Positions 1 through 64,000 of a stretch of 64,000 nucleotides of DNA are shown here, piece by piece. The stretch is from Acetoanaerobium noterae (lineage in GTDB: Bacteria > Bacillota > Clostridia > Peptostreptococcales > Filifactoraceae). The notes beneath the pieces were generated by a model. It was not told where the DNA came from and made no database searches. It worked only from the letters and a program-made list of their open reading frames with translations. How positions within the stretch are numbered: the first letter of the stretch is position 1; every line of letters starts with the position of its first letter. The stretch spans positions 434,001 to 498,000 of the forward strand of contig NZ_FUYN01000001.1 in assembly GCF_900168025.1 (NCBI RefSeq), given 5' to 3'. A program made the position numbers and the translations under genes.

Positions 1-213
1 ATTGAAAAGCAACCTAGTTCCTAAATAAAAATGAGGAATATTCATTTTTTCCTGTCTTATATAGCCCTCAGACATATTGAGATATTCAGCCAAATCTTTT
101 ACACTCATAACCTCTTTTACATTTGACTTGGGAACAATCTCCTCTAAAGCCTCAGTAATAGTTTCAGCAAGCACGCTTTTTATCGTTTGCTCAATCATTT
201 CCTCAATTGACAT
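1..213 (-). CDS. Excisionase-like helix-turn-helix protein (partial, runs off left edge)
   Basis: The reading frame is open from an ATG at 213 to the window edge, giving 71 residues of an incomplete protein. The start is preceded by AAAGGAG. The N-terminus is a short acidic helix. From about residue 35 the sequence reads MSVKDLAEYLNMSEGYIRQ, followed by IPHFYLGTRLLF. This is the winged-helix pattern of excisionase/MerR-like HTH_17 proteins, which bind DNA at element ends or in control regions. It lies at the downstream end of the leftward early genes of the mobile element. It could equally be a small transcription regulator; the C-terminal wing is missing from the window. Confidence 0.6.
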   Translation of the reverse strand, partial: MSIEEMIEQTIKSVLAETITEALEEIVPKSNVKEVMSVKDLAEYLNMSEGYIRQEKMNIPHFYLGTRLLFN

Positions 214-251
214 AAGCAATCTCCTTTCCTCATAATTTTTTTAAGAAAATG

Positions 252-434
252 TTATAAAACACTATTTAGATATTTAGTTTCTTCATCAATAATTTTGTTA
301 AAGCTTTCATCAAACTCTTTATATTTCTCAACTAGCTCAGCACTTGTTGGAGAAAAATTGCTTATTTCATTAGACAAAGCCAGGAATGTTGTCATTAAAT
401 ATTCCAGTCTTTTTCTGCTCATAAATTTTTCCAT
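252..434 (-). CDS. Small hypothetical phage-type protein
   Basis: A 60-residue protein of unknown function, soluble and mostly helical by composition, starting MEKFMSRKRLEYLM. The frame stays open upstream to 704. The ATG at 434 is chosen because it has AAGAGG eight bases before it and because the upstream extension would lie across the opposite-strand gene at 505. It sits between the excisionase-like gene and other tiny leftward genes of the element. I recognise no domain. Confidence 0.45.
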   Translation of the reverse strand: MEKFMSRKRLEYLMTTFLALSNEISNFSPTSAELVEKYKEFDESFNKIIDEETKYLNSVL

Positions 435-504
435 AATTTTTGCCTCTTTTTCTATAGAATTTAAATTCCCAACTGAGTTATAATAATTTTCAGGAGGAGA
501 TTTC

Positions 505-927
505 ATGATTAGATTTATTAAATTTATTTTTAAAAAAATTATTGCAAGCATCTTGATTTCTGCAGGGTTAATAGCATCTTTTTCAGTTTTAAAAATTTTT
601 ATAATTGGAATCATTAAGCCAGAATCTACATTATCGTTAATTTTAAAAATCAATTTTCTAGATTTAAGTTTGACATACCTATATTCATGCCTAGCTTTGT
701 ACATTATTTTTCTTATTTGTGATTTGATTTTTGCTTATTTTTTAAAATTGCCAGATCAAATGAATAAAATAGAAATCACATTAGCTTTTTTACTATTACC
801 TACTGCTTTTATCATTGCTTGCTTAAGCGAACTATCTTTTGAACAATTCACGGTTGTAGTTACTTCACTTACTTTTATTGGTTTATTTATTCCTATTTTT
901 CAATTTCTGATTAAAAAAATGACCTAG
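505..927 (+). CDS. Hypothetical four-helix membrane protein
   Basis: A 140-residue protein with a very strong ribosome site (AGGAGG, seven bases before ATG). The N-terminus is basic and hydrophobic (MIRFIKFIFKKIIAS), and there are four likely membrane spans at about residues 11-35, 52-79, 88-107 and 114-135. It runs rightward, opposite to the small early genes around it, so it would need its own promoter. It could be a superinfection-exclusion or cargo protein of the element, but that is a guess; no family was recognised. Confidence 0.5.
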   Translation: MIRFIKFIFKKIIASILISAGLIASFSVLKIFIIGIIKPESTLSLILKINFLDLSLTYLYSCLALYIIFLICDLIFAYFLKLPDQMNKIEITLAFLLLPTAFIIACLSELSFEQFTVVVTSLTFIGLFIPIFQFLIKKMT

Positions 928-1044
928 CTTTAAGCATTTGCTTCTTAATTTTTTGAAAATAAGAAAATTTATGAACCATATAAAAATGATGAAGCTAATA
1001 AATGCAATGCTTTTTAACATAAAAATTAAAAGACTATTTTCCAT
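883..1044 (-). CDS. Small single-span membrane protein
   Basis: A 53-residue frame with GGAGG six bases before its ATG. It begins MENSLLIFMLKSIAF, has one hydrophobic stretch of about 25 residues and ends with a lysine-rich tail, so it looks like a single-pass membrane peptide. Its 3' end overlaps the end of the rightward membrane gene by about 45 bases. Tight spacing to the next leftward gene (15 bases) suggests they share a transcript. Function unknown. Confidence 0.4.
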   Translation of the reverse strand: MENSLLIFMLKSIAFISFIIFIWFINFLIFKKLRSKCLKLGHFFNQKLKNRNK

Positions 1045-1058
1045 TTTCGACCTCCTAA

Positions 1059-1220
1059 TTAGTAGGTTCTCTCAACCTTGCAAATCAGTTCTAAAGCTTG
1101 TAACTTTGTATTTTCATCATTTGATTCCGTGAATATTTTCATAGCTTCAGCTAATAAAAAATTCTTAGGATTTTCGTTAAATTTATCTGCGTTTTTTTGT
1201 GTTGTATTGACTACAATCAT
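1059..1220 (-). CDS. Small hypothetical protein of the element
   Basis: A 53-residue soluble protein starting MIVVNTTQKNADKF, with GGAGGG and a seven-base spacer before the ATG. It has no membrane span or cysteine pair and no recognised domain. It lies in a row of closely packed leftward genes (12 bases after the next upstream stop), as in early operons of temperate phages. Confidence 0.45.
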   Translation of the reverse strand: MIVVNTTQKNADKFNENPKNFLLAEAMKIFTESNDENTKLQALELICKVERTY

Positions 1221-1232
1221 TTTCTTTCCCTC

Positions 1233-1430
1233 CTATTTAAATTTCTTAGCTGTGCAATCACCACAAAGAATCTTTGTTGTAGCTAAATCTCCTTCTTCTA
1301 ATATGTGGTACATATCTTCGCCATCTAGCTCCATTTCTTTACAACATTGATTACAATTTGAGAAGATACCTTCATCTAGCGGTATTTCAATTACATAACC
1401 TTGGCATGTGGTTATTTTTGTGTAAATCAT
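1233..1430 (-). CDS. Small zinc-ribbon-like protein
   Basis: A 65-residue protein with two cysteine pairs: CNQCC near residue 26 and CGDC near residue 57. It also has an isolated Cys near residue 9. This spacing suggests a small zinc-binding fold. The start follows GGAGGGG. It lies between the antirepressor gene and the 53-residue gene in the same leftward unit. Zinc binding is inferred from the Cys pairs; the role is unknown. Confidence 0.55.
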   Translation of the reverse strand: MIYTKITTCQGYVIEIPLDEGIFSNCNQCCKEMELDGEDMYHILEEGDLATTKILCGDCTAKKFK

Positions 1431-1441
1431 TTACACCCCTC

Positions 1442-2224
1442 CTAATTTCTCTCTATCATTGGCAAATATCCATTATCTTTTAGCAATTCATATAAAAACA
1501 GTCTTCCCTTTTGAGTCCATTTAGTTCTAAGTTCAACTTTAGTAGAACCGTCTGATAGCTGAATATCTATTGATTCTGAATGTGTATATCCTTTGCTTTG
1601 ATATTTTGAATATAATAGCCATTGGTTGCCTTGTTTGTATTGAACCTTTAGATTGTGAAGTATCTTGTTTAATGCTTGTCCAGATAATCCATAATCTTTT
1701 GCAATTTGCCCTATATTAAGTAGGCTTTTAGATTTTAGAATTCTGTCTACATAATCAGCTTTTGGTCTAAGCTCCCCTATTATCTGACCTTGTTTTTTTA
1801 CTTCTGTTTCAAGTTCTTTCCTTGCTGCTCTTTCTTCCTTTAGTTGAGTAGCAACTTTTATGAGTAAATCAGGATTATCTAGAAGTTCATCAGTTGCATA
1901 CATTCCTTTGCTTCTAATGTCTTTAAGTATTTCCTTTACCTTCTTTTTGAACTCCTTCGCTATAGGTTTTCTACTTTGCATTAATACTTCATATAATCCG
2001 TCTTCAGATAAAAGCCACATTTCTTGATTTCCACCAAGGGTCGGAACATTCTTCCGTACCTTTTCATCATCATCAACTTGACTAACTAGTTTGTTAACAC
2101 TAGATAAATCATAATCAATCCATTCAGCAACATCTCTAGCTAAAAATAATGGATTTTCTAAATCTCCATAAATTACGAACTGTTTTCCTAATAGCTCTCT
2201 TTTGTTTAACACTTGTAAATTCAT
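1442..2224 (-). CDS. Phage antirepressor (BRO-N plus KilAC domains)
   Basis: A 260-residue two-domain antirepressor. The N-terminal 100 residues match the BRO-N pattern (PLFLARDVAEWIDY, then WLLSEDGLYEVLMQSRKP). A coiled linker rich in Glu and Lys follows at about 125-155. The C-terminal part (from about 160) has LLNIGQIAKDYGLSGQALNKIL and a later TKWTQKGRLFLYELL, as in the KilAC/ANT antirepressor domain. Such proteins oppose CI-type repressors or bind operators in temperate phages. The ATG at 2224 has GGAG eight bases upstream; a TTG six bases earlier lies too close to it. It is downstream of the Cro-like gene and probably co-transcribed from the switch. Confidence 0.85.
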   Translation of the reverse strand: MNLQVLNKRELLGKQFVIYGDLENPLFLARDVAEWIDYDLSSVNKLVSQVDDDEKVRKNVPTLGGNQEMWLLSEDGLYEVLMQSRKPIAKEFKKKVKEILKDIRSKGMYATDELLDNPDLLIKVATQLKEERAARKELETEVKKQGQIIGELRPKADYVDRILKSKSLLNIGQIAKDYGLSGQALNKILHNLKVQYKQGNQWLLYSKYQSKGYTHSESIDIQLSDGSTKVELRTKWTQKGRLFLYELLKDNGYLPMIERN

Positions 2225-2246
2225 TTTCAAAGCTCCTCTCTAATTT

Positions 2247-2468
2247 TTAATTTTGTTTCGTTTGAGTTAACTCAGACTCTAAAAAAATTTCTTCAATTGT
2301 TTTCCCAAAATAAGAGCTAACAATTCTAGCTTCTTTTAACGAAAAATCTGTTTTACCATTAATTTTATCATTGAAAGTTCTTAGTGTAATTCCAAGATGT
2401 TTAGCCAATTGCTTCTGTGATAACCCAAACTCTGCTATTAGTCCTTTTAACTTAGATTGTACTGGCAT
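2247..2468 (-). CDS. Cro-like XRE-family regulator
   Basis: A 73-residue single-domain DNA-binding protein. The helix-turn-helix is LSQKQLAKHLGITLRTFNDKI at about residues 16-36, with a short acidic tail ending ELTQTKQN. It is transcribed away from the CI-like gene, with a 156-base control region between them, which is the classical Cro/CI arrangement. It is the first gene of the leftward early unit. An operator-like site (GTTTCGTT, three bases, GTTAACT) occurs in its control region and again inside its own 3' end. Confidence 0.8.
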   Translation of the reverse strand: MPVQSKLKGLIAEFGLSQKQLAKHLGITLRTFNDKINGKTDFSLKEARIVSSYFGKTIEEIFLESELTQTKQN

Positions 2469-2487
2469 TTCTTAAGTTCCTCCTCTC

Positions 2488-2508
2488 TTGTTTCGTTCTT
2501 GTTAACTA
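2488..2508. promoter_or_regulatory. Operator-like site near the Cro promoter
   Basis: The sequence TTGTTTCGTT-CTT-GTTAACT lies just downstream of the leftward -10 element. The same 17 of 20 bases occur at 2253-2273 inside the 3' end of the cro-like gene, where the central three bases are TGA. Recurrence on both sides of the gene suggests a regulator-binding site. Which protein binds is unknown. Confidence 0.4.
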
Positions 2509-2537
2509 ATTATAGTACACGCAAACAAAACTTACAA
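2509..2537 (-). promoter_or_regulatory. Leftward early promoter for the cro-like gene
   Basis: On the minus strand, TTGTAA (2532-2537) is followed after 17 bases by a perfect TATAAT (2509-2514). Transcription would start near 2502, giving a leader of about 33 bases before the cro-like ATG. Such a start lies inside the operator-like site. Confidence 0.6.
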
Positions 2538-2568
2538 CCTTTTTTTTGAAAAAAGTTTCCTTTTTTGT

Positions 2569-2605
2569 GAACTATTGTTCTTTTTATGTGAATAAGAAAT
2601 ATAAT
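2569..2605 (+). promoter_or_regulatory. Rightward promoter for the CI-like gene, with a palindromic operator candidate
   Basis: A perfect TATAAT lies at 2600-2605, 20 bases before the CI-like ATG. A weak -35 (GTTCTT) at 2577-2582 has a 17-base spacer. It overlaps the dyad GAAC-TATT-GTTC at 2569-2580, so a repressor bound there would cover the -35. This suggests autoregulation of the CI-like gene. Confidence 0.5.
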
Positions 2606-2624
2606 TAAGCTAGAGGTGTAGAAT

Positions 2625-3002
2625 ATGAATAAATTTGGAAATATATTTAAAGCGCTTAGAGAAGAAAAAGGATTAACTCAACAAGAACTTGTAGATTTAT
2701 TCAACAAACAATATCATTATAAATTTGGAAAATCCGCTATATCTCAGTATGAAAATAATAAGCGAATACCTGAGGTAGAAGTACTGCAAAAATGGGCAGA
2801 GTTTTTTCAGGTCGGACTGGACTTTCTCTTAGGTAACTCCGACATAAAAAACCCATACAAAGAAGCTCCCGAAAAAACAGATGAAGATATAGACCTTTGG
2901 CTTTCTAAAACAGATGGGTATAAAGAGCTTCCTGAAGAAGATAGAGAATTAATATCTAATCTTGCTAAAAATTTGTTAGAGAAGCATAGAAAAGAAAAAT
3001 AG
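2625..3002 (+). CDS. CI-like XRE-family repressor
   Basis: A 125-residue regulator. The N-terminal HTH_3 domain spans about residues 5-70 (LREEKGLTQQELVDLF, then SAISQYENNKRIPEVEVLQKW). A charged helical tail of about 50 residues follows. It has no Ser/Lys LexA-type peptidase domain, so it is unlikely to self-cleave. The ImmA/IrrE-type gene next door suggests that repression is lifted by proteolysis from that partner, as known for ICEBs1 ImmR/ImmA. GAGGTG eight bases before the ATG is the ribosome site. Confidence 0.8.
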   Translation: MNKFGNIFKALREEKGLTQQELVDLFNKQYHYKFGKSAISQYENNKRIPEVEVLQKWAEFFQVGLDFLLGNSDIKNPYKEAPEKTDEDIDLWLSKTDGYKELPEEDRELISNLAKNLLEKHRKEK

Positions 3003-3060
3003 CTTAATGTTATTTTTTTTAAACATATATTAGGTAATTTACCTAAAGATAAGGTGTATT

Positions 3061-3576
3061 ATGGGACAATTAGAAAAATTATATCAACTAATTGAAGAAG
3101 AAAATATCAAGCTAGAGATTTTAGATTCCCTTCCTAATCATATAGATGGAATGTATTTAAAATCTGAATCTAGCTATCCAATAATTGTAATAAATAAAAA
3201 ATTAGAAAATGACTCCATGAAATTTAAAATAGTTTTAGCTGAAGAACTTGGCCATCATTTCACTAGTGTTGGAGACTCTAGGGTTATGTTTAACTCTTAT
3301 ACTAGAAGATTGCAGCTGGATAAATCAGAAATAACGGCTTTAAAATGGGCCACTGAGTTTTTACTTCCTATCGACAGACTAAAAGAAGCTTTCTTAAAAA
3401 TGCACAATAGGCAGATTGATGGTGTGACTCAGGAGCTTGAGGTTCCCCATGAGTTTCTACTGGCTAGACTTAAGTTTCTATCTCATAAGTTCGATTACAT
3501 TGACTTAGATGACAAGAAAGCAATATTACTTACTACTTTGCCTAACATATGTACGATAGAAAAATTATCTGAATAG
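3061..3576 (+). CDS. ImmA/IrrE-family metallopeptidase
   Basis: A 171-residue putative zinc protease (Peptidase_M78 type). The core is LAEELGHHFTSVGDS at about residues 59-73, matching the family's HExxH region but with Glu in place of the first His. A later ALKWATEFLLP segment is the usual second conserved block. Known relatives cleave or inactivate the neighbouring XRE repressor and trigger induction. It lies 58 bases after the CI-like gene in the same direction, which supports that role. Zinc ligation with this variant motif cannot be judged from sequence alone. Confidence 0.75.
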   Translation: MGQLEKLYQLIEEENIKLEILDSLPNHIDGMYLKSESSYPIIVINKKLENDSMKFKIVLAEELGHHFTSVGDSRVMFNSYTRRLQLDKSEITALKWATEFLLPIDRLKEAFLKMHNRQIDGVTQELEVPHEFLLARLKFLSHKFDYIDLDDKKAILLTTLPNICTIEKLSE

Positions 3577-3622
3577 TTTATTAATTGTTTATTTTATATA
3601 AAAATAATAGGAGGAGATTTAT

Positions 3623-4702
3623 ATGGGATTCGAAGAAAGTATTAAAAGTTTTGCTGACAGGACTAACGCAATAAAGAATAATATTCTAACTGAGGAAGCT
3701 ACTAAAACATCACTTATTATGCCTTTCTTTCAAATTCTAGGTTACGATGTCTTCAATCCTCAAGAATTTACCCCAGAATATGTAGCAGATGTTGGTATAA
3801 AAAAGGGAGAAAAAGTTGACTATGCAATTTTGGATAATAATGGAGAGCCAGTATTACTTATTGAAGCAAAATCTGTTAATGACATTTTAACCAAACATGA
3901 TTCTCAACTGTTTAGATATTTTGGAACTACAAAAGCTAAATTTGCCATATTAACAAATGGAATTATATATAGATTTTATACAGATTTAGATCAACAAAAT
4001 ATAATGGATGAAAATCCTTTTTTTGAGTTAAATATGCTTGATTTAAAAGATTCTCACATAGTCGAATTGAAAAAATTTCATAAAGAAAACTTTAGCGTGG
4101 AAAGGATTATGGATACAGCTTCAGAATTAAAATACCTTGGATTAATAAGAAATATATTAAAAAATGAATTTAGTAATCCATCAGAGGATTTTGTTCGTTT
4201 TGTTTTGAATTCTGGGGTATACGAAGGAGTTAAAACTCAAAATGTGGTTGATAGATATACTCCTTTAGTAAAAAAATCTTTAAACTCATATATAAATGAA
4301 CTAGTAAATGATAGAATTCAAAGCGCCCTAAATAAAGATGAAAATCAAACAAAAATAATTAGTGAAGATTTTGAAGTAGAAAATATTCCTGAGAATATCG
4401 ATGATTACGATCAAATACTTACTACAGAAGAAGAATTAGAATCTTTCTATATAGTAAAATCAATCTTAAGAAATTCTATAGATGTACAAAGAGTCCAATT
4501 TAAAGATACTCTTTCTTATTTCGCAATATTAATCGATGGAAAAGTTACTAAATGGGTATGTAGAGTATTCTTAAAAGAAAATGTGAAATTTATCATAATT
4601 CCTGATAATGACAAGCAAAATATAAAATATCAAATTTCATCAGTGGATGATATTTATAATTTGGCTGATAATTTAATCAATAGAGCTAGTCAACTTATAT
4701 AA
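3623..4702 (+). CDS. Stand-alone HsdR N-terminal-type nuclease-like protein
   Basis: A 359-residue protein whose first 150 residues match the type I restriction HsdR N-terminal (PD-(D/E)xK) pattern. VDYAIL supplies the Asp and LLIEAKS the E-x-K catalytic signature, at about residues 73 and 88; LTNGIIYRFYTD follows. The rest (about 170-359) has no helicase motif. No HsdM or HsdS gene is near, so this is not a classical type I system. Proteins of this kind occur in prophage lysogeny modules, where their role is not clear to me. It follows the ImmA-like gene by 46 bases with AGGAGG before the ATG. Confidence 0.7.
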   Translation: MGFEESIKSFADRTNAIKNNILTEEATKTSLIMPFFQILGYDVFNPQEFTPEYVADVGIKKGEKVDYAILDNNGEPVLLIEAKSVNDILTKHDSQLFRYFGTTKAKFAILTNGIIYRFYTDLDQQNIMDENPFFELNMLDLKDSHIVELKKFHKENFSVERIMDTASELKYLGLIRNILKNEFSNPSEDFVRFVLNSGVYEGVKTQNVVDRYTPLVKKSLNSYINELVNDRIQSALNKDENQTKIISEDFEVENIPENIDDYDQILTTEEELESFYIVKSILRNSIDVQRVQFKDTLSYFAILIDGKVTKWVCRVFLKENVKFIIIPDNDKQNIKYQISSVDDIYNLADNLINRASQLI

Positions 4703-4804
4703 TAAGCAAACATAATAAAAATATCTCCAATGTCACTAAAAATTTATTTTTAGACTCAACAGCGAGTATTCATCTATATAAATATACTACTAGGAGGAAA
4801 TCAA

Positions 4805-5629
4805 TTGATACTTTTCTTTGAAAAATTCGGTCCAGTTGAACAAGCCCTCATAGGAACTCTATTCACTTGGGGTGTTACAGCTCTTGGCGCATCACTTGTT
4901 TTCTTTTTTAAATCAATAAATAAAACTATTCTTAATGGAATGCTTGGATTTGCTGCTGGGGTTATGATAGCAGCAAGCTTTTGGTCATTACTTTCTCCTG
5001 CAATAACTATGGCTGAAGAACTCGGACAAATAGCATTTCTTACTGCTGCAATTGGATTTTTAGGCGGAGGAGCATTTTTATATTTAGTTGATAAATTATT
5101 ACCCCATCTACATATGGGATTAGAAACTTCACAAGCTGAAGGTGTTAAAACAAATTGGCAAAGAAGTGTATTGTTAGTTTTAGCAATTACCCTTCATAAT
5201 ATTCCAGAAGGACTTGCTGTTGGAGTTGCATTTGGAGCCGTAGCTGCAGGAACTGGCAGTTCAGCTTCACTAGCTGGAGCTATAGCTCTTGCAATTGGTA
5301 TAGGTTTACAGAACTTTCCTGAAGGAGCTGCTGTTTCAATACCGCTTAGAAGAGAAGGTTTTAGCAGAACAAAATCATTCTTATATGGTCAAGCATCTGG
5401 GATAGTTGAGCCTATTGCAGGTGTAATCGGAGCCTTTGCTGTCGTGAAGATGCAGCCTATTTTGCCTTATGCGCTAGCATTTGCAGCTGGAGCTATGATT
5501 TATGTTGTTATTGAAGAACTTATTCCAGAAGCCCAACGTGAAGAAGGTGGCTCAAAAACTGATATAGCCACAATAGGTTGTATGATTGGATTTACTATCA
5601 TGATGGTTCTAGACGTTGCTCTTGGTTAG
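4805..5629 (+). CDS. ZIP-family metal transporter
   Basis: A 274-residue membrane transporter for zinc or another divalent metal. The paired ZIP metal-site motifs are present: [11 protein letters not shown] near residue 129 and [11 protein letters not shown] near residue 169, in adjacent transmembrane helices. About eight hydrophobic spans are visible, with a His-containing loop (PHLHMG) after the third. It starts with TTG; AGGAGG seven bases upstream decides this. The gene lies inside the mobile element and looks less AT-rich than its flanks, so it may be cargo. Its position between a restriction-like gene and a putative defence operon is unusual for a metal transporter. Confidence 0.85.
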
Positions 5630-5649
5630 ATTCATATTTTAAGTATAGA

Positions 5650-5670
5650 TAGCTATTCTAATAATAGCTA
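5650..5670 (+). terminator. Hairpin after the ZIP gene
   Basis: A perfect 8-bp stem (TAGCTATT / AATAGCTA, 5-base loop) lies 21 bases after the stop. The T-tract begins seven bases later and is short, so termination may be leaky. Confidence 0.5.
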
Positions 5671-5838
5671 AGTTGGGTTTTAAAAAAAATTAAAAAATAT
5701 ATTAATTAACTTTGATATAAGTATATTATCCAGGGGGGTGGATGCTATATGGAAATTAATGAGTTTACTTGAAAACAGATTTAAATAACGTGCAAACGAT
5801 TAAAGTCTGTCTAAATTCTAAAATCGAGGAATAAATAT
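5671..5838 (+). other. Leader region before the three-gene operon
   Basis: This 168-base stretch holds GGGGGGTGG at about 5733-5741, followed by an ATG and a seven-codon frame (MEINEFT). A hairpin with arms ACAGATTTAA (5775-5784) and TTAAAGTCTGT (5800-5810) comes next. The -10-like TATTAT near 5725 has no good -35. It may be a regulatory leader or a decayed gene start; I cannot distinguish these. Confidence 0.3.
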
Positions 5839-6597
5839 ATGTCTAACTTTATAAACGAAAATATAGAGCTATTAATAAATAATTACTTTTTTTTAAGCAT
5901 ATATTTTATTGTATTATCTTTATATTTAGGTGCTACATTTGGTGTTCTATTTAATATACTCAGTTCAATAAAAAAGATGAATTTTATTTATATAAGAAAA
6001 AACTATAAAATTATTATTATAATTGCTATTTTCTCTTACATACTAGCTTTAATCATGAAACACTCACCTTTTTTATTAGATTTTAATTTAAGTATATTAA
6101 TTCTAATTTCATTTAGTTTTATTATTATTTTTATAACAAAAAAAATAATTAAAAATGAAATAAATGATAAAATTTCAACCTCATATGACCATAATCTCCA
6201 ATGTAAGAAAATCAATAAATTTCTTGATCTGCAAATCAAAAAGTATCCAGCAACAATATATAGCAATGTTTCATATTTTAGAGAACTTTCGAAATATCCG
6301 CAATGTAAAATAATACTACTAAAAGAAATTCTTGAAGATATATCTAATAATTATAAAACTCATACATCTTCTACACTTTTATTTCTAACAGGAGCTACTA
6401 CTACAAAATTAATACCAGAATGGCCCAATGAAGGAATGTATCCTGATTCTATTATTTTCATATTAAAGCTTTTATTTATTGGTACAATTCTAAGATTATT
6501 TCTTTTATCTTTCTATCATTTTACTAATAATCCATCCGAAATTGAAAAGAAAATTAATATACTAAATTACTATTTAAGAATTGTAAGGAGGCCTTAA
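5839..6597 (+). CDS. Multi-pass membrane protein, first gene of candidate defence operon
   Basis: A 252-residue protein with hydrophobic spans at about residues 17-40, 57-73 and 80-99. A charged, probably cytoplasmic segment of about 75 residues follows, then further hydrophobic stretches near 176-190 and 204-226. I recognise no family. It has a GAGGA ribosome site. The stop is 32 bases before the ATPase gene, and the three genes end in one terminator, so it is probably an operon partner of the ATPase. A membrane effector or sensor role is a hypothesis from context only. The gene is extremely AT-rich even for this genome, as is usual for transferred defence genes. Confidence 0.7.
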   Translation: MSNFINENIELLINNYFFLSIYFIVLSLYLGATFGVLFNILSSIKKMNFIYIRKNYKIIIIIAIFSYILALIMKHSPFLLDFNLSILILISFSFIIIFITKKIIKNEINDKISTSYDHNLQCKKINKFLDLQIKKYPATIYSNVSYFRELSKYPQCKIILLKEILEDISNNYKTHTSSTLLFLTGATTTKLIPEWPNEGMYPDSIIFILKLLFIGTILRLFLLSFYHFTNNPSEIEKKINILNYYLRIVRRP

Positions 6598-6629
6598 GAT
6601 TATTGTTATCATGACAAAGGGGGATTAAT

Positions 6630-8267
6630 ATGGATAAAAATAATATCCAAGACAATAAAGATATAAAATTCAAGAAAATTAATAGCATAAAAATAAGTAA
6701 TTTTAGAAGTTTAAAAAATAAAGAAATTACTTTAGGAAATAATCTAACAGTCATATCTGGTAAAAACGGTACTATGAAATCTACATTATTAGGATTAATT
6801 GCTCATCCATTTAGCAGTCCTAGTGATGCTAAAGATATTTTTGGTAAACAACTTAAAACTACATTAAAAGAAGTTTTTAACCTAAGTTTAGAAAAAGACA
6901 ATAAACAATATATTTACTACTTAAATGCTAAAGATATAGATGGAAATGATTTTGAAACTCCAATTCGTGTTTATCCAAGTTCTGATAATACAAGACACCG
7001 TATAACTGTTGGTAAATCAAATGAAAAAGGATTGGGGAATTTTTCTCTTAATACCAGCTATTTAAACTTTAAAAGATTATATCCAATTGTTGATACTAAT
7101 TCTAAGCCTTTGCAAGAAATTTTAACTGAAGAATATAAAAAATTTATTGATCGAGGATATTACAAAATTCTGCAAAAACAAACTTTTAATAATCCTGTAT
7201 TAGTTGAGGATAAATCTATAAAAACTACTTTTGGTCCTACTGAAACATATTATGATTATGCCTCTATATCCTCTGGTGAAGACAATTTAGGTCATATATT
7301 AAGTAAATTATTTGCGTTCGAGAAGAATTCTCTTGGAAAGGATTGTCTTAATGGAATATTGTGTATTGATGAAATAGAAGCTGGTCTTCATCCAATTGCC
7401 CAAAAAAAACTTATTGAATATTTATATACTTGGAGCGCTAAAAATAAAGTACAAGTAGTTCTAACTTCTCACTCACTATATCTTATTCAATGTATAATCG
7501 AAATGCAAAAAAAGAAAAACTGTGACGATATAGTTTTGAATATCATCAGCACTCAATTTGTAGATGATAATAATTATAATATTATACTAAATCCAACTTA
7601 TTCAGATGCCTATAAAGAACTTACTTTCCGTGATAGCGAAGAAAACAACATTCTATTTAAACCCGTTATAATAATGGAAGATAAATTAGCTATAACTTAC
7701 TTAAAGCGTATAATAAAAACTCGTGATATCATAAATAAAGTTGATTTTTTAACAGGATTAACATCAAATGAAACTAATGATGGTATGAGTTATAAAAATA
7801 TTTTTTTGTTAATAGATAATGGAAAGAAGCTTTTCACAGACACCATTTTTGTTTTAGATCCAGATGTTAATATAGACAAATATAAAGATAATTTAAATGT
7901 CCTAAAATTACCATCCATTGAAGACTTATGTATAGAAAAAGCTATCGTTTTCTTTATTTATTCTTTAAAAGGAAGTGACCATTTCTTTGTTAAATATAAC
8001 AAAGAAAGAGATTCTTTTATATCTGACTTTTCAGATTATAATATTCAGTCTTTTACAATAGTTGATTTACAAAAATCTCCTGCAAAAAATTATAAAAAAT
8101 GGGCAGCTTCAGATAAAAACTTTGATACATATATAACTTTTTTTATTAATAGGCATTCTAGAGATGAAAATTTTGTAAATTTTAGAACTAATTTTGTAAA
8201 GTCTCTAAATAACCTATATGAAAAAAAATCTTTGCCTTTAATTCAATATAAGGCTGGCCAAGAATAA
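6630..8267 (+). CDS. AAA ATPase with OLD/TOPRIM-like C-terminal domain
   Basis: A 545-residue ABC/SMC-like AAA ATPase. It begins with the typical IKISNFRSLKN strand. The Walker A is GKNGTMKST at about residue 45, where Met replaces the usual Gly before Lys. The signature region is SISSGEDNLGH near 213, Walker B is GILCIDEIEAGLHP near 245, and the H-loop is VVLTSHS near 280. From about residue 350 a second domain has IIMEDKLAITYLKRII and later IFVLDPDVN with LPSIEDLCIEKAI. This acidic pattern resembles the TOPRIM/DUF4435-like nuclease halves of OLD, GajA or PARIS proteins. The assignment of that domain is inference. The start follows GGGGGA, and the gene sits between a membrane protein and a DNA methylase. 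Confidence 0.75.
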   Translation: MDKNNIQDNKDIKFKKINSIKISNFRSLKNKEITLGNNLTVISGKNGTMKSTLLGLIAHPFSSPSDAKDIFGKQLKTTLKEVFNLSLEKDNKQYIYYLNAKDIDGNDFETPIRVYPSSDNTRHRITVGKSNEKGLGNFSLNTSYLNFKRLYPIVDTNSKPLQEILTEEYKKFIDRGYYKILQKQTFNNPVLVEDKSIKTTFGPTETYYDYASISSGEDNLGHILSKLFAFEKNSLGKDCLNGILCIDEIEAGLHPIAQKKLIEYLYTWSAKNKVQVVLTSHSLYLIQCIIEMQKKKNCDDIVLNIISTQFVDDNNYNIILNPTYSDAYKELTFRDSEENNILFKPVIIMEDKLAITYLKRIIKTRDIINKVDFLTGLTSNETNDGMSYKNIFLLIDNGKKLFTDTIFVLDPDVNIDKYKDNLNVLKLPSIEDLCIEKAIVFFIYSLKGSDHFFVKYNKERDSFISDFSDYNIQSFTIVDLQKSPAKNYKKWAASDKNFDTYITFFINRHSRDENFVNFRTNFVKSLNNLYEKKSLPLIQYKAGQE

Positions 8268-8309
8268 TTATATTTGATATCCTTATAAGAGTAGAAAGTA
8301 GGTGGTACT

Positions 8310-9155
8310 ATGCCCATAACTCATTCTCCCTTAAGATATCCTGGAGGAAAAACAAAACTATATAAATATACTAAAGAATTAATCAGATTAAACAATCTTA
8401 GTGGATGTACTTACGTGGAGCCCTTTGCTGGTGGATGTGGCCTTTCACTCCAACTTCTATATGATAATGTTGTTAGTAAACTGGTATTAAATGATATTGA
8501 TACATCTATTTACTCATTTTGGAATACAGTTCTTAATAATGCATCTGAACTATGTAAAAAAATTCAAACAACAGAAGTTACTATTGATGAATGGAAGCTT
8601 CAAAAAAATATTCAAAACAAAAAAGATATAGTAACTGAATTTGAATTAGCTTATTCAACATTATTTTTAAATAGAACCAATAGATCTGGAATAATATCTG
8701 CTGGCCCAATTGGAGGATATGAGCAAACTGGTAATTATACTCTAGATTGTAGATTTAATAAAAAGGATATTATTAATAAGATTATGAAAATATCATCAAA
8801 TAAGAAAAAAATTCATTTTTATAATCTTGATGCAGAAATTTTTATAAAAAATATTGTATCAAGACAAAAACAAAAAACATTTATTTTTTTAGATCCTCCA
8901 TATTTTGCAAAAGGTCCAGAATTATATACTAATTTTTACAATGAAGATAATCATACCTCATTGAGAAACACTACTTCTAAAATTAATAAGCATTGGATTG
9001 TAACATATGACAATGTCAATAAAATAAAAGAACTTTATAGCGATTACCACATTGAAGAATATAATATTAACTATAGCGCTCAGAAGGTTTATAAAGGTAA
9101 AGAAATAATGATATATTCAAAAAAAATAGCTCCAATAATTCATCCTATATCATAA
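8310..9155 (+). CDS. D12-class DNA adenine methyltransferase
   Basis: A 281-residue Dam-like N6-adenine methylase. The N-terminal LRYPGGKTKL and CTYVEPFAGGCGLSLQLL form the AdoMet-binding motifs. The catalytic motif is FIFLDPPYFAKG at about residues 192-203. FLNRTNRSGI and the late VTYDN segment are also typical of the D12 group. The target sequence cannot be read from the protein; GATC is possible but untested. No cognate restriction endonuclease is adjacent. It lies 42 bases after the ATPase gene and ends in a terminator, so it may mark self DNA for that ATPase. It could also be an orphan methylase of the element. Confidence 0.88.
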   Translation: MPITHSPLRYPGGKTKLYKYTKELIRLNNLSGCTYVEPFAGGCGLSLQLLYDNVVSKLVLNDIDTSIYSFWNTVLNNASELCKKIQTTEVTIDEWKLQKNIQNKKDIVTEFELAYSTLFLNRTNRSGIISAGPIGGYEQTGNYTLDCRFNKKDIINKIMKISSNKKKIHFYNLDAEIFIKNIVSRQKQKTFIFLDPPYFAKGPELYTNFYNEDNHTSLRNTTSKINKHWIVTYDNVNKIKELYSDYHIEEYNINYSAQKVYKGKEIMIYSKKIAPIIHPIS

Positions 9156-9166
9156 TTTAACTGTTC

Positions 9167-9190
9167 AAAAGCCCTAGGGCTTTTCTTTTT
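9167..9190 (+). terminator. Terminator closing the three-gene operon
   Basis: AAAAGCCC-TA-GGGCTTTT followed by CTTTTT, 12 bases after the methylase stop. It separates the operon from the integrase gene. Confidence 0.8.
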
Positions 9191-9245
9191 AAATTTATAA
9201 CGAACTTACGTTTGCTAAATCATTTAGAAAGGAAGATTATAATCA

Positions 9246-10373
9246 ATGAGTATAGATAAGAGAGCTCCTGGAGTATTTAGATTTAGAAAAATGCATAAAG
9301 GTAAAGCTTATACAGATACATTTTATGGAAGCGAAAAAGAAGCTAAAAAAGCACACGAAGAATTTATTTACGGAGTTAGAAGAGGTGATTATGACAAACC
9401 TAGAGATTTAACATTTCAAGAGCTAACTGATATAGTATGGGAAAATCATATAAATAAAAATTTAGAACCTAATACTGTAATAACATACAGAAACTGTCTA
9501 GATAAATTACTCCCAGTTTTCGGCAAAAAAGAAGCTATCAAAATAGAACCTATAACTATAGAGAAGTATTTAAATAAACTCTCTAAAACATACGAACCAG
9601 ACTCAATCAAATTGTTTTTAGCAGTATTTATGCTTATCTACAACAAAGGTGTGCTATGGAGGCTTATTCCTAACAACCCATTTAGCGGAACAATAAGTAA
9701 ACCTAAAAATAATAAAATGAAAAGAAAAAACAATATGGACGAAATATTATCTATAGAACAGATATCCACTCTGATTAATGCATATAAAGAAAAAAATGTT
9801 TATCAAAGAGCTGGAATATATTTAGCATTAGGATGTGGACTTAGAAAATCTGAGATTAGAGGATTAAAAACAACTGACATAGATTTTGAAACTAACACTA
9901 TAAAAATAGAAAGACAAATAAACTCGATTTCAAAAGACAATTACAAGATAGAAGGAGAGAAAGGCCCAAAGGATGATTCATATAGAACCATAATAGCACC
10001 AGAGTTCGTTATTCAGCCACTTAGAGAAATCATATTTGCTAGAAAAATTATATCAAAGGACGGATATATATTCTTTAACCCCGATACACAAAGGCCAGTG
10101 TCAAAAAACTTCTTTAACTATACATTGAAAATTGTAATAGAAAAAAACAATTTGCCTAATATAAGCTTTCATGATTTAAGACATTTAAATGCATCCTTGC
10201 TAGTAAATGATGGTACTGATATCCATTCAGTAGCCAAAAGACTTGGCCATAAAAGTGTATCAACAACCATTAACACATACCTGCATGGAATAAATGAAAA
10301 AGATAAAAATATAGCCGATAATTTTGACAAAAGATTTAAAGAAATTGAACAAAAAAACATAAAATCTAAATAA
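9246..10373 (+). CDS. int: Tyrosine site-specific integrase
   Basis: A 375-residue phage/ICE integrase. The N-terminal 60 residues form an arm-binding AP2-like region (GVFRFRKMHKGKAYTDTF). A SAM-like core-binding domain follows at about 60-160. The catalytic domain has the Arg in LGCGLRKSEIRGL near 200, then HDLRH near 312, GHKS near 334 and the Tyr in INTYLHG near 346. The full R-H-R-H-Y set is present, so it is probably active. AAAGGA precedes the ATG. Its position at the boundary with housekeeping genes suggests that the right attachment site lies just downstream. Confidence 0.95.
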   Translation: MSIDKRAPGVFRFRKMHKGKAYTDTFYGSEKEAKKAHEEFIYGVRRGDYDKPRDLTFQELTDIVWENHINKNLEPNTVITYRNCLDKLLPVFGKKEAIKIEPITIEKYLNKLSKTYEPDSIKLFLAVFMLIYNKGVLWRLIPNNPFSGTISKPKNNKMKRKNNMDEILSIEQISTLINAYKEKNVYQRAGIYLALGCGLRKSEIRGLKTTDIDFETNTIKIERQINSISKDNYKIEGEKGPKDDSYRTIIAPEFVIQPLREIIFARKIISKDGYIFFNPDTQRPVSKNFFNYTLKIVIEKNNLPNISFHDLRHLNASLLVNDGTDIHSVAKRLGHKSVSTTINTYLHGINEKDKNIADNFDKRFKEIEQKNIKSK

Positions 10374-10400
10374 ATTTGTCCTGTATTTGTCCATAAAAAA
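10374..10400. other. Possible integrase arm-type repeats / attachment region
   Basis: Two direct copies of TTTGTCC, 11 bases apart (about 10376-10393), lie directly after the integrase stop. On the other strand they read GGACAAA, which I recall as common near integrase genes of Firmicute elements. The core site cannot be defined without the left end of the element. Confidence 0.35.
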
Positions 10401-10444
10401 TTATTTAAATTATTCAAAGCCTAAAATCGTTGAATTTACTATAT

Positions 10445-10469
10445 ATTGCCTAGTGGCAATTTTATTTTT
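10445..10469 (+). terminator. Terminator after the integrase gene
   Basis: ATTGCC-TAGT-GGCAAT followed by TTTATTTTT. It would stop integrase transcripts before rqcH. Confidence 0.7.
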
Positions 10470-10546
10470 CCATTAGTGTATATTATATAAAGGAAATAGA
10501 AAAAAATAAATGAAAATCGAATAAAATATTAAAAATATTTTATAAT

Positions 10547-10578
10547 TTGACATCTTATTAACATGATAATTATTATCT
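10547..10578 (+). promoter_or_regulatory. rqcH promoter overlapped by a Fur-type box
   Basis: TTGACA (10547-10552) is followed after 18 bases by TATTAT (10571-10576). The -10 is covered by TGATAAT-T-ATTATCT (10564-10578), which matches the 7-1-7 Fur consensus at every position except the last. This suggests metal-dependent repression of the downstream gene. Both elements are AT-rich, so a chance match is possible. Confidence 0.5.
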
Positions 10579-10670
10579 TGCCTAATTATATAGCTGAATT
10601 GGACATTATCTGAAATATTGAATATAATCTTTCTATCACAACAAAATTTTAAATTAAGAAGGTGAGTTTT

Positions 10671-12443
10671 ATGGCTTTAGATGGCTTAACTATATATGGC
10701 ATCATTTGCGAGTTAAACACTACTCTAAAAGGTGGAAAAATTGACAAGATTACTCAGCCAGAAAAGGATGAGGTTCTTCTTGCAATAAGAAATGAAGGAA
10801 AAACTTACAAGCTGCTAATAAGTGCAAGTAGCTCGAATCCGAGGATTTATCTTACTGAAAGTTATAAAAAAGAAAATCCCTTAAAAGCTCCTATGTTTTT
10901 GATGATTCTTAGAAAATATCTTCAAGGTGGAAGAATAATTTCTATATCACAAGAAGGGCTTGAAAGAGTAATCAATATTGATATTGAGGCTCTAGATGAT
11001 TTGAAAACTCCTAAGCTTAGAACTTTATCAATAGAAATAATGGGAAGACATAGCAATATTATCTTAGTGGATAAGGAATCAAACAAAATTCTCGATTCTA
11101 TAAAAAGAATTCCTATAACTGTTAGCTCAGTAAGAGAGGTTCTTCCAGGCAAGGAATATAAGTTTGCTCCTTCTCAAAACAAAATCAATCCCCTTTCTAA
11201 CCTTAGCTTAAGTGAATTCAAATCTAAGCTCACTGAAAAGGATAGTCCTTTGTACAAAGCCATATATAACAGCTATGACGGAATCAGTCCTTTAATTGCT
11301 AAAGAAATTTGCTACAGGTCATCGATAGATTTAGATTTATCTACAAATTTAATTTCTGATATATCTCTTGAGAGAATTTTTAATTCCTTTGAAAGGATAA
11401 TAAATCAAATTAAAAATGAAATTTTTCATCCCTGCATAGTAATCGATAAGCGCTTAGATAAATATATCGATTTCAGCCTGATAAAGCTGACCATGTATGA
11501 ATTTTTGAGTATAGAAAATTATGAATCAATAAGTCTTGCAACAGAGACATTTTATAGCTCAAAAGATAGAAATGAGCGATTAAGCCAGAAATCTATGAGC
11601 ATGAGAAAGCTCCTTCAAACTAAGATAGAAAGATTGGAAAACAAGCTAGGAAAACAGCTTCAAGAAATGAATGATACAGATAAAATGGAAGAATACAAAA
11701 AACAAGCGGATTTGCTAACAGCAAATATCTATATGCTCCAAAAAGGAATGGATGAGATTACGGTTTCAGATTACTATAATCAAGAAGACAGCTCTGCTGA
11801 AATCACCATAAAATTGGATGTAAACAAAACTCCTAGCGAAAATATTCAATCCTTATACAAAAAATATAATAAGCTAAAAACAAGAAAATCAGAGCTATCC
11901 TCTCAGATTTCTTCTGCAAAAGAAGAGCTTATGTATCTACAAAACGTAATGCTTTCAATCGAAAGCTCTGAATCTCTAAATGAACTCGAAGAAATTAGAA
12001 CGGAGCTTTATAGTGAAGGCTATTTGAAATTAAAAACTTCATCCAAAAAAGTAAAAGCCATAGAAGCATCAGCCCCTATGCAGTTTATATCCTCAGATAA
12101 TATTACAATACTAGTTGGAAAAAATAATAAGCAAAACGACGAGCTTACTACAAAGCTTTCATCTCCTGATGACATATGGCTCCATACTAAAGATATCCCT
12201 GGCTCACATGTTATTATAAAAGCTACATTAGATATAGTAACAAACCAAACTCTTGAGGAGGCTGCCGAGCTTGCAGCTTATTTTAGCAAGGCAAGAATGT
12301 CATCAAAGGTAGCCGTAGATTATACTGCTAGAAAAAATGTTAAAAAACCATCTGGTGCAAAGCCAGGAATGGTAATCTATGATAATCAAACTACAGTTTT
12401 TGTAAATCCTGATGAAGAAAAGGTAGTAAAACTTAGAGCTTAA
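10671..12443 (+). CDS. rqcH: RqcH/NFACT ribosome quality-control protein (FbpA family)
   Basis: A 590-residue homologue of Rqc2/RqcH, which binds stalled 50S subunits and recruits tRNA-Ala to add alanine tails; older annotation calls it fibronectin-binding protein A. The NFACT-N domain covers about residues 1-220, with IEIMGRHSNIIL near 120. A long coiled-coil middle part spans about 300-440. The C-terminal NFACT-R domain has IWLHTKDIPGSHVIIK near 500. ATG 10671 is chosen over an in-frame GTG nine bases earlier because the GTG lies inside the AAGGTGAG ribosome site. It is the first chromosomal gene right of the mobile element. Confidence 0.92.
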   Translation: MALDGLTIYGIICELNTTLKGGKIDKITQPEKDEVLLAIRNEGKTYKLLISASSSNPRIYLTESYKKENPLKAPMFLMILRKYLQGGRIISISQEGLERVINIDIEALDDLKTPKLRTLSIEIMGRHSNIILVDKESNKILDSIKRIPITVSSVREVLPGKEYKFAPSQNKINPLSNLSLSEFKSKLTEKDSPLYKAIYNSYDGISPLIAKEICYRSSIDLDLSTNLISDISLERIFNSFERIINQIKNEIFHPCIVIDKRLDKYIDFSLIKLTMYEFLSIENYESISLATETFYSSKDRNERLSQKSMSMRKLLQTKIERLENKLGKQLQEMNDTDKMEEYKKQADLLTANIYMLQKGMDEITVSDYYNQEDSSAEITIKLDVNKTPSENIQSLYKKYNKLKTRKSELSSQISSAKEELMYLQNVMLSIESSESLNELEEIRTELYSEGYLKLKTSSKKVKAIEASAPMQFISSDNITILVGKNNKQNDELTTKLSSPDDIWLHTKDIPGSHVIIKATLDIVTNQTLEEAAELAAYFSKARMSSKVAVDYTARKNVKKPSGAKPGMVIYDNQTTVFVNPDEEKVVKLRA

Positions 12444-12456
12444 ATTTTATTCCTTG

Positions 12457-12499
12457 GTACCCATGGACAATTAAAAATTGCTTCATGGGTACTTAATTT
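12457..12499 (+). terminator. Hairpin after rqcH
   Basis: Arms GTACCCATG (12457-12465) and CATGGGTAC (12484-12492) pair perfectly across an 18-base loop, followed by TTAATTT. This is a plausible terminator with a weak T-tract. Confidence 0.55.
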
Positions 12500-12592
12500 A
12501 TCTTCAGAAGATTTTTGATGTGAAATACATCCTTATTAGGGTATACACATAGAAAAAGATGGAATTAAAAAGATAAAGCAGAGGTGTTTGAA

Positions 12593-13552
12593 TTGGATAA
12601 AAACGAAAGTATTTCACTAAACCTTATAACTAAGCATAGTTTGAAAAACTTGATTTTAGAGCTACCAAAAAGATTTGCAAGAGACAATATAAGTCAAACT
12701 GGCGGTCAGCTTGCTTATTTCTTTTTGCTTTCGGTTTTTCCTTTTTTAATATTTCTCAATGCTCTTTTGGGTTTTTTAAATATATCTGTAGAGTCTATAA
12801 TCCGTGAAATAAGTGCAATAGCACCTGAAGAAATAGTGGTGCTCTTAAGAGGCTATCTAGAATCAGTAGTTGAGACTAGAAACACCTCTTTACTTTCTAT
12901 TGGTCTTTTAGCTTCACTTTTTTCAGCCTCAAAGGCTGTAGACTCTCTGATTATAGCCTTAAATACAGCTTATGGTGTAGAGAATAAAAGAAATTTTATA
13001 ACAAAAAAAGCAGTCTCAATTTTTTTTACACTTATTTTAGGGTTTGCAATTGTGATTTCACTTTTGCTTCCTGCTTTAGGCAAAAATGTTGCATTTTTAA
13101 TAGCTGATTTTTTTAGAATATCTAATATTATAGTTTTTGTTTGGGTTTATATTAGATGGGTCATTGTATTTTTTATATTATTTATTACAATAGCTCTTTT
13201 ATATCATATAGTTCCTTATGTAAATCAGCCTTTTAAAAATTCTCTACCAGGCACATTTTTTGCTGTTACAAGCTGGTTATTAGTTTCCTATGGCTTTGGT
13301 ATTTATGTAAACAACTTTGCTAATTATAGCGCTGTATATGGCTCTATAGGGGCAGTAATCGCCCTTATGTTCTGGTTATATCTAACTGGAATAATATTAG
13401 TGCTAGGTGGAGAAATAAACGATATTCTATACAGATATTATGAAACAAGTAATTCTAAGAATGATGAAGTTAAAATAGCTCCAAAAACCGATGAAGCTAT
13501 TTTAGATGATAAGTTTAATGAATTAAAAGAAACTCTAATAGATTCTAACTAA
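12593..13552 (+). CDS. YihY/BrkB-family inner membrane protein
   Basis: A protein of about 319 residues with six likely membrane spans, matching the YihY/virulence factor BrkB family (once mislabelled ribonuclease BN). The typical N-terminal block SQTGGQLAYFFLLSVFPFLI is present, followed by ASLFSASKAVDSLI and the C-terminal YGSIGAVIALMFWLYLTG. The charged tail after residue 285 is cytoplasmic. The molecular function of this family is not established. The TTG at 12593 has GAGG eight bases upstream; the GTG at 12584 overlaps that site. It converges with yeiH with only four bases between the stops. Confidence 0.85.
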   Translation: MDKNESISLNLITKHSLKNLILELPKRFARDNISQTGGQLAYFFLLSVFPFLIFLNALLGFLNISVESIIREISAIAPEEIVVLLRGYLESVVETRNTSLLSIGLLASLFSASKAVDSLIIALNTAYGVENKRNFITKKAVSIFFTLILGFAIVISLLLPALGKNVAFLIADFFRISNIIVFVWVYIRWVIVFFILFITIALLYHIVPYVNQPFKNSLPGTFFAVTSWLLVSYGFGIYVNNFANYSAVYGSIGAVIALMFWLYLTGIILVLGGEINDILYRYYETSNSKNDEVKIAPKTDEAILDDKFNELKETLIDSN

Positions 13553-13556
13553 ACTT

Positions 13557-14585
13557 CTATATTATACCCATAAAATACTCCACTACCAATGCTACTATGA
13601 CTACAAGTGCAGAAATTATAAAGCCGTGTACCATAGGAGCTATTCCCGATTTTTTCATTTCAGTTACATCAGTATTTAATCCTATGGCTGCAAGTGCTGC
13701 TACCATTAAAAATTTGCTTATGTCTTTTGCTAATAGTCCAAACTCGTTAGGAATAACACCAGTTGAATTTACCATAGTAAGAGCTACGAAGCCTAATATA
13801 AACCAAGGAAAAATAGAGGAAATTTTTACTTTTTTGCGGCTATACGCACTATTTTGCTTTTCTCCAGCTTCGCTTTGCTTGATTTTAGCACTTACAACTG
13901 AAAAAATGAGAACTACAGGAACAATAGAAAGAGTCCTTGTAAGTTTAACCATAGTTGCAAAATCTCCAGCTGCTTCACTAAATGCAAACCCAGCTGCAAC
14001 AACACTAGAGGTATCATTTACAGCAGTCCCTGCCCATAATCCATATGCCATATCACTAAGTCCCAAGGCTCTTCCCATAACAGGAAATAGCAGTATCATA
14101 GCCATGTCAAATAAAAATGTTGCTGAAATTGCATAAGCTATATCGTTGTCATCCGCTTCTATTACTGGAGCAATAGCTGCTATTGCTGACCCTCCACATA
14201 TTCCAGTTCCAGCAGAAATAAGATTAGATAGCTTCCAATTAAGCTTTAAAAGCTTTCCAATAATATATCCTCCTCCAAAGCAAGTCAAAAGTGTAAATAT
14301 CATAACAGTAAGTGATAATTTTCCTATTGTAAGTACTGTTTTAATGCTAAGCGATGCTCCTAAAAGTACAATTGCAAATTTTAATATTTTTTTAGATGTA
14401 AATTTTAGCCCTGGCTTTAATTTATCTGACTTATAGTAGTGATTTATAAGCATCCCAATAAATAAAGCTATGACAGAGGCTCCTATCAAATGAATAGGAA
14501 GCATATTTTCTAAAAATCTAGCTACTATTGCAATAACAACTGCTAAAGCCAATCCTGGTAATAAGTCCAATATTTTTTTGCTCAT
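13557..14585 (-). CDS. yeiH: YeiH/UPF0324-family putative exporter
   Basis: A 342-residue polytopic membrane protein of the UPF0324 (Cons_hypoth698) family, annotated in other genomes as a putative sulfate exporter. About ten hydrophobic spans are visible. Family blocks include FAIVLLGASLSIKTVL near 70, SAGTGICGGSAIAAIAPVI near 124 and WAGTAVNDTSSVVAAG near 184. A divergent LysR gene lies 139 bases upstream, the same arrangement as yeiH-yeiE in enterobacteria, so the LysR protein probably controls it. The substrate is not known from sequence. Confidence 0.85.
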   Translation of the reverse strand: MSKKILDLLPGLALAVVIAIVARFLENMLPIHLIGASVIALFIGMLINHYYKSDKLKPGLKFTSKKILKFAIVLLGASLSIKTVLTIGKLSLTVMIFTLLTCFGGGYIIGKLLKLNWKLSNLISAGTGICGGSAIAAIAPVIEADDNDIAYAISATFLFDMAMILLFPVMGRALGLSDMAYGLWAGTAVNDTSSVVAAGFAFSEAAGDFATMVKLTRTLSIVPVVLIFSVVSAKIKQSEAGEKQNSAYSRKKVKISSIFPWFILGFVALTMVNSTGVIPNEFGLLAKDISKFLMVAALAAIGLNTDVTEMKKSGIAPMVHGFIISALVVIVALVVEYFMGII

Positions 14586-14724
14586 CTTGAGGTCACTCCA
14601 TTTCTATAATCTATTATTGCCTTAATAAGTATTGTATTCTATGAATTGATATTATCATTGTTTTATGATAAATTCTAATTATTATATTTTATTAATCAAT
14701 AATTTTTTATTATGAGGTGGTTTT

Positions 14725-15570
14725 GTGTTAGATAGCAGAATATATACGTTTTTAAAGCTTTGCGATGTTATGAATTATAGGATTACTGCCGAGGAGCTTA
14801 ATATGACTCAGCCTGCTGTTACTCAACATATTAAGTTTTTAGAAAACTATTACGGATGTAATTTTTTTAAATACAGCTCAAGAAAATTATCCAAAACTCC
14901 TGAGGGAGTATTATTTGAAGCTTATTTAAGATCTGCTGACTATAACCAAGCTACTATAAAAAACCAGCTTTCTAAGAAAATCAAGCAAGCTATACGCATA
15001 GGCGCTACAAAAACAATTGGAGATTATGTAATAACAGATAATATTATAGCTCTATTAAATAGCAAAGATATTGATTTATCTCTTTATGTTGATAATACTA
15101 GCAATTTGCTTGATGCTTTAAATCACAAAAAAATTTCATTGGCTTTAATAGAAGGATTTTTTGATAAAGCACACTACGAATATAAACTGCTACGAGAAGA
15201 AGCCTTTATAGGCATCTGTGCTAAAAATCATCCCTTTGCAGGTAAAGAAGTCCCCATCGAATCATTATTTGATGAAAATCTTATAATTAGAGAAGAAGGT
15301 TCAGGTACTAGAGCAATTCTAGAGCAAATCCTAATAAATAATAATCATTCTCTTGATTCATTTAAAACTACTACTTGTATCAGCAGCTTTGAGGTTATAA
15401 AAAAGCTCGTTATTTACGAGGCTGGAATTTCATTTGTTTATAATGCTGTTGCAAAAAGTGATTCTAAGCTTATGACCTTCAAAATAAAAAATAACCACAT
15501 CACTAGAGAGTTTAACTTTGTATATCTTAAAAATACTGATGCCAATAAATACATCTCATATTTTGAATGA
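14725..15570 (+). CDS. LysR-family transcription regulator
   Basis: A 281-residue regulator. The N-terminal winged helix-turn-helix is ITAEELNMTQPAVTQHIKFL at about residues 19-38. The C-terminal part (about 90-281) is a periplasmic-binding-protein-like effector domain, with EEGSGTRAILEQ near 190, typical of CysB/CysL-like members. It starts with GTG after GAGGTGG. Divergent from the YeiH gene, it most likely regulates that gene and itself from the shared 139-base region; the ligand is unknown. Confidence 0.88.
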   Translation: MLDSRIYTFLKLCDVMNYRITAEELNMTQPAVTQHIKFLENYYGCNFFKYSSRKLSKTPEGVLFEAYLRSADYNQATIKNQLSKKIKQAIRIGATKTIGDYVITDNIIALLNSKDIDLSLYVDNTSNLLDALNHKKISLALIEGFFDKAHYEYKLLREEAFIGICAKNHPFAGKEVPIESLFDENLIIREEGSGTRAILEQILINNNHSLDSFKTTTCISSFEVIKKLVIYEAGISFVYNAVAKSDSKLMTFKIKNNHITREFNFVYLKNTDANKYISYFE

Positions 15571-15613
15571 TAATAAGAGCCATTTACACACAATCTTTAT
15601 TCCAAAAACTAAT

Positions 15614-15672
15614 AAAATACCTCCTTATTAGAAAGTGTAATCTAGTTAGACTCTCTAGTTTGGAGGTATTTT
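15614..15672. terminator. Bidirectional hairpin between lysR and uraA
   Basis: An 11-bp perfect stem (AAAATACCTCC at 15614-15624 with GGAGGTATTTT at 15662-15672) encloses a 37-base loop. It lies between convergent genes and could serve both strands, though the large loop is unusual for a terminator. Confidence 0.5.
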
Positions 15673-15746
15673 ACAGTTGATTATTTCTACTATTAAAATT
15701 TATTTAATATAGCTTTTTAGTTTTGTTTATAGCTCTAAATGATTAA

Positions 15747-16994
15747 TTATTTTGCTACGCTATATATTATTTTATTAAGGATTACTCCCACTAAAGCCGC
15801 TAAGCTAAGTCCAGCTATACTAACTTGCTCTGTAACAGGGATTGCAATATTGATTCCAACATTTCCACCTAGTCCAATTATTAATACAGCAGCCATAATT
15901 ATTACATTTTTTATATCCATTTTAATTTTGCTATCTCTTATAGTTCTAACTCCAATAAGCGAAATCATGCTAAATAACATAAGTGAGATGCCACCCATTA
16001 CTGCTTGAGGTATACTTTGTAGGAACCCACCTACTTTTCCTATTGTTCCAAGTAATATTGCTATAACAGCAGTTATTCTAAGGATTGATGGGTCGTAGTT
16101 TTTGGTAATAGCTAGTACTCCAGTGTTTTCTCCGTAAGTAGTGTTTGCAGGTCCTCCTAATAGTCCAGCAACCATTGTAGCTAATCCATCACCTATTAAG
16201 GTTCTATTAAGCCCTGGGTCTTCCATAAAGTTTTTCCCAACAACAGTTCCATTAGTTGTAATATCACCTATATGCTCCATAAATACAGCTAATACAACTG
16301 GTGCGATTATCGAAATAGCACCTATATCAAATTTAGGAGTTGTAAATGCTGGCATTTGAAACCATCCTGCACTTGTAATTGGAGTCATATCAACTACTCC
16401 CATTTTTAGCGACAATACATAGCCTACAATAACAGCTGTTATTATAGCTAACTGCTTGAAGAAGCCTTTACCGAAAAATGTTATAAGTAAAGCTGTAGCA
16501 AGTGTAACTCCTGCTAACATAAAATTATTTGAGGCCATTGAAAATGCTACAGGTACTAAATTTAGTCCTATAACAACTATCATAGGGCCTATAACTTGAG
16601 ATGGGAAAAAGCTTTTTACTCTCTCTACTCCTATGGCAGCTACAATAAAAGACATAAGCACATACATCATACCAGCAACCATGATTCCACCTTGAGCATA
16701 TGCTAAATCTCCATATATTTCGCCAACAGATATAATAACAGGTATAAAAGCAAAACTTGAACCTAAAAATACCGGCACTTTACCCTTTGTACATAAATGA
16801 AAAATAAGGGTTCCAATACCGGCACATACAAGTGCAACCGAGCTGTTCATTCCTGTTAATATTGGTACTAAAACAGTAGCGCCAAACATAGCAATAAGAT
16901 GCTGAGCTGCAAGTATTATTCTTTTTAATTGATTAAATGCTGTACTTACTGATTGAGTGTTAACTTCTGAAACATTAATAGCTTTTTCTGACAT
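15747..16994 (-). CDS. uraA: Uracil permease (NCS2 family)
   Basis: A 415-residue nucleobase:cation symporter of the NCS2 family for uracil uptake. It has about 12 to 14 hydrophobic segments. Diagnostic blocks are AAQHLIAMFGATVLVPILTG at about 29-48 and FMEHIGDITTNGTVVGKNF near 236, followed by GDGLATMVAGLLGGPANTTYGEN. The His-Glu pair in the MEHIGD block lines the substrate site in the family. The PyrR-binding hairpin in its 94-base leader and the pyrR gene upstream show that it is pyrimidine-controlled. Confidence 0.95.
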   Translation of the reverse strand: MSEKAINVSEVNTQSVSTAFNQLKRIILAAQHLIAMFGATVLVPILTGMNSSVALVCAGIGTLIFHLCTKGKVPVFLGSSFAFIPVIISVGEIYGDLAYAQGGIMVAGMMYVLMSFIVAAIGVERVKSFFPSQVIGPMIVVIGLNLVPVAFSMASNNFMLAGVTLATALLITFFGKGFFKQLAIITAVIVGYVLSLKMGVVDMTPITSAGWFQMPAFTTPKFDIGAISIIAPVVLAVFMEHIGDITTNGTVVGKNFMEDPGLNRTLIGDGLATMVAGLLGGPANTTYGENTGVLAITKNYDPSILRITAVIAILLGTIGKVGGFLQSIPQAVMGGISLMLFSMISLIGVRTIRDSKIKMDIKNVIIMAAVLIIGLGGNVGINIAIPVTEQVSIAGLSLAALVGVILNKIIYSVAK

Positions 16995-17021
16995 TATCTT
17001 TTCCTCCTTATGATTACGTGC

Positions 17022-17077
17022 GAGGAGAAAGACTATATTTTCTCCCCTTTTCAGCCTCCCTGGACTGATTTAAAAGG
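17022..17077 (-). promoter_or_regulatory. PyrR-binding attenuator leader of uraA
   Basis: On the minus strand a hairpin (17046-17077) has arms CCTTTT and AAAAGG and carries AGTCCAGGGAGGCT, the known PyrR anti-antiterminator motif. A second hairpin (17022-17046) with arms GGGGAGAAA and TTTCTCCTC follows, shortly before the AAGGAGG ribosome site. UMP-bound PyrR should stabilise the first hairpin and lower uraA expression. No U-tract follows the second hairpin, so control could act on translation. Confidence 0.85.
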
Positions 17078-17088
17078 TTAACATTATA

Positions 17089-17634
<546 letters not shown>

Positions 17635-17673
17635 TTAATGGATTTTTTGAAGCCTCCATTAAATTCTCTAATG

Positions 17674-17702
17674 ATTATACCTTTTTACTACAGTTTAATC
17701 AA
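17674..17702 (-). promoter_or_regulatory. pyrR promoter
   Basis: On the minus strand TTGATT (17697-17702) overlaps the last codons of rluD and is followed after 17 bases by TATAAT (17674-17679). Its transcript would begin near 17667. It then contains a 9-bp stem (TTTAATGGA / TCCATTAAA) whose 3' arm touches the GGAGGG ribosome site. Confidence 0.6.
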
Positions 17703-18615
17703 GTAAAAATCTTTGCAAAAATGATTTAAAAATTTCTGGCTCTTCTTTTTCAAATAACATAAACTCACCAGTTACTGGATGAACAAAGCCAAGGGTCTTA
17801 GCATGAAGAAGCTGTCCTTGGGCTTTAAACTTAGAGTTATGAGGACCATATAGGGTGTCCCCAACAAGTGGAAGTCCTTTACTTGCCATATGCACTCTAA
17901 TCTGATGTGTTCGTCCTGTTTCTAGATTTGCCATAGCATACGAATAGTTTTCATTAGACTTTATTTTTGTTATATGAGTCACAGCATGTTTGCCATCGCT
18001 TACAACAGCCATCTTCATTCTGTCTCTTGGATTTCTTCCTATTGGTGCATCTATTGTAAATTCATCTGCCTTTATATTGCCATGGCATATAAAGGTATAC
18101 GTTCTTTGAACTGTGTGCTCCTTAAGCTGCTCACTTAGTCCTCTATGGGCTATATCACTTTTAGCAATCATAAGTAGGCCAGATGTATCCTTGTCAATCC
18201 TATGTACTATTCCAGGGCGAATTATTCCATTTATAGACGAAAGCTGCCCTTTGAAATGATACATAAGAGCATTTACGAGGGTATGATTTGCATTTCCAGC
18301 TCCAGGATGAACTACCATTCCTCTTTCCTTATATACAACAGCTAAATCTTCATCTTCATATAAAATTTCTATAGGAATATCCTCTGCTTCAATAACCAGC
18401 TCTTTTGCTGGAGGAATTAAAATGCAAATGTTATCTAATTGAGCAACCTTGTAGCTTGATTTTTCTATCTTATCATTAACTGTAACTTTTTTATCTTTTA
18501 TGAGTGACTGGATATAGGTTCTAGATAAATCACTAAGTGCAGATGAGATAAACACATCTAGTCTTAAGTCCTCTTCTTCCTCATCTACTATAAAATATTT
18601 TTTTTCTTCTATCAT
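17695..18615 (-). CDS. rluD: RluD-type 23S rRNA pseudouridine synthase
   Basis: A 306-residue RluA/RluD-family enzyme that isomerises uridines in large-subunit rRNA. An S4 RNA-binding domain lies at about residues 15-75 (RTYIQSLIKDKKVTVND). The catalytic motif IVHRIDKDTSGLLMIAKSD near 138-156 contains the nucleophilic Asp. LETGRTHQIRVHMASKGLPL near 232 is a further family block. Its ATG overlaps the lspA stop (ATGA), so the two genes are translated together. The exact target uridines cannot be assigned, and a YlyB-like name is equally valid. Confidence 0.92.
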   Translation of the reverse strand: MIEEKKYFIVDEEEEDLRLDVFISSALSDLSRTYIQSLIKDKKVTVNDKIEKSSYKVAQLDNICILIPPAKELVIEAEDIPIEILYEDEDLAVVYKERGMVVHPGAGNANHTLVNALMYHFKGQLSSINGIIRPGIVHRIDKDTSGLLMIAKSDIAHRGLSEQLKEHTVQRTYTFICHGNIKADEFTIDAPIGRNPRDRMKMAVVSDGKHAVTHITKIKSNENYSYAMANLETGRTHQIRVHMASKGLPLVGDTLYGPHNSKFKAQGQLLHAKTLGFVHPVTGEFMLFEKEEPEIFKSFLQRFLLD

Positions 18616-19064
18616 ATTTTCTCCAAAATTTCTTTGTCCTTAATAATTAAAAAAATGAGCAAAATCCCACCGACTACAACGCAAATATCAGCAAAATTGA
18701 ATACAAACTGCCAAATACCTCTAAAATCAAACATATCAACTACAAATCCAAGCCATATTCTGTCAATTAGATTTCCTATAGCCCCAGCAGTTATTATGCT
18801 TAAAACAAAGGTTAGCTTTTTATCTATATTTTTATTTTTTTTAGTAAAATAAATCATGTAGCCTACGACTAGCAATGTTATTAAAACAAAAAACCATGTT
18901 TTATTTTGAAGCATTCCAAAAGCTGCTCCTCTGTTTTCTACATAGGTAAAATGAAAAAAACCATCAATTACAGGATATGATTCAAATTTTGTGAGCTTTG
19001 TTCTGGAAATCCATTTTATAGCTTGGTCTATTATTATTAGAATGCTAATTAATGTAAAGTACAT
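18612..19064 (-). CDS. lspA: Lipoprotein signal peptidase LspA
   Basis: A 150-residue signal peptidase II that removes the signal peptide of diacylglyceryl-modified lipoproteins. It has four membrane spans. The catalytic Asp residues lie in AGAIGNLIDRIWLG near residue 113 and in FNFADICVVVG near residue 133; YVENRGAAFGML near 41 is a conserved loop. It overlaps rluD, a pairing common in Firmicutes. Lgt, the enzyme acting before it, is encoded at 51247 in this window. Confidence 0.95.
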   Translation of the reverse strand: MYFTLISILIIIDQAIKWISRTKLTKFESYPVIDGFFHFTYVENRGAAFGMLQNKTWFFVLITLLVVGYMIYFTKKNKNIDKKLTFVLSIITAGAIGNLIDRIWLGFVVDMFDFRGIWQFVFNFADICVVVGGILLIFLIIKDKEILEKI

Positions 19065-19081
19065 CTACTTTTTCCTTTCAC

Positions 19082-20086
19082 CTATTCAAATCTTTTAGCT
19101 TGAACAAATCCTACTTTTCTATAAACCTTATCTAAAGTTTTTCTAGCCTTATTATGTGCCTTTGCTGCACCTTTTGCATAGATTTCCTCTAGATAGTCTT
19201 TATTCTCCATAAGATATTCATATTTTTCTCTTACAGGTCTTAGCCCTTCAACTATTACTTCTGCTGTTTCTCGCTTAAAATCACCATAGCCTTTACCCTC
19301 GTATTTACTTACTATAGCTTCAGTAGAATCTCCTGTAAAGGTTGAATATATGTTAATGAGATTCTTTATCCCTTTTTGCTCGTCGTTATAAGCAACAATA
19401 CCTATAGAATCAGTTACAGCTCTTTTTATTTTGTTTGTGATAGCATCGGCAGAATCTAACATGAGAATCGTAGCATTAGGATTCTCATCTGATTTTGACA
19501 TTTTTTGGCTCGGCTCCTGAAGACTCATAATTCTAGCTCCTTCTTTAGGTATAAAGCCTTCTGGAACTATAAAGGTATCGCTGTATCTAGAGTTGAATCT
19601 CTGTGCCAAGTCCCTTGCAAGCTCTAAGTGCTGTTTTTGGTCCTCTCCAACAGGAACTAGGTCAGTCGAATATAATAGTATATCGGCAGCCATAAGCACA
19701 GGGTAGGTAAATAAACCCGCATTTAAATTTTCAGCTTTTTTCTGAGATTTTTCTTTGAACTGAGTCATTCTATTTAGCTCTCCCATATAGGTCATTGTAT
19801 TTAACACCCATGAAAGTTCTGCATGCTCAGGCACATGAGATTGAATAAATAAAGTGTTTTTCTCAGGATCAATTCCACTTGCAATATACTGAGCAAGCAC
19901 ATCTAATGTAGTTTTTCTCAAATCCTTTGGAACTTGGGGAACTGTTATGGCATGAAGGTCTACAACGCAGTAATAACAATTATATTCATCTTGTAATGCT
20001 ACCCAATTTTTCATAGCTCCTAGATAATTTCCAAGAGTTAGTTTTCCAGATGGCTGCATGCCGCTAAATATAGTTTTTTTATCCAA
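19082..20086 (-). CDS. trpS: Tryptophanyl-tRNA synthetase
   Basis: A class I tryptophanyl-tRNA synthetase of about 334 residues. The HIGH-type motif is PSGKLTLGNYLGAM at about residues 12-25, and the KMSKS motif is intact near 190 (PSQKMSKSDENPN). TTG 20086 is preferred because AGGAGG lies eight bases before it. An ATG five codons earlier lacks a ribosome site and itself overlaps that AGGAGG. It follows mtnN closely. I see no T-box before it. Confidence 0.95.
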   Translation of the reverse strand: MDKKTIFSGMQPSGKLTLGNYLGAMKNWVALQDEYNCYYCVVDLHAITVPQVPKDLRKTTLDVLAQYIASGIDPEKNTLFIQSHVPEHAELSWVLNTMTYMGELNRMTQFKEKSQKKAENLNAGLFTYPVLMAADILLYSTDLVPVGEDQKQHLELARDLAQRFNSRYSDTFIVPEGFIPKEGARIMSLQEPSQKMSKSDENPNATILMLDSADAITNKIKRAVTDSIGIVAYNDEQKGIKNLINIYSTFTGDSTEAIVSKYEGKGYGDFKRETAEVIVEGLRPVREKYEYLMENKDYLEEIYAKGAAKAHNKARKTLDKVYRKVGFVQAKRFE

Positions 20087-20102
20087 TTGTAATTCCTCCA
20101 TT

Positions 20103-20795
20103 CTACTTAGTCAGCATATTGAGTATAAGTTTTTTTGAATTCTTTGCTGCTTCAAATACAAACTCATCGAAATTGCCTGGCGCTTCTCCGTTTGCTTTAT
20201 CACTCATAGCTCTTATTACTAAAAATGGCATTTTATTAAGCATACAAACATGAGCTATGGCTGCTCCTTCCATTTCTGCGCAGTCTGCATTAAATTCTGT
20301 TTGAAGAGCATCTTTAAGCTCAGAGGAAGAAACGAATACGTCTCCTGATACCACTATGCCTTTTTTTACATATACATCCTTTAAATCTTTTGCCGCATCA
20401 GATGCCATATCTATTAGCTTATCATCAGCTATAAATACGCTCGAATCCATTCTTGGAATTACACCTTTTTTATGTCCAAAAGCAGTAACATCAAAGTCAT
20501 GCTCAATAAGCTTAGTCGATAATACTATATCCCCTATTCCTAAATCATCAGCAATAGCTCCAGCTACTCCTATATTGATAATAGCCTTGACTTCAAATCT
20601 ATCTATAAGTATTTGAGTACACATAGCCGCATTTACTTTTCCTATGCCTGAACGAACTACAACTAAATCGGTGTCATTGATTCTACCCATATAAAATGTA
20701 AGTCCAGCTATCTCTGAAACTGTTATATCATTCATGAGCTCTTTTACTAAAGTTATTTCTTCTTCCATTGCTCCTATTATGCCTATTTTATTCAT
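20103..20795 (-). CDS. mtnN: 5'-methylthioadenosine/S-adenosylhomocysteine nucleosidase
   Basis: A 230-residue MTA/SAH nucleosidase (Pfs), which hydrolyses the glycosidic bond of methylthioadenosine and S-adenosylhomocysteine and so recycles by-products of AdoMet reactions. It begins KIGIIGAMEEEITLVKELM, with the conserved Glu. VVRSGIGKVNAAMCTQIL and AIINIGVAGAI follow. The late ECAEMEGAAIAHVC-like block (CAEMEGAAIAHVCML near 176) and VIRAMSDKA with the catalytic Asp are present. AGGAGG precedes the ATG. Confidence 0.95.
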   Translation of the reverse strand: MNKIGIIGAMEEEITLVKELMNDITVSEIAGLTFYMGRINDTDLVVVRSGIGKVNAAMCTQILIDRFEVKAIINIGVAGAIADDLGIGDIVLSTKLIEHDFDVTAFGHKKGVIPRMDSSVFIADDKLIDMASDAAKDLKDVYVKKGIVVSGDVFVSSSELKDALQTEFNADCAEMEGAAIAHVCMLNKMPFLVIRAMSDKANGEAPGNFDEFVFEAAKNSKKLILNMLTK

Positions 20796-20926
20796 ACAAG
20801 CCTCCTAAAATTTACATTTATGATTTACTTTCTATTATAAGTATATTAATCCTTCAAAGTATATCATAAAATTAAATTTTTTGGATAAAATACTCTAAAA
20901 TTCGTACTAAAATAGAGCAAAGATAA

Positions 20927-21334
20927 TTATAATTGAATTTCCTTTGATTTTACTTTTTCTATTAGCTCCTCTACTTTTTGCTTTATGATATCTCTAGTCG
21001 TTCTATAGCCATCGATAGGTCCTCCTGACGGGTCATCCAGTCCCCAGTCCTGCATAAACTTATTTGGTACAAAAGGGCAAACTACATTGCAACCCATAGT
21101 AATTAATATGTCTAATTCATAAGGTATGTCTGATAGCAGTTTGGGTTTATGATTACTTATATCTACCCCAGCTTCTTTCATCACTTCTACGGCTAGTGGC
21201 TTTACTTCATGATACTCTTCAGTTCCAGCTGAGTACACTTCAAAAATATCAGAGCCTAATTCCTTTGCCCAGCCTTCTGCCATTTGGCTTCTACAAGAAT
21301 TGTGAACACAGACAAATGCTAATTTATACTTCAT
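20927..21334 (-). CDS. Arsenate reductase-like low-molecular-weight phosphatase
   Basis: A 135-residue LMW protein tyrosine phosphatase fold of the thioredoxin-linked ArsC type. The P-loop is CVHNSCRSQMAEGW at about residues 9-22 (CX5R). TMGCNVVCPF near 77 supplies the further Cys pair used in the ArsC redox relay, and DPSGGPIDGYR carries the conserved Asp. ATG 21334 is chosen because AAGGAGG is five bases upstream and overlaps an earlier in-frame ATG. No arsR or arsB gene is adjacent, so a housekeeping phosphatase role is possible. Confidence 0.85.
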   Translation of the reverse strand: MKYKLAFVCVHNSCRSQMAEGWAKELGSDIFEVYSAGTEEYHEVKPLAVEVMKEAGVDISNHKPKLLSDIPYELDILITMGCNVVCPFVPNKFMQDWGLDDPSGGPIDGYRTTRDIIKQKVEELIEKVKSKEIQL

Positions 21335-21513
21335 AAGAGCCTCCTTCATATCGATAAAAATCGATTTATATTATTGTATATAGTATAGATAGATTTTGAT
21401 ATAATGTAAAGTGACTTTGTATTAAATAAGAATCCAAATTAAAGCAATTGGCTATTGCCCATTAGCCATTTAAACCTTTTGTATTTACAATAAAATCCAT
21501 ACCGGAGGATACC

Positions 21514-22845
21514 ATGAACCAAGACTTAGAATCAAAAAAAATACCTGCCTTACTTTTTCAGTTATCTCTTCCTGCTATAACCAGCATGCTTATTTCAGCT
21601 GTTTATAATATAGTCGATAGAATATTTGTAGAAAAAATAAGCCCACTCGCGCTTTCAGGTGTAGGTATAACTATGCCAATTCAAATACTTCAAATGGCAT
21701 TTGTACTGCTTATTGGTATAGGCTCTTCTACTCTTATTTCTATTAAGCTCGGAGAAAAAAAAGCTCATGAGGCTGAAGTAATACTTCATCAAGCCTATAA
21801 ATATATAATGATATCTATGGCTTTATTTTCTTTAATAATGATACTTTTTATGAATCCAATTTTAGATATTTTAAATGTTTCGAAAGAAGTATATCCTTAT
21901 GCAAAGGATTATATCTTTATTATGGTCATAGGTTCAATTTTTGGTCTTCCTGGATTTTGCCTCAATAATTCTCTAAGAGCCATAGGTAAAGCTTCTATCT
22001 CAATGAAAATAGTTGTATCAAGTGCTGTTATTAACATTTTACTAGATCCTCTTTTTATTTTCACCTTTAATATGGGTGTAAAGGGAGCAGCTTTAGCTAC
22101 AGTAATATCTCAAACTTATGTTACCGTAATGGTATTTTGGCTATTTGCAAAATCCAAAAACTTTCCAATTAATTTAAAATTCATTATGCCTGTAGAGAAA
22201 TCCTTTATAAAAGAAATAATACAAAACGGAGCACCATCCTTTTATATGCAAATCTTTGCAACTGTTGTAAATATTATATTCAATAGAGCTGTGGTTCAGT
22301 ATGGCAACGATTTATATTTAGCTGCAATGACAATAGTGCAAGCAGTGTACAGCTTTTATCATATGGTGGTTGTAGGTATAGTTCAAGGAGCTCAGCCTAT
22401 TGCTGGCTATAATTTCGGGGCAAAACGTTATGATAGAGTAAGAGAGACCCTTATCCTTACGCTAGGTTCAGCTTTTGTTATATCTATTAGTATATTTGGA
22501 ATAATTCAGCTATATCCTTCGATTTTATCTGGAATATTTACTTCGAATCAAGAGCTTCTTAGTCTTACAAACTACTCCATGAAGCTATATTTGTTTATGC
22601 TACCACTTATAGGCCTTCATACTGTTAGCTCTCAATATTTCCAAGCTGTAGGTAAGCCTAAAAAAGCTAGTATTTTGTCCTTGCTAAGATATGGACTTAT
22701 TCTTATTCCTCTTTTGTTTGTGCTTCCACACTATTTGGGTATTCAAGGAGTATTTATAAGCAATGTTATATCTGATTTTATAGCTTCATCTGTAGCAATC
22801 TTTTTTATATCAAAAGAGCTATATTATCTTAAATCAAATTTATAG
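21514..22845 (+). CDS. MATE-family efflux transporter
   Basis: A 443-residue polytopic transporter with 12 likely membrane spans in two homologous halves. The MATE start is LFQLSLPAITSMLISAVYNI with DRIFVEKISPLALSGVG after it. The second half has NGAPSFYMQIFATVVNIIF near 240, and VVGIVQGAQPIAGYNFGAKR near 286 is a family signature. MATE pumps export cationic drugs or metabolites using Na+ or H+. Substrate unknown. It starts at an ATG after CGGAGG and is a single-gene unit. Confidence 0.92.
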   Translation: MNQDLESKKIPALLFQLSLPAITSMLISAVYNIVDRIFVEKISPLALSGVGITMPIQILQMAFVLLIGIGSSTLISIKLGEKKAHEAEVILHQAYKYIMISMALFSLIMILFMNPILDILNVSKEVYPYAKDYIFIMVIGSIFGLPGFCLNNSLRAIGKASISMKIVVSSAVINILLDPLFIFTFNMGVKGAALATVISQTYVTVMVFWLFAKSKNFPINLKFIMPVEKSFIKEIIQNGAPSFYMQIFATVVNIIFNRAVVQYGNDLYLAAMTIVQAVYSFYHMVVVGIVQGAQPIAGYNFGAKRYDRVRETLILTLGSAFVISISIFGIIQLYPSILSGIFTSNQELLSLTNYSMKLYLFMLPLIGLHTVSSQYFQAVGKPKKASILSLLRYGLILIPLLFVLPHYLGIQGVFISNVISDFIASSVAIFFISKELYYLKSNL

Positions 22846-22946
22846 GTATAGCTTAATAAATATACTATTTTCTAATATAAATTAATCTGCACATTTCATT
22901 ATACTAATATCATAATTCCCATAGAAAATTTAAACTTTTTTATTAA

Positions 22947-22984
22947 AAAAAGGATTCAAACTTTGATGTTTGAATCCTTTTTAA
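22947..22984. terminator. Strong bidirectional terminator between MATE gene and ileS
   Basis: A 15-bp perfect stem (AAAAAGGATTCAAAC / GTTTGAATCCTTTTT, six-base loop) has A-tract and T-tract flanks. It lies between convergent genes and serves both. Confidence 0.9.
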
Positions 22985-23041
22985 TACTATATGGACAATA
23001 AAGTAAATCTATATTGATAACAAATCTATATTTCTTTATGC

Positions 23042-26000
23042 TTATTGTTTTTCAACAGCTATTTTAGCATCATGTCCATTGATTATATCTTCTTGCATAT
23101 TGCTTGTTTCACCGTTTACTATTTCTACAGCTAGGGTTTCATCCTTGATGTAATCAGTGTGAATCTCTATAGCCTTTGCAACTTCTTCTGTGGAAGTAAA
23201 GTAAACTTTTATCTTATCCATCATTTCTAAATCTTGAGCTTTTCTCATTTGTTGGATTTTTGATATAAATTCTCTAGCAAAGCCTTCATTTATAAGCTCT
23301 GGAGTAAGATTAGTATCAAGAACTATAAATAAGTTGTTTTCTGTAGCAACGTCAAAGCCTTCTTTAGGAGATACATTTATAAGCACATCGTCTTTAGTAA
23401 ATGTAAAGCTTTCCCCTGCTAAATCAAAAGCAATTGAATCTCCATTTTGAAGCTTATTTACTGCTTCTGGAGCATCTAATGCTGAAAGCTTACTTGAAAA
23501 TTCCTTAAGCTTAGGTCCTAGAGTCTTTCCAAGCGTTGCAAAGTTAGGCTTTAAGCTGAAATTCATATATTGATTGATATCTTTAGAGAAAATAACCTCT
23601 TTAACATTTAGCTCTTCTTCTATCAGCGGAAGCAAATCTTTCATTATAGCTTCATAAGATGCATCTATATATGCTTTTCCTATAGGCTGACGAACTTTGA
23701 TTTTAGCTGCTTCTCTAGATGCTCTTCCTAGTGTAACAAGATTTTTAACAAGGTCCATCTTATGCTCTAGCTTTTCATCTATAAGCTCATCATTACATCT
23801 TGGGTAGTGGCTTATATGAACAGATAGCTCTCCAGTTAGCTTTCTATAAAGCTCTTCAGATAAAAATGGCGAAAACGGTGCAACCATCTGAGCTATTCCA
23901 ACCAAAACCTCAAAGGTTGTATTGTAAACCGATTTTTTATCTAAAGTAAGCTCAGTATCCCAGAAACGTCTTCTGCTTCTTCTGATGTACCAGTTTGATA
24001 AATCTTCATTTACAAAATCTTGAATTGCTCTAACAGTTTTTGTCATGTCATATCTTTCAAGCTCAACTTCCACATATTTCTTTAGGTTATTGTATTTTGA
24101 AAGTATCCATCTATCTAGCTCAGGTCTTTCATTGTAAGGTATGAAAAACTCCTTAGGGTCTATATTGTCTGTGTTTGCATATAATGAGAAGAAGTTATAT
24201 ACATTTTTAATTGTTCCAAAGAACTTGCTTTGAACTTCTTTAAGTGCATCCACATCAAACTTAGTAGGAGTCCATGCAGGAGACACATAAAGTAGGTACC
24301 ATCTTAAAACATCCGCTCCATACTTATCGAACATTTCAAACGGATCTACAGTGTTTCCTCTTGATTTACTCATTTTTTTGCCATCTTTATCTAGTATAAG
24401 GTCATTTACTAGTACATTTTTGTATGGTGATTTTCCCATTACAAATGTAGATATAGCAATAAGTGAGTAGAACCATCCTCTAGTTTGGTCTATTCCTTCA
24501 CAAATAAAATCAGCTGGGAACAGCTCATCAAAGTTTTCCTTGTTCTCAAAAGGATAATGATGCTGAGCAAAAGGCATTGAGCCTGAATCAAACCAGCAAT
24601 CTATAACATCTTTAACTCTAGTCATCTGTTCATTACATTTAGGGCAATTTATATGAATATCATCTACGTATGGTCTATGAAGTTCAATTGACTCATCTAT
24701 TGGCTCTATTGACTTTTCAACTAATTCACTAATTGAGCCTATTGACTCTTTATGTCCACAACTGCACGTCCAGATGTTAAGTGGAGTTCCCCAGTATCTA
24801 GAACGTGATATTGCCCAGTCGTTTACATTTTCTAACCAGTTTCCAAATCTCTTTTCTCCTACATAATCTGGGAACCAGTTAACTGTGTTGTTATTGCTTA
24901 CTAGCTGATCTTTTAATTTTGTCATTTCTATATAATAGCTTGGCTTTGCATAATATAAAAGTGGAGTTTGGCATCTCCAGCAGTGAGGATAATTGTGGTC
25001 CATTTTTTCTTTGCTGTAAAGCTTGTTTTCTGCAGCTAGCCACTTGATAATATCTACATCCAAGCCTTCTTCCATTACAAATCTGCCATCCCAGATAGTA
25101 CCTATATACTTTCCATCTTCGCCTACTGGCTGAACCACTGGAAGACCATATTTTCTTCCAACATTGTAGTCATCTTCACCAAATGCAGGAGCTGTATGAA
25201 CTATACCTGTACCATCTTCTGTTGTAACATAATCTCCAAGCACAACAAAGAATGCTTTTTTGTCAGGCTTTACAAATGGCATAAGCTGCTCATACTCAAT
25301 GTACTCAAGGTCTTTTCCTAAAATTTCCTCTAAAACAGTATATTCGCCTTTTAATACCTTTGGTGCAAGTGTTTTTGAAAGATAGTATATTTCACTTTCT
25401 TGTTGTACTTTTACATAAACTTCTGTTGGTGATACTGCAAGCGCTACGTTTGATGCTAGAGTCCAAGGTGTAGTTGTCCATGCAAGGAAATATTCATTTT
25501 CTGCATCTTTTCTTTTGAATTTAGCAATCAAAGTGTTTGTTTTAACTTCCTTGTAGCCTTGAGCAACCTCGTGTGAAGCAAGTCCTGTTCCACAACGAGA
25601 GCAATATGGAAGAATTTTATGTCCTTCATAGATATAGCCTTCTTTATGGAACTTATCTAAAATCCACCATACAGATTCTATATAATTGTTGTCTAGAGTG
25701 ATATATGGATTATCCATATCGATAAGATAGCCCATTCTTTCTGTCATCTGTCTCCACAAGCTCTCATACTCAAATACAGATTCTCTACAAGCCTCATTGA
25801 ATTCTTTAATTCCATATTCCTCAATCTCTTGCTTTGAGCCAAGGCTTAATTTTTTTTCTACTTCAATCTCAACAGGTAGTCCATGAGTATCCCATCCTGC
25901 TTTTCTCTTAACCTGATATCCACTCATGGTCTTATATCTACATACAGAATCTTTAAGTGTTCTAGCTAAAACGTGGTGGATTCCTGGCTTACCATTTGCA

Positions 26001-26146
26001 GTTGGAGGTCCTTCGTAGAATACAAAAGACGGAGAATCCTCTCTGGCCTCTACACTCTTCTTTAGCAAGTCAATCTCATTCCAAAATGCCGTTAAGCTTT
26101 GTTCATTATCTTTTACTGCAGCATTGTTCAAGTTCTCAAACTTCAT
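23042..26146 (-). CDS. ileS: Isoleucyl-tRNA synthetase, type 2 (IleS2-like)
   Basis: A 1034-residue class I synthetase. The HIGH-equivalent is PPTANGKPGIHHVLARTLKD at about residues 46-65 and the KMSKS loop is KKMSKSRGN near 595. The editing (CP1) domain has AWTTTPWTLASNVALAVSP near 223 and GTGIVHTAPAFGEDDYNVG near 312. Zinc-type Cys pairs occur at YCSRCGTG, CWRCQTP and CPKCNEQ. Length and motifs fit the eukaryote-like IleS2 clade, which is known to include mupirocin-insensitive enzymes; clade placement here is by eye. A T-box leader upstream couples expression to uncharged tRNA-Ile. Confidence 0.96.
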   Translation of the reverse strand: MKFENLNNAAVKDNEQSLTAFWNEIDLLKKSVEAREDSPSFVFYEGPPTANGKPGIHHVLARTLKDSVCRYKTMSGYQVKRKAGWDTHGLPVEIEVEKKLSLGSKQEIEEYGIKEFNEACRESVFEYESLWRQMTERMGYLIDMDNPYITLDNNYIESVWWILDKFHKEGYIYEGHKILPYCSRCGTGLASHEVAQGYKEVKTNTLIAKFKRKDAENEYFLAWTTTPWTLASNVALAVSPTEVYVKVQQESEIYYLSKTLAPKVLKGEYTVLEEILGKDLEYIEYEQLMPFVKPDKKAFFVVLGDYVTTEDGTGIVHTAPAFGEDDYNVGRKYGLPVVQPVGEDGKYIGTIWDGRFVMEEGLDVDIIKWLAAENKLYSKEKMDHNYPHCWRCQTPLLYYAKPSYYIEMTKLKDQLVSNNNTVNWFPDYVGEKRFGNWLENVNDWAISRSRYWGTPLNIWTCSCGHKESIGSISELVEKSIEPIDESIELHRPYVDDIHINCPKCNEQMTRVKDVIDCWFDSGSMPFAQHHYPFENKENFDELFPADFICEGIDQTRGWFYSLIAISTFVMGKSPYKNVLVNDLILDKDGKKMSKSRGNTVDPFEMFDKYGADVLRWYLLYVSPAWTPTKFDVDALKEVQSKFFGTIKNVYNFFSLYANTDNIDPKEFFIPYNERPELDRWILSKYNNLKKYVEVELERYDMTKTVRAIQDFVNEDLSNWYIRRSRRRFWDTELTLDKKSVYNTTFEVLVGIAQMVAPFSPFLSEELYRKLTGELSVHISHYPRCNDELIDEKLEHKMDLVKNLVTLGRASREAAKIKVRQPIGKAYIDASYEAIMKDLLPLIEEELNVKEVIFSKDINQYMNFSLKPNFATLGKTLGPKLKEFSSKLSALDAPEAVNKLQNGDSIAFDLAGESFTFTKDDVLINVSPKEGFDVATENNLFIVLDTNLTPELINEGFAREFISKIQQMRKAQDLEMMDKIKVYFTSTEEVAKAIEIHTDYIKDETLAVEIVNGETSNMQEDIINGHDAKIAVEKQ

Positions 26147-26240
26147 AATATATCTCCCTTCAAATCATATTCCGTACTCAAAATGTAAATCCTTATTATT
26201 TCGACAATAAGCTTATAAAATACACTTATATTATCTACAC

Positions 26241-26510
26241 AAAAAAATCCCTGCAAAAATGCAGGGACGAATAATTCCGCGGTACCACCCTAGTTGTTCA
26301 TGGCATCTAGCCAGAACCTCTCAAATGCACTTAACACGTGCAAGATGAAAAAATCTACTAAATAAAGACTTCTTATTTTCGATTTTTTAGCTCCTAGGTG
26401 ATTTTCACTGATAATCCTATGTAGAGTTCCCACCTCTTCCTCTACTCTCTGAAATATTTATATCAGTTACTCTCCTAATCATAGCCTTTTTGTATTCATA
26501 TTTAGTGATT
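26241..26510 (-). promoter_or_regulatory. T-box riboswitch controlling ileS
   Basis: Read on the minus strand, the leader has a long Stem I region (about 26390-26510). The conserved T-box AGGGTGGTACCGCGG (26277-26291) pairs with uncharged tRNA. A terminator follows: TCCCTGC, loop, GCAGGGA and seven T (26241-26267). A candidate specifier codon is AUC within GTGAAAATCACC (minus strand, near 26400-26402), consistent with isoleucine. It fills most of the 397-base gap between ileS and the divIVA gene. Confidence 0.92.
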
Positions 26511-26543
26511 ATTTTATACTATATTGTTAAAAAACGCAAGAAT

Positions 26544-26996
26544 TTATTCTATATCTTTGAATGTCTCTTCAATACTTGAAATTCCATCTTCTAGCAAGGA
26601 TTTAAACTTTCCTTTAAATATTACAAATTCTTTTCTGATGTTTTCGTAATCCTTTTTAATTTGAATAACATCGTTGTTTGCCTGCTCTACAATTTTCTTC
26701 GCTTGATGATGCGCCTCATCAATTATAAGCGATGATTTTCTCTGGGCACTTGCATTTACTTCCTCAGCAGTCTGCTGAGCTACAATAAGAGTTTCCTTTA
26801 AAGTCTCCTCTATGGTCTTATATCTTTTAATCTGCTCAGTCAGTGCATTTAACTTATCTTTAAGTTCTATGTTTTCCCTATAAAGGTTTTCATATTCCTT
26901 TTTGATTTCATCTAAATAGCTATCGACTTCATTTTCGTTATATCCTCTTAAGCCTTTTTTAAATTCTTTGTTTTCTATATCAAGTGGTGTAATCAT
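26544..26996 (-). CDS. divIVA: DivIVA-family coiled-coil protein
   Basis: A 150-residue cell-pole/septum scaffold. The N-terminal membrane-binding domain reads MITPLDIENKEFKKGLRGYN, with the conserved FxxGLRGY pattern and NEVDSYLDEI after it. The remainder (about 30-140) is heptad-rich coiled coil. It is the last gene of the leftward sepF-yggT-ylmH cluster, as in most Firmicutes. Confidence 0.93.
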   Translation of the reverse strand: MITPLDIENKEFKKGLRGYNENEVDSYLDEIKKEYENLYRENIELKDKLNALTEQIKRYKTIEETLKETLIVAQQTAEEVNASAQRKSSLIIDEAHHQAKKIVEQANNDVIQIKKDYENIRKEFVIFKGKFKSLLEDGISSIEETFKDIE

Positions 26997-27006
26997 ATAT
27001 ATCCTC

Positions 27007-27792
27007 CTAAAGTACTTTTTTTACCCTAGCCCTCATTTTGCCTTTTTTAGTTTCAGATATAACTTCATCAAAAATAGCTCTTCCATATCCTTTAAGTGAT
27101 ATCAAAGAGCCGTCCTTAATTTCTCTTGAATTTGTAGTAAATAGCTCAAAATCCACATACAATCTTTCTTTTAATATATATTCTTGAATTTTGGCCCTAG
27201 AAAGATTGAAAATTTCAGAAACTACAGCATCAGCTCTTCTCGAAGAAGTGGTGATAATTTTTTCTTGATAATTTGGTATAGATTCTTCAAAATCGTATTC
27301 ATCTATTATTTTGGCTGTTATTGAAGCCTTGTTTATAGAAGTTAGGTTAAACATTATATAGTGGCTTACATTTTTGTCTGCAATTATATATGCGCAGTCC
27401 TCATGAACGTGAATATCTCCTAGCTTTTCCCTTTTTATCCCTAGAGCTAATAATGCTCCTAAATAGTCTCTATGGCTGAGCTTATTAAATTTAAAATTTC
27501 CGCTTATTTTTATAATATCATAGGGTTTTTCTAAAGACTCTTCTGCTATGTATTCTGGAAATATCTGTATTATACTCCTTTCGGGCATAGCTGAAGGACT
27601 ACACTCTCTAAACCCTATAGAATCTAGTCCCTTAAGAATCGATATGAAGTTCTTTTTTTCAAAAGGGTTCATAAAGTCAGTATTCCTAATGTCATAATTG
27701 TCAATGACCCCTTCAGCCTTAGAAAGATTTTTAATTATAGTTTTTTTAAGTTCAACATTTTTTATAAAAGAAGTTAGCTTTTCTTTATCCAT
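27007..27792 (-). CDS. ylmH: YlmH-like S4-domain RNA-binding protein
   Basis: A 261-residue protein of the YlmH family. The C-terminal S4 domain at about 180-255 (SSRRADAVVSEIFNLSRAK, then ERLYVDFEL and KDGSLISLKG) binds RNA. The upstream part has the family's RNP-like fold with HRDYLGALLALGIKREKLGD. In Bacillus subtilis YlmH has been tied to ribosome quality control and rescue of stalled 50S subunits, acting with RqcH, which is encoded at 10671 here. It lies between yggT and divIVA. Confidence 0.9.
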   Translation of the reverse strand: MDKEKLTSFIKNVELKKTIIKNLSKAEGVIDNYDIRNTDFMNPFEKKNFISILKGLDSIGFRECSPSAMPERSIIQIFPEYIAEESLEKPYDIIKISGNFKFNKLSHRDYLGALLALGIKREKLGDIHVHEDCAYIIADKNVSHYIMFNLTSINKASITAKIIDEYDFEESIPNYQEKIITTSSRRADAVVSEIFNLSRAKIQEYILKERLYVDFELFTTNSREIKDGSLISLKGYGRAIFDEVISETKKGKMRARVKKVL

Positions 27793-27803
27793 TTAACTCT
27801 CAC

Positions 27804-28076
27804 TTATAAAATAAACAATAGTCTTAAAATTACATTTCTAACAAAACTTAGAAGGAACAAGACAATTATAGGTGAAATATCTATTGGCCCTAGATTTATG
27901 TATCTTGCAGTAAATTCCCTAACAGGCTCCATTATAGGCTCAGTGACATTATAAATAAATTTCACTGGCTTAGAATACATATTTACATTTGGAACCCATG
28001 ACAATATTACTCTTATTAGCACCAATAGTTGTACGATTTCAAAAAAGTAATTAACAGCTGTCCTAATTGCCCACAT
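27804..28076 (-). CDS. YggT-family membrane protein
   Basis: A 90-residue protein with two membrane spans (about residues 5-27 and 66-88). The YggT pattern is VLIRVILSWVPNVN, followed by YNVTEPIMEPVREF. Members are found beside sepF in Firmicutes and other bacteria; the role is thought to concern membrane or division organisation but is not well defined. Confidence 0.88.
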   Translation of the reverse strand: MWAIRTAVNYFFEIVQLLVLIRVILSWVPNVNMYSKPVKFIYNVTEPIMEPVREFTARYINLGPIDISPIIVLFLLSFVRNVILRLLFIL

Positions 28077-28093
28077 CTAAAATCTCCTTTTGT

Positions 28094-28537
28094 CTACCAT
28101 CTAAATAGACCTTTACTTTCAAGCTCTTTTTTAATGTTTCCATCGATATCTATATTTGAAGGAGCAAGAACAAATATAGCCTTTGATATCTTTCTAATAT
28201 CTCCATCCATAGCATAAATAGCCCCATTTAAGAAATGGAAAATAGTTTTTGAAACTTCTGGATCATGGATATTTTCAAGATTTACAACTACAGCATTTCT
28301 AGTTTTTAAGCTATTAACTATAGTAGGTGCATCATCATATGATGTTGGTTCATAAACTATAACCTTCATCTGCTGCTGATTAGGATTGATATTTACAACC
28401 TTATTAGATGAAGCCTTTGAAATAATTGGTGCTACAGAAAGGTTTTCCTCTTCAAAATATTCATCATCCTCAAAATCATCTTCTCTTAAACCTCCAAAAA
28501 GGAAGTCTTTAATCTTTCCTGATAATTTTTCTGCCAT
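28094..28537 (-). CDS. sepF: Cell division protein SepF
   Basis: A 147-residue FtsZ-binding membrane anchor. The N-terminal amphipathic segment MAEKLSGKIKDFLFGG binds membrane. An acidic linker follows to about residue 55. The SepF core at about 57-140 has VIVYEPTSYDDAPTIVNSLK and RNAVVVNLENI, then FLNGAIYAMDGDIRKIS. It lies downstream of yggS. ftsA is not seen in the division cluster here, so SepF may be the main FtsZ membrane tether in this organism; that is inference. Confidence 0.94.
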   Translation of the reverse strand: MAEKLSGKIKDFLFGGLREDDFEDDEYFEEENLSVAPIISKASSNKVVNINPNQQQMKVIVYEPTSYDDAPTIVNSLKTRNAVVVNLENIHDPEVSKTIFHFLNGAIYAMDGDIRKISKAIFVLAPSNIDIDGNIKKELESKGLFRW

Positions 28538-28548
28538 AACTAATCCTC

Positions 28549-29244
28549 CTATACATAATTTCTTTCACCAAAAATGCCTGTTCCTACTCTTATCATGTTA
28601 GAGCCTTCTTCTATTGCTATTTTATAGTCATTGGTCATGCCCATCGAAAGATACTTCATCTCTACATTTTCAAGTGATAAACTTGACAATTCATCAAATA
28701 GGTTTTTTAACTTTTTAAAATAAGGTCTAGTTTGCTCTGGTTCAGCTTCAAAGGGAGCCATTCCCATAAGTCCTACAATTCTTATATTATTATAGTTCAA
28801 AGAAACCTCTTTAACAAAAGCCTCAACATCCTCTGCAAGTAACCCATGCTTTGAATCCTCAAGTGATATATTCACTTGAACGAGACAATCCATGATTAAA
28901 TCGTTTTCTTTAGCTCTTTTATCAATTTCTTTTGCAAGAGGTATTCTATCTAATGAATGAATTAAGTCTATTGTCTTTATTATATATTTTACTTTGTTAG
29001 TCTGTAAAGTGCCAATAAGGTGCCAAATGGCTTTTTTTGATACATTTGGATGTTTTTTTTCTACCTCTTGGACTTTATTCTCACCCAAATTTTCAATTCC
29101 TGAGTCTAAAGCCTCATTTATTTGTTCGACCCCTACAGTTTTACTCACAGCTATGAGAGTTACATCGTCATTTCTTTCGCATTTATTTAGTGTCTTTTTT
29201 ATTTCTTCTTTTACAAATTCAATATTAGTCTTAATTTGACTCAT
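28549..29244 (-). CDS. yggS: PLP-binding homeostasis protein YggS
   Basis: A 231-residue PLP-binding protein of the YggS/PROSC family, which helps control pyridoxal phosphate and amino acid balance. The PLP lysine lies in VTLIAVSKTVGVEQI at about residue 35. LGENKVQEVEKK and WHLIGTLQTNKVKYI follow, and the late MKYLSMGMTNDYKIAIEEGSN holds the phosphate-binding segment. Its TAATG start overlaps the stop of the HlyD-like gene. Confidence 0.93.
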   Translation of the reverse strand: MSQIKTNIEFVKEEIKKTLNKCERNDDVTLIAVSKTVGVEQINEALDSGIENLGENKVQEVEKKHPNVSKKAIWHLIGTLQTNKVKYIIKTIDLIHSLDRIPLAKEIDKRAKENDLIMDCLVQVNISLEDSKHGLLAEDVEAFVKEVSLNYNNIRIVGLMGMAPFEAEPEQTRPYFKKLKNLFDELSSLSLENVEMKYLSMGMTNDYKIAIEEGSNMIRVGTGIFGERNYV

Positions 29245-30488
29245 TATCTCACCCTCTGTCCATCTTTTATATTTTTAGGAGATACTATAAGCTCATCATA
29301 AAGATTTATATTTTCTGAGTTTTGTAAGGCATTAGGGTCATACCTCAATACATAATATTTTTCATTTTCTCCAGCTATAGTATCAATAGGCTTAAATACA
29401 GCACTTCCAACCTCATTTACTATAAATACCCCTTTTTTGTTTTCATAATTAGTAACAGTTTCTTTTGGAATCAATAAGCCGCTAGGATTTTCATAGCAAA
29501 TTTGAGCCTTATACTTTCTCTTTTTAGTAAAATCAAAATTTTCATCTTCAATACTGAATAGCCCAACAAATTTTTCATCTTCGCCTTTATAAAAGTCTTC
29601 TAGCTTTGCTTTAATAGTTTCCTTATCAATAATGATTTCAACTGCTTTGCCTCTTTCTATTACCTTAATATCCTCAGGTGTAACTTCAGTAGCTAAGTAC
29701 CACATGTGGTTGTTGATAATAGATGCTATTACATCTCCTTGATTGACACTTTCGCTTTCTGATACTAGATTTTTATCTTGAAATTTATTTATTTTTGTAA
29801 CAGATAGCTTGTCTTTATTTATAATAGAAAATTCATCTTGTAAACCGTCGCTATAAAAAGCTAAAACTCCAGGATTAACAGATTTTATATAAAATTTTTC
29901 CGAGCTAAGCTTATTCTGAATTTCAGCTTTTTTTGATTCAAGCTGCTCCACAGTCATGTTTCCTAGACTCGATGCACCTGTTAGAAGCTTTTTTCTATCC
30001 ATAAGCGTAAGAATTTGCTCTTTTAAATCTGGTATATAAGATATATCATTTTCAGCAATTCTATGAGATATATCAGTATATAAAAAATCAATTTTATTAT
30101 TTATCTCTTCAATTTCTTTTTCAGGGTTTTGAATAGCTGCGTTGTTTTTCAACTCATTTATCCTTCTGTTTAAAATCTGAAGTGTCGACTGTTCATCTCC
30201 ACTTAGCTCTTCATTTTGAATTTTTGCTACCAAATCTGCTCTTTTAACTCTATCTCCCTCATCTACAAAGTAGGATACATATCCTGCAGATGGAGCCTTA
30301 AGCTGATATTCTTCTCTTAGGATAAGTACATCTTTTTCTATAGTATTAGATATTTCTCCCAAATCTAAAGTGTAAGTTTTAATAGTAGCCGCATTTACAA
30401 CAAAGTATACATGAAAGCAAAAATACAGCATAAAACCAAATATTAAAAAATATAATAAATTAAAACGTTTCTTTTTTGACTTTGGCAT
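29244..30488 (-). CDS. HlyD-like membrane-anchored protein in the division cluster
   Basis: A 414-residue protein with a basic N-terminus (MPKSKKKRFN) and one membrane span at about residues 11-33; the rest is outside the cell. A biotinyl/lipoyl-like fragment (LKAPSAGYVSYFVDEGDRV near 63) and coiled-coil helices to about 190 match adaptor proteins of the HlyD type. A second half-lipoyl is at FYIKSVNPGVLAF. No ABC or outer-membrane partner is nearby. It sits directly before yggS-sepF, suggesting an envelope or septum role, which is inference. Confidence 0.7.
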   Translation of the reverse strand: MPKSKKKRFNLLYFLIFGFMLYFCFHVYFVVNAATIKTYTLDLGEISNTIEKDVLILREEYQLKAPSAGYVSYFVDEGDRVKRADLVAKIQNEELSGDEQSTLQILNRRINELKNNAAIQNPEKEIEEINNKIDFLYTDISHRIAENDISYIPDLKEQILTLMDRKKLLTGASSLGNMTVEQLESKKAEIQNKLSSEKFYIKSVNPGVLAFYSDGLQDEFSIINKDKLSVTKINKFQDKNLVSESESVNQGDVIASIINNHMWYLATEVTPEDIKVIERGKAVEIIIDKETIKAKLEDFYKGEDEKFVGLFSIEDENFDFTKKRKYKAQICYENPSGLLIPKETVTNYENKKGVFIVNEVGSAVFKPIDTIAGENEKYYVLRYDPNALQNSENINLYDELIVSPKNIKDGQRVR

Positions 30489-30557
30489 ATATTTTTCACA
30501 CTTTCTTATTCTTATTGATAGTTTATAGCCTAAGATGGCAAAATAAAAATCTAGTAT

Positions 30558-31583
30558 TTAAAACTCTGAATATTTTAAATGAATCAAGTCCTCAGTCTCA
30601 TGTTTTTTTGTTCTAGTCATTAGACTTTTTATAGTTTCTTTAATGTCTTTGCCTTCGTATAAAACCTTATATATTTCAGCTGTTATAGGCATATCTATGT
30701 TTTTTTCTAGAGCTAGATTATAGGCTACCTCAGTTGCAGTTATCCCTTCAACTACCATTTGTATTTCTGCTAGGGTTTCCTCTAAAGTTTTACCTTGACC
30801 TATCATTATTCCAGCTCTTCTATTTCTTGAGTGCATAGATGTACAGGTTACAATTAAATCTCCTATACCTGATAGACCTGCAAAAGTGGATATATCAGCC
30901 CCTAGAGCAACTCCTAGCCTAGCTATTTCAGCAAGTCCTCTAGTCATTATTCCAGCCTTTGTATTATCTCCATAGCCTAGTCCATCGATAATTCCACTTC
31001 CAAAGGCTATGATATTTTTTAAGGCTCCTCCAAGCTCTACTCCAATTACATCTGGATTTGTATAAACTCTAAAAAACTCACTGCTAAAAACATCCTGAAT
31101 ATACTCAGCTGCTTCAATATTTTCAGAAGCTGCTACAACAGTCGTAGGCATTTTTACTGCAACCTCTTCTGCATGAGATGGTCCTGATAGAACCACGAAA
31201 CTATTGCTTGGCAAAAGCTCTCCTACAACCTCAGATATTCTTTTATTAGTGCCTTTTTCCAAGCCTTTCGATACATTTACTAAAATTACATTTGAACTGA
31301 TTTTATTTTGGAGACTCAAAACAGCTGCTCTAGTAGCTTGAGAAGAGACAGCTAGCACTATTACTGATGCATCCTTGGTCGCTGAGTCTAAATCTGTAAA
31401 AATATTTATCTCAGAAGGTATAATTATATCTCCTAGATATTTGCTGTTCTTATTTGTATTAATCATTTCATTTGCTTGAGATTCATTTCTAACATATAGG
31501 TTCACTTTATGTCCATTATTATTTAAAAGCAAAGCTAAGGCACTTCCCCAGCTTCCTGCTCCCATAATACAAATAGTATCCAT
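30558..31583 (-). CDS. gpsA: Glycerol-3-phosphate dehydrogenase [NAD(P)+]
   Basis: A 341-residue GpsA that reduces dihydroxyacetone phosphate to sn-glycerol 3-phosphate for phospholipid synthesis. The Rossmann loop is ICIMGAGSWGSALALLL at about residues 4-20. VNVSKGLEKGT and VVLSGPSHAEEVA lie in the middle, and VELGGALKNIIAFGSGI contains the catalytic Lys. It is directly followed in the same direction of genes by plsY upstream, the enzyme that uses its product. Confidence 0.96.
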   Translation of the reverse strand: MDTICIMGAGSWGSALALLLNNNGHKVNLYVRNESQANEMINTNKNSKYLGDIIIPSEINIFTDLDSATKDASVIVLAVSSQATRAAVLSLQNKISSNVILVNVSKGLEKGTNKRISEVVGELLPSNSFVVLSGPSHAEEVAVKMPTTVVAASENIEAAEYIQDVFSSEFFRVYTNPDVIGVELGGALKNIIAFGSGIIDGLGYGDNTKAGIMTRGLAEIARLGVALGADISTFAGLSGIGDLIVTCTSMHSRNRRAGIMIGQGKTLEETLAEIQMVVEGITATEVAYNLALEKNIDMPITAEIYKVLYEGKDIKETIKSLMTRTKKHETEDLIHLKYSEF

Positions 31584-31592
31584 ATTATCCTC

Positions 31593-32183
31593 CTACTTTG
31601 TTTTCTCTCCTAATTTTCTCTCAGTTTTGTTTATGAGTCTTTTAATATTTTCTCTATGAGTAAATATAATAAACCCTGCCAAAACAATGCTAGTTATAAT
31701 TGATTCTCTAGGCTGACGCGCTGAGTATAAAATAAATGGAAGCGTTGACATACCCACAATAGAGCCAAGTGATACATATCTTGTCTTCATTATAAGCGCT
31801 ATCGCAAGCAAAAGCGCGATAAGTCCATAAATAGGAAATAGGCCAAGAAGTGCTCCAACACTAGTTGCTACTCCTTTACCACCTTTGAACTTAAGCAGTA
31901 CCGGAAAAACATGTCCAAATACAACAGCCACTGCAGCAACTAGAGCAAACTCCAGTCCGCCTGCTTTGTAGCCTATCTGCGTTGCAATTAGACCTTTTAG
32001 AAAATCAATCACAAAAACTATGAGCGCATATTTTGCTCCCAACACTCTAAGTGTATTTGTAGTTCCAGCGTTTCCTGAACCATGCTCTCTTATATCTAAA
32101 TTTTTAAATTTTTTACCTATAAAATACGATGGTGAAATGTTTCCTAATAAATAACTTATCAATACTATCGAAATCCAGCTCAT
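31593..32183 (-). CDS. plsY: Acyl-phosphate:glycerol-3-phosphate acyltransferase PlsY
   Basis: A 196-residue membrane acyltransferase that makes lysophosphatidic acid from acyl phosphate and glycerol 3-phosphate. It has five likely spans. The three family motifs are present: YLLGNISPSYFIGK near 10 with HGSGNAGTTNTLR near 34, KFKGGKGVATSVGALLG near 99, and the late THRENIKRL. It is ten bases before gpsA in the same transcript. Confidence 0.96.
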   Translation of the reverse strand: MSWISIVLISYLLGNISPSYFIGKKFKNLDIREHGSGNAGTTNTLRVLGAKYALIVFVIDFLKGLIATQIGYKAGGLEFALVAAVAVVFGHVFPVLLKFKGGKGVATSVGALLGLFPIYGLIALLLAIALIMKTRYVSLGSIVGMSTLPFILYSARQPRESIITSIVLAGFIIFTHRENIKRLINKTERKLGEKTK

Positions 32184-32201
32184 ATAACTGTACCCCCAAA
32201 G

Positions 32202-33518
32202 CTATTTTCTATTTTTTTCTCTTACGTATATTTTAAGAGGAGTTCCTTCATATCCAAAGTTTTCTCTTAGTTTATTCTCAATATATCTCTGATAAGAAAA
32301 GTGGAATAGCTCTTTTTCGTTTACAAAAATTGCAAACGTTGGTGGTCTTACCCCTACTTGAGTTGCATAGTATATCTTAAGACGCTTACCTTTATCAGAT
32401 GGAGGTTGGTTCATCATTACAGCCTCTCCGATTACATCATTTAGTACTCCTGTAGCTACACGCTTTGATGCCTCATCAAAAATGAAATCTACAGTTTCTT
32501 TTATTTTTCCCATTCTTTGTGAAGTAAGTGCTGATACAAAAAGAATAGGGCAGTATTGCATAAATGGTAGCTCTTCTCTAATTTTTTTAGTATATTCCTT
32601 TACTGAGTGATTATCCTTTTCAATTAAATCCCATTTATTTACTACAACTATTGACGCCTTTCCAGCGTCATGTGCCAGCCCTGCAATTTTACTATCCTGC
32701 TCAGAAATTCCTTCAGTCGCATCTATAACAGTTAAAACTACATCGGCTTTTTCTACTGAAGCATAAGCACGAATAACTGAGTATTTTTCAATATTTTCGT
32801 AAACCTTGCTTTTTCTTCTAATCCCTGCAGTATCTATGAACAGATATTTTTTTCCATCCATTTCTATATAGGTGTCAATTGCATCTCTAGTAGTTCCTGC
32901 TATCGGACTTACTATAACTCTTTCTTCTCCAATAAGTCTATTTAGAATCGAAGATTTTCCTGCATTTGGTTTTCCAACAATAGCTACCTTTACAACATCT
33001 TCATCTAGCTCAGTATCCATATCCTGTGGGAAGTTTTTAACAACTTCATCTAGTAAATCTCCCGTTCCAAGACCTATACTTGAAGATACTGGTATTGGTT
33101 CTCCAAAACCTAGCTCATAAAAATCATAAAAATCATCTGGTAGATTTTTATTGTCTACTTTGTTTACTACTAAAAGCACTGGCTTCTTAGTTTTTAGCAG
33201 CATAAGTGCAACATCTCTATCTGATGGAGTAAGTCCAGCTTTTCCATCTACTACAAATAGAATTACCTGAGCCATATCCATAGCCAGCTCTGCTTGTTGT
33301 CTCATTTTTTTAGGAATCAGCTCCTCAGAATCCGGCTCTATTCCTCCAGTATCTATAATTGTAAAGTGCTTACTCACCCATTCTGCCTGAGCATATATTC
33401 TATCTCTCGTAACTCCTGGGGTATCCTCAACTATTGCGATTCTTTCTCCAGCAATCCTATTAAATAATGTCGATTTCCCGACATTTGGTCTTCCAACTAT
33501 TGCTACTATTGGATTCAT
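32202..33518 (-). CDS. der: Double-GTPase ribosome assembly factor Der (EngA)
   Basis: A 438-residue protein with two tandem GTPase domains and a C-terminal KH-like domain. G1 motifs are GRPNVGKSTLFN near residue 8 and GKPNAGKSSILN near 182. G3 is DTGG and DTAG, and G4 is NKVD and NKWD. The C-terminal part from about 350 ends with RENFGYEGTPLKIYVR, as in Der proteins. It acts in 50S subunit maturation. It is upstream of plsY-gpsA in the leftward unit. Confidence 0.97.
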   Translation of the reverse strand: MNPIVAIVGRPNVGKSTLFNRIAGERIAIVEDTPGVTRDRIYAQAEWVSKHFTIIDTGGIEPDSEELIPKKMRQQAELAMDMAQVILFVVDGKAGLTPSDRDVALMLLKTKKPVLLVVNKVDNKNLPDDFYDFYELGFGEPIPVSSSIGLGTGDLLDEVVKNFPQDMDTELDEDVVKVAIVGKPNAGKSSILNRLIGEERVIVSPIAGTTRDAIDTYIEMDGKKYLFIDTAGIRRKSKVYENIEKYSVIRAYASVEKADVVLTVIDATEGISEQDSKIAGLAHDAGKASIVVVNKWDLIEKDNHSVKEYTKKIREELPFMQYCPILFVSALTSQRMGKIKETVDFIFDEASKRVATGVLNDVIGEAVMMNQPPSDKGKRLKIYYATQVGVRPPTFAIFVNEKELFHFSYQRYIENKLRENFGYEGTPLKIYVREKNRK

Positions 33519-33645
33519 AAATCATACTCCTTTATAATTCTTATTTTTATACATTCAAACACCAAACCCTCATCTAAAAAGATAATCTTGGTAATAGCTA
33601 TTAAAAGCTTTTCTTTTTGGCATTAAACTGCCCTTATATATTTTC

Positions 33646-34983
33646 CTAATTCTTTTGTACTCTTCCTACAAGCTTATCTATAAAGTCTCTTCCTTCAACC
33701 TCTGATATGATAATTTCTATTTTCAGTCTTTGCTTGAGTTCATCTAGAGTAATATTATCCAGAAAAATGTCTTCATCAGCTTTCATCATACTTCTTGGTA
33801 TAATTAGCTCTTGTCCAAGGTTCTTATCCTTTAACTGCTTTTCAATATCACTAGCCGTTATTAATCCAGCTACTGTTATGGTTTCGCCAAAAAACTCGTT
33901 GCTAATCATATGCACATCAATTTTTAGACCTTCAAATTCTTTCATGATGAGCTTAGCCATACTATTTATAAACTCAAAAGCACTTTTTCCTGTCGCTATA
34001 GAAATATGCCTATTTATAGGAAATTTAGGTGTTTTTTCAAGCTCTTCATAAATTTCATGTTCTAATTTCGATATAAGCCCAACTCCATTTTCTAATTGCA
34101 CATAGCCTTCATAAGCTTCTTTTGTTGGAAGATTTCTATTTGCCATCACATAAAATTCATCAGATAGAAAAGCAAACCTAGTTCCTAATTTATCCAATAG
34201 CTCATTTTGAATTTTTTCAATCTGATTTATAACCTCGTTTGCTGATTCTTTATCAAAAATTTCAACCTTGCATAAATTTTCTCTATACTTTGTTATTCCT
34301 ATTGGAACTATAGCAACACTGTTAAGCTGAGGATATAGGCTAGCTAAATCATTTATGGTTTTATCTAGCTCCTCTTTGTCATTTACATCTGGCACAAGTA
34401 CAATTTGAGCATTCATAGTTATGTCTGCAGTCTTAAGTCGTTTCATTTTATCCAGTACATCTCCTGCAAATCTATTGCCAAGCATATTTGCTCTAAGTAT
34501 TGGATTTGTTGTGTGTACAGACACATTTACTGGGCTTATTCTATATTTTATCATTTTATCAATTTCTTTATCGCCCATATTTGTCATAGTTATAAAATTC
34601 CCCTGCAAAAACGAAAGCCTAGAATCATCATCTTTAAAGTATAGTGTTTCTCTCATACCCTCTGGAAGCTGATCTATAAAGCAAAAAATACATTTATTTC
34701 TACAGGTTTTAACTGAATCTATAATTGGATTTTCAAATTCTAAGCCCAAGGCTTCATCTATATCCTTATCAATTTCATATATAATATGTTCTCCAGATTG
34801 CTTTTCTATTTCAAGCTCAATATATTCATCAGCTTCAAGAAACTGATATTCTATTATATCTTCAATTTTTTGCGCATTTATTGCAACTAAGATATCTCCT
34901 ACTTCTATTTCCAGTTCCTCTGCAATAGAATCTGGCTCTATTTTAGTTATTTTGTTTTCAAACTTCATTTTTTTTAGTTCCAC
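33646..34983 (-). CDS. DUF512 radical SAM-like protein with PDZ domain
   Basis: A protein of about 445 residues. A PDZ-like fold is at about 10-60 (ITKIEPDSIAEELEIEVGDIL). A radical SAM-type cysteine cluster follows: CRNKCIFCFIDQLPEGMR near 90, with CxxxCxxC spacing. The DUF512 region fills the C-terminal half (ISIATGKSAFEF, later IIPRSMMKADEDIFLD). It is conserved beside der in many Clostridia; the reaction is not known to me. GTG 34983 is preferred because GGAG lies nine bases before it; ATG 34989 and TTG 34998 are alternatives. Confidence 0.85.
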   Translation of the reverse strand: MELKKMKFENKITKIEPDSIAEELEIEVGDILVAINAQKIEDIIEYQFLEADEYIELEIEKQSGEHIIYEIDKDIDEALGLEFENPIIDSVKTCRNKCIFCFIDQLPEGMRETLYFKDDDSRLSFLQGNFITMTNMGDKEIDKMIKYRISPVNVSVHTTNPILRANMLGNRFAGDVLDKMKRLKTADITMNAQIVLVPDVNDKEELDKTINDLASLYPQLNSVAIVPIGITKYRENLCKVEIFDKESANEVINQIEKIQNELLDKLGTRFAFLSDEFYVMANRNLPTKEAYEGYVQLENGVGLISKLEHEIYEELEKTPKFPINRHISIATGKSAFEFINSMAKLIMKEFEGLKIDVHMISNEFFGETITVAGLITASDIEKQLKDKNLGQELIIPRSMMKADEDIFLDNITLDELKQRLKIEIIISEVEGRDFIDKLVGRVQKN

Positions 34984-35049
34984 ATTCATCCACTCCAATA
35001 TTCAACTACATACTAATATACCACACTAGCGCCCTTTTGGCATTAATGC

Positions 35050-35088
35050 AAAAAAAGACTCCAATAAACTCAATCGTTATTTGGAGTC
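35050..35088 (-). terminator. Terminator overlapping the end of the phoR-like gene
   Basis: Read on the minus strand, GACTCCAAATAA pairs with TTATTGGAGTC (one bulge), followed by seven T. The 5' arm lies in the last codons of the histidine kinase gene. It separates the phoB-phoR unit from the DUF512 gene. Confidence 0.85.
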
Positions 35089-36366
35089 ATCTTTATCGTT
35101 TTTTGGAAATTCAATAATAAATTTACTTCCCTTATTAAGCTCACTATGAACTTTTATATTACCATTTAAGTTTAACACTATATGCTTTACAATTGCAAGC
35201 CCCAAACCTGTTCCTCCGACTTTTTTGCTTCTAGCTTTATCTACTCTATAGAATCTCTCAAAAATTCTATCAATATCTTCACTTGGTATACCTATTCCAT
35301 CATCTTCAACCGAGAAAAGAATCTTTTTAGAATCCTCAAGCAGTGTCAGCCTTACAAAGCCTTCTTCCTTAGAATATTTTATAGCATTGTCGATAAGATT
35401 CAGTATCAGCTGTTTCATCAAATCAGGATTGGATTTTAAATAAATCTCATTGTCCATAGGGCTGAACTCTATAGTTACATTTTTGTCCTTTATTGTTTCA
35501 GAAACTAAATTTATACATTCATTTATTATATCAGCCAAGTTTACTGGTTCATTTGAATAATGGCTTTTGTTGCCTTCAATAAAAGATAGTATAAGTATAT
35601 CATCAATTAATCTTTGAAGCCTATTGGATTCAACCTCAATTATATCTAAGAATTTTGTTCTCATAGCTTTATTAATTCCAGCATTTGATTTTAAGGTTTC
35701 GACAAAGCCATTTATTGAAGTTAGTGGAGTTTTGAGCTCATGAGTAACATTTGCAACAAAATCACTTCTAATTGTTTCAAGCTTTATTCTCTCTGTTATG
35801 TCTTCGATATTTACTATAGCACCTATTACAATCTTATCATTGTCATCGAGTCTAATTGGGTCTACATTTATTTTATAATCAACCGTTCCAAGATGAAGCT
35901 GGGTATGCGCTCTTTCTCTTTTATGAAACAAATCCAAAATACATAAAAGCAATCTCTGATCCTTTACTATCATTTCGAAAGGTCTTCCTTCGTAATCAGT
36001 TTCATGGTAATCAAAGATATTTTTAGCTGCCTTATTCATAAGAAGTACATTTTGTTCTTTATCTATTGCAACTATACCATTTGATATGCTTTTTAATATT
36101 GCTTTAAGCTTTGAGTTTCTATCTTTGAGTGTTTCTATATTACCATATATTTCTTTAGTCATAAGGTTAAAGCTTTTTCCAGCCTTACCTAAATCTCCAG
36201 AAAATGATGAATTTATCTGGGCCATATAATTTCCCTTAGTTACTTCATCATAAGCTTTTCCTAGCTCTTTTACATATCTTCTAAGTGAAAGAGTATACTT
36301 GCCCATTAGAATAGTCGCTGCTGCTAACAGAAAAACTAAAACATTCATAATGGCTTCCATTGTCAT
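35077..36366 (-). CDS. phoR: PhoR-like sensor histidine kinase
   Basis: A 429-residue membrane kinase. Its only clear membrane span is at about residues 7-25, so it lacks a sizeable extracellular sensor domain. A HAMP-like linker (about 26-80) is followed by a PAS domain at about 85-185 (ISNGIVAIDKEQNVLLMN). The HisKA motif FVANVTHELKTPLTS has the phosphorylated His near 211. The HATPase N-box is LILNLIDNAIKYS near 313 and the G-boxes are DDGIGIP and GGTGLGLAIVKHI. It overlaps phoB by ATGA, so it is translation-coupled. Phosphate sensing is assumed from the family; no pst genes are nearby. Confidence 0.88.
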   Translation of the reverse strand: MTMEAIMNVLVFLLAAATILMGKYTLSLRRYVKELGKAYDEVTKGNYMAQINSSFSGDLGKAGKSFNLMTKEIYGNIETLKDRNSKLKAILKSISNGIVAIDKEQNVLLMNKAAKNIFDYHETDYEGRPFEMIVKDQRLLLCILDLFHKRERAHTQLHLGTVDYKINVDPIRLDDNDKIVIGAIVNIEDITERIKLETIRSDFVANVTHELKTPLTSINGFVETLKSNAGINKAMRTKFLDIIEVESNRLQRLIDDILILSFIEGNKSHYSNEPVNLADIINECINLVSETIKDKNVTIEFSPMDNEIYLKSNPDLMKQLILNLIDNAIKYSKEEGFVRLTLLEDSKKILFSVEDDGIGIPSEDIDRIFERFYRVDKARSKKVGGTGLGLAIVKHIVLNLNGNIKVHSELNKGSKFIIEFPKNDKDDSK

Positions 36367-37055
36367 TTTATCTTATACCCCACTCCTCTTATAGTTTCTA
36401 TATACTGAGGTTTTTTATCGTTATCCTCTATTTTTTTTCTCAAATGCCTTATGTGGACATCTACAGTTCTAGTTTCTCCAAAATATTCATATCCCCATAT
36501 TTTATCTAGAAGATAATTTCTAGTTAGAACCTTTCCTCTGTTTAACGCAAGAAGCTTTAATAATTCAAACTCCTTTAGGGTTAAATCAATTTTCTCATTT
36601 CTTTTAAAAACCTCATAATTTTCCATGTCAATATAAAGCTCACCTATTTCTAAGCTTGTGTCCATAATAGGCTGGCTCGGAGCTGCATATCTTCTAGTGA
36701 CAGCTTTTACTCTAGCCATCAATTCCTTTATGGAAAATGGCTTAGTGATATAATCATCAGCACCTAGCTCAAGGCCATAAATTTTGTCTTTTTCCATATT
36801 TTTAGCTGTAAGCATGATTATTGGTGTATCTTTTAACTCTTCATCTTCTCTTATCTTACTGCAAACCTTTGTCCCGTCCATAATAGGTAGCATCAAATCG
36901 AGTAAAATTAATGCTGGTTTTATATCCTTTGCTTTTTTTAAAGCTTCTTCTCCATCGTAGGCATATTCAACTTCGTATCCTTTAAGCTCCATATTAAACT
37001 TCAGAAGCTCAACTATATTTTCTTCGTCATCTACAATTAATACTTTTTTATTCAT
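36363..37055 (-). CDS. phoB: PhoB/PhoP-like response regulator
   Basis: A 230-residue OmpR/PhoB-type regulator. The receiver domain (about 1-120) has the acidic pair in VDDEEN, the phosphoacceptor Asp in LILLDLMLPIMDG near 54 and the Lys in ITKPFSIKELMARVKA near 105. The C-terminal winged helix (about 132-230) has LTLKEFELLKLLALNRGKVL and TVDVHIRHLRKKI, then IRGVGYKI. It is 4 bases overlapped with its kinase. It also has a good GGAGG site, and is preceded by a 100-base gap after nrdR. Confidence 0.93.
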   Translation of the reverse strand: MNKKVLIVDDEENIVELLKFNMELKGYEVEYAYDGEEALKKAKDIKPALILLDLMLPIMDGTKVCSKIREDEELKDTPIIMLTAKNMEKDKIYGLELGADDYITKPFSIKELMARVKAVTRRYAAPSQPIMDTSLEIGELYIDMENYEVFKRNEKIDLTLKEFELLKLLALNRGKVLTRNYLLDKIWGYEYFGETRTVDVHIRHLRKKIEDNDKKPQYIETIRGVGYKIK

Positions 37056-37155
37056 AGTCTACCTCCATGCTATTTTCCAATCACCCTAGCACAAGTATAT
37101 ATGAAAATTAACCTTCTTTTGTAAAACTCATGTTAAGTTTGTAAATAAATATTAG

Positions 37156-37620
37156 CTATTTTTTGCTTTTTTCCTCTATTATATTTTTCAGTTCATCCAA
37201 AAAGCTATTCACATCCTTGAACTGCCTATATACAGAAGCAAATCTAACATAGCTTACTTCATCTATATCTTTGAGTTTATCCATAACTAGATTTCCAATT
37301 TCTTCACTGGAAATTTCTCTTTGCATCATATTTACTATTTCTTTTTCTATATCAGTAACTATATTTTCCATCTGCTTTATTGATATCGGTCTTTTTTCAC
37401 AGGATCTAATTATTCCCTTTAAAATTTTTTCTCTGTCAAAGAACTCTCTTGCTCCATCTTTTTTAACTACCATTACATTTACTTGCTCAATTTTCTCATA
37501 GGTAGTAAATCTTCTTTTACAATTTTCACATTCTCTTCTTCGTCTTATGGAATTGCCTTCCTCAATAGGTCGTGAATCAACAACCTTTGATGTATCAAAA
37601 TCACAGTAAGGGCATTTCAT
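37156..37620 (-). CDS. nrdR: Transcription repressor NrdR
   Basis: A 154-residue repressor of ribonucleotide reductase genes. The N-terminal zinc ribbon is [18 protein letters not shown] with the second Cys pair in [12 protein letters not shown]. The ATP-cone domain at about 49-139 ([20 protein letters not shown]) senses ATP/dATP. ATG 37620 with GAGG eight bases before it gives the usual MKCPYC start; a GTG nine bases earlier lies in the ribosome site. It follows ftsZ downstream after a terminator. Confidence 0.96.
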
Positions 37621-37653
37621 TTCATCCACCTCAAAATTTTTAAATTGGTAAAG

Positions 37654-37686
37654 AAAAAAGTCTACTCAAAATGAGACAGACTTTTT
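37654..37686 (-). terminator. Terminator after ftsZ
   Basis: Minus-strand arms AAAAAGTCT and AGACTTTTTT enclose CTCATTTTGAG, which also pairs, so the stem is long with small mismatches and a T-run. It lies between the ftsZ stop and nrdR. Confidence 0.85.
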
Positions 37687-37703
37687 CAGGTCATGTATAA
37701 AGC

Positions 37704-38813
37704 TTATTTCTTGTTGGTTCTAACTAACCACGGAGGAAGCTCAAGACTTTCTACTTCTTCCTTTGTTTCTTCCTCTTCTGCTATTATTTCCTCCTCGGCC
37801 ACTTCGGCCTCATCTAGCAGATTAAAGGTCTTTGATTCCAATCCTCCTGGATGTCCATCAAATCCTGTAGCTATAACAGTGATGCTTATTTCATCTCCTG
37901 CATCCTCACTATAAGCCGTTCCAACTATTATCTCAGAATCATCTCTATTTACAGCTTCAGTAATAAACTTAGAAGCTTCATTAAACTCGTGTATTGTAAA
38001 AGTATCCTTAGATGCAGTAACATTTAGTAGCACAGCTTTTGCACCCTTAACAGTAGTCTCAAGTAATGGACTATGAATAGCTGCTTTTGCAGCTTCAAGA
38101 GCTCTGTTTTCTCCCTTAGCTTTTCCAGTACCCATATGGGCAATTCCTCTGTCAAGCATCGTAGTTCTAACATCTGCAAAGTCTACGTTGATAAGTCCAG
38201 GTACTTTAATTATGTCTGTAATACCCTTAACGCCTTGCTTAAGTACTTCATTTGCCATTTCAAAAGCGTCTTCCATTTTTGTATCTTTAGAACAGATTTC
38301 TAATATTCTGTCGTTTGGTATAACAATTAAGGTATCAACATTTTTCTTAAGTTCGTCAATTCCCTTTTCTGCTTTTTTCATTTTTTGAGGTCCTTCAAAA
38401 AAGAACGGCTTTGTAACTATTCCTACTGTAAGTATATTTAATTCTTTTGCTATTCTAGCTACAACAGGAGCTGCTCCAGTTCCTGTTCCGCCTCCCATAC
38501 CTGCAGTAATAAAAATCATATCTGTACCGTCTAGAGAATTTTTGATATCCTCAATACTCTCCTCAGCAGCTTTTTGTCCAATTTCAGGATTTGCTCCTGC
38601 ACCTAACCCTCTAGTTAGCTTTTCTCCAATTTGAAGTTTTGATTCAGCTTCTGATTTGTTAAGAGCCTGAGAGTCTGTGTTAACAGCTATATATTCAACC
38701 CCTACTATTCCTGCATGAATCATTCTGTTAACAGCGTTTCCTCCTCCGCCGCCAACCCCTACTATTCTTATTTTTTCTTTGCTGTCATTGGTACTAATAT
38801 CAAATTGTAGCAT
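37704..38813 (-). CDS. ftsZ: Cell division protein FtsZ
   Basis: A 369-residue tubulin-like GTPase that forms the Z-ring. The start [14 protein letters not shown] is at about residues 19-32, and the tubulin signature [15 protein letters not shown] is near 105. A T7-loop region ([11 protein letters not shown]) near 207 completes the active site between subunits. An acidic linker of about 25 residues precedes the conserved C-terminal peptide LELPPWLVR, which binds SepF and other partners. ftsA is not adjacent, unlike many Firmicutes. Confidence 0.98.
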
Positions 38814-38911
38814 GGCATGCCCTCCTAAAATTAACTATTCGTCATTTTAATACTTTTATTATAATCTATAAACTAGTATTTGCGCAAAATAATATATAAT
38901 TTTATTTTAAC

Positions 38912-39283
38912 TTATTCTAGTTCTTTTGTCATTGTTCTCTTTTTTGATGAGTAAAGTTTATTAAAAATAAGTCTTCTTATAGATGCAAAATTTTGGAATA
39001 GCCTTCCACCAAACACAATAATAGGCGCATAATACAAAGGTACTCCTAGCCTATCTCCAAGGTAAGCTAAAAATCCAGCTAGTATTGCATTAGTAAAAAA
39101 ACCTGTGATGAACATAAGATTATCATAGGTATTTTCCATAGATGACCTTATAGCACCAAAAACCGAATCCATCGCAGCAAGTATTGCTACTGAAACGTAA
39201 AGTGAATAGTTATCAGGGTAAGTAAATGGCACATAGTAACCAACTACAACACCTAGTGCTAATCCAATAATAGCCCAAATCAT
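38912..39283 (-). CDS. sbp: Small basic protein (Sbp, DUF1290)
   Basis: A 123-residue membrane protein with three or four spans, matching the Sbp/DUF1290 family (IIGLALGVVVGYYVP, AAMDSVFGAIRSSMENTY, then GDRLGVPLYYAPIIVFGGRLFQN). The C-terminus is basic. It occurs beside ftsZ and DUF881 genes in many Firmicutes and Actinobacteria, with no firm biochemical role. ATG 39283 (GGAGG seven bases before) overlaps the stop of the upstream DUF881 gene as TGATG. Confidence 0.9.
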   Translation of the reverse strand: MIWAIIGLALGVVVGYYVPFTYPDNYSLYVSVAILAAMDSVFGAIRSSMENTYDNLMFITGFFTNAILAGFLAYLGDRLGVPLYYAPIIVFGGRLFQNFASIRRLIFNKLYSSKKRTMTKELE

Positions 39284-40002
39284 CACTGTGCCTCCTTTAG
39301 ATATTTAAAATTAATAGTCTTGCTGTATTTAGGTATAGTTAAGCTTTCTTCTGTAAAAAAATCTATTCCTATGCCATAAACACTTTTTAGTAAGTAGGCA
39401 TATGAATCTGGCGCAGTAATAGCTTGCTTCATTTCATCTAGAGGCCCAGTGGCTGCAATCACAAAAGGCTGCCCAAAGGTCTTTCCATTTATAGTAATTG
39501 TAGGTCCACTGCATCTTATCTCAGACATAAAAAGAAGTCGTTGTCCATTTACTGATAGCGCCTCAGCTCCTGCAAGCTTGAGGTCATTTATTATATGAAG
39601 CACGTCTTGGTCGTGCACGATTATATTATTTGGGTTTTCTCCATCTTTTATTTCTCTATCACTATCTCTGATTTCTACTACAATTCCTCTGCCCTTAATA
39701 TCCGTGCTTCCAGATATGTCAGCCATCATAAGCTTCTGTTCTTGTAGTACTGGAACTATTGAGCCACTATTGTCAAGCTCATCTTCATAGCGTTTGTACT
39801 CATCTTCTTTTTGCTTAATTAAATTATTAAGATTTATAATTTCGTTTTTTTCTACTTCAATCTGCTTCTCTATTTCTTGGATTGACTTTAAGGTGACTAA
39901 TCCATGAGTAGAACTAACACTTTTTATTTGAAGCACTAAAATAATACCCAGTAGAAAAGTCATAAAAACCAACATATTTATTTTTGTTTTATTACCCGAC
40001 AT
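39283..40002 (-). CDS. DUF881-family membrane-anchored protein (second copy)
   Basis: A 239-residue protein with an N-terminal span at about residues 9-26 and a coiled coil to about 75. The DUF881 domain follows at about 95-235 (GRGIVVEIRDSDREI, LKLAGAEALSVNGQRL, TINGKTFGQPFVIAATG). The domain is extracellular. It is a paralogue of the gene immediately upstream, so the pair arose by duplication. Function unproven; position suggests septum or wall assembly. Its stop overlaps the sbp start. Confidence 0.88.
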   Translation of the reverse strand: MSGNKTKINMLVFMTFLLGIILVLQIKSVSSTHGLVTLKSIQEIEKQIEVEKNEIINLNNLIKQKEDEYKRYEDELDNSGSIVPVLQEQKLMMADISGSTDIKGRGIVVEIRDSDREIKDGENPNNIIVHDQDVLHIINDLKLAGAEALSVNGQRLLFMSEIRCSGPTITINGKTFGQPFVIAATGPLDEMKQAITAPDSYAYLLKSVYGIGIDFFTEESLTIPKYSKTINFKYLKEAQ

Positions 40003-40012
40003 TTTCTCACCC

Positions 40013-40720
40013 TTAATTTTCTACTGGCATAGAGTATTTAAACTCAACATTTTTTGTGAACCTTGGCAATTTCAGCTCTGGTTTTTTTTCTATACTGGCA
40101 TTTATATTATAGTGTTTTCGAATTTCCCATAAAACCCCATATCTTAAGTTTAATGCCGATTCCATAGTATCCGGATTCCCTACTGCTCTTATTTCATAAG
40201 GCTCAAAAATAGGATTCCCATTGACATAAAGCTTATCTCCAACTAGCTGAAAAAAAGTAGTATTTACATAACGTTCTTCATTTATGGCAATGCCTTCTGC
40301 TCCTGAAGCATTTAGCTTATTGATAACCGAAAGTAAAAGCTCATAATTATATGTAAGTAGAGCTGTTTGCTGAGATTCTTGATCTGAGGATTGAAATTTA
40401 ATTACGATTCCTGGTCCAATAGCTTCCTTTTGACCTAGCATGAGCTCAAATTTATCAATTTCCTTTCTTAGCTCCTGCTCCATATAATCCTCTTGAAGTT
40501 CAGAATCCTTTAGCTCCTTGGCTTTCAATTCTAATGCCTGTAGCTCTTGTTCTAGACCTAGTTTTTTGTCTCTAAGAGATTTAAGCTCAGATTGAAGCTG
40601 TCTGGACTTTTGAGACGAAGCTACCCCACCGGTCAAGTCATCTATACTCTTAAGCTGTAGGGCAATTGTAATACCAATTATAAAGCTAAAAATAAGAAAA
40701 ATTAACTTTTCCTTTTTCAT
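40013..40720 (-). CDS. DUF881-family membrane-anchored protein (first copy)
   Basis: A 235-residue paralogue with the same design: one N-terminal span (about 5-23), a coiled coil to about 90, and a DUF881 domain (GPGIVIKFQSSDQES, KLNASGAEGIAINEERYV, YVNGNPIFEPYEIRAVG). It lies eight bases after ftsQ in the same direction and ten bases before the second copy. Its role is unknown but presumably paired with the second copy. Confidence 0.88.
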   Translation of the reverse strand: MKKEKLIFLIFSFIIGITIALQLKSIDDLTGGVASSQKSRQLQSELKSLRDKKLGLEQELQALELKAKELKDSELQEDYMEQELRKEIDKFELMLGQKEAIGPGIVIKFQSSDQESQQTALLTYNYELLLSVINKLNASGAEGIAINEERYVNTTFFQLVGDKLYVNGNPIFEPYEIRAVGNPDTMESALNLRYGVLWEIRKHYNINASIEKKPELKLPRFTKNVEFKYSMPVEN

Positions 40721-40727
40721 ACTAAAT

Positions 40728-41468
40728 CTATCCTTCCCTATACACAGGATTACTATTATATCTCATATCAATTACTCCATAGTGGATTCCTTTAGTGTGC
40801 AAGTCCACCAAAATCTTATTTAGTCTAAGCATCTTGTCATTAAGTCCACTTCCGTCACCTAGAAGCACCGTTATACCATTTGAGGTTGTCATATATATAT
40901 TTTCTAGATTCTTTAAGTTTATGTCGGATATGCTCTCAAGTAATCTTGCATTTTGAGAAACTGAAATCATACTGAGTATAGCTGTAAATTGCTCTTCATT
41001 TTCTATTGGGATTTTCTTTCCTAGCTGAACTTTCACAGGCTTTATTCCACTGATTATTGGTTTTTGCATAGCTGCAACATCTGTTTGGATTTTAAGGACA
41101 ACTCCTTCTTCATCTATTATTGCATAGCCTCCAGTAACAGGTATAATAGCTGACTCAAATCTCTGCTTTATTGAAAAAACAAGTGTCTTTGGAAATTTTC
41201 TTTTAATTTTTATATCTTTTATATATGGATTGCTCTTTATGTTTCCTTCTGCTGCCTTCAGGCTAATTTTATAAATATTATTATCCTTATCTATTTTAGA
41301 AAGCTCTAATATTTCTTTTTTTGATAGGCTAGTTTCCCCTAATACAATTGCATTCTCAAAATAAAAATAAGGTAGAAATAAATAGCCAAAAACAGTCAAA
41401 ATCAAGAATGCAAATATGCCTATAATTATTTTTTTTTTGCTTGTATTAATTCTTTCCATATTATTCAC
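40728..41468 (-). CDS. ftsQ: Cell division protein FtsQ/DivIB
   Basis: A 246-residue bitopic protein. One membrane span (about residues 13-33) is followed by a POTRA domain (about 35-105: FENAIVLGETSLSKKEILEL, then KRKFPKTLVFSIKQR). A beta domain follows, GGYAIIDEEGVVLKI being the typical FtsQ strand. DivIB organises the FtsL-FtsB/DivIC septal complex. The start is GTG 41468, overlapping murG; an ATG nine bases later is possible, and neither has a strong ribosome site. Confidence 0.88.
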   Translation of the reverse strand: MNNMERINTSKKKIIIGIFAFLILTVFGYLFLPYFYFENAIVLGETSLSKKEILELSKIDKDNNIYKISLKAAEGNIKSNPYIKDIKIKRKFPKTLVFSIKQRFESAIIPVTGGYAIIDEEGVVLKIQTDVAAMQKPIISGIKPVKVQLGKKIPIENEEQFTAILSMISVSQNARLLESISDINLKNLENIYMTTSNGITVLLGDGSGLNDKMLRLNKILVDLHTKGIHYGVIDMRYNSNPVYREG

Positions 41469-42555
41469 TTTTCTTCATCAAAATATTATAAATCAGTTGA
41501 GCAGGATTTTCCTTAGATAAGCTTAAGCTATTTTCTTCCATAGCTTGTCTAAGCTTATCATCTTCCATAATACTATATAGTTTTTCCCTAAGTACCTCAG
41601 CTGAAAGCTCATCCTCTAATATGCAAAATCCAGCTCCAGCGCTTTCAATTGTTTTTGCATTGTATTCTTGATGATTTTCCGCAGTATATTTTTTAGGAAT
41701 TACTATACTAGGCTTCCCAAGATAATTTACTTCAGCCAGCGTTATAGCTCCAGCACTACACACAATAACGTCTGCTGCTGCCATATAAGTACCCATATTT
41801 TCTATATATGGATATATTTTTATATTTTCTTTGTAATCTTCAATATTAAAACCCTCGGCAAAGGTGTCATAATGGAACTTACCCGTAGCATGTACCACAA
41901 CTACATCCTTAGTAACAAATTGTGGAATCATATCTCTTATTGCTTTATTAAGACTCTTAGACCCTCCGCTTCCTCCAACACTTAGTAGAATAAAGCTTTC
42001 TTGTTTTAAGTTAAGCTTTTCTCTAGCTTCAGATTTTGTCATAGAAAAATTTTCATTTCTAACTGGATTTCCAACGAACACAGGGTTACTCTTAGAATCA
42101 AAAAACTTCTTTGCCTCTTCAAAGCCTAAAAACACATTATTGACTTTTTTCCCAAGTAGCTTATTTGTTATTCCTGGAAAAACATTTTGCTCATGTATAG
42201 CAGTTCTTATACCCATAAGCGCAGCCATCATAACAACAGGACCAGAAACATAACCTCCTGTACCTATTACAATATCTGGTTTTTCTTCTTTCAAAATTTT
42301 TCTCACTCTAGAAATAGAGCTTATAAGCTTATATGAACGTTTTATATTTTCTAAAGAAAGCTTACGTTGAAATCCCTTTACTTCAATAGGTACGAATTTG
42401 TATCCATAGCTAGGCACAATAGATTCTTCTAGGCTATTTGGCGTTCCTATATAGGTCACTTCGCAGTCTGGATTATTTACCTTAAAAGAATTTGCTATGG
42501 ATAGAGCTGGATAGATATGTCCTCCAGTTCCTCCCCCTGAAACTATTACTTTCAT
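41461..42555 (-). CDS. murG: UDP-GlcNAc:lipid I transferase MurG
   Basis: A 364-residue GT-B glycosyltransferase making lipid II. The first glycine motif is VSGGGTGGHIYPALS at about residues 5-19. EQNVFPGITNKLLGKKV lies near 122, LSVGGSGGSKSLN near 190 and CSAGAITLAEV near 266, followed by the sugar-nucleotide-binding YTAENHQEYNA. It overlaps the ftsQ start. Confidence 0.97.
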   Translation of the reverse strand: MKVIVSGGGTGGHIYPALSIANSFKVNNPDCEVTYIGTPNSLEESIVPSYGYKFVPIEVKGFQRKLSLENIKRSYKLISSISRVRKILKEEKPDIVIGTGGYVSGPVVMMAALMGIRTAIHEQNVFPGITNKLLGKKVNNVFLGFEEAKKFFDSKSNPVFVGNPVRNENFSMTKSEAREKLNLKQESFILLSVGGSGGSKSLNKAIRDMIPQFVTKDVVVVHATGKFHYDTFAEGFNIEDYKENIKIYPYIENMGTYMAAADVIVCSAGAITLAEVNYLGKPSIVIPKKYTAENHQEYNAKTIESAGAGFCILEDELSAEVLREKLYSIMEDDKLRQAMEENSLSLSKENPAQLIYNILMKKSE

Positions 42556-42610
42556 TAAATTTTCTCCTTTATTTCAATATCTCATATTATATATATAAAA
42601 TTTTATTACA

Positions 42611-43717
42611 TTATTTTGAGTATCTAGACACATTTAGTATTATGCCCATAGCACACATAAAAATCACCAGTGATGTTCCTCCATAGCTTATAAATGGCAG
42701 TGGCAATCCTGTATTTGGTATAGAAGAGGTAGCAACTCCAATATTAATAAGCACCTGAATTCCTATCTGAAGAGTTATACCAGCAACTAGCATAGAAGAA
42801 AACATATCAGGAGCTTTCACAACAAGCTGAAGACATCTTAGAATTAGAAATGCAAATAATATAAGTACAAAAATACCTCCTATGTATCCCAGCTCTTCTC
42901 CTATAATTGCAAATATAAAATCATTTTGTGGCTCTGGAAGATAAAAGAACTTTTGTCTGCTTTTGCCTAGACCTAGTCCGAAAATCCCTCCTGAACCAAG
43001 AGCATAAAGAGATTGAATTACTTGATAACCATTTCCAAGAGGATCTTTAAATGGATCTAGAAATGTAGTAAATCGCTTCAACCTATAGGGTTCAAATAAA
43101 ATCAGAAGTATGATTCCAAATATTCCCATTCCAGCTATCCCTAATACGTAGATATAATGCATCCCTGCAATAAAAAGCATTCCAAAGGTTACAAACAAAA
43201 TAGTAACGCTAGTTGATAAATCTGGCTGAATTATTATTAACAAAACCGATAGTCCTACATAAATAAATGGCTGAATTATAGTGCTGGGATTATTTATTAG
43301 GTTTTTTCTATTGCTTATGATTGTAGCTGTCATTATAATACAAGCAAACTTAGTAACCTCTGATGTCATCAAAGTAGAAAAACCAATATCAAGCCATCTC
43401 TTAGCATAATTTAATTCTATTCCTAGTGGCGAAAATCTTGTCATCAGCAATAATAAAATATTTACGCCCATAAGGGGAAGGGCAAATTTTTTATAAACTT
43501 TATAATTAATTTTTGATACGAATAGCATTCCGGCAAAGCCTATTATCGAAAATACAATATTTTTTTTAAGGAAAAATAAAGGGTCATTATGTTTGACCCC
43601 TGATTGAACATAGCTCGCACTAAAAACCATTATGGTACCGAATAAAACTAAAATACCTGTAAGAGAAAATATCCAAGCATCAAAATTTCCTGAAGATTTT
43701 CTTATGTTTTTTTCCAT
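42611..43717 (-). CDS. ftsW: FtsW-type septal glycosyltransferase (SEDS family)
   Basis: A protein of about 368 residues with ten likely membrane spans, of the FtsW/RodA/SpoVE family that polymerises lipid II. Family blocks are GYQVIQSLYALGSGGIFGLGLG, FAIIGEELGYIGGIFVLI and the C-terminal PLPFISYGGTSL. Its place between murD and murG in the division cluster favours FtsW over RodA. ATG 43717 is used, with GGTGG five bases before it; a GTG nine bases earlier is inside that site. Confidence 0.93.
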   Translation of the reverse strand: MEKNIRKSSGNFDAWIFSLTGILVLFGTIMVFSASYVQSGVKHNDPLFFLKKNIVFSIIGFAGMLFVSKINYKVYKKFALPLMGVNILLLLMTRFSPLGIELNYAKRWLDIGFSTLMTSEVTKFACIIMTATIISNRKNLINNPSTIIQPFIYVGLSVLLIIIQPDLSTSVTILFVTFGMLFIAGMHYIYVLGIAGMGIFGIILLILFEPYRLKRFTTFLDPFKDPLGNGYQVIQSLYALGSGGIFGLGLGKSRQKFFYLPEPQNDFIFAIIGEELGYIGGIFVLILFAFLILRCLQLVVKAPDMFSSMLVAGITLQIGIQVLINIGVATSSIPNTGLPLPFISYGGTSLVIFMCAMGIILNVSRYSK

Positions 43718-43802
43718 AATTACCACCCATATTATTTTTAGGAAATATGATTATTTAAAAAACCAAGGATTGCTACTCAGCCACAGAAATTTTTCCATTT
43801 AA

Positions 43803-45143
43803 CTATAAGCCAAGTACAAAGTTTTTAAAATCTTTTCCTCTATGCTCAAAGCTTTCATACATGTCCCAGCTAGCACATGCAGGGGAAAGCAGTACAGTAT
43901 CTCCTTCTTTAGCCTTTAAAAAAGCCACATCTACTGCTTGTTTCATATCCTCTACTTTAGTAATGTTTAATAAGCCTTTTGAAATCGCAGTTTTTTCTAT
44001 AACATCCTTTGTTTCTCCTAGCAAAATAAGGTGCTTGACTTTTGGAATGCATGAGTCAATAAAGCTTGAGTAATCACTTTGCTTATCCATTCCTCCAGCT
44101 ATTAAAATAACAGGTGTATTCATAGCTTCTAAAGCCTTAATTGATGAATCTGGATTTGTGGCTTTTGAATCGTTTATGTAATTTACATCGTTGTAAGTTC
44201 TAACAAGCTCTAATCTATGCTCTACGCCTCTAAAATTCATTACTTCCTGTTTTATGATAGATTTATCTATCCCTGCTAGTACCGCTATCGATACAGCAGC
44301 TAGAACATTTTCCAAATTATGTTGCCCAAGAAGTAAAATATCTTTCACATCCATAATATACTCTTTAGTATTGCCAATACAAGCAACTATTTGCTCATTT
44401 TCAACAAAAATTCCTTCTTTTAGAATTTCCCTTCTGCTGAAATAAATTATTTTAGGTTTAATTTCAGATTGACTTAGTCTAAGCAGTTCATCATCATAAT
44501 TTAAAACGAGAAATTCATCAGATGATTGATTTTCAAAAATCCTAAATTTAGCTTTCATATACTCGCTCATAGTCTTATGCCTATTTAGATGATCCTCAGT
44601 AATGTTTAGAATAGCTGAAATATATGGTCTAAACGTCTTAATTGACTCAAGCTGAAAGCTAGAAAGCTCTGTAATTAAAAAAGTATCAGCGTCTGATACA
44701 ACTGCCTGCTCAAGTGCGGGATATCCAATATTTCCAACTACCTTCGTATCTGATTTATATGCCTTAAATATATCCCCAACCAAAGTAGTCGTTGTGGTCT
44801 TACCATTAGTTCCTGTAATTCCAACAAATCTGCCCTTGCCATATCTATATGAAAGCTCAATTTCACCTGTTACTTCAATATTTCTTGATATAAATTTTTT
44901 TACAAACTCTAGGTCAAGCGAAATTCCAGGAGACATGACAACCATATCAGCTTCTTCATCTCCAGTAGGATTCTTCCCTAAGTTAAAAATTACATTTTTA
45001 TTTGAAGAAAGTTTAGCTATTTTATCAGAATCATAATCTGTTTTAGAATCAAAAACTTGAATATTTACATCCTGATTAATAAAATAGTCTAAAACACAAA
45101 AGCCTGTTTTTCCAAGTCCCACAATTATTATATTGTTTTTCAT
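43803..45143 (-). CDS. murD: UDP-MurNAc-L-alanine:D-glutamate ligase
   Basis: A 446-residue Mur ligase adding D-Glu in the cytoplasmic pathway. The N-terminal Rossmann-like domain is followed by the ATP loop GITGTNGKTTTTTLVGD near residue 110. NITEDHLNRH near 180, EHRLELVR near 305 and NDSKATNPDSSIKAL near 318 are diagnostic. The C-terminal domain ends with LLSPACASWDMYESFEHRG. It lies 12 bases after mraY. Confidence 0.97.
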   Translation of the reverse strand: MKNNIIIVGLGKTGFCVLDYFINQDVNIQVFDSKTDYDSDKIAKLSSNKNVIFNLGKNPTGDEEADMVVMSPGISLDLEFVKKFISRNIEVTGEIELSYRYGKGRFVGITGTNGKTTTTTLVGDIFKAYKSDTKVVGNIGYPALEQAVVSDADTFLITELSSFQLESIKTFRPYISAILNITEDHLNRHKTMSEYMKAKFRIFENQSSDEFLVLNYDDELLRLSQSEIKPKIIYFSRREILKEGIFVENEQIVACIGNTKEYIMDVKDILLLGQHNLENVLAAVSIAVLAGIDKSIIKQEVMNFRGVEHRLELVRTYNDVNYINDSKATNPDSSIKALEAMNTPVILIAGGMDKQSDYSSFIDSCIPKVKHLILLGETKDVIEKTAISKGLLNITKVEDMKQAVDVAFLKAKEGDTVLLSPACASWDMYESFEHRGKDFKNFVLGL

Positions 45144-45155
45144 AGAAGTTCTCCT

Positions 45156-46124
45156 TTATATCGCAAATATTCCTATAAAGCATAAAACAATAGTCACCAA
45201 ATAAAAAACCTTAACTACCTTAGTTTCTTTCCATCCAGAAAGCTCAAAATGATGGTGAATAGGACTCATCTTAAACACTCTTTTCTTAAACACTTTGAAT
45301 GAAAACACTTGAATGATTACCGATAAGCTCTCTGCAAAATAAATAAAACCTACTATAGGTACAAGTAGTGATAGATTTAATATAACTGCTGCGGCTGCAA
45401 CTGCTCCTCCAAGTGCCATAGAGCCAGTATCACCCATAAAGACCTTGGCCGGAAATCTATTAACTCTTAAAAAGCCTACACAGCCTCCTGAAACAGCAGC
45501 CATAAAAATCGCCAAATGACCATAGCCTGTATAAATTGCCATCAAAGTAAAAAAGGTTGCAACTACAAAGGTTATGCTGCTTGCTAGTCCATCTAATCCG
45601 TCTGTTAAGTTTACGCTATTTGTGATAGCTATTATTACAAATACAAGAAACGGTACATATAATATTCCTATATCTAAAGTCATGTCCCTAAAAAATGGAA
45701 CTATAAGCTGTGTTCCCATAGGACTTGTATTTTTTTGATAAATCGCTAAAATAAGTGCAAATAAAAACTGAAGTATTATTTTTTGATATGCTCTAAGTCC
45801 CAGCGAGCGCTTAAGTACAACCTTAATATAATCATCTAAAAATCCAACTAATCCAAATAAAAGCATAAAGCTTAGAGCAAACCAGATTTCATTGCTATAT
45901 CTACCGGATATTATCACAGTAAGCACAACAGAAATAATAAAAATAATTCCACCCATCGTTGGGGTACCATTTTTAACTAGGTGAGATGCTGGACCATCCT
46001 CACGTATGGTTTGTCCAAATTTTAATTTTTTTAACATCGGAAGCAGCATTGGCCCTATAATATATGCTATTCCAAATGAAATAATAAATGCTAAAATAAT
46101 CTTAAAATCAAAGAAATAACTCAA
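45156..46124 (-). CDS. mraY: Phospho-MurNAc-pentapeptide transferase MraY
   Basis: A 322-residue membrane enzyme that makes lipid I. Ten spans are likely. Diagnostic blocks are GTPTMGGIIFIISV near 53, FGLVGFLDDYIKV with the Asp pair near 95, NLTDGLDGLASS near 170 and VFMGDTGSMALGGA near 226, and the His-rich MSPIHHHFELSGW near 283. It starts with TTG, seven bases after GGAGGG. It is three bases after murF. Confidence 0.97.
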   Translation of the reverse strand: MSYFFDFKIILAFIISFGIAYIIGPMLLPMLKKLKFGQTIREDGPASHLVKNGTPTMGGIIFIISVVLTVIISGRYSNEIWFALSFMLLFGLVGFLDDYIKVVLKRSLGLRAYQKIILQFLFALILAIYQKNTSPMGTQLIVPFFRDMTLDIGILYVPFLVFVIIAITNSVNLTDGLDGLASSITFVVATFFTLMAIYTGYGHLAIFMAAVSGGCVGFLRVNRFPAKVFMGDTGSMALGGAVAAAAVILNLSLLVPIVGFIYFAESLSVIIQVFSFKVFKKRVFKMSPIHHHFELSGWKETKVVKVFYLVTIVLCFIGIFAI

Positions 46125-46127
46125 AAT

Positions 46128-47501
46128 TTAACCCTCCATATTATCATCAGTTAAGGCAGAAAATATTTCGTCAAGCTTCATGCCTCTTGACCCTTTTAAA
46201 AGTATTGTATCACCGTATTTTATTATACGCTTTATTTCCTCAATTGCTATATTATTATCAATAAAATGATATTTTCTTTTATCGGTATTTTCATCTATGT
46301 TAAAATTATCAAAAGCATGCTTCATCTGGCTTCCAATAAAAAATACTAAATCAAATTTTTCACTTGCTAGTATACCTATTTTTTCATGAGCAGCTACTGA
46401 AAATTCACCAAGCTCGAGCATATCTCCAAGTACTGCAATTCTTCTACCTCTAGCATAGCTCTCAAAAGATGTTATAACAGCTTCCATAGATTCAGGATTA
46501 GCGTTATATGAATCATTGATATATTTAATATTATTTTTTTCTAAAATTTGCATTCTAAGCTTTGAAGGCTGAAATTTCATAAGTCCAGCTTGAATTTTCT
46601 CAGTAGGAATTTTATAAATCAATCCAGCCGCTATAGCGCTTAGAGCATTGCTTACATTATGTAGGCCTATTGCAGGAAGGGTAAACCTTCTATTTATTCC
46701 CATACCAGTAACCCAAAATTCACTTTGCCCATCTACTGCCTTATAGTCACTTGCTCTTAACTGACACTCTCCACTGAATCCATATTTAATTAAATTAAAT
46801 TTATATTCATTTTCTGATAGAGAAGTCAGATATTTGTCATCGCCATTTACTATCAAATAGTCATCATTGCTCAAGTAATTTGAAATTTCCATTTTAGCCT
46901 TAAAAATGTTTTCTTGGCTCTTCAATATCTCAATGTGGCAAGAACCTATATTTGTTATTATTGCTATATTCGGTCTTACAAGCTGAGCTAAATAATCAAT
47001 CTCTCCAAGAGCCGACATTCCCATTTCAAAAATAGCTGCCTCATATCCTTTATCTATATTCAGTGCTGTAAGAGGAAGCCCTATCTCATTGTTATAGTTT
47101 CCATCTGTCCTGTGTGTAGAAAAATGCTCGTTAAACACGTAGTATAGCATATCCTTTGTTGTAGTTTTTCCGCTACTTCCAGTAACCGCTAGTTTTTTTA
47201 TATCAAATTGCATCAGGTATTTTTTTGCTATATTTCCAAGTGCAATTACAGTATCCTCAACTGTTATTACTTCTTTATGCGAAGACTGTCTATTTGATAA
47301 AATAACACTAGCTTTATTATTTATTGCTTGCTCTATAAAATCATTCCCATCAAAATTTTCACCTTTTATTGCTATGTAGCAGTCATTTTCTTGAATTTTT
47401 CTGCTATCGGTTACCACATTAGCAATCTCTGGATTATAATCCTTGAAATTGTTTTCTCCACCAGTCCACGATAAAATTTGATTTTTTGTAAGCTTAATCA
47501 T
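46128..47501 (-). CDS. murF: UDP-MurNAc-tripeptide:D-Ala-D-Ala ligase
   Basis: A 457-residue MurF. The ATP loop is LAVTGSSGKTTTKDMLYYV at about residues 104-122. EMGMSALGEIDYLA near 160, TNIGSCHIEILKS near 185 and INDSYNANPESM near 327 are family blocks. RGRRIAVLGDMLELGEFS starts the C-terminal domain. It completes the UDP-MurNAc-pentapeptide and lies directly upstream of mraY. Confidence 0.97.
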   Translation of the reverse strand: MIKLTKNQILSWTGGENNFKDYNPEIANVVTDSRKIQENDCYIAIKGENFDGNDFIEQAINNKASVILSNRQSSHKEVITVEDTVIALGNIAKKYLMQFDIKKLAVTGSSGKTTTKDMLYYVFNEHFSTHRTDGNYNNEIGLPLTALNIDKGYEAAIFEMGMSALGEIDYLAQLVRPNIAIITNIGSCHIEILKSQENIFKAKMEISNYLSNDDYLIVNGDDKYLTSLSENEYKFNLIKYGFSGECQLRASDYKAVDGQSEFWVTGMGINRRFTLPAIGLHNVSNALSAIAAGLIYKIPTEKIQAGLMKFQPSKLRMQILEKNNIKYINDSYNANPESMEAVITSFESYARGRRIAVLGDMLELGEFSVAAHEKIGILASEKFDLVFFIGSQMKHAFDNFNIDENTDKRKYHFIDNNIAIEEIKRIIKYGDTILLKGSRGMKLDEIFSALTDDNMEG

Positions 47502-47531
47502 AATACTCTCCTATTCGACTAATCTATAAAA

Positions 47532-47560
47532 CTTCTAAAGGCAATGCCAAGGGCATTGCC
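47532..47560 (-). terminator. Terminator-like hairpin after the penicillin-binding protein gene
   Basis: Minus-strand GGCAATGCC-CTT-GGCATTGCC, a perfect 9-bp stem, followed by TTTAGAAGTTTT. It lies between the penicillin-binding protein gene and murF, and may divide the cluster into two partly separate transcripts. Confidence 0.65.
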
Positions 47561-49719
47561 TATTCAAACTCCACACTAGCCATGTTGCCTTTTTTAACCA
47601 TAGTACCTGCACTTGGCATTTGCTTTACAGCTTTTCCTGAACCTACAGGTGTAAATTCAAGACCCATATTTTTTAGAAGCTCAGTGACCTCTTTTACAGT
47701 TTTCCCACTCAAATCAGGCATAATAATCGTCTCATCCGTCGATGATCCAATATATAGCATAACTGAAGACCCCTGTGGAACTTTATCTCCAGGTTTTGGG
47801 AAGGAATCGATTACTATTCCAGATGTATCAATCTCTTGCTGAGCATCTAAAGCATGCCCTATTCCTAGCTTATCAAGTTCGATTGCTACTTCAGAGTATT
47901 TTCTATTTCTAATTTCAGGTATTACAATTTTTGAGTCATTATTTTCAATTACAGCTTGAGCATTTGGCTTTACTCCTAAATACCTAAGTATATCCTGCAT
48001 TATTTGACGAACTACAGGACCGGAAACTGTACTTCCAAAATAAGAAGCTCCTTTAGGCTCATCCACTATTACTAGCAAAGCCACCTGAGGATCTTCAATA
48101 GGAGCAACAGCAGCAAAGGAAGCTATGTAGTATCCGCTTTGATATTTTCCATCTATAACCTTTTGAGCTGTTCCAGTTTTTCCGCCAATTCTATATCCAT
48201 CTATTTTTGTAGCTGACCCAGAACCGTTGGCTACAACAGATTCCATAATTGCAAGCATTTGATCTGCAGTGGTTTTAGATACAGCTCTTTTAACTACCTC
48301 AGGCTCAAATGACTCAACTATTTCACCATTTTCATCTGTAACCTCTTTTACAATTCTAGGCTTCATAAGCTTTCCATCATTTGCAACTGCGGAAATTGCA
48401 CTTACCATTTGGATTGGTGTGACAGATATACTCTGTCCAAAAGAAGTAGTAGCTAGCTCTACAGGCCCCATCTTAGAAACTGTATACTGCATTCCAACTC
48501 CTTCGCCTGGAAGCGCTATACCAGTAGGCTTTCCAAACCCAAAAGCAGTGATATATTCAGTGAATTTTTGGGCTCCTAATCTTTGTGCAATCTGTATAAA
48601 AGTTGAGTTTACGGACTGCTCTACTGCTTTAGTAAAAGTTATGCTACCAAATGGCTTACTAGTCCAGTTTTTTATCTTTCTTCCAGCAACCTCGGTGTAA
48701 CCTATATCGTTAAACCACTCTTCTGGATACACAAGCCCTTCTTCTAAGGCTGCAGATGCAGTTACAACTTTAAATGGAGACCCTGGTTCATAAATGTCAT
48801 TTACAGCAGGATTTCTCCACATAGTATATAGCTCTTTTAGCTTTTCCTCATCGCTTAGGGCTGCATCAATTTTTTCTTGAAACAATGGATAAAGCGGAGT
48901 TCTAGAATCATTAGGGTCGTAATCAGGCTTTGATACCATACCTAGGATGTCTCCTGTTTGTGGATCCATTGCAATTGCAATAACTCTCTTGGCATTGTTA
49001 TCTACAAGAGCCTGCTCGACAGCTCTTTCCATGTGATGCTGAATTACCTCATCAATTGTCAAGATTAGGTTTCTTCCATTCACTGGTTCATTATAGCTTA
49101 AGCTATTTGTCGATATCTCTCTATTTCTTGCATCCTTGATGAAAATCTCTCTTCCTGGAATACCCTTTAAGTAAGTATTAAAGGATGCCTCTACTCCTGC
49201 AAGACCAACATTTTCGTTAGATACATGGCCTATTACGTACGAAGCAAATTTCCCATAAGGGTAGTACCTTCTACTTGACTGTTCAAACCAAATACCTGAT
49301 ATCTTGGCTTCCCTTATTTTTTTTACTTTATCCGAATCTATATTTTTTGCAAGAGCAAACCTCTTTTTGCCAGAACTCAAGCTTTTTTTAATTTCTTCCT
49401 TATCAAGCTCAAGTATTTTTGACAAAGTTTCTATCGCAGCATCTTTTTCAGAGTCTTTAATATTGTCAGGCTCAATCCACAAATCATTTTTAGGAACACT
49501 TACTGCTAGTTCTTTACCAGTTCTGTCATATATTATCCCTCTCATGGGATAGATTACAGTATCCTTATATTGCTGCTTCATGGCTTCCTGAGAATATGTA
49601 GGTCCTGCTACTATTTGTATATACCCTAATCTAACTATCAAAGCAAAGATAGCTGTAAGAAAAAGAAATGCTGAAATTTTAATTCTAGTTTTTTTTATAT
49701 CAACTACTTTTTTAGCCAA
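47560..49719 (-). CDS. Class B penicillin-binding protein with PASTA domains
   Basis: A 719-residue peptidoglycan transpeptidase of the FtsI/SpoVD/PBP2x type. One N-terminal span lies at about residues 12-33. The dimerisation domain (about 50-215) has PMRGIIYDRTGKELAVSV. The transpeptidase domain has SxxK in EPGSPFKVVTA near 313, SxN in SVNSTF near 370 and KTG in GGKTGTAQK near 515. Two C-terminal PASTA domains (about 595-719) sense lipid II or muropeptides. Position between ftsL and murF supports a division role; PASTA domains also occur in sporulation SpoVD. It starts with TTG. Confidence 0.94.
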   Translation of the reverse strand: MAKKVVDIKKTRIKISAFLFLTAIFALIVRLGYIQIVAGPTYSQEAMKQQYKDTVIYPMRGIIYDRTGKELAVSVPKNDLWIEPDNIKDSEKDAAIETLSKILELDKEEIKKSLSSGKKRFALAKNIDSDKVKKIREAKISGIWFEQSSRRYYPYGKFASYVIGHVSNENVGLAGVEASFNTYLKGIPGREIFIKDARNREISTNSLSYNEPVNGRNLILTIDEVIQHHMERAVEQALVDNNAKRVIAIAMDPQTGDILGMVSKPDYDPNDSRTPLYPLFQEKIDAALSDEEKLKELYTMWRNPAVNDIYEPGSPFKVVTASAALEEGLVYPEEWFNDIGYTEVAGRKIKNWTSKPFGSITFTKAVEQSVNSTFIQIAQRLGAQKFTEYITAFGFGKPTGIALPGEGVGMQYTVSKMGPVELATTSFGQSISVTPIQMVSAISAVANDGKLMKPRIVKEVTDENGEIVESFEPEVVKRAVSKTTADQMLAIMESVVANGSGSATKIDGYRIGGKTGTAQKVIDGKYQSGYYIASFAAVAPIEDPQVALLVIVDEPKGASYFGSTVSGPVVRQIMQDILRYLGVKPNAQAVIENNDSKIVIPEIRNRKYSEVAIELDKLGIGHALDAQQEIDTSGIVIDSFPKPGDKVPQGSSVMLYIGSSTDETIIMPDLSGKTVKEVTELLKNMGLEFTPVGSGKAVKQMPSAGTMVKKGNMASVEFE

Positions 49720-49733
49720 TTATCTCACTCTCT

Positions 49734-50276
49734 CTAATCTATCTCTATATATACGATTTGGTCATCGCTAGGATACTGCATCTGAAGCTGTTCCATTGCT
49801 ATCTTTTCAATTACATCACTTCTGTTCGAGTGCTCTAGCTGTACTTCTATTTCCTTTTTCTGGTTCTTTATCTCATCTAAATCACGAGTCAAGGTATTAA
49901 TTTCATATTTGAGTTCCGAAATTATAGAATATCTAAACATAAGCGAGCCAAACAAAACGCCTACAAAACACAAGGAAAGTCCTAAAACAGAAATTAAGAT
50001 TCTAGTTCTTACAGTTTTTTTATCTAATTTTTTTCTTTTCTTTACTATTTTTTTTCTTGGAGAGCTTTCCCTTACCTTAGGCTTATCAATATTATTTCTT
50101 TCTCTAGATGATTCGTAGTGAGAGCCATAGCTTACTGGCTCTTTTCTATCATATGAAGTGTTTGATGATTCTTTCTTAGGAAAATCCTTTCTAGGATTAT
50201 CTTTTCTTGTAGAGTGCGAGCCTGAGTATTTTTGTAAACTTCGGCTTTTATAATTTGAGTCCGTATCTTTTTTCAT
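49734..50276 (-). CDS. ftsL: FtsL-like septal protein with long charged N-terminus
   Basis: A 180-residue bitopic protein. The N-terminal 85 residues are charged, rich in Ser, Lys and Arg and probably disordered. One membrane span is at about residues 92-115. A short coiled coil (YEINTLTRDLDEIKNQKKEI) follows and ends with MQYPSDDQIVYIEI, as in FtsL/YllD. It recruits the FtsQ-FtsB complex and class B PBP. The identification rests mostly on the architecture and its position between rsmH and the PBP gene. Confidence 0.82.
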   Translation of the reverse strand: MKKDTDSNYKSRSLQKYSGSHSTRKDNPRKDFPKKESSNTSYDRKEPVSYGSHYESSRERNNIDKPKVRESSPRKKIVKKRKKLDKKTVRTRILISVLGLSLCFVGVLFGSLMFRYSIISELKYEINTLTRDLDEIKNQKKEIEVQLEHSNRSDVIEKIAMEQLQMQYPSDDQIVYIEID

Positions 50277-50291
50277 ACAATCCTCCCAGCC

Positions 50292-51224
50292 TTAGAGCTT
50301 TCTTGCCGCTCTTAACTTTGCACTTCTTGACCTAGGATTCATTTCCACTTCATTTTCACTTGGAAGTATAGGTTTTCTAGTTATAATTTCAACTACTTGC
50401 TTAGAATTACATATGCATACTGGAAACTCAGGTGGACAAGTGCAGCTATATTGTAATTTTTTAAACACATTTTTAACTATTCTATCTTCAAGAGAGTGAA
50501 ATGTAATTACTGCTAAAACGCCGCCCTCATCCATCATGTCCACAGCTGCAAGCAATGTCTTTTCTATTACATCTAGCTCTCTATTAACCTCAATCCTAAT
50601 AGCTTGGAAGGTTCTTTTCGCAGGATGCTGATTTTCATCCCTCATCTTCTTTGGTATAGCCGCTTTTATAGCATCTACTAGCTCAAAGGTCGTTCTTATT
50701 GGCATAGTTGCTCTTCTTTCAACAATAAGCTTTGCAATTCTAGCCGACCAATTTTCTTCGCCATAATCCTTAATAACTCGCTTAAGCTCAGCTTCAGAGT
50801 ATGTGTTAACAACATCGTATGCAGAAAGCTCTGCATTATTGTCCATTCTCATATCTAGTGGTGCATCTTGCATATAAGAAAAGCCTCTTTCTGGAACATC
50901 TAGCTGATGAGAGGATACTCCCAGATCCACTAAAAATCCGTCTATGCTTTCAATGCCTAATTTATTAAGCTCTTCTCTTAAATTTTCAAAATTGCTATGA
51001 ACAAGTATAGTCTTATCCATAAAATCCTTTAGCTTTTCCTTTGCAGCAGAAATAGCATTAATGTCTTGATCAAAACAAATAAGCTTTCCTGAAGTAAGCT
51101 TTTTTACGATTTCAAGAGAATGACCTGCTCCTCCCAAGGTACCATCGACATATATTCCCTCTGGCTTTATATCCAATATGTCAACAGCTTCATTTAGCAA
51201 CACAGTTACATGTTTAAATTCCAC
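50292..51224 (-). CDS. rsmH: 16S rRNA m4C1402 methyltransferase RsmH
   Basis: A 310-residue AdoMet-dependent enzyme (MraW) methylating N4 of C1402 in 16S rRNA. The start [13 protein letters not shown] is typical. [15 protein letters not shown] near 25 binds AdoMet, and [15 protein letters not shown] near 93 and [14 protein letters not shown] near 205 are conserved. The late [15 protein letters not shown] and the C-terminal [13 protein letters not shown] complete the family pattern. It starts at GTG. No mraZ precedes it. Confidence 0.97.
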
Positions 51225-51246
51225 AAGCTTCCTCTCCTACACTCTA

Positions 51247-51996
51247 TTAATTTTCACGATAAGCTGGGCCAATTTTTTTATTTTTGAGTAAATTATATAA
51301 TAAAATTCCCGAAGCTATCATCAATGCGCTAATCAGCTGAGCCACTCTAAACGACCCAAACATTAAACTATCGGTTCTCAAGCCCTCTATAAAAAATCTT
51401 CCTATAGAATACCCTATAAGATATATGCTTGCCATTTGTCCATCAAATTTTTTGTTTTTAAAAATCTTCATAAGAAAAACAAAGATTATTAGATTCCAGA
51501 TAGATTCATATAAAAATGTGGGGTGTACTTTTACTCCATCTACCATTATACCCCAAGGCAAATTAGTAGGTCCTCCGTGGGCTTCCTGATTGATAAAATT
51601 ACCCCATCGGCCTATAGCTTGACCTAAAATCACTGAAGGAGCTACTATGTCTGCCACCTTAAGCACATTCATCTTACGCTTAAAACAAATGATTAGGCCA
51701 CCTAAGATTCCTCCTATAAGTCCTCCATGAATGGCCATACCTCCCATTCTTGTATTGAACATCGATAACCAGTTGTCTTGATAAAGCTCAAGATTGAATA
51801 TTACATAATAAAGCCTAGCTCCAATAACAGCAAGAGGTAAAGCAAGTAGGCTCACATCTAAAATGTGGTCTTCTACGAAGCCCTCTTTTTTACCATTTCT
51901 AATTGCTAACAGTACACCTATTATCATAGCCGCTGATATGATGACTCCATACCAGCGAACTTCCATTCCAAATAAATTAAATGCTACGGGATCCAT
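51247..51996 (-). CDS. lgt: Prolipoprotein diacylglyceryl transferase
   Basis: A 249-residue membrane enzyme that adds diacylglycerol to lipoprotein Cys. The start GMEVRWYGVIISAAMIIGV has the conserved Tyr and Gly. GARLYYVIFN near 60, MAIHGGLIGGILGG near 88 and GQAIGRWGNFINQEAHGG near 125 are the key blocks, the last containing the catalytic Arg. HPTFLYESIWNL follows. LspA is encoded at 18612. It begins the dcw cluster here together with rsmH. Confidence 0.97.
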   Translation of the reverse strand: MDPVAFNLFGMEVRWYGVIISAAMIIGVLLAIRNGKKEGFVEDHILDVSLLALPLAVIGARLYYVIFNLELYQDNWLSMFNTRMGGMAIHGGLIGGILGGLIICFKRKMNVLKVADIVAPSVILGQAIGRWGNFINQEAHGGPTNLPWGIMVDGVKVHPTFLYESIWNLIIFVFLMKIFKNKKFDGQMASIYLIGYSIGRFFIEGLRTDSLMFGSFRVAQLISALMIASGILLYNLLKNKKIGPAYREN

Positions 51997-52007
51997 AATA
52001 TCCTCCC

Positions 52008-53300
52008 TTACTTATCTTCTTTTGGCATAATAATTGAAATTACGCTCATATCATTGTCAAAATGTTCTTTGAGTCTTTCATTTAAAGCTTCAATTTCTAT
52101 AGATTTTAGTACCTCATAATAGTCTAGTATATCCATACCTTTAAAATAATATGACAGATAGTTATTGGCAATAAACTCAATTGAGTCAAAGGATTTTATA
52201 AAGCTTCCTATTTTTTTCTTTTTAGCTCTTTCAAAATCTGCTTCATCAATTCCTGCTATTTTTGCACTTTCTATAGCTGAAAATATTTCATGCTTAACTG
52301 CTTCTATATCTCTAGTTTCTCCAGATATTATTGTATAGCCATAGTCGATGTGCTCTGTGTAATCACAGCTTATTCCGCCAAAGACCAATCCTTCTCTGTA
52401 AAGTTTATCGTACAACTGGCTTCCTTTTTTGAATAATATATCCAAAATCAGCTCAGTCACTATAGATTTTTTCATAAGGTCCTTTGCGCCCAAAACTGCT
52501 GCCTTATCTTTATAACCAATAGAAAACATAGGCACTGATACATCAAGCTGCTCAATAATCTCTTTTTGTCTTACCTCATCAGTTTCTAAAGGCTCAATTC
52601 TTTTTATCTCACCATCAAACATAAATTCGTCTTTTACTGTAGATTTTACAATGTTCATAACTTCATCTTTATCTAGCTCTCCTATGACAAATAAAGCCAT
52701 GTTGGATGGGCTGTAGAAAGTCTTATAGCAGCTGTAAAGCTCATCTGGAGTAATTTTATAGATGCTTTCAACAGTTCCTGCTATATCTATGCTATTGGCA
52801 TGTACTTTGTACATAGCCTTTAGCGTGTTAAAAAACAGCTTCCAATCTGGATTATCGTCATACATTTTAATTTCCTGAGCTATTATGCCTTTTTCTTTTT
52901 CTACATTTTCTTCCGTAAAATATGGTTCCTGAACATATGAAATCAAATGCCTAAGTCCTTCTTCAAAATTTTCAGTTGAAGAAAAAAGATAGGCCGTCAT
53001 ATTAAAGTTTGTAAATGCATTTGCATTTGCACCAATTTTGGCAAAATCATCAAAAGCATTGCTTCCATCTGGCTGTTCAAACATTTTATGCTCTAAAAAA
53101 TGTGCTATTCCTTCATTCACTTTTATTTTTTCATTTGTATGTGGGCTTATAAATTCAAGGTCATTTGAGCCATAATTTGTCGCTAGTACAGCGTATTTTT
53201 TTGTAAAGCCACGTTTTGGCATGAAAAATACGTCCATATTGTTATGAAGTTTTTCATGGTATACATATTCATTCAAAAGTTCATTTTTTATTATTTGCAT
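52008..53300 (-). CDS. M16-family zinc peptidase with intact active site
   Basis: A 430-residue M16 peptidase (YmfH/PqqL-like). The inverted zinc motif HFLEHKMFE at about residues 67-75 (HxxEH) is intact, and the further Glu lies in ENVEKEKGIIAQEI near 130. Two homologous domains are apparent. It is paired with an upstream M16 relative that lacks the motif, an active/inactive pair known for YmfH and YmfF in Bacillus. The substrate is unknown; small peptide processing is likely. Confidence 0.9.
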   Translation of the reverse strand: MQIIKNELLNEYVYHEKLHNNMDVFFMPKRGFTKKYAVLATNYGSNDLEFISPHTNEKIKVNEGIAHFLEHKMFEQPDGSNAFDDFAKIGANANAFTNFNMTAYLFSSTENFEEGLRHLISYVQEPYFTEENVEKEKGIIAQEIKMYDDNPDWKLFFNTLKAMYKVHANSIDIAGTVESIYKITPDELYSCYKTFYSPSNMALFVIGELDKDEVMNIVKSTVKDEFMFDGEIKRIEPLETDEVRQKEIIEQLDVSVPMFSIGYKDKAAVLGAKDLMKKSIVTELILDILFKKGSQLYDKLYREGLVFGGISCDYTEHIDYGYTIISGETRDIEAVKHEIFSAIESAKIAGIDEADFERAKKKKIGSFIKSFDSIEFIANNYLSYYFKGMDILDYYEVLKSIEIEALNERLKEHFDNDMSVISIIMPKEDK

Positions 53301-53326
53301 ATATAGTCTCCTACTTAGGTTTAAAT

Positions 53327-54595
53327 TTAATTATTTGATTTCCCTGTTAAGAAATATACTGTATCAAGATATATTTCTTTGCCTACTTCTACAATATCGC
53401 TTATTTCTACTTTACTAACAAGGCTAATTACATCATCTATTGTTCTATTTGAGTCTTGGATGCTCATGCTGTAGTAGTAATCAGTAAGCGCTGATAAATT
53501 ATCATTTAAGGATTTAAGGTTATTTATTATGAACTTCTTACTATTTGTAAGCTCTTCACTTGTAATATTTCCCTGTTTCATATCGTCAAGCTCCTTGGAT
53601 ATTAGCTCTAGAGCTTTATCGTAATCTGAAATTTCTATCCCAGCAGATATAAACATAAGCCCCTTAAGCTTTTCTAACGAAGAATAAATTGAGTAGCATA
53701 AGCTATGCTTTTCTCTCACATTTAAAAATAGCTTTGAATGAGCTCCACTTCCTAGAACTGCAGAAAACATCATAAGATTATAGTATTTTTCATCTTTGTA
53801 GTCCATGTTGGTTCTGAGTCCTAAAACTAGCTTGCCTTGATTTATATCCATTTCTTCAGTAATATAAGAAGCTTCAGGCTTTTTATAAATCTGTTCTTTA
53901 TCTATTTTTACTAATTCTTTTCTTTCAAAATTAAATTTAGATTTTACTGTATCTATAATTTCATCTCTGTCAAAGCTTCCTGCGATTACAATATCTATAG
54001 GTGAGGTTTCAATTATTTCTTTATAGTGAGAATACAAGCTCTTTTCATCTATTTCTGCCAAATCTTCAATATATCCATCCTCAGATATACTAAAAGGCTC
54101 TTGCTTGCACATATGCTCTATACATTTTTCTACAGCATAATGTCCTTTGTTATTTATTTTTGATTTTATATCCTCTTCTAGGATTGTTTTTTCTATATCT
54201 ACATATTCCCTTATAAATCCGCCGTCGTTAGTAAGTGGATGAAGAATTATCTCCTTTAGCATTGCCAAAGAATCCTCAAATACAGGCTCAGGCAAATACA
54301 TATCTCCTACGCAGTACATTCTAAAGGAAAGCACTTGCCTTTCTCCCATTTTATCAACCGATACCCCTATTGTACTTCCATACAAATCCTGCAATTTCTT
54401 TGCTATTGCTATAGGATTTGGATATCCAACTGTTGCAGATTTTAGCACTGATGGAATAAGAGAATTCTTTGTAACCTCATCTCTTTTTAGAGGTCTTTTA
54501 AGATATACTGTTACTATATTAGTTTTATAATTATCTCTAGGAATGAGCATTAAATTGATCCCATTATTAATATTTATTTTTTCATAGCCCTTCAA
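53327..54595 (-). CDS. M16-family protein lacking the zinc motif
   Basis: A 422-residue M16-fold protein (YmfF-like). The region where HxxEH belongs, around residue 45, has no His or Glu pair, so it is probably catalytically inactive. IAGSFDRDEIIDTVKSKF near 210 and GSGAHSKLFLNVREKHSLCY near 293 are typical M16 blocks of the second half. It probably forms a heterodimer with the active M16 protein 26 bases downstream. It starts with TTG after AGGAGG. Confidence 0.88.
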   Translation of the reverse strand: MKGYEKININNGINLMLIPRDNYKTNIVTVYLKRPLKRDEVTKNSLIPSVLKSATVGYPNPIAIAKKLQDLYGSTIGVSVDKMGERQVLSFRMYCVGDMYLPEPVFEDSLAMLKEIILHPLTNDGGFIREYVDIEKTILEEDIKSKINNKGHYAVEKCIEHMCKQEPFSISEDGYIEDLAEIDEKSLYSHYKEIIETSPIDIVIAGSFDRDEIIDTVKSKFNFERKELVKIDKEQIYKKPEASYITEEMDINQGKLVLGLRTNMDYKDEKYYNLMMFSAVLGSGAHSKLFLNVREKHSLCYSIYSSLEKLKGLMFISAGIEISDYDKALELISKELDDMKQGNITSEELTNSKKFIINNLKSLNDNLSALTDYYYSMSIQDSNRTIDDVISLVSKVEISDIVEVGKEIYLDTVYFLTGKSNN

Positions 54596-54759
54596 GTTTT
54601 TGCCTCCTTAAAATATGCAAAATGTAAATTTTATTCTTAATATTATACCCTTTATTAAAGTCTCATTTTATTATTATAGCAAAGAAACGAATTAATAAGT
54701 ATAATAATGTATTGAAATTTATCGTTCTTCTATAATATAATCAAAATAATGTGCTTGTG

Positions 54760-54788
54760 TTGATATTTTAAAAATTTAATTATTATAT
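54760..54788 (+). promoter_or_regulatory. Possible ychF promoter
   Basis: TTGATA (54760-54765) is followed after 17 bases by TTATAT (54783-54788), about 50 bases before ychF. The 244-base divergent region between the M16 and ychF genes holds nothing else I recognise, and it is so AT-rich that chance matches are likely. Confidence 0.35.
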
Positions 54789-54839
54789 TAAGATGTTTTC
54801 ACGATAATAAACTTAAGAGAGTAAGGAAGGAAAGATTAT

Positions 54840-55937
54840 ATGAAACTTGGAATTGTTGGGCTTCCTAACGTAGGAAAAAGTACTTTATTTAATGCAATAA
54901 CTCAGGCAGGAGCTGAATCAGCTAACTACCCATTTTGTACTATTGAGCCAAATGTAGGTGTAGTTGCTGTACCAGATGACAGACTTGAAAAATTAGCAGA
55001 GCTTTACGAATCAAAAAAATTAGTTCCAACTGCAATTGAATTTTACGATATTGCTGGCTTAGTAAAAGGCGCTAGCAAAGGCGAGGGACTAGGAAACAAA
55101 TTTTTATCTCATATCAGAGAAGTAGAAGCTATCGTACACGTTGTAAGATGTTTCGAAGATAGCAATGTGGTTCACGTAGATGGTAATGTAAATCCAATAA
55201 GAGATATCGAAACTATAAACTTAGAGCTTATATTCTCAGATATGGAAATGCTAGAAAGAAGACTAGCAAAATCACAAAAGGCTGCAAAATCAGATAAAAC
55301 ACTAGCAGCTGAAGTAGACCTAATCAAAACAGTGTTAGATACTTTAGAAAGTGGAAAATCTGCTAGAACACTTGATTTATCTGATGATGAAAAGGCAGTA
55401 GTAAAATCATTCAATTTACTTAGCTCAAAGCCTATAATATATGTAGCCAACGTATCTGAAGAGGAAGTAGCTGACGATGCTAAGGACAACCCATATGTAA
55501 AGCAGGTTCGTGAATTTGCACAAACTGAGGATGCTGAAGTAGTTGTTGTCAGTGCAAAAATAGAAGAAGAAATATCTCAGTTCAATAAAGAAGAAAAAAT
55601 TGAATTCCTTAAGGATATGGGGCTAGATAAATCTGGTCTTGATAAACTAATTCAAGCTAGCTATAAGCTCCTTGGCTTAATCAGTTTCTTAACTGCTGGA
55701 CCTATGGAATCAAGAGCATGGACTATCAAAGATGGAACTAAAGCTCCACAAGCTGGAGGAAAAATTCACTCTGATATCGAAAGAGGATTTATTAGAGCGG
55801 AGACTATATCCTTTGATGATTTAGTAGTTCATGGCGGAAATATGGCATCAGCTAAAGAAAAAGGACTAGTGAGATCAGAAGGTAAAGAATACGTAATGAA
55901 AGACGGAGACGTTGTGCTATTTAGATTCAACGTGTAA
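54840..55937 (+). CDS. ychF: Ribosome-binding ATPase YchF
   Basis: A 365-residue Obg-family P-loop protein (YchF/Ola1). G1 is GIVGLPNVGKSTLFNAIT at about residues 3-20, G3 is DIAGLVKGASKGEGLGNKFL near 65 and the G4 position has NVSEEE instead of NKxD, consistent with ATP preference. A coiled-coil insert (about 130-165) and a C-terminal TGS-like domain (IHSDIERGFIRAE, HGGNMASAKEKG) follow. It is monocistronic with a terminator. Confidence 0.97.
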   Translation: MKLGIVGLPNVGKSTLFNAITQAGAESANYPFCTIEPNVGVVAVPDDRLEKLAELYESKKLVPTAIEFYDIAGLVKGASKGEGLGNKFLSHIREVEAIVHVVRCFEDSNVVHVDGNVNPIRDIETINLELIFSDMEMLERRLAKSQKAAKSDKTLAAEVDLIKTVLDTLESGKSARTLDLSDDEKAVVKSFNLLSSKPIIYVANVSEEEVADDAKDNPYVKQVREFAQTEDAEVVVVSAKIEEEISQFNKEEKIEFLKDMGLDKSGLDKLIQASYKLLGLISFLTAGPMESRAWTIKDGTKAPQAGGKIHSDIERGFIRAETISFDDLVVHGGNMASAKEKGLVRSEGKEYVMKDGDVVLFRFNV

Positions 55938-55944
55938 AATATCA

Positions 55945-55971
55945 GACCACCCAATCGGGTGGTCATTTTTT
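55945..55971 (+). terminator. Terminator after ychF
   Basis: GACCACCC-AATC-GGGTGGTC followed by ATTTTTT; an 8-bp perfect stem starting eight bases after the stop. Confidence 0.92.
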
Positions 55972-56032
55972 AAGGTTACTTAATGCCATTTAAAATTTTG
56001 AATTTCACTACTAGAAAAGTTTCTTCCATAAG

Positions 56033-56932
56033 CTATCTAAATAATAGCCATATTAAAATAGACACTAGCAAAAGGATAAAAGAACCGGATAATAATAATT
56101 TGGATTTCTTTTCAAGAGACTTAAACTTTAGGATGATTCCATTCATTTTACTTTCTGTCTTATTTGTTTTTTCTTTTTTAACTTTTATTTTCTTTTCTTT
56201 TTTTACTTTGTCTTTTTTAGGTTTATTCTTTCCTTGTGTTTCAATTGTAGCTTGAGCTACTGTATCTATATTGTCTAAATCACTTTGTTTTTCAAAAACA
56301 TCATCTGCTATTTCTTCTTCGATTACATCGGTCTTTTCTTCATCTTTGATAAAAATATCTATAGAAGAATATTTTTCTAACACTTCAATTTTGCTTCGTT
56401 CACAATTCCCACAAACACTAGAATTTTTGTCATTAAAATATCCACATACACATCTCCAGCTTAAATCATTGTTTTGAGCAAGAGATATTGCATCTTCTCC
56501 TGCTTTATCCTTAAGCAAGCTTTTTTGTTTATTATCCAAAGCTTCTAAAACAACCATTTCCGAGTTTTCATATTTTAAATCCAGTGCATTTCCATCTTCA
56601 AAAAATCCCCTCACAAGAATTATATCTACTTTTCTAGCATCTGAAAATTCACCTGGTATAAAAAACTTGCCAATACTTCCTATGTCTCCACTTTGAATCA
56701 CAAAGTCCTTTTGGCTTATGATATATGTGTCGTTGTTTAATTTTTCTAAAATTGAATTATAAAATACAACCTCATAATCTAGTGCAACTAATGCTCTAGA
56801 ATGAAGATTCATAACTTCCATTTCTAATTTTAAGTTGCTTTTTATTCCAGATACTTCAGCTGCCATTACCTGAACAAACGAATCTCCACCTACGCTTGCT
56901 CCACAGGGTAAAGATATGATTTTTCTTTCCAT
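56033..56932 (-). CDS. Tail-anchored zinc-ribbon protein of unknown function
   Basis: A 299-residue protein I do not recognise. The first 150 residues look like a beta-rich fold with IISLPCGASVGGDSF near the start. A zinc ribbon (WRCVCGYFNDKNSSVCGNC, two CxC/CxxC pairs) lies at about 160-178. A Lys/Glu-rich, probably disordered linker runs from about 200 to 270. A single C-terminal membrane span (about 278-297) ends the protein, so most of it would face the cytoplasm. It starts at ATG after GGAGG, 23 bases downstream of the helicase gene. A link with the helicase is possible only by position. Confidence 0.7.
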   Translation of the reverse strand: MERKIISLPCGASVGGDSFVQVMAAEVSGIKSNLKLEMEVMNLHSRALVALDYEVVFYNSILEKLNNDTYIISQKDFVIQSGDIGSIGKFFIPGEFSDARKVDIILVRGFFEDGNALDLKYENSEMVVLEALDNKQKSLLKDKAGEDAISLAQNNDLSWRCVCGYFNDKNSSVCGNCERSKIEVLEKYSSIDIFIKDEEKTDVIEEEIADDVFEKQSDLDNIDTVAQATIETQGKNKPKKDKVKKEKKIKVKKEKTNKTESKMNGIILKFKSLEKKSKLLLSGSFILLLVSILIWLLFR

Positions 56933-56955
56933 GCTATCCTCCGTTAATACTAATT

Positions 56956-59442
56956 TTACCTAAAATCTATATACTTTCTTTCAATCTGATGTATAAATCT
57001 ACTTGGCTTATTTAGCTCTTTAGCTTGTTCATCTCCCACGCTATAGGTGATATAGAGATTTGATTTTGGCCTTGTAATCGCCACATAAAAAAGCCTTTTT
57101 TCTTCTTTTAGCCCTTCTCCAGATTGATTTCTAGAGGATGGAAAATTTTCATCAGTGGCGTTGTAAAGGTATACCGTATTGAATTCTAAGCCTTTTGCTT
57201 GATGAACGGTAATAACAGGTACTTGGTCTTTTATATTCAAAAATCTATCTGTATCATTGCCTAGTGAAGCAATTTCTAGTAGCTCAGCCAGGGATTCTAA
57301 TGTCGGCTTATCAGTTTTATCGTATTCTCTAAATATCCTGTACAATTCTCTTAATTTAACGAGTTCTACTGATGATTTGCTGTATTTTTCAATAAGTCCA
57401 GCTCTTATAAGAGCCTCATGCAGTATATCTTGAGGTCGTTTCTCTTTGCTTAGCTCAGCTAATATCCCTAAGTTTCTAGCAATAGGATAAAAATAATCTT
57501 GATACTTTGTGAATACAGCTTGCCTTTTTGCTTGTTTTTCTAATAGTTTAGCAACTACTTTTTCAAGTACCTCTAAGGTACATATCACATCGTCCATAGC
57601 ATTGTGCGTAGGTGTATGGTTTAATGAAAATTCTTTAAATAAATTTCCTAACTTATAGCTAAAAAATCCTGGATAGGTTTTTCTTGTAAGTATTAGAGTA
57701 TCAAATATTTTACTAGATAGCTTGACTATATTTAAATCGATAGCCTTCATATTTTCTTTTAGGATATTTATGTCATAGCTGACATTATGGCCAACTATTA
57801 CAGAGTCCTGAGAAAATAAAAGGAAATCTTCAATAGCACTCTTAGCGTCTACTCCATTTTGAAATAGAAACTCATCTGATATATTATGAATCTTAAATGA
57901 ATCTCCAACACTATAGTCGATTTTTATAAATCTCTCAAATTTTTGTATGACTCCATTTTTCCCACCTTTTAAAGCAGCTATTTGAATTATTTTATCTTTT
58001 TTTATATCTAGGCCTGTAGTTTCTACGTCAAATACCACTACTTCATTTGATTCAAATGCTTCTAAAAGTTCTAGGTATGGATCTTTTGTTTTATAAACCT
58101 TCTCATTTAAAAATTGTCCTATTTCAAGGTATGCTTTTTCCTGCTCCTTAGAAAATTTTTCAACTAAATCGGAATTTATTCTTTTCAGGCTCAAAATATC
58201 CTTGGGGTTCAACATCAACTTAATATAGGCTAAAGCATTTTTTATTTCTTCTCTACTGAAAAATCTAGTTTTGTCCATCACAAACACAGGTATGTTATTT
58301 GATTCTAAATAATCTCCTATAGTTTTAGCATCTTTATTTGTCCTAGCTAAAACAGCTTGATTTGAATATGCCTTATCAGTCTTTTGATTTTCTATTATTT
58401 TTGATAATATATACGCATGCTCAGTATTTAAATTCTTAAATCCTCTAACCTTTATTTTTTCTGTATCTTCATAGACATTTTGATTATCTATGCTATTTCC
58501 TAAGAAAGATTCTGCCGCTTCTAATATGAGCTTTGTAGAGCGATAATTCTCTTCAAACCTCACCGTGTCATAACCTGGGTTATTAATTTTAAAATCCCTT
58601 AAAATCTCATTTGGCTGAGAGCCTCTCCATTCGTATATTGTCTGATGAAGGTCACCAAACAAAGCTATATTACCATGTTTTTGAAACAGCGTTTTAATTA
58701 TTTTGTACTCTATCATATTTGTGTCCTGAACTTCATCCAGCTCTATCCATTCAAAATAGCTTTCCCAGCGCTGTCTAATAGAATCCTGTTTGAAAGCCCC
58801 TGAAACTCCTACAACTAAAGATGTGAAGTCCATAAGATTATATGCTTTTAGCTGAGAAACATACGAGTTTAATATTTCTGAGATAGAGTCAGCTAGGCTG
58901 CCTAGAGAATATCCTAATCCTCTCTCTTTTATTAGCTCTTCAAAGTATGCTTTTGCATCAAACTTTTTTTCATTTATATATGGAAATTCTCTAGCTTGTC
59001 TAATATAATCTACAAACAGCTGCTCTTCCTTGAAATACAAATGACTTTTATATCCTCTATTTACTATTATATCTCTTATAATTTGTCTAGAATCGTCCTC
59101 ATCAATAACAATAAAATCGGGACTCAAAAAAAGATTAACAGCCTCTTGTCTTAGGATAAAGCCACAAAGCCCATGAAATGTAGATATTCTAATTTTATTT
59201 GCAATATCTCCAATTACAATTTCTAAGCGCTTCTTCATGGATTTAGCAGCTCTGTTTGTAAAAGTAAGTAGTAGCATAGCTTCTGGCTTTACTCCAGAGA
59301 TGTATGCATTATATGCCCTAAGTGCTATTACATCTGTTTTGCCTGTACCGGCTGGAGCCATTACAATAAGTGGTCCAAAAACCTTATCGTAAGCTGTCTT
59401 TTGCTCTTTATTTAATCTTTCAATATATTTTACAGGATTCAT
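56956..59442 (-). CDS. UvrD/PcrA-like helicase with internal DnaQ-like exonuclease domain
   Basis: An 828-residue superfamily 1 helicase. Motif I is APAGTGKTDVIALRA near residue 31, motif Ia FTNRAAKSM near 61, motif II ELDEVQDTN near 232, motif III GDLHQTIYEWRG near 262 and motif IV RFEENYRST near 294. Motifs V/VI are TVHQAKGLEFNTVYL near 743 and YVAITRPKSNLYI near 790. Between them, at about residues 460-645, lies a DEDDh exonuclease: VVVFDVETTG, GHNVSYD and HNAMDD. It takes the place where the 2B domain is expected. This suggests one enzyme that unwinds and trims DNA 3' ends; activity is inferred from motifs only. Confidence 0.88.
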   Translation of the reverse strand: MNPVKYIERLNKEQKTAYDKVFGPLIVMAPAGTGKTDVIALRAYNAYISGVKPEAMLLLTFTNRAAKSMKKRLEIVIGDIANKIRISTFHGLCGFILRQEAVNLFLSPDFIVIDEDDSRQIIRDIIVNRGYKSHLYFKEEQLFVDYIRQAREFPYINEKKFDAKAYFEELIKERGLGYSLGSLADSISEILNSYVSQLKAYNLMDFTSLVVGVSGAFKQDSIRQRWESYFEWIELDEVQDTNMIEYKIIKTLFQKHGNIALFGDLHQTIYEWRGSQPNEILRDFKINNPGYDTVRFEENYRSTKLILEAAESFLGNSIDNQNVYEDTEKIKVRGFKNLNTEHAYILSKIIENQKTDKAYSNQAVLARTNKDAKTIGDYLESNNIPVFVMDKTRFFSREEIKNALAYIKLMLNPKDILSLKRINSDLVEKFSKEQEKAYLEIGQFLNEKVYKTKDPYLELLEAFESNEVVVFDVETTGLDIKKDKIIQIAALKGGKNGVIQKFERFIKIDYSVGDSFKIHNISDEFLFQNGVDAKSAIEDFLLFSQDSVIVGHNVSYDINILKENMKAIDLNIVKLSSKIFDTLILTRKTYPGFFSYKLGNLFKEFSLNHTPTHNAMDDVICTLEVLEKVVAKLLEKQAKRQAVFTKYQDYFYPIARNLGILAELSKEKRPQDILHEALIRAGLIEKYSKSSVELVKLRELYRIFREYDKTDKPTLESLAELLEIASLGNDTDRFLNIKDQVPVITVHQAKGLEFNTVYLYNATDENFPSSRNQSGEGLKEEKRLFYVAITRPKSNLYITYSVGDEQAKELNKPSRFIHQIERKYIDFR

Positions 59443-59524
59443 TAAATCATCCTCTCAATTAACCTTATTGTAGTTTTTATATTTTTAATATAGACTCATA
59501 ATTATAGCAAAAGGAGGTACTATC

Positions 59525-60511
59525 GTGATTCAAAAAGTATATGAAAATATCTATCTAAACAGTGTAAGATTGCCAAATACCCCTCTTAAGTCTCTCAATA
59601 GTTATATTATAACAGATGCTAATCGCGCATTGATAATAGATTCTGGGTTTAATACCCAAATTTCAAGCGAGGATTTTTTCAGTGGAATTAAAGAGCTAGG
59701 CATAGACATTAAAAACACTGACTTGTTCTTGACTCATCTTCACGCTGACCATAGTGGCTTAGCTAGCATGTTTCAGAGAGAGTCATCTGGAAAAGTATAT
59801 TCTAGCATCAATGATGCTTCATATGTCACAAAGATGATTCAGAACAGCTTTTCAGATTTATTTGTTATGAGTCTAAAACTTTTTGGAATGGAAGCATCTG
59901 AAGATTTTTTCAGTAGCCATCCTGCAGTTTCATATTGTCCTGATTCAGCAATAGATTTCACTTATGTCAAGCCTAATGATATTATTAAAATAGCAGATTT
60001 CGAATTAAATGTCATATCTGTCCCTGGGCATACGCCTGACCATATATCTCTGTATGATTCTAATAAGAAAATCTATTTCTCAGGCGATCATATTTTAGAT
60101 TCTATATCTCCAAACATTGCTTTTTGGGGTGATGAGCATCCTGATATGCTAGGAGAATATCTATCTAGCTTAGATAAAACTTCAGCCTTAGATATAGATA
60201 TAATATTTCCATCTCACAGAAATATAATCAAGGATTACAAAAGAAGAATAGCTGAAATTAAAGCTCATCACTTCGAAAGGCTAAGTGAAGTGCTAGGACT
60301 GCTCGATGAAAATGGTTCAAAAGCAACTGTTATAGAAATAGCTTCGGCTATGCACTGGGACTATAGAGCCGAGAGCTTTGACGCGTTTCCAAATGCTCAA
60401 AAATGGTTTGCGTGCTCTGAAGCCATGGCACATTTAGAACACCTAAAAAGCATTGGTAAAATAAGTTCTTCAGACATCCAAGGAATTCGTTATTATTTCT
60501 ATAACCCTTAA
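59525..60511 (+). CDS. Metallo-beta-lactamase-fold hydrolase
   Basis: A 328-residue MBL-fold protein. The metal motif is LTHLHADHSGLA near residue 71 (HxHxDH). VPGHTPDHISLYD near 165 gives the next His, YFSGDHILD near 190 the bridging Asp and FPSHRN near 230 the last His. The C-terminal 90 residues form a helical domain like that of MBL proteins related to hydroxyacylglutathione hydrolase or LACTB2. Substrate unknown. It starts at GTG after AGGAGG, seven bases, divergent from the helicase gene. Confidence 0.88.
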   Translation: MIQKVYENIYLNSVRLPNTPLKSLNSYIITDANRALIIDSGFNTQISSEDFFSGIKELGIDIKNTDLFLTHLHADHSGLASMFQRESSGKVYSSINDASYVTKMIQNSFSDLFVMSLKLFGMEASEDFFSSHPAVSYCPDSAIDFTYVKPNDIIKIADFELNVISVPGHTPDHISLYDSNKKIYFSGDHILDSISPNIAFWGDEHPDMLGEYLSSLDKTSALDIDIIFPSHRNIIKDYKRRIAEIKAHHFERLSEVLGLLDENGSKATVIEIASAMHWDYRAESFDAFPNAQKWFACSEAMAHLEHLKSIGKISSSDIQGIRYYFYNP

Positions 60512-60721
60512 CTTGTTTACTTATCTTTTAATCTCTTTCTTAATAATGTTTCATTCTTTGATATATGATGTTATAAATTTTTCTCTATGCATTTTTCTTT
60601 CAATTCTTTATATATATTTATTTTGTTATATATCTAAACTTCTTTTGTAAAAAATACTTAATTTTTTGTATAAATAGTATATAATGGTGTAAGAGTTAAT
60701 TAAATTTGAGAGGTGATAATC

Positions 60722-62191
60722 TTGGAAAGAATATTAAATTTTGAACCAAAAAAAGTTTTCACATATTTCGAGGATTTGACAAGAATACCAAGAGGTTCTG
60801 GAAACGAAAAGGAAGTTAGTGACTATCTTGTAGAGTTTGCAAAAACTAATAATTTAGAATATATTCAAGACGAATATATGAACGTAATAATAAAAAAACC
60901 AGCTACACCTGGTTATGAATCTCTTCCTGCTGTTATACTTCAAGGCCATATGGATATGGTAAATGAAAAAAATAACGACAAAGTGCATGATTTTGATAAA
61001 GACCCTCTTACTTTAAAAATAGTTGGAGATGATATCTATGCAGATGAAACTACACTAGGAGCAGACAACGGAATAGCTGTTGCTATGGCTATGTCAATTT
61101 TAGCTTCATCAGATGTAGCACATCCAGCACTAGAAGCAGTTTTCACAGTAGAAGAGGAAACAGGACTTGTTGGAGCTCTAAAATTAGATGGCTCAAAACT
61201 AGACGGAAAATATCTAATCAACATCGACTCTGAAGAAGAAGGCGAGCTTTTAGTAAGCTGTGCAGGTGGCTCAAGAATTAAATTAATTCTTCCAGTATCA
61301 TATACTGATGTAGATAGCAATAGAGTTGATTTAAAAGTATCTGTAAAAGGCCTATATGGTGGTCACTCTGGTATGGATATAATCAAAGGCAGAGGTAATG
61401 CAAACAAGCTAATCGGTAGAATTTTAGACTCTATGATAACTGAAGGCATTAACTTTGAACTTTTCAATGTCAATGGCGGTTCTAAAATGAATGCTATTCC
61501 AAGAGAAGCAGATGCCGTAATTGCTGTAAATTCATCTGACAAAGCTAAAGTAGAAGCACTTATCTCAAAATGGAATGATATTCTAAAAAATGAATTAAGA
61601 GGCAAGGACGATAACGTTCAAGTTGTTGTTTCTGAAATCAAGCAAGATTCTACTAAGGTCTTTGATGAAAACTCAAAGTTGACTGCAATTGCTACTCTTA
61701 TGATGATTCCAAATGGCATCATGAGTATGAGTCATGCTATTGAAAATCTTGTAGAGAGCTCAGTTAATCTAGGTGTTCTAACTACTACAGATTCTTCAGT
61801 AAGCTTTGAATGTGCTCCTAGAAGCTCTGTAGGTAGCTTAAAAGAAGCTATAAGAAATCAATATAAAGCTTTAGCTTATCTTGTTGGTGCAGAGCTTGTA
61901 ACTGATTCTGATTACCCTGAGTGGCAATACAATCCTGATTCAAAGCTTAGAACTCATTTTGAAAATGTTTATAAGGATATGTACAACAAAGACAGCAAAG
62001 TCGTAGCTATCCACGCTGGAGTAGAATGTGGACTATTTAAAGAAAAGCTTCCTGAGCTAGATATGATATCAATAGGACCAAATATGGCAGATGTTCATAC
62101 TCCAAATGAGCACGTTAGCATCTCTTCAATCCAAAGAACATATAGCTATCTACTTGAAGTTTTAAAAAGATTTAATGAAATAGAAAGATAA
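60722..62191 (+). CDS. pepD: Aminoacyl-histidine dipeptidase PepD
   Basis: A protein of about 489 residues of the M20 PepD family, which splits X-His and other dipeptides. Zinc ligands are in VILQGHMDMVNEK near 73 and ETTLGADNGIAVAMAMS near 106, with the general-base Glu in FTVEEETGLVG near 140. LYGGHSGMDIIKGRGNA near 215 starts the lid domain, and the final His is in VHTPNEHVSI near 460. TTG 60722 is eight bases after GAGAGG; the GTG at 60713 overlaps that site. A -10 TATAAT lies at 60680-60685 with no clear -35. Confidence 0.93.
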   Translation: MERILNFEPKKVFTYFEDLTRIPRGSGNEKEVSDYLVEFAKTNNLEYIQDEYMNVIIKKPATPGYESLPAVILQGHMDMVNEKNNDKVHDFDKDPLTLKIVGDDIYADETTLGADNGIAVAMAMSILASSDVAHPALEAVFTVEEETGLVGALKLDGSKLDGKYLINIDSEEEGELLVSCAGGSRIKLILPVSYTDVDSNRVDLKVSVKGLYGGHSGMDIIKGRGNANKLIGRILDSMITEGINFELFNVNGGSKMNAIPREADAVIAVNSSDKAKVEALISKWNDILKNELRGKDDNVQVVVSEIKQDSTKVFDENSKLTAIATLMMIPNGIMSMSHAIENLVESSVNLGVLTTTDSSVSFECAPRSSVGSLKEAIRNQYKALAYLVGAELVTDSDYPEWQYNPDSKLRTHFENVYKDMYNKDSKVVAIHAGVECGLFKEKLPELDMISIGPNMADVHTPNEHVSISSIQRTYSYLLEVLKRFNEIER

Positions 62192-62202
62192 AAAAATAAA
62201 GT

Positions 62203-62231
62203 GACCCCTAGATGAGTTTCATCTAGGGGTC
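62203..62231. terminator. Bidirectional terminator between pepD and PFOR
   Basis: A 12-bp perfect stem (GACCCCTAGATG / CATCTAGGGGTC, five-base loop) lies between convergent genes. An A-rich stretch (GATAAAAAAATAAA) precedes it and TTAGTTT follows, so it can act for both. Confidence 0.85.
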
Positions 62232-62311
62232 TTAGTTTGTGATGTATTTTCTGGGTCTATATTTTCAGGTCATTTTATAGTATTCCGATTTTTACTAATC
62301 AGAATTAAATT

Positions 62312-64000
62312 CTAGTATTGCATTTCAGCCATTCTTTTGTATCCAGCATATCTTTCTTTTGCTTCTTCTTCAGCTTTATCAAATAACTCTTCAGCTATTT
62401 CAGGGAAAGTAGCTTTTAAAGAAGTATAACGGATTTGCTTGTCAATAAATTCTCTAAAGCTTGCAGTTGGCTCTTTTGAGTCAAGAGTAAATGGATTCTT
62501 ACCTTGCTCCTTAAGCTCTGGGTTGAATCTGTATAAATGCCAGTATCCAGCCTCTACAGCTTGTTGAGTATTAGCCTGAGTTCTTCCCATACCTTCTCTT
62601 AATCCGTGAGCCACACATGGAGCGTAAGCAATAATTAGAGATGGTCCATCGTATTTCTCAGCTTCGATAAGAGCTTTCATAAGCTGATTCTTATCAGAAC
62701 CCATACCAACTTGAGCTACATATACATAACCGTAAGTTGCAGCAATCATACCAAGGTCTTTCTTCTTAACTTTTTTACCTGAAGCAGCAAATTTAGCAAC
62801 TGCAGCTGTAGGTGTAGATTTAGAAGACTGTCCACCAGTATTTGAGTAAACCTCTGTATCCATTACAAGAACATTTACATTTTCTCCTGATGCAAGAACG
62901 TGATCTAGTCCACCGTATCCGATGTCATAAGCCCAACCGTCTCCACCGAATATCCATACTGATTTTTTCACTAGGAAGTCAGCTTTTTCTTGGATTTCAT
63001 CTCCTAATTTCTTAGCATCTCCAGTTAAAGTAAGAATTGCTTCTTTAACTTTTAATGTAGCTTCTTTACTAGCATCTGCATCTTCCATAGAAGTCATCCA
63101 CTCTTCGAAAGCAGCTTTAGCTTCAGCAGGAATATCCATCTCTACTAGCTCAGTCATTATATTTTTAAGTCTTTCTCTCATTGTTTTAACTGCTATTGCC
63201 ATACCGTATCCATACTCAGCATTATCTTCAAATAATGAGTTAGCCCAAGCTGGTCCTTTGCCTTGTGCATTCTTAGTATATGGTGTAGATGGAGCTGATC
63301 CACCCCAGATTGAAGAACAACCTGTAGCATTTGCAATTATCATTCTATCTCCAAATAATTGAGTAACTAGCTTAGCATATGGAGTCTCTCCACAACCAGC
63401 ACAAGCTCCTGAGAACTCAAGAAGTGGTTGAGCAAACTGGCTTCCTTTGATAGAATTTTTAGCCATTAAGTTTTCTTTGTAAGATACACTTGAATGAGCA
63501 TAATCAAATCTTCTAATTTCAGCTGTTTGAGTTTCGATAGGCTTCATAATAAGAGCCTTCTCACCTTTTTTACCTGGACAGATATCTGCACAGTTTCCAC
63601 AGCCTGTACAATCAAGAGGAGTAACCTGAATTCTATATCCAAGTCCTTCAAAGCCTTTACCCATTGCTGGAAGTGTTTCGAAGCCTTCAGGTGCACCCGC
63701 TTTTTCTTTGTCATCTACTAAGAAAGGTCTAATAGCAGCATGAGGACATACGAATGAACACTGGTTACATTGGATACAATTTTCTGCTTGCCACTCAGGA
63801 ACATTAACAGCTATACCACGTTTTTCGAAAGCTGCTGATCCATGAGGCATATGTCCATCTTCAGCTCCAACAAATGCTGATACTGGAAGATCATCTCCAG
63901 CTTGTGCATTAACTGGTCTAAGGATATTCTTGATGAAATCTGGCTCATCTTCATTTTTAGTGATGATTGACTCTGCAGTAACGCTAGCCCAAGCAGCAGG
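62312..64000 (-). CDS. Pyruvate:ferredoxin (flavodoxin) oxidoreductase, C-terminal part
   Basis: The frame is open from the right window edge to 62312, giving the last 562 residues; the full enzyme is usually about 1170 residues in one chain. The ferredoxin domain has two [4Fe-4S] motifs, CIQCNQCSFVCPHA and CTGCGNCADICPGK. The thiamine diphosphate domain has FSGACAGCGETPYAKL and GDGWAYDIGYGGLDHVLA, followed by DTEVYSNTGGQSSKSTPTAA. It converts pyruvate and CoA to acetyl-CoA, CO2 and reduced ferredoxin, a core anaerobic step. The Met at 63850 is internal, not the start; codons before it (PAAWASVTAES) are conserved PFOR sequence. Confidence 0.97.
   Translation of the reverse strand, partial: PAAWASVTAESIITKNEDEPDFIKNILRPVNAQAGDDLPVSAFVGAEDGHMPHGSAAFEKRGIAVNVPEWQAENCIQCNQCSFVCPHAAIRPFLVDDKEKAGAPEGFETLPAMGKGFEGLGYRIQVTPLDCTGCGNCADICPGKKGEKALIMKPIETQTAEIRRFDYAHSSVSYKENLMAKNSIKGSQFAQPLLEFSGACAGCGETPYAKLVTQLFGDRMIIANATGCSSIWGGSAPSTPYTKNAQGKGPAWANSLFEDNAEYGYGMAIAVKTMRERLKNIMTELVEMDIPAEAKAAFEEWMTSMEDADASKEATLKVKEAILTLTGDAKKLGDEIQEKADFLVKKSVWIFGGDGWAYDIGYGGLDHVLASGENVNVLVMDTEVYSNTGGQSSKSTPTAAVAKFAASGKKVKKKDLGMIAATYGYVYVAQVGMGSDKNQLMKALIEAEKYDGPSLIIAYAPCVAHGLREGMGRTQANTQQAVEAGYWHLYRFNPELKEQGKNPFTLDSKEPTASFREFIDKQIRYTSLKATFPEIAEELFDKAEEEAKERYAGYKRMAEMQY

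Follow-up and report, generated by a model that had tools for sequence, protein, structure and literature searches.

The question raised by this locus is what kind of enzyme results when an exonuclease lies inside a UvrD-like helicase, and whether such an enzyme serves its host in repair, in defence or elsewhere. In the window, by which we mean the whole 64,000-nucleotide stretch of Acetoanaerobium noterae DNA that was analysed, one uninterrupted chain of 828 residues with an ATG start is encoded at 56956..59442 on the minus strand, as are all features named below; read on the plus strand, positions 56956-59442 contain 62 stops. Pfam assigns to this chain the domains UvrD-helicase (PF00580; residues 10-282, 3.7e-54), UvrD_C (residues 294-801, 1.1e-102) and RNase_T (PF00929; residues 469-626, 4.9e-28). 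The original prediction, that SF1 helicase motifs flank a complete DEDDh exonuclease in a single chain, is borne out by these domains and by the recovery of all three exonuclease motifs that it had quoted. The SF1A motifs Q, I, Ia, II, III, IV, V and VI are present. From the N-terminus, helicase motifs I to IV come first, followed by the beginning of domain 2B, the exonuclease, the remainder of 2B, and motifs V and VI. The N-terminal region, comprising motor domain 1A with 1B (58597..59415), holds the Walker A motif APAGTGKT (residues 29-36, 59335..59358) and motif II, DEVQD (residues 236-240, 58723..58737), both read directly from the sequence; motor domain 2A with motifs V to VI (residues 744-793, 57064..57213) was placed by Pfam and a motif check.

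A chance motif or a frame artefact is ruled out by the Pfam domains, by motif conservation and by a 98.8%-identical A. noterae protein. The closest record, A. noterae DSL2, matches window positions 45062-56178 at 97.9% and 56285-64000 at 98.6%, and encodes the fusion with 98.8% identity over 828 residues; a second species of the genus encodes it with 57% identity. Because both encode it, the fusion is not an assembly join. Downstream lies a gene of 299 residues (56033..56932), whose product has a Cys-rich knuckle, a Lys-rich stretch and a C-terminal hydrophobic helix, and for which there was no Pfam match below E 0.05 and no PADLOC match. The order of the fusion followed by this gene is kept in the sister species, and the gene is possibly a co-transcribed partner of the fusion.

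That the fusion is pcrA itself can be rejected. A canonical pcrA stands elsewhere in the same genome (C3:437083-439224) and scores 934.1 bits on the NCBIfam equivalog model TIGR01073, over its cut-off of 911.2, against 332.5 bits for the fusion; both the separate pcrA that the original prediction had asked to be looked for and the distinctness from PcrA that it had asserted are thus confirmed. Among 25 fusion-bearing genomes, 18 have a pcrA over 911.2, the other seven giving a near-miss, partial, split or no match, and several of these seven are metagenome assemblies.

Where the original prediction needs correction is in placing the exonuclease at the site where 2B would be expected. Alignment against relatives and against the PcrA of the same genome shows 2B split by the exonuclease behind its first helices, with some 100 further residues of 2B beyond the insert. 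On the alignments and the predicted structure, a first half of 2B spans residues 394-464 (58051..58263), a DnaQ-like DEDDh domain spans residues 466-640 (57523..58047; delimited by the RNase_T match and by fold matches), and a second half of 2B spans residues 641-738 (57229..57522). An AlphaFold model built on a 29-row alignment (mean pLDDT 87.6, pTM 0.82) was superposed by VIA-align on DNA-bound UvrD (2is1_A) over 605 of 649 residues (Z 36.6, rmsd 3.2), so that the four-domain SF1A fold of 1A, 1B, 2A and 2B is found in the predicted model, and on PcrA 1pjr over only 455 of 623 residues. The better fit to 2is1_A would be expected if 2B were present in the closed position. Within the model, residues 461-641 match the exonuclease of SaDinG (Z 23.0) and residues 457-637 that of PolC (Z 22.9), and 3'hExo is also among the fold matches of the insert (Z 19.6). 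As judged from alignments and model, then, the exonuclease lies inside a retained 2B, flanked at either end by 2B sequence, and an exonuclease in place of 2B is ruled out by the same evidence.

The catalytic residues expected of a DEDDh enzyme are all in place, namely the DxE of Exo I (D472 and E474 in FDVETTG, residues 471-477, 58012..58032), the D of Exo II (D557 in GHNVSYD, residues 551-557, 57772..57792) and the H and D of Exo III (H613 and D618 in HNAMDD, residues 613-618, 57589..57606). All five were intact in 33 of 33 fusions checked and invariant in the 29-row alignment, which settles in its favour the conservation of exonuclease residues on which the original prediction depended; the helicase motifs, for their part, are present in relatives wherever the open reading frame extends to them. 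Metal-dependent 3'-5' exonuclease activity of the insert and ATP-driven 3'-5' translocation by the motor are accordingly what enzymes of these classes would be predicted to display. Between the window and the other A. noterae copy, the exonuclease part differs by 4 synonymous and 3 non-synonymous codons, too few for measuring selection on it.

The position of the insert matters because 2B is the hinge through which helicases of the UvrD family are regulated, and the way in which it governs unwinding has long been debated. According to PMC13238157, UvrD 2B touches the duplex through its GIG motif, 2B is autoinhibitory, and deletion of 2B activates Rep monomers; PMC3797037 states that mutation of Gly424 in the GIG motif of D. 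radiodurans UvrD stimulated 3'-5' activity, and the two papers describe the 2B arm of UvrD and Rep as swinging through 130-160 degrees and holding unwinding back. At this place 23 of the 29 rows in alignment A5 have G[IV]G, four have the variants NVG, NIS, NMG and GIS, and in two the stretch is missing from the first half of 2B. These two rows are the window's fusion and that of the sister species, and loss of the duplex-contact stretch in Acetoanaerobium would predict a weaker brake. A family that keeps 2B while loading a nuclease on it, and that has one branch without GIG, would offer a direct test of the role of 2B.

How far does this arrangement extend? Among 40 relatives it was found in the window's genome and the congener at 57% identity, with a divergent copy (29%) in one further genome. 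Wider searches gave counts that denote matches to the insert with its 2B flanks plus frame lengths, the helicase half not having been checked in each: 4 of 391 genomes of the window's own class (its own included), out of 10 that matched at E<=1e-22, the remaining six being either short frames of an exonuclease or frames of PolC size; in Veillonella's class, which we take to be Negativicutes, 77 of 250 genomes, with E<1e-90 and frame lengths of 728-1012 residues, out of 82 at 1e-30; and 17 of 388 genomes of Nostoc's class (the seed included), 14 of them with frames of 757-905 residues. A scan of contigs from named genomes yielded at least 27 fusion-type loci (L039-L065) among the 80 loci listed, and hosts among the matches listed include Veillonella, Selenomonadaceae, Clostridium, Marinisporobacter, cyanobacteria and others. 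One of these loci (L052) is broken, and contig ends truncate three (L057, L062 and L063); alignment A4 leaves out L052, L057 and L062 because of these defects. The insert lies at the same place in the three Bacteroidota plasmid records that we examined, from Prevotella nigrescens, Chryseobacterium and Bacteroides fragilis, the B. fragilis copy being split into two open reading frames. The family is fairly widespread but patchy across bacteria. To the possibility, raised in the original prediction, that this would prove a widespread and already characterised family, the answer is therefore divided: the family does occur fairly widely, and a PADLOC profile already covers its cyanobacterial branch, but our literature search turned up neither an account of an SF1 helicase that carries an exonuclease in 2B nor a paper characterising the family; in the text of PMC3985635, a survey of RNase H-like nucleases, the word "UvrD" is absent, as is "helicase" from that of PMC8934634.

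The two halves of the protein appear to share one history. In a tree of the helicase core, from which 2B and the insert were omitted, 40 fusions among 67 rows fall on one side of a branch with support 91 and separate into one group mainly of cyanobacteria, one of Bacillota and, apart from these, the window's fusion with that of the sister species, the fusion side including one very long branch (L021); the rows L024, L007 and L008 (PcrA) and L051 and L059 (fusions) were dropped, and 8 of 11 fetched paralogue loci yielded a usable row. In a tree of the exonuclease, 42 fusions among 71 rows lie on one side of a branch with support 99, opposite 26 PolC rows and 3 others. Both trees fit one insertion event after which helicase and exonuclease were inherited together, although they do not prove a single origin, because the outgroups were limited and both were quick searches. 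Carriage by phages found no support in the searches made: tblastn of a 365-residue region against 50,697 phage records gave matches in 13 of them, each to less than 80% of the query, and a scan of viral contigs gave no viral fusion among the 80 loci listed, with matches mostly in the exonuclease part.

The genes around the fusion differ between its hosts. In the window it lies between a metallo-hydrolase gene and the 299-residue gene, and the flanking genes are common to the congener, which favours repair over a mobile element for this copy; the gene names YchF, M16 peptidase and PFOR are presumptive and stand outside the Pfam assignments. Among 17 Bacillota loci (window included) with at least one neighbour scanned by Pfam, the Veillonella locus L039 has dnaX and recR upstream of the fusion and one Selenomonas locus has the fusion between comEC and holA; most other neighbours are metabolic, transport or regulatory genes or gave no match. 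Only one of the 17, L044 of Schwartzia, has defence-type neighbours, these being RhuM and DUF1016_N genes directly upstream, which belong to the PADLOC candidate defence families PDC-S05 and PDC-S02. PADLOC, run on the neighbours from 8 of these loci, likewise gave strong candidate-defence matches only at L044, the match at L056 being to a general DEDDh model. On the Bacteroides fragilis plasmid, too, the split copy has a RhuM gene ahead of it.

The cyanobacterial loci, for which part of the neighbours were scanned and of which several are cut by contig ends, have reverse-transcriptase or restriction neighbours in 7 of 19 cases. In four of the 19 a defence-type reverse transcriptase adjoins the fusion, UG35 three times and UG14 once: L061 and L138 carry RT_UG35 at 1078.6 and 1185.4 bits, the UG35 gene of L136 is interrupted by a transposase, and L060 carries RT_UG14 at 696.1 bits together with a KilA-N gene resembling BstA. 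In three others (L137, L140 and L149) a HindVP-type restriction enzyme and a C5 methylase adjoin it, as assigned by Pfam at L137 and by BLAST clustering at L140 and at L149, which is partly broken. Two more loci have neighbours of other kinds that may belong to defence: at L144 a DNA methylase and another UvrD-nuclease, at L146 an AAA_15/AAA_21 ATPase. Together with the RhuM/DUF1016_N pair of L044, the defence-type neighbours in cyanobacteria were counted against a role in repair. No UG35- or UG14-like reverse transcriptase was present at the 26 other loci examined outside cyanobacteria, and the window's genome had no RVT_1 match at E<=1e-5, adjacent to the fusion or anywhere else. A general partnership with reverse transcriptases in Bacillota was rejected on the positions of RVT_1 relative to the fusion: 13 of 27 genomes have a match, and in 10 of them the match and the fusion lie on different contigs, in one (G430) the two are about 57 kb apart, and two (G427 and G431) are left unassigned. 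Since the assemblies are drafts, a position on a different contig is weak evidence.

A link to defence is nonetheless suggested by PADLOC's RTasHel profile (PDLC03802), a reverse-transcriptase-associated helicase of the DRT systems. The window's exonuclease domain alone matches positions 400-514 of this profile (E 2.6e-15), which indicates that the DRT helicase profile already holds the same architecture, and residues 8-825 of the fusion match profile positions 4-674 in one stretch, nearly end to end, at 436.6 bits. The genome's own PcrA scores nearly the same, 432.5 bits, and the score as proof of a defence role is therefore ruled out. Two cyanobacterial fusions reach 976.2 and 1087.5 bits near full length, and the cyanobacterial branch of the family is already captured by the profile; the window's protein is at best a distant member.

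What, then, does the protein do in Acetoanaerobium? Our leading proposal, a tentative one that we rate a little below an even chance, is a stand-alone nuclease-helicase that unwinds DNA in the 3'-to-5' direction and trims 3' ends during repair; both activities, their polarity, DNA rather than RNA as the substrate, and the role in repair are what we infer. The SF1A motor (1A/2A) would load on single-stranded DNA, move 3'-to-5' and prise the duplex open, and the DEDDh 3'-to-5' exonuclease carried in the 2B arm would trim a 3' end kept close to the junction. Since motor and nuclease would run in the same direction along one strand, unwinding and removal of a damaged or displaced 3'-ended strand could occur in one pass. 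The arm would then position the nuclease besides restraining unwinding, and in Acetoanaerobium, where 2B has no GIG loop, a less restrained helicase active as a monomer may be expected. We base this preference on the domains and motifs, the intact sites, the modelled UvrD-like fold, the separate pcrA, the two trees, the shared neighbourhood, the lack of RVT_1, the neighbours at L039 and in Selenomonas, and the part that S. aureus DinG, another such fusion, plays in crosslink resistance. Of the "repair or mobile-DNA processing" originally predicted, the first part is tentatively favoured for the window's copy by shared chromosomal neighbours, but defence- or mobile-type surroundings hold for the 7 of 19 cyanobacterial loci, L044 and the Bacteroides plasmid.

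Against repair, the patchy distribution (three other genomes among 391 of the class) looks more like that of an accessory or defence gene than of a core repair gene. The serious rival, which we rank second and consider possible, if doubtful for this host, is an anti-phage nuclease-helicase. Such an enzyme would open and break down the DNA of incoming or replicating phages, by itself or together with a reverse transcriptase, restriction-modification genes or further genes of defence. This reading draws on the same patchiness, on the insert shared with RTasHel and the close fit of the two cyanobacterial fusions to that profile, on the adjoining reverse transcriptases and restriction genes, and on RhuM and DUF1016_N at L044 and RhuM on the B. 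fragilis plasmid; it has to contend with a host genome in which RVT_1 is not detected, with L044 as the only defence-type case among the Bacillota loci scanned by either Pfam or PADLOC, and with an RTasHel score hardly above that of the host's PcrA. DEDDh enzymes act on RNA as well, and SF1A proteins can be mainly protein-displacing translocases, both of which also weigh against repair. The first of these properties would suit an enzyme of R-loops or RNA processing, whose motor displaces RNA-DNA hybrids or RNA polymerase while the DEDDh domain trims RNA 3' ends, and the fold match to 3'hExo and the link of PcrA and UvrD to R-loops described in PMC8318588 are in keeping with it; yet the nearest exonuclease profiles and folds are those of the DNA enzymes PolC, DnaQ and DinG, which makes this account improbable. 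Least probable is that the exonuclease is only a structural or regulatory module of an ordinary PcrA-like helicase: some DinG proteins do carry a pseudo-exonuclease domain, according to PMC11981726, but here the five catalytic residues are kept in every fusion checked.

Returning to the nuclease-helicase proposed for repair, one can conceive of a scheme for the whole family, speculative and on balance unlikely, in which one ancestral insertion of an exonuclease of the proofreading type into a UvrD-like 2B founded the family and rotation of the arm gates both nuclease and motor. The protein would process 3' ends in Bacillota chromosomes and would have been recruited several times to process DNA in defence operons, with UG35, UG14 or restriction-modification in cyanobacteria and with RhuM and DUF1016 in Bacillota and Bacteroidota, and the Acetoanaerobium branch, having no GIG brake, would be active as a monomer.

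With PcrA, UvrD and Rep the fusion has in common the motifs of the SF1A motor and the complete set of four domains, 2B among them; it differs from them in the exonuclease of about 175 residues within 2B, in having no PcrA-type C-terminal tail and, in Acetoanaerobium, in the missing GIG stretch. AddA/RecB also join an SF1A motor to a nuclease in one chain and serve both repair and the degradation of phage DNA; their nuclease is a C-terminal PD-(D/E)XK domain, for which the fusion gave no Pfam match at E<=1. With regard to GajA of Gabija, two neighbouring open reading frames scanned by Pfam gave no GajA-like match. WRN likewise unites a helicase and a 3'-5' exonuclease in a single polypeptide, both probably of 3'-5' polarity; unlike the fusion, it has a eukaryotic RecQ-type SF2 motor and an exonuclease of a different subfamily at its N-terminus. 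A further counterpart is ExoDinG (the DinG of S. aureus and B. subtilis), whose DEDDh 3'-5' exonuclease, fused to a helicase, has the fold of the insert. The fusion is not an ExoDinG, its motor being SF1A and its exonuclease lying inside 2B, whereas SaDinG has, according to PMC12345164, an SF2 motor of 5'-3' polarity and an N-terminal exonuclease; the predicted polarities of motor and nuclease thus match on one strand in the fusion alone of the two. The same paper states that both activities of Staphylococcus aureus DinG are required for crosslink (mitomycin) resistance. In Veillonella's class, the DinG model TIGR01407 matched 2 of 250 genomes, both without the exonuclease part and neither over the cut-off, which leaves no contrast for a trade-off between fusion and ExoDinG. 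RTasHel of the DRT systems shares the architecture, and the window's fusion stands as a separate branch of the family in both trees. The family allows a concrete biochemical prediction for RTasHel as the helicase that accompanies UG35 reverse transcriptases, and it ties a component of defence to what may be a repair enzyme.

The 299-aa gene that lies downstream of the helicase-exonuclease fusion (window 56033-56932, minus strand) differs between the window and the aligned stretch of A. noterae, which is without 106 bases that the window carries within this gene (56179-56284). The A. noterae version of the gene is shorter, yet its product ends in the same hydrophobic helix. The 2.63-Mb A. noterae record NZ_CP154629.1 (locus L253) is labelled a plasmid and yet is collinear with the window; it is probably a chromosome that was wrongly labelled.

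One Clostridium genome (G441) appears to contain two fusion-sized copies, with frames of 868 and 834 aa on contigs C11 and C7. As to PcrA, the canonical SF1A helicase encoded separately from the fusion, its frames reach 1059 and 1097 aa at loci L024 and L025 (relatives G015 and G020), where an intein-like stretch splits the protein within motif III (GDDDQ/C...HN/SIY). The PcrA frames of genomes G428 and G442 are likewise over-long.

In a Selenomonas metagenome assembly (L041, 4233-10391), comEC, the fusion and holA stand side by side, and it is possible that the fusion at this locus is tied to DNA uptake or replication. At L056, a small separate gene of the RNase_T exonuclease family (5964-6611) is found immediately upstream of it. 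Reverse-transcriptase genes of defence-type classes adjoin the fusion at further loci: in Nostoc mirabile (L060, 5877-10738), a KilA-N/BstA-like gene, the helicase-exonuclease and a UG14 enzyme are consecutive, and at L136 (216-4777) the adjoining UG35 gene is interrupted by an opposite-strand DDE transposase.

Restriction and other defence-type genes are also encountered. A HindVP-type restriction enzyme, a C5 methylase and the helicase-exonuclease form a consecutive row at L137 (2335-6932), and the same row recurs at L140 and L149. In Schwartzia (L044, 5122-9224), the fusion directly follows RhuM and DUF1016_N genes, both matching PADLOC candidate defence families, and a RhuM gene similarly adjoins the copy on a Bacteroides fragilis plasmid. 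Finally, on a Chryseobacterium plasmid (L256, 1-9167), the fusion is preceded by genes for a DEAD/DEAH helicase and a long AAA-domain protein, a gene set that resembles a defence operon.
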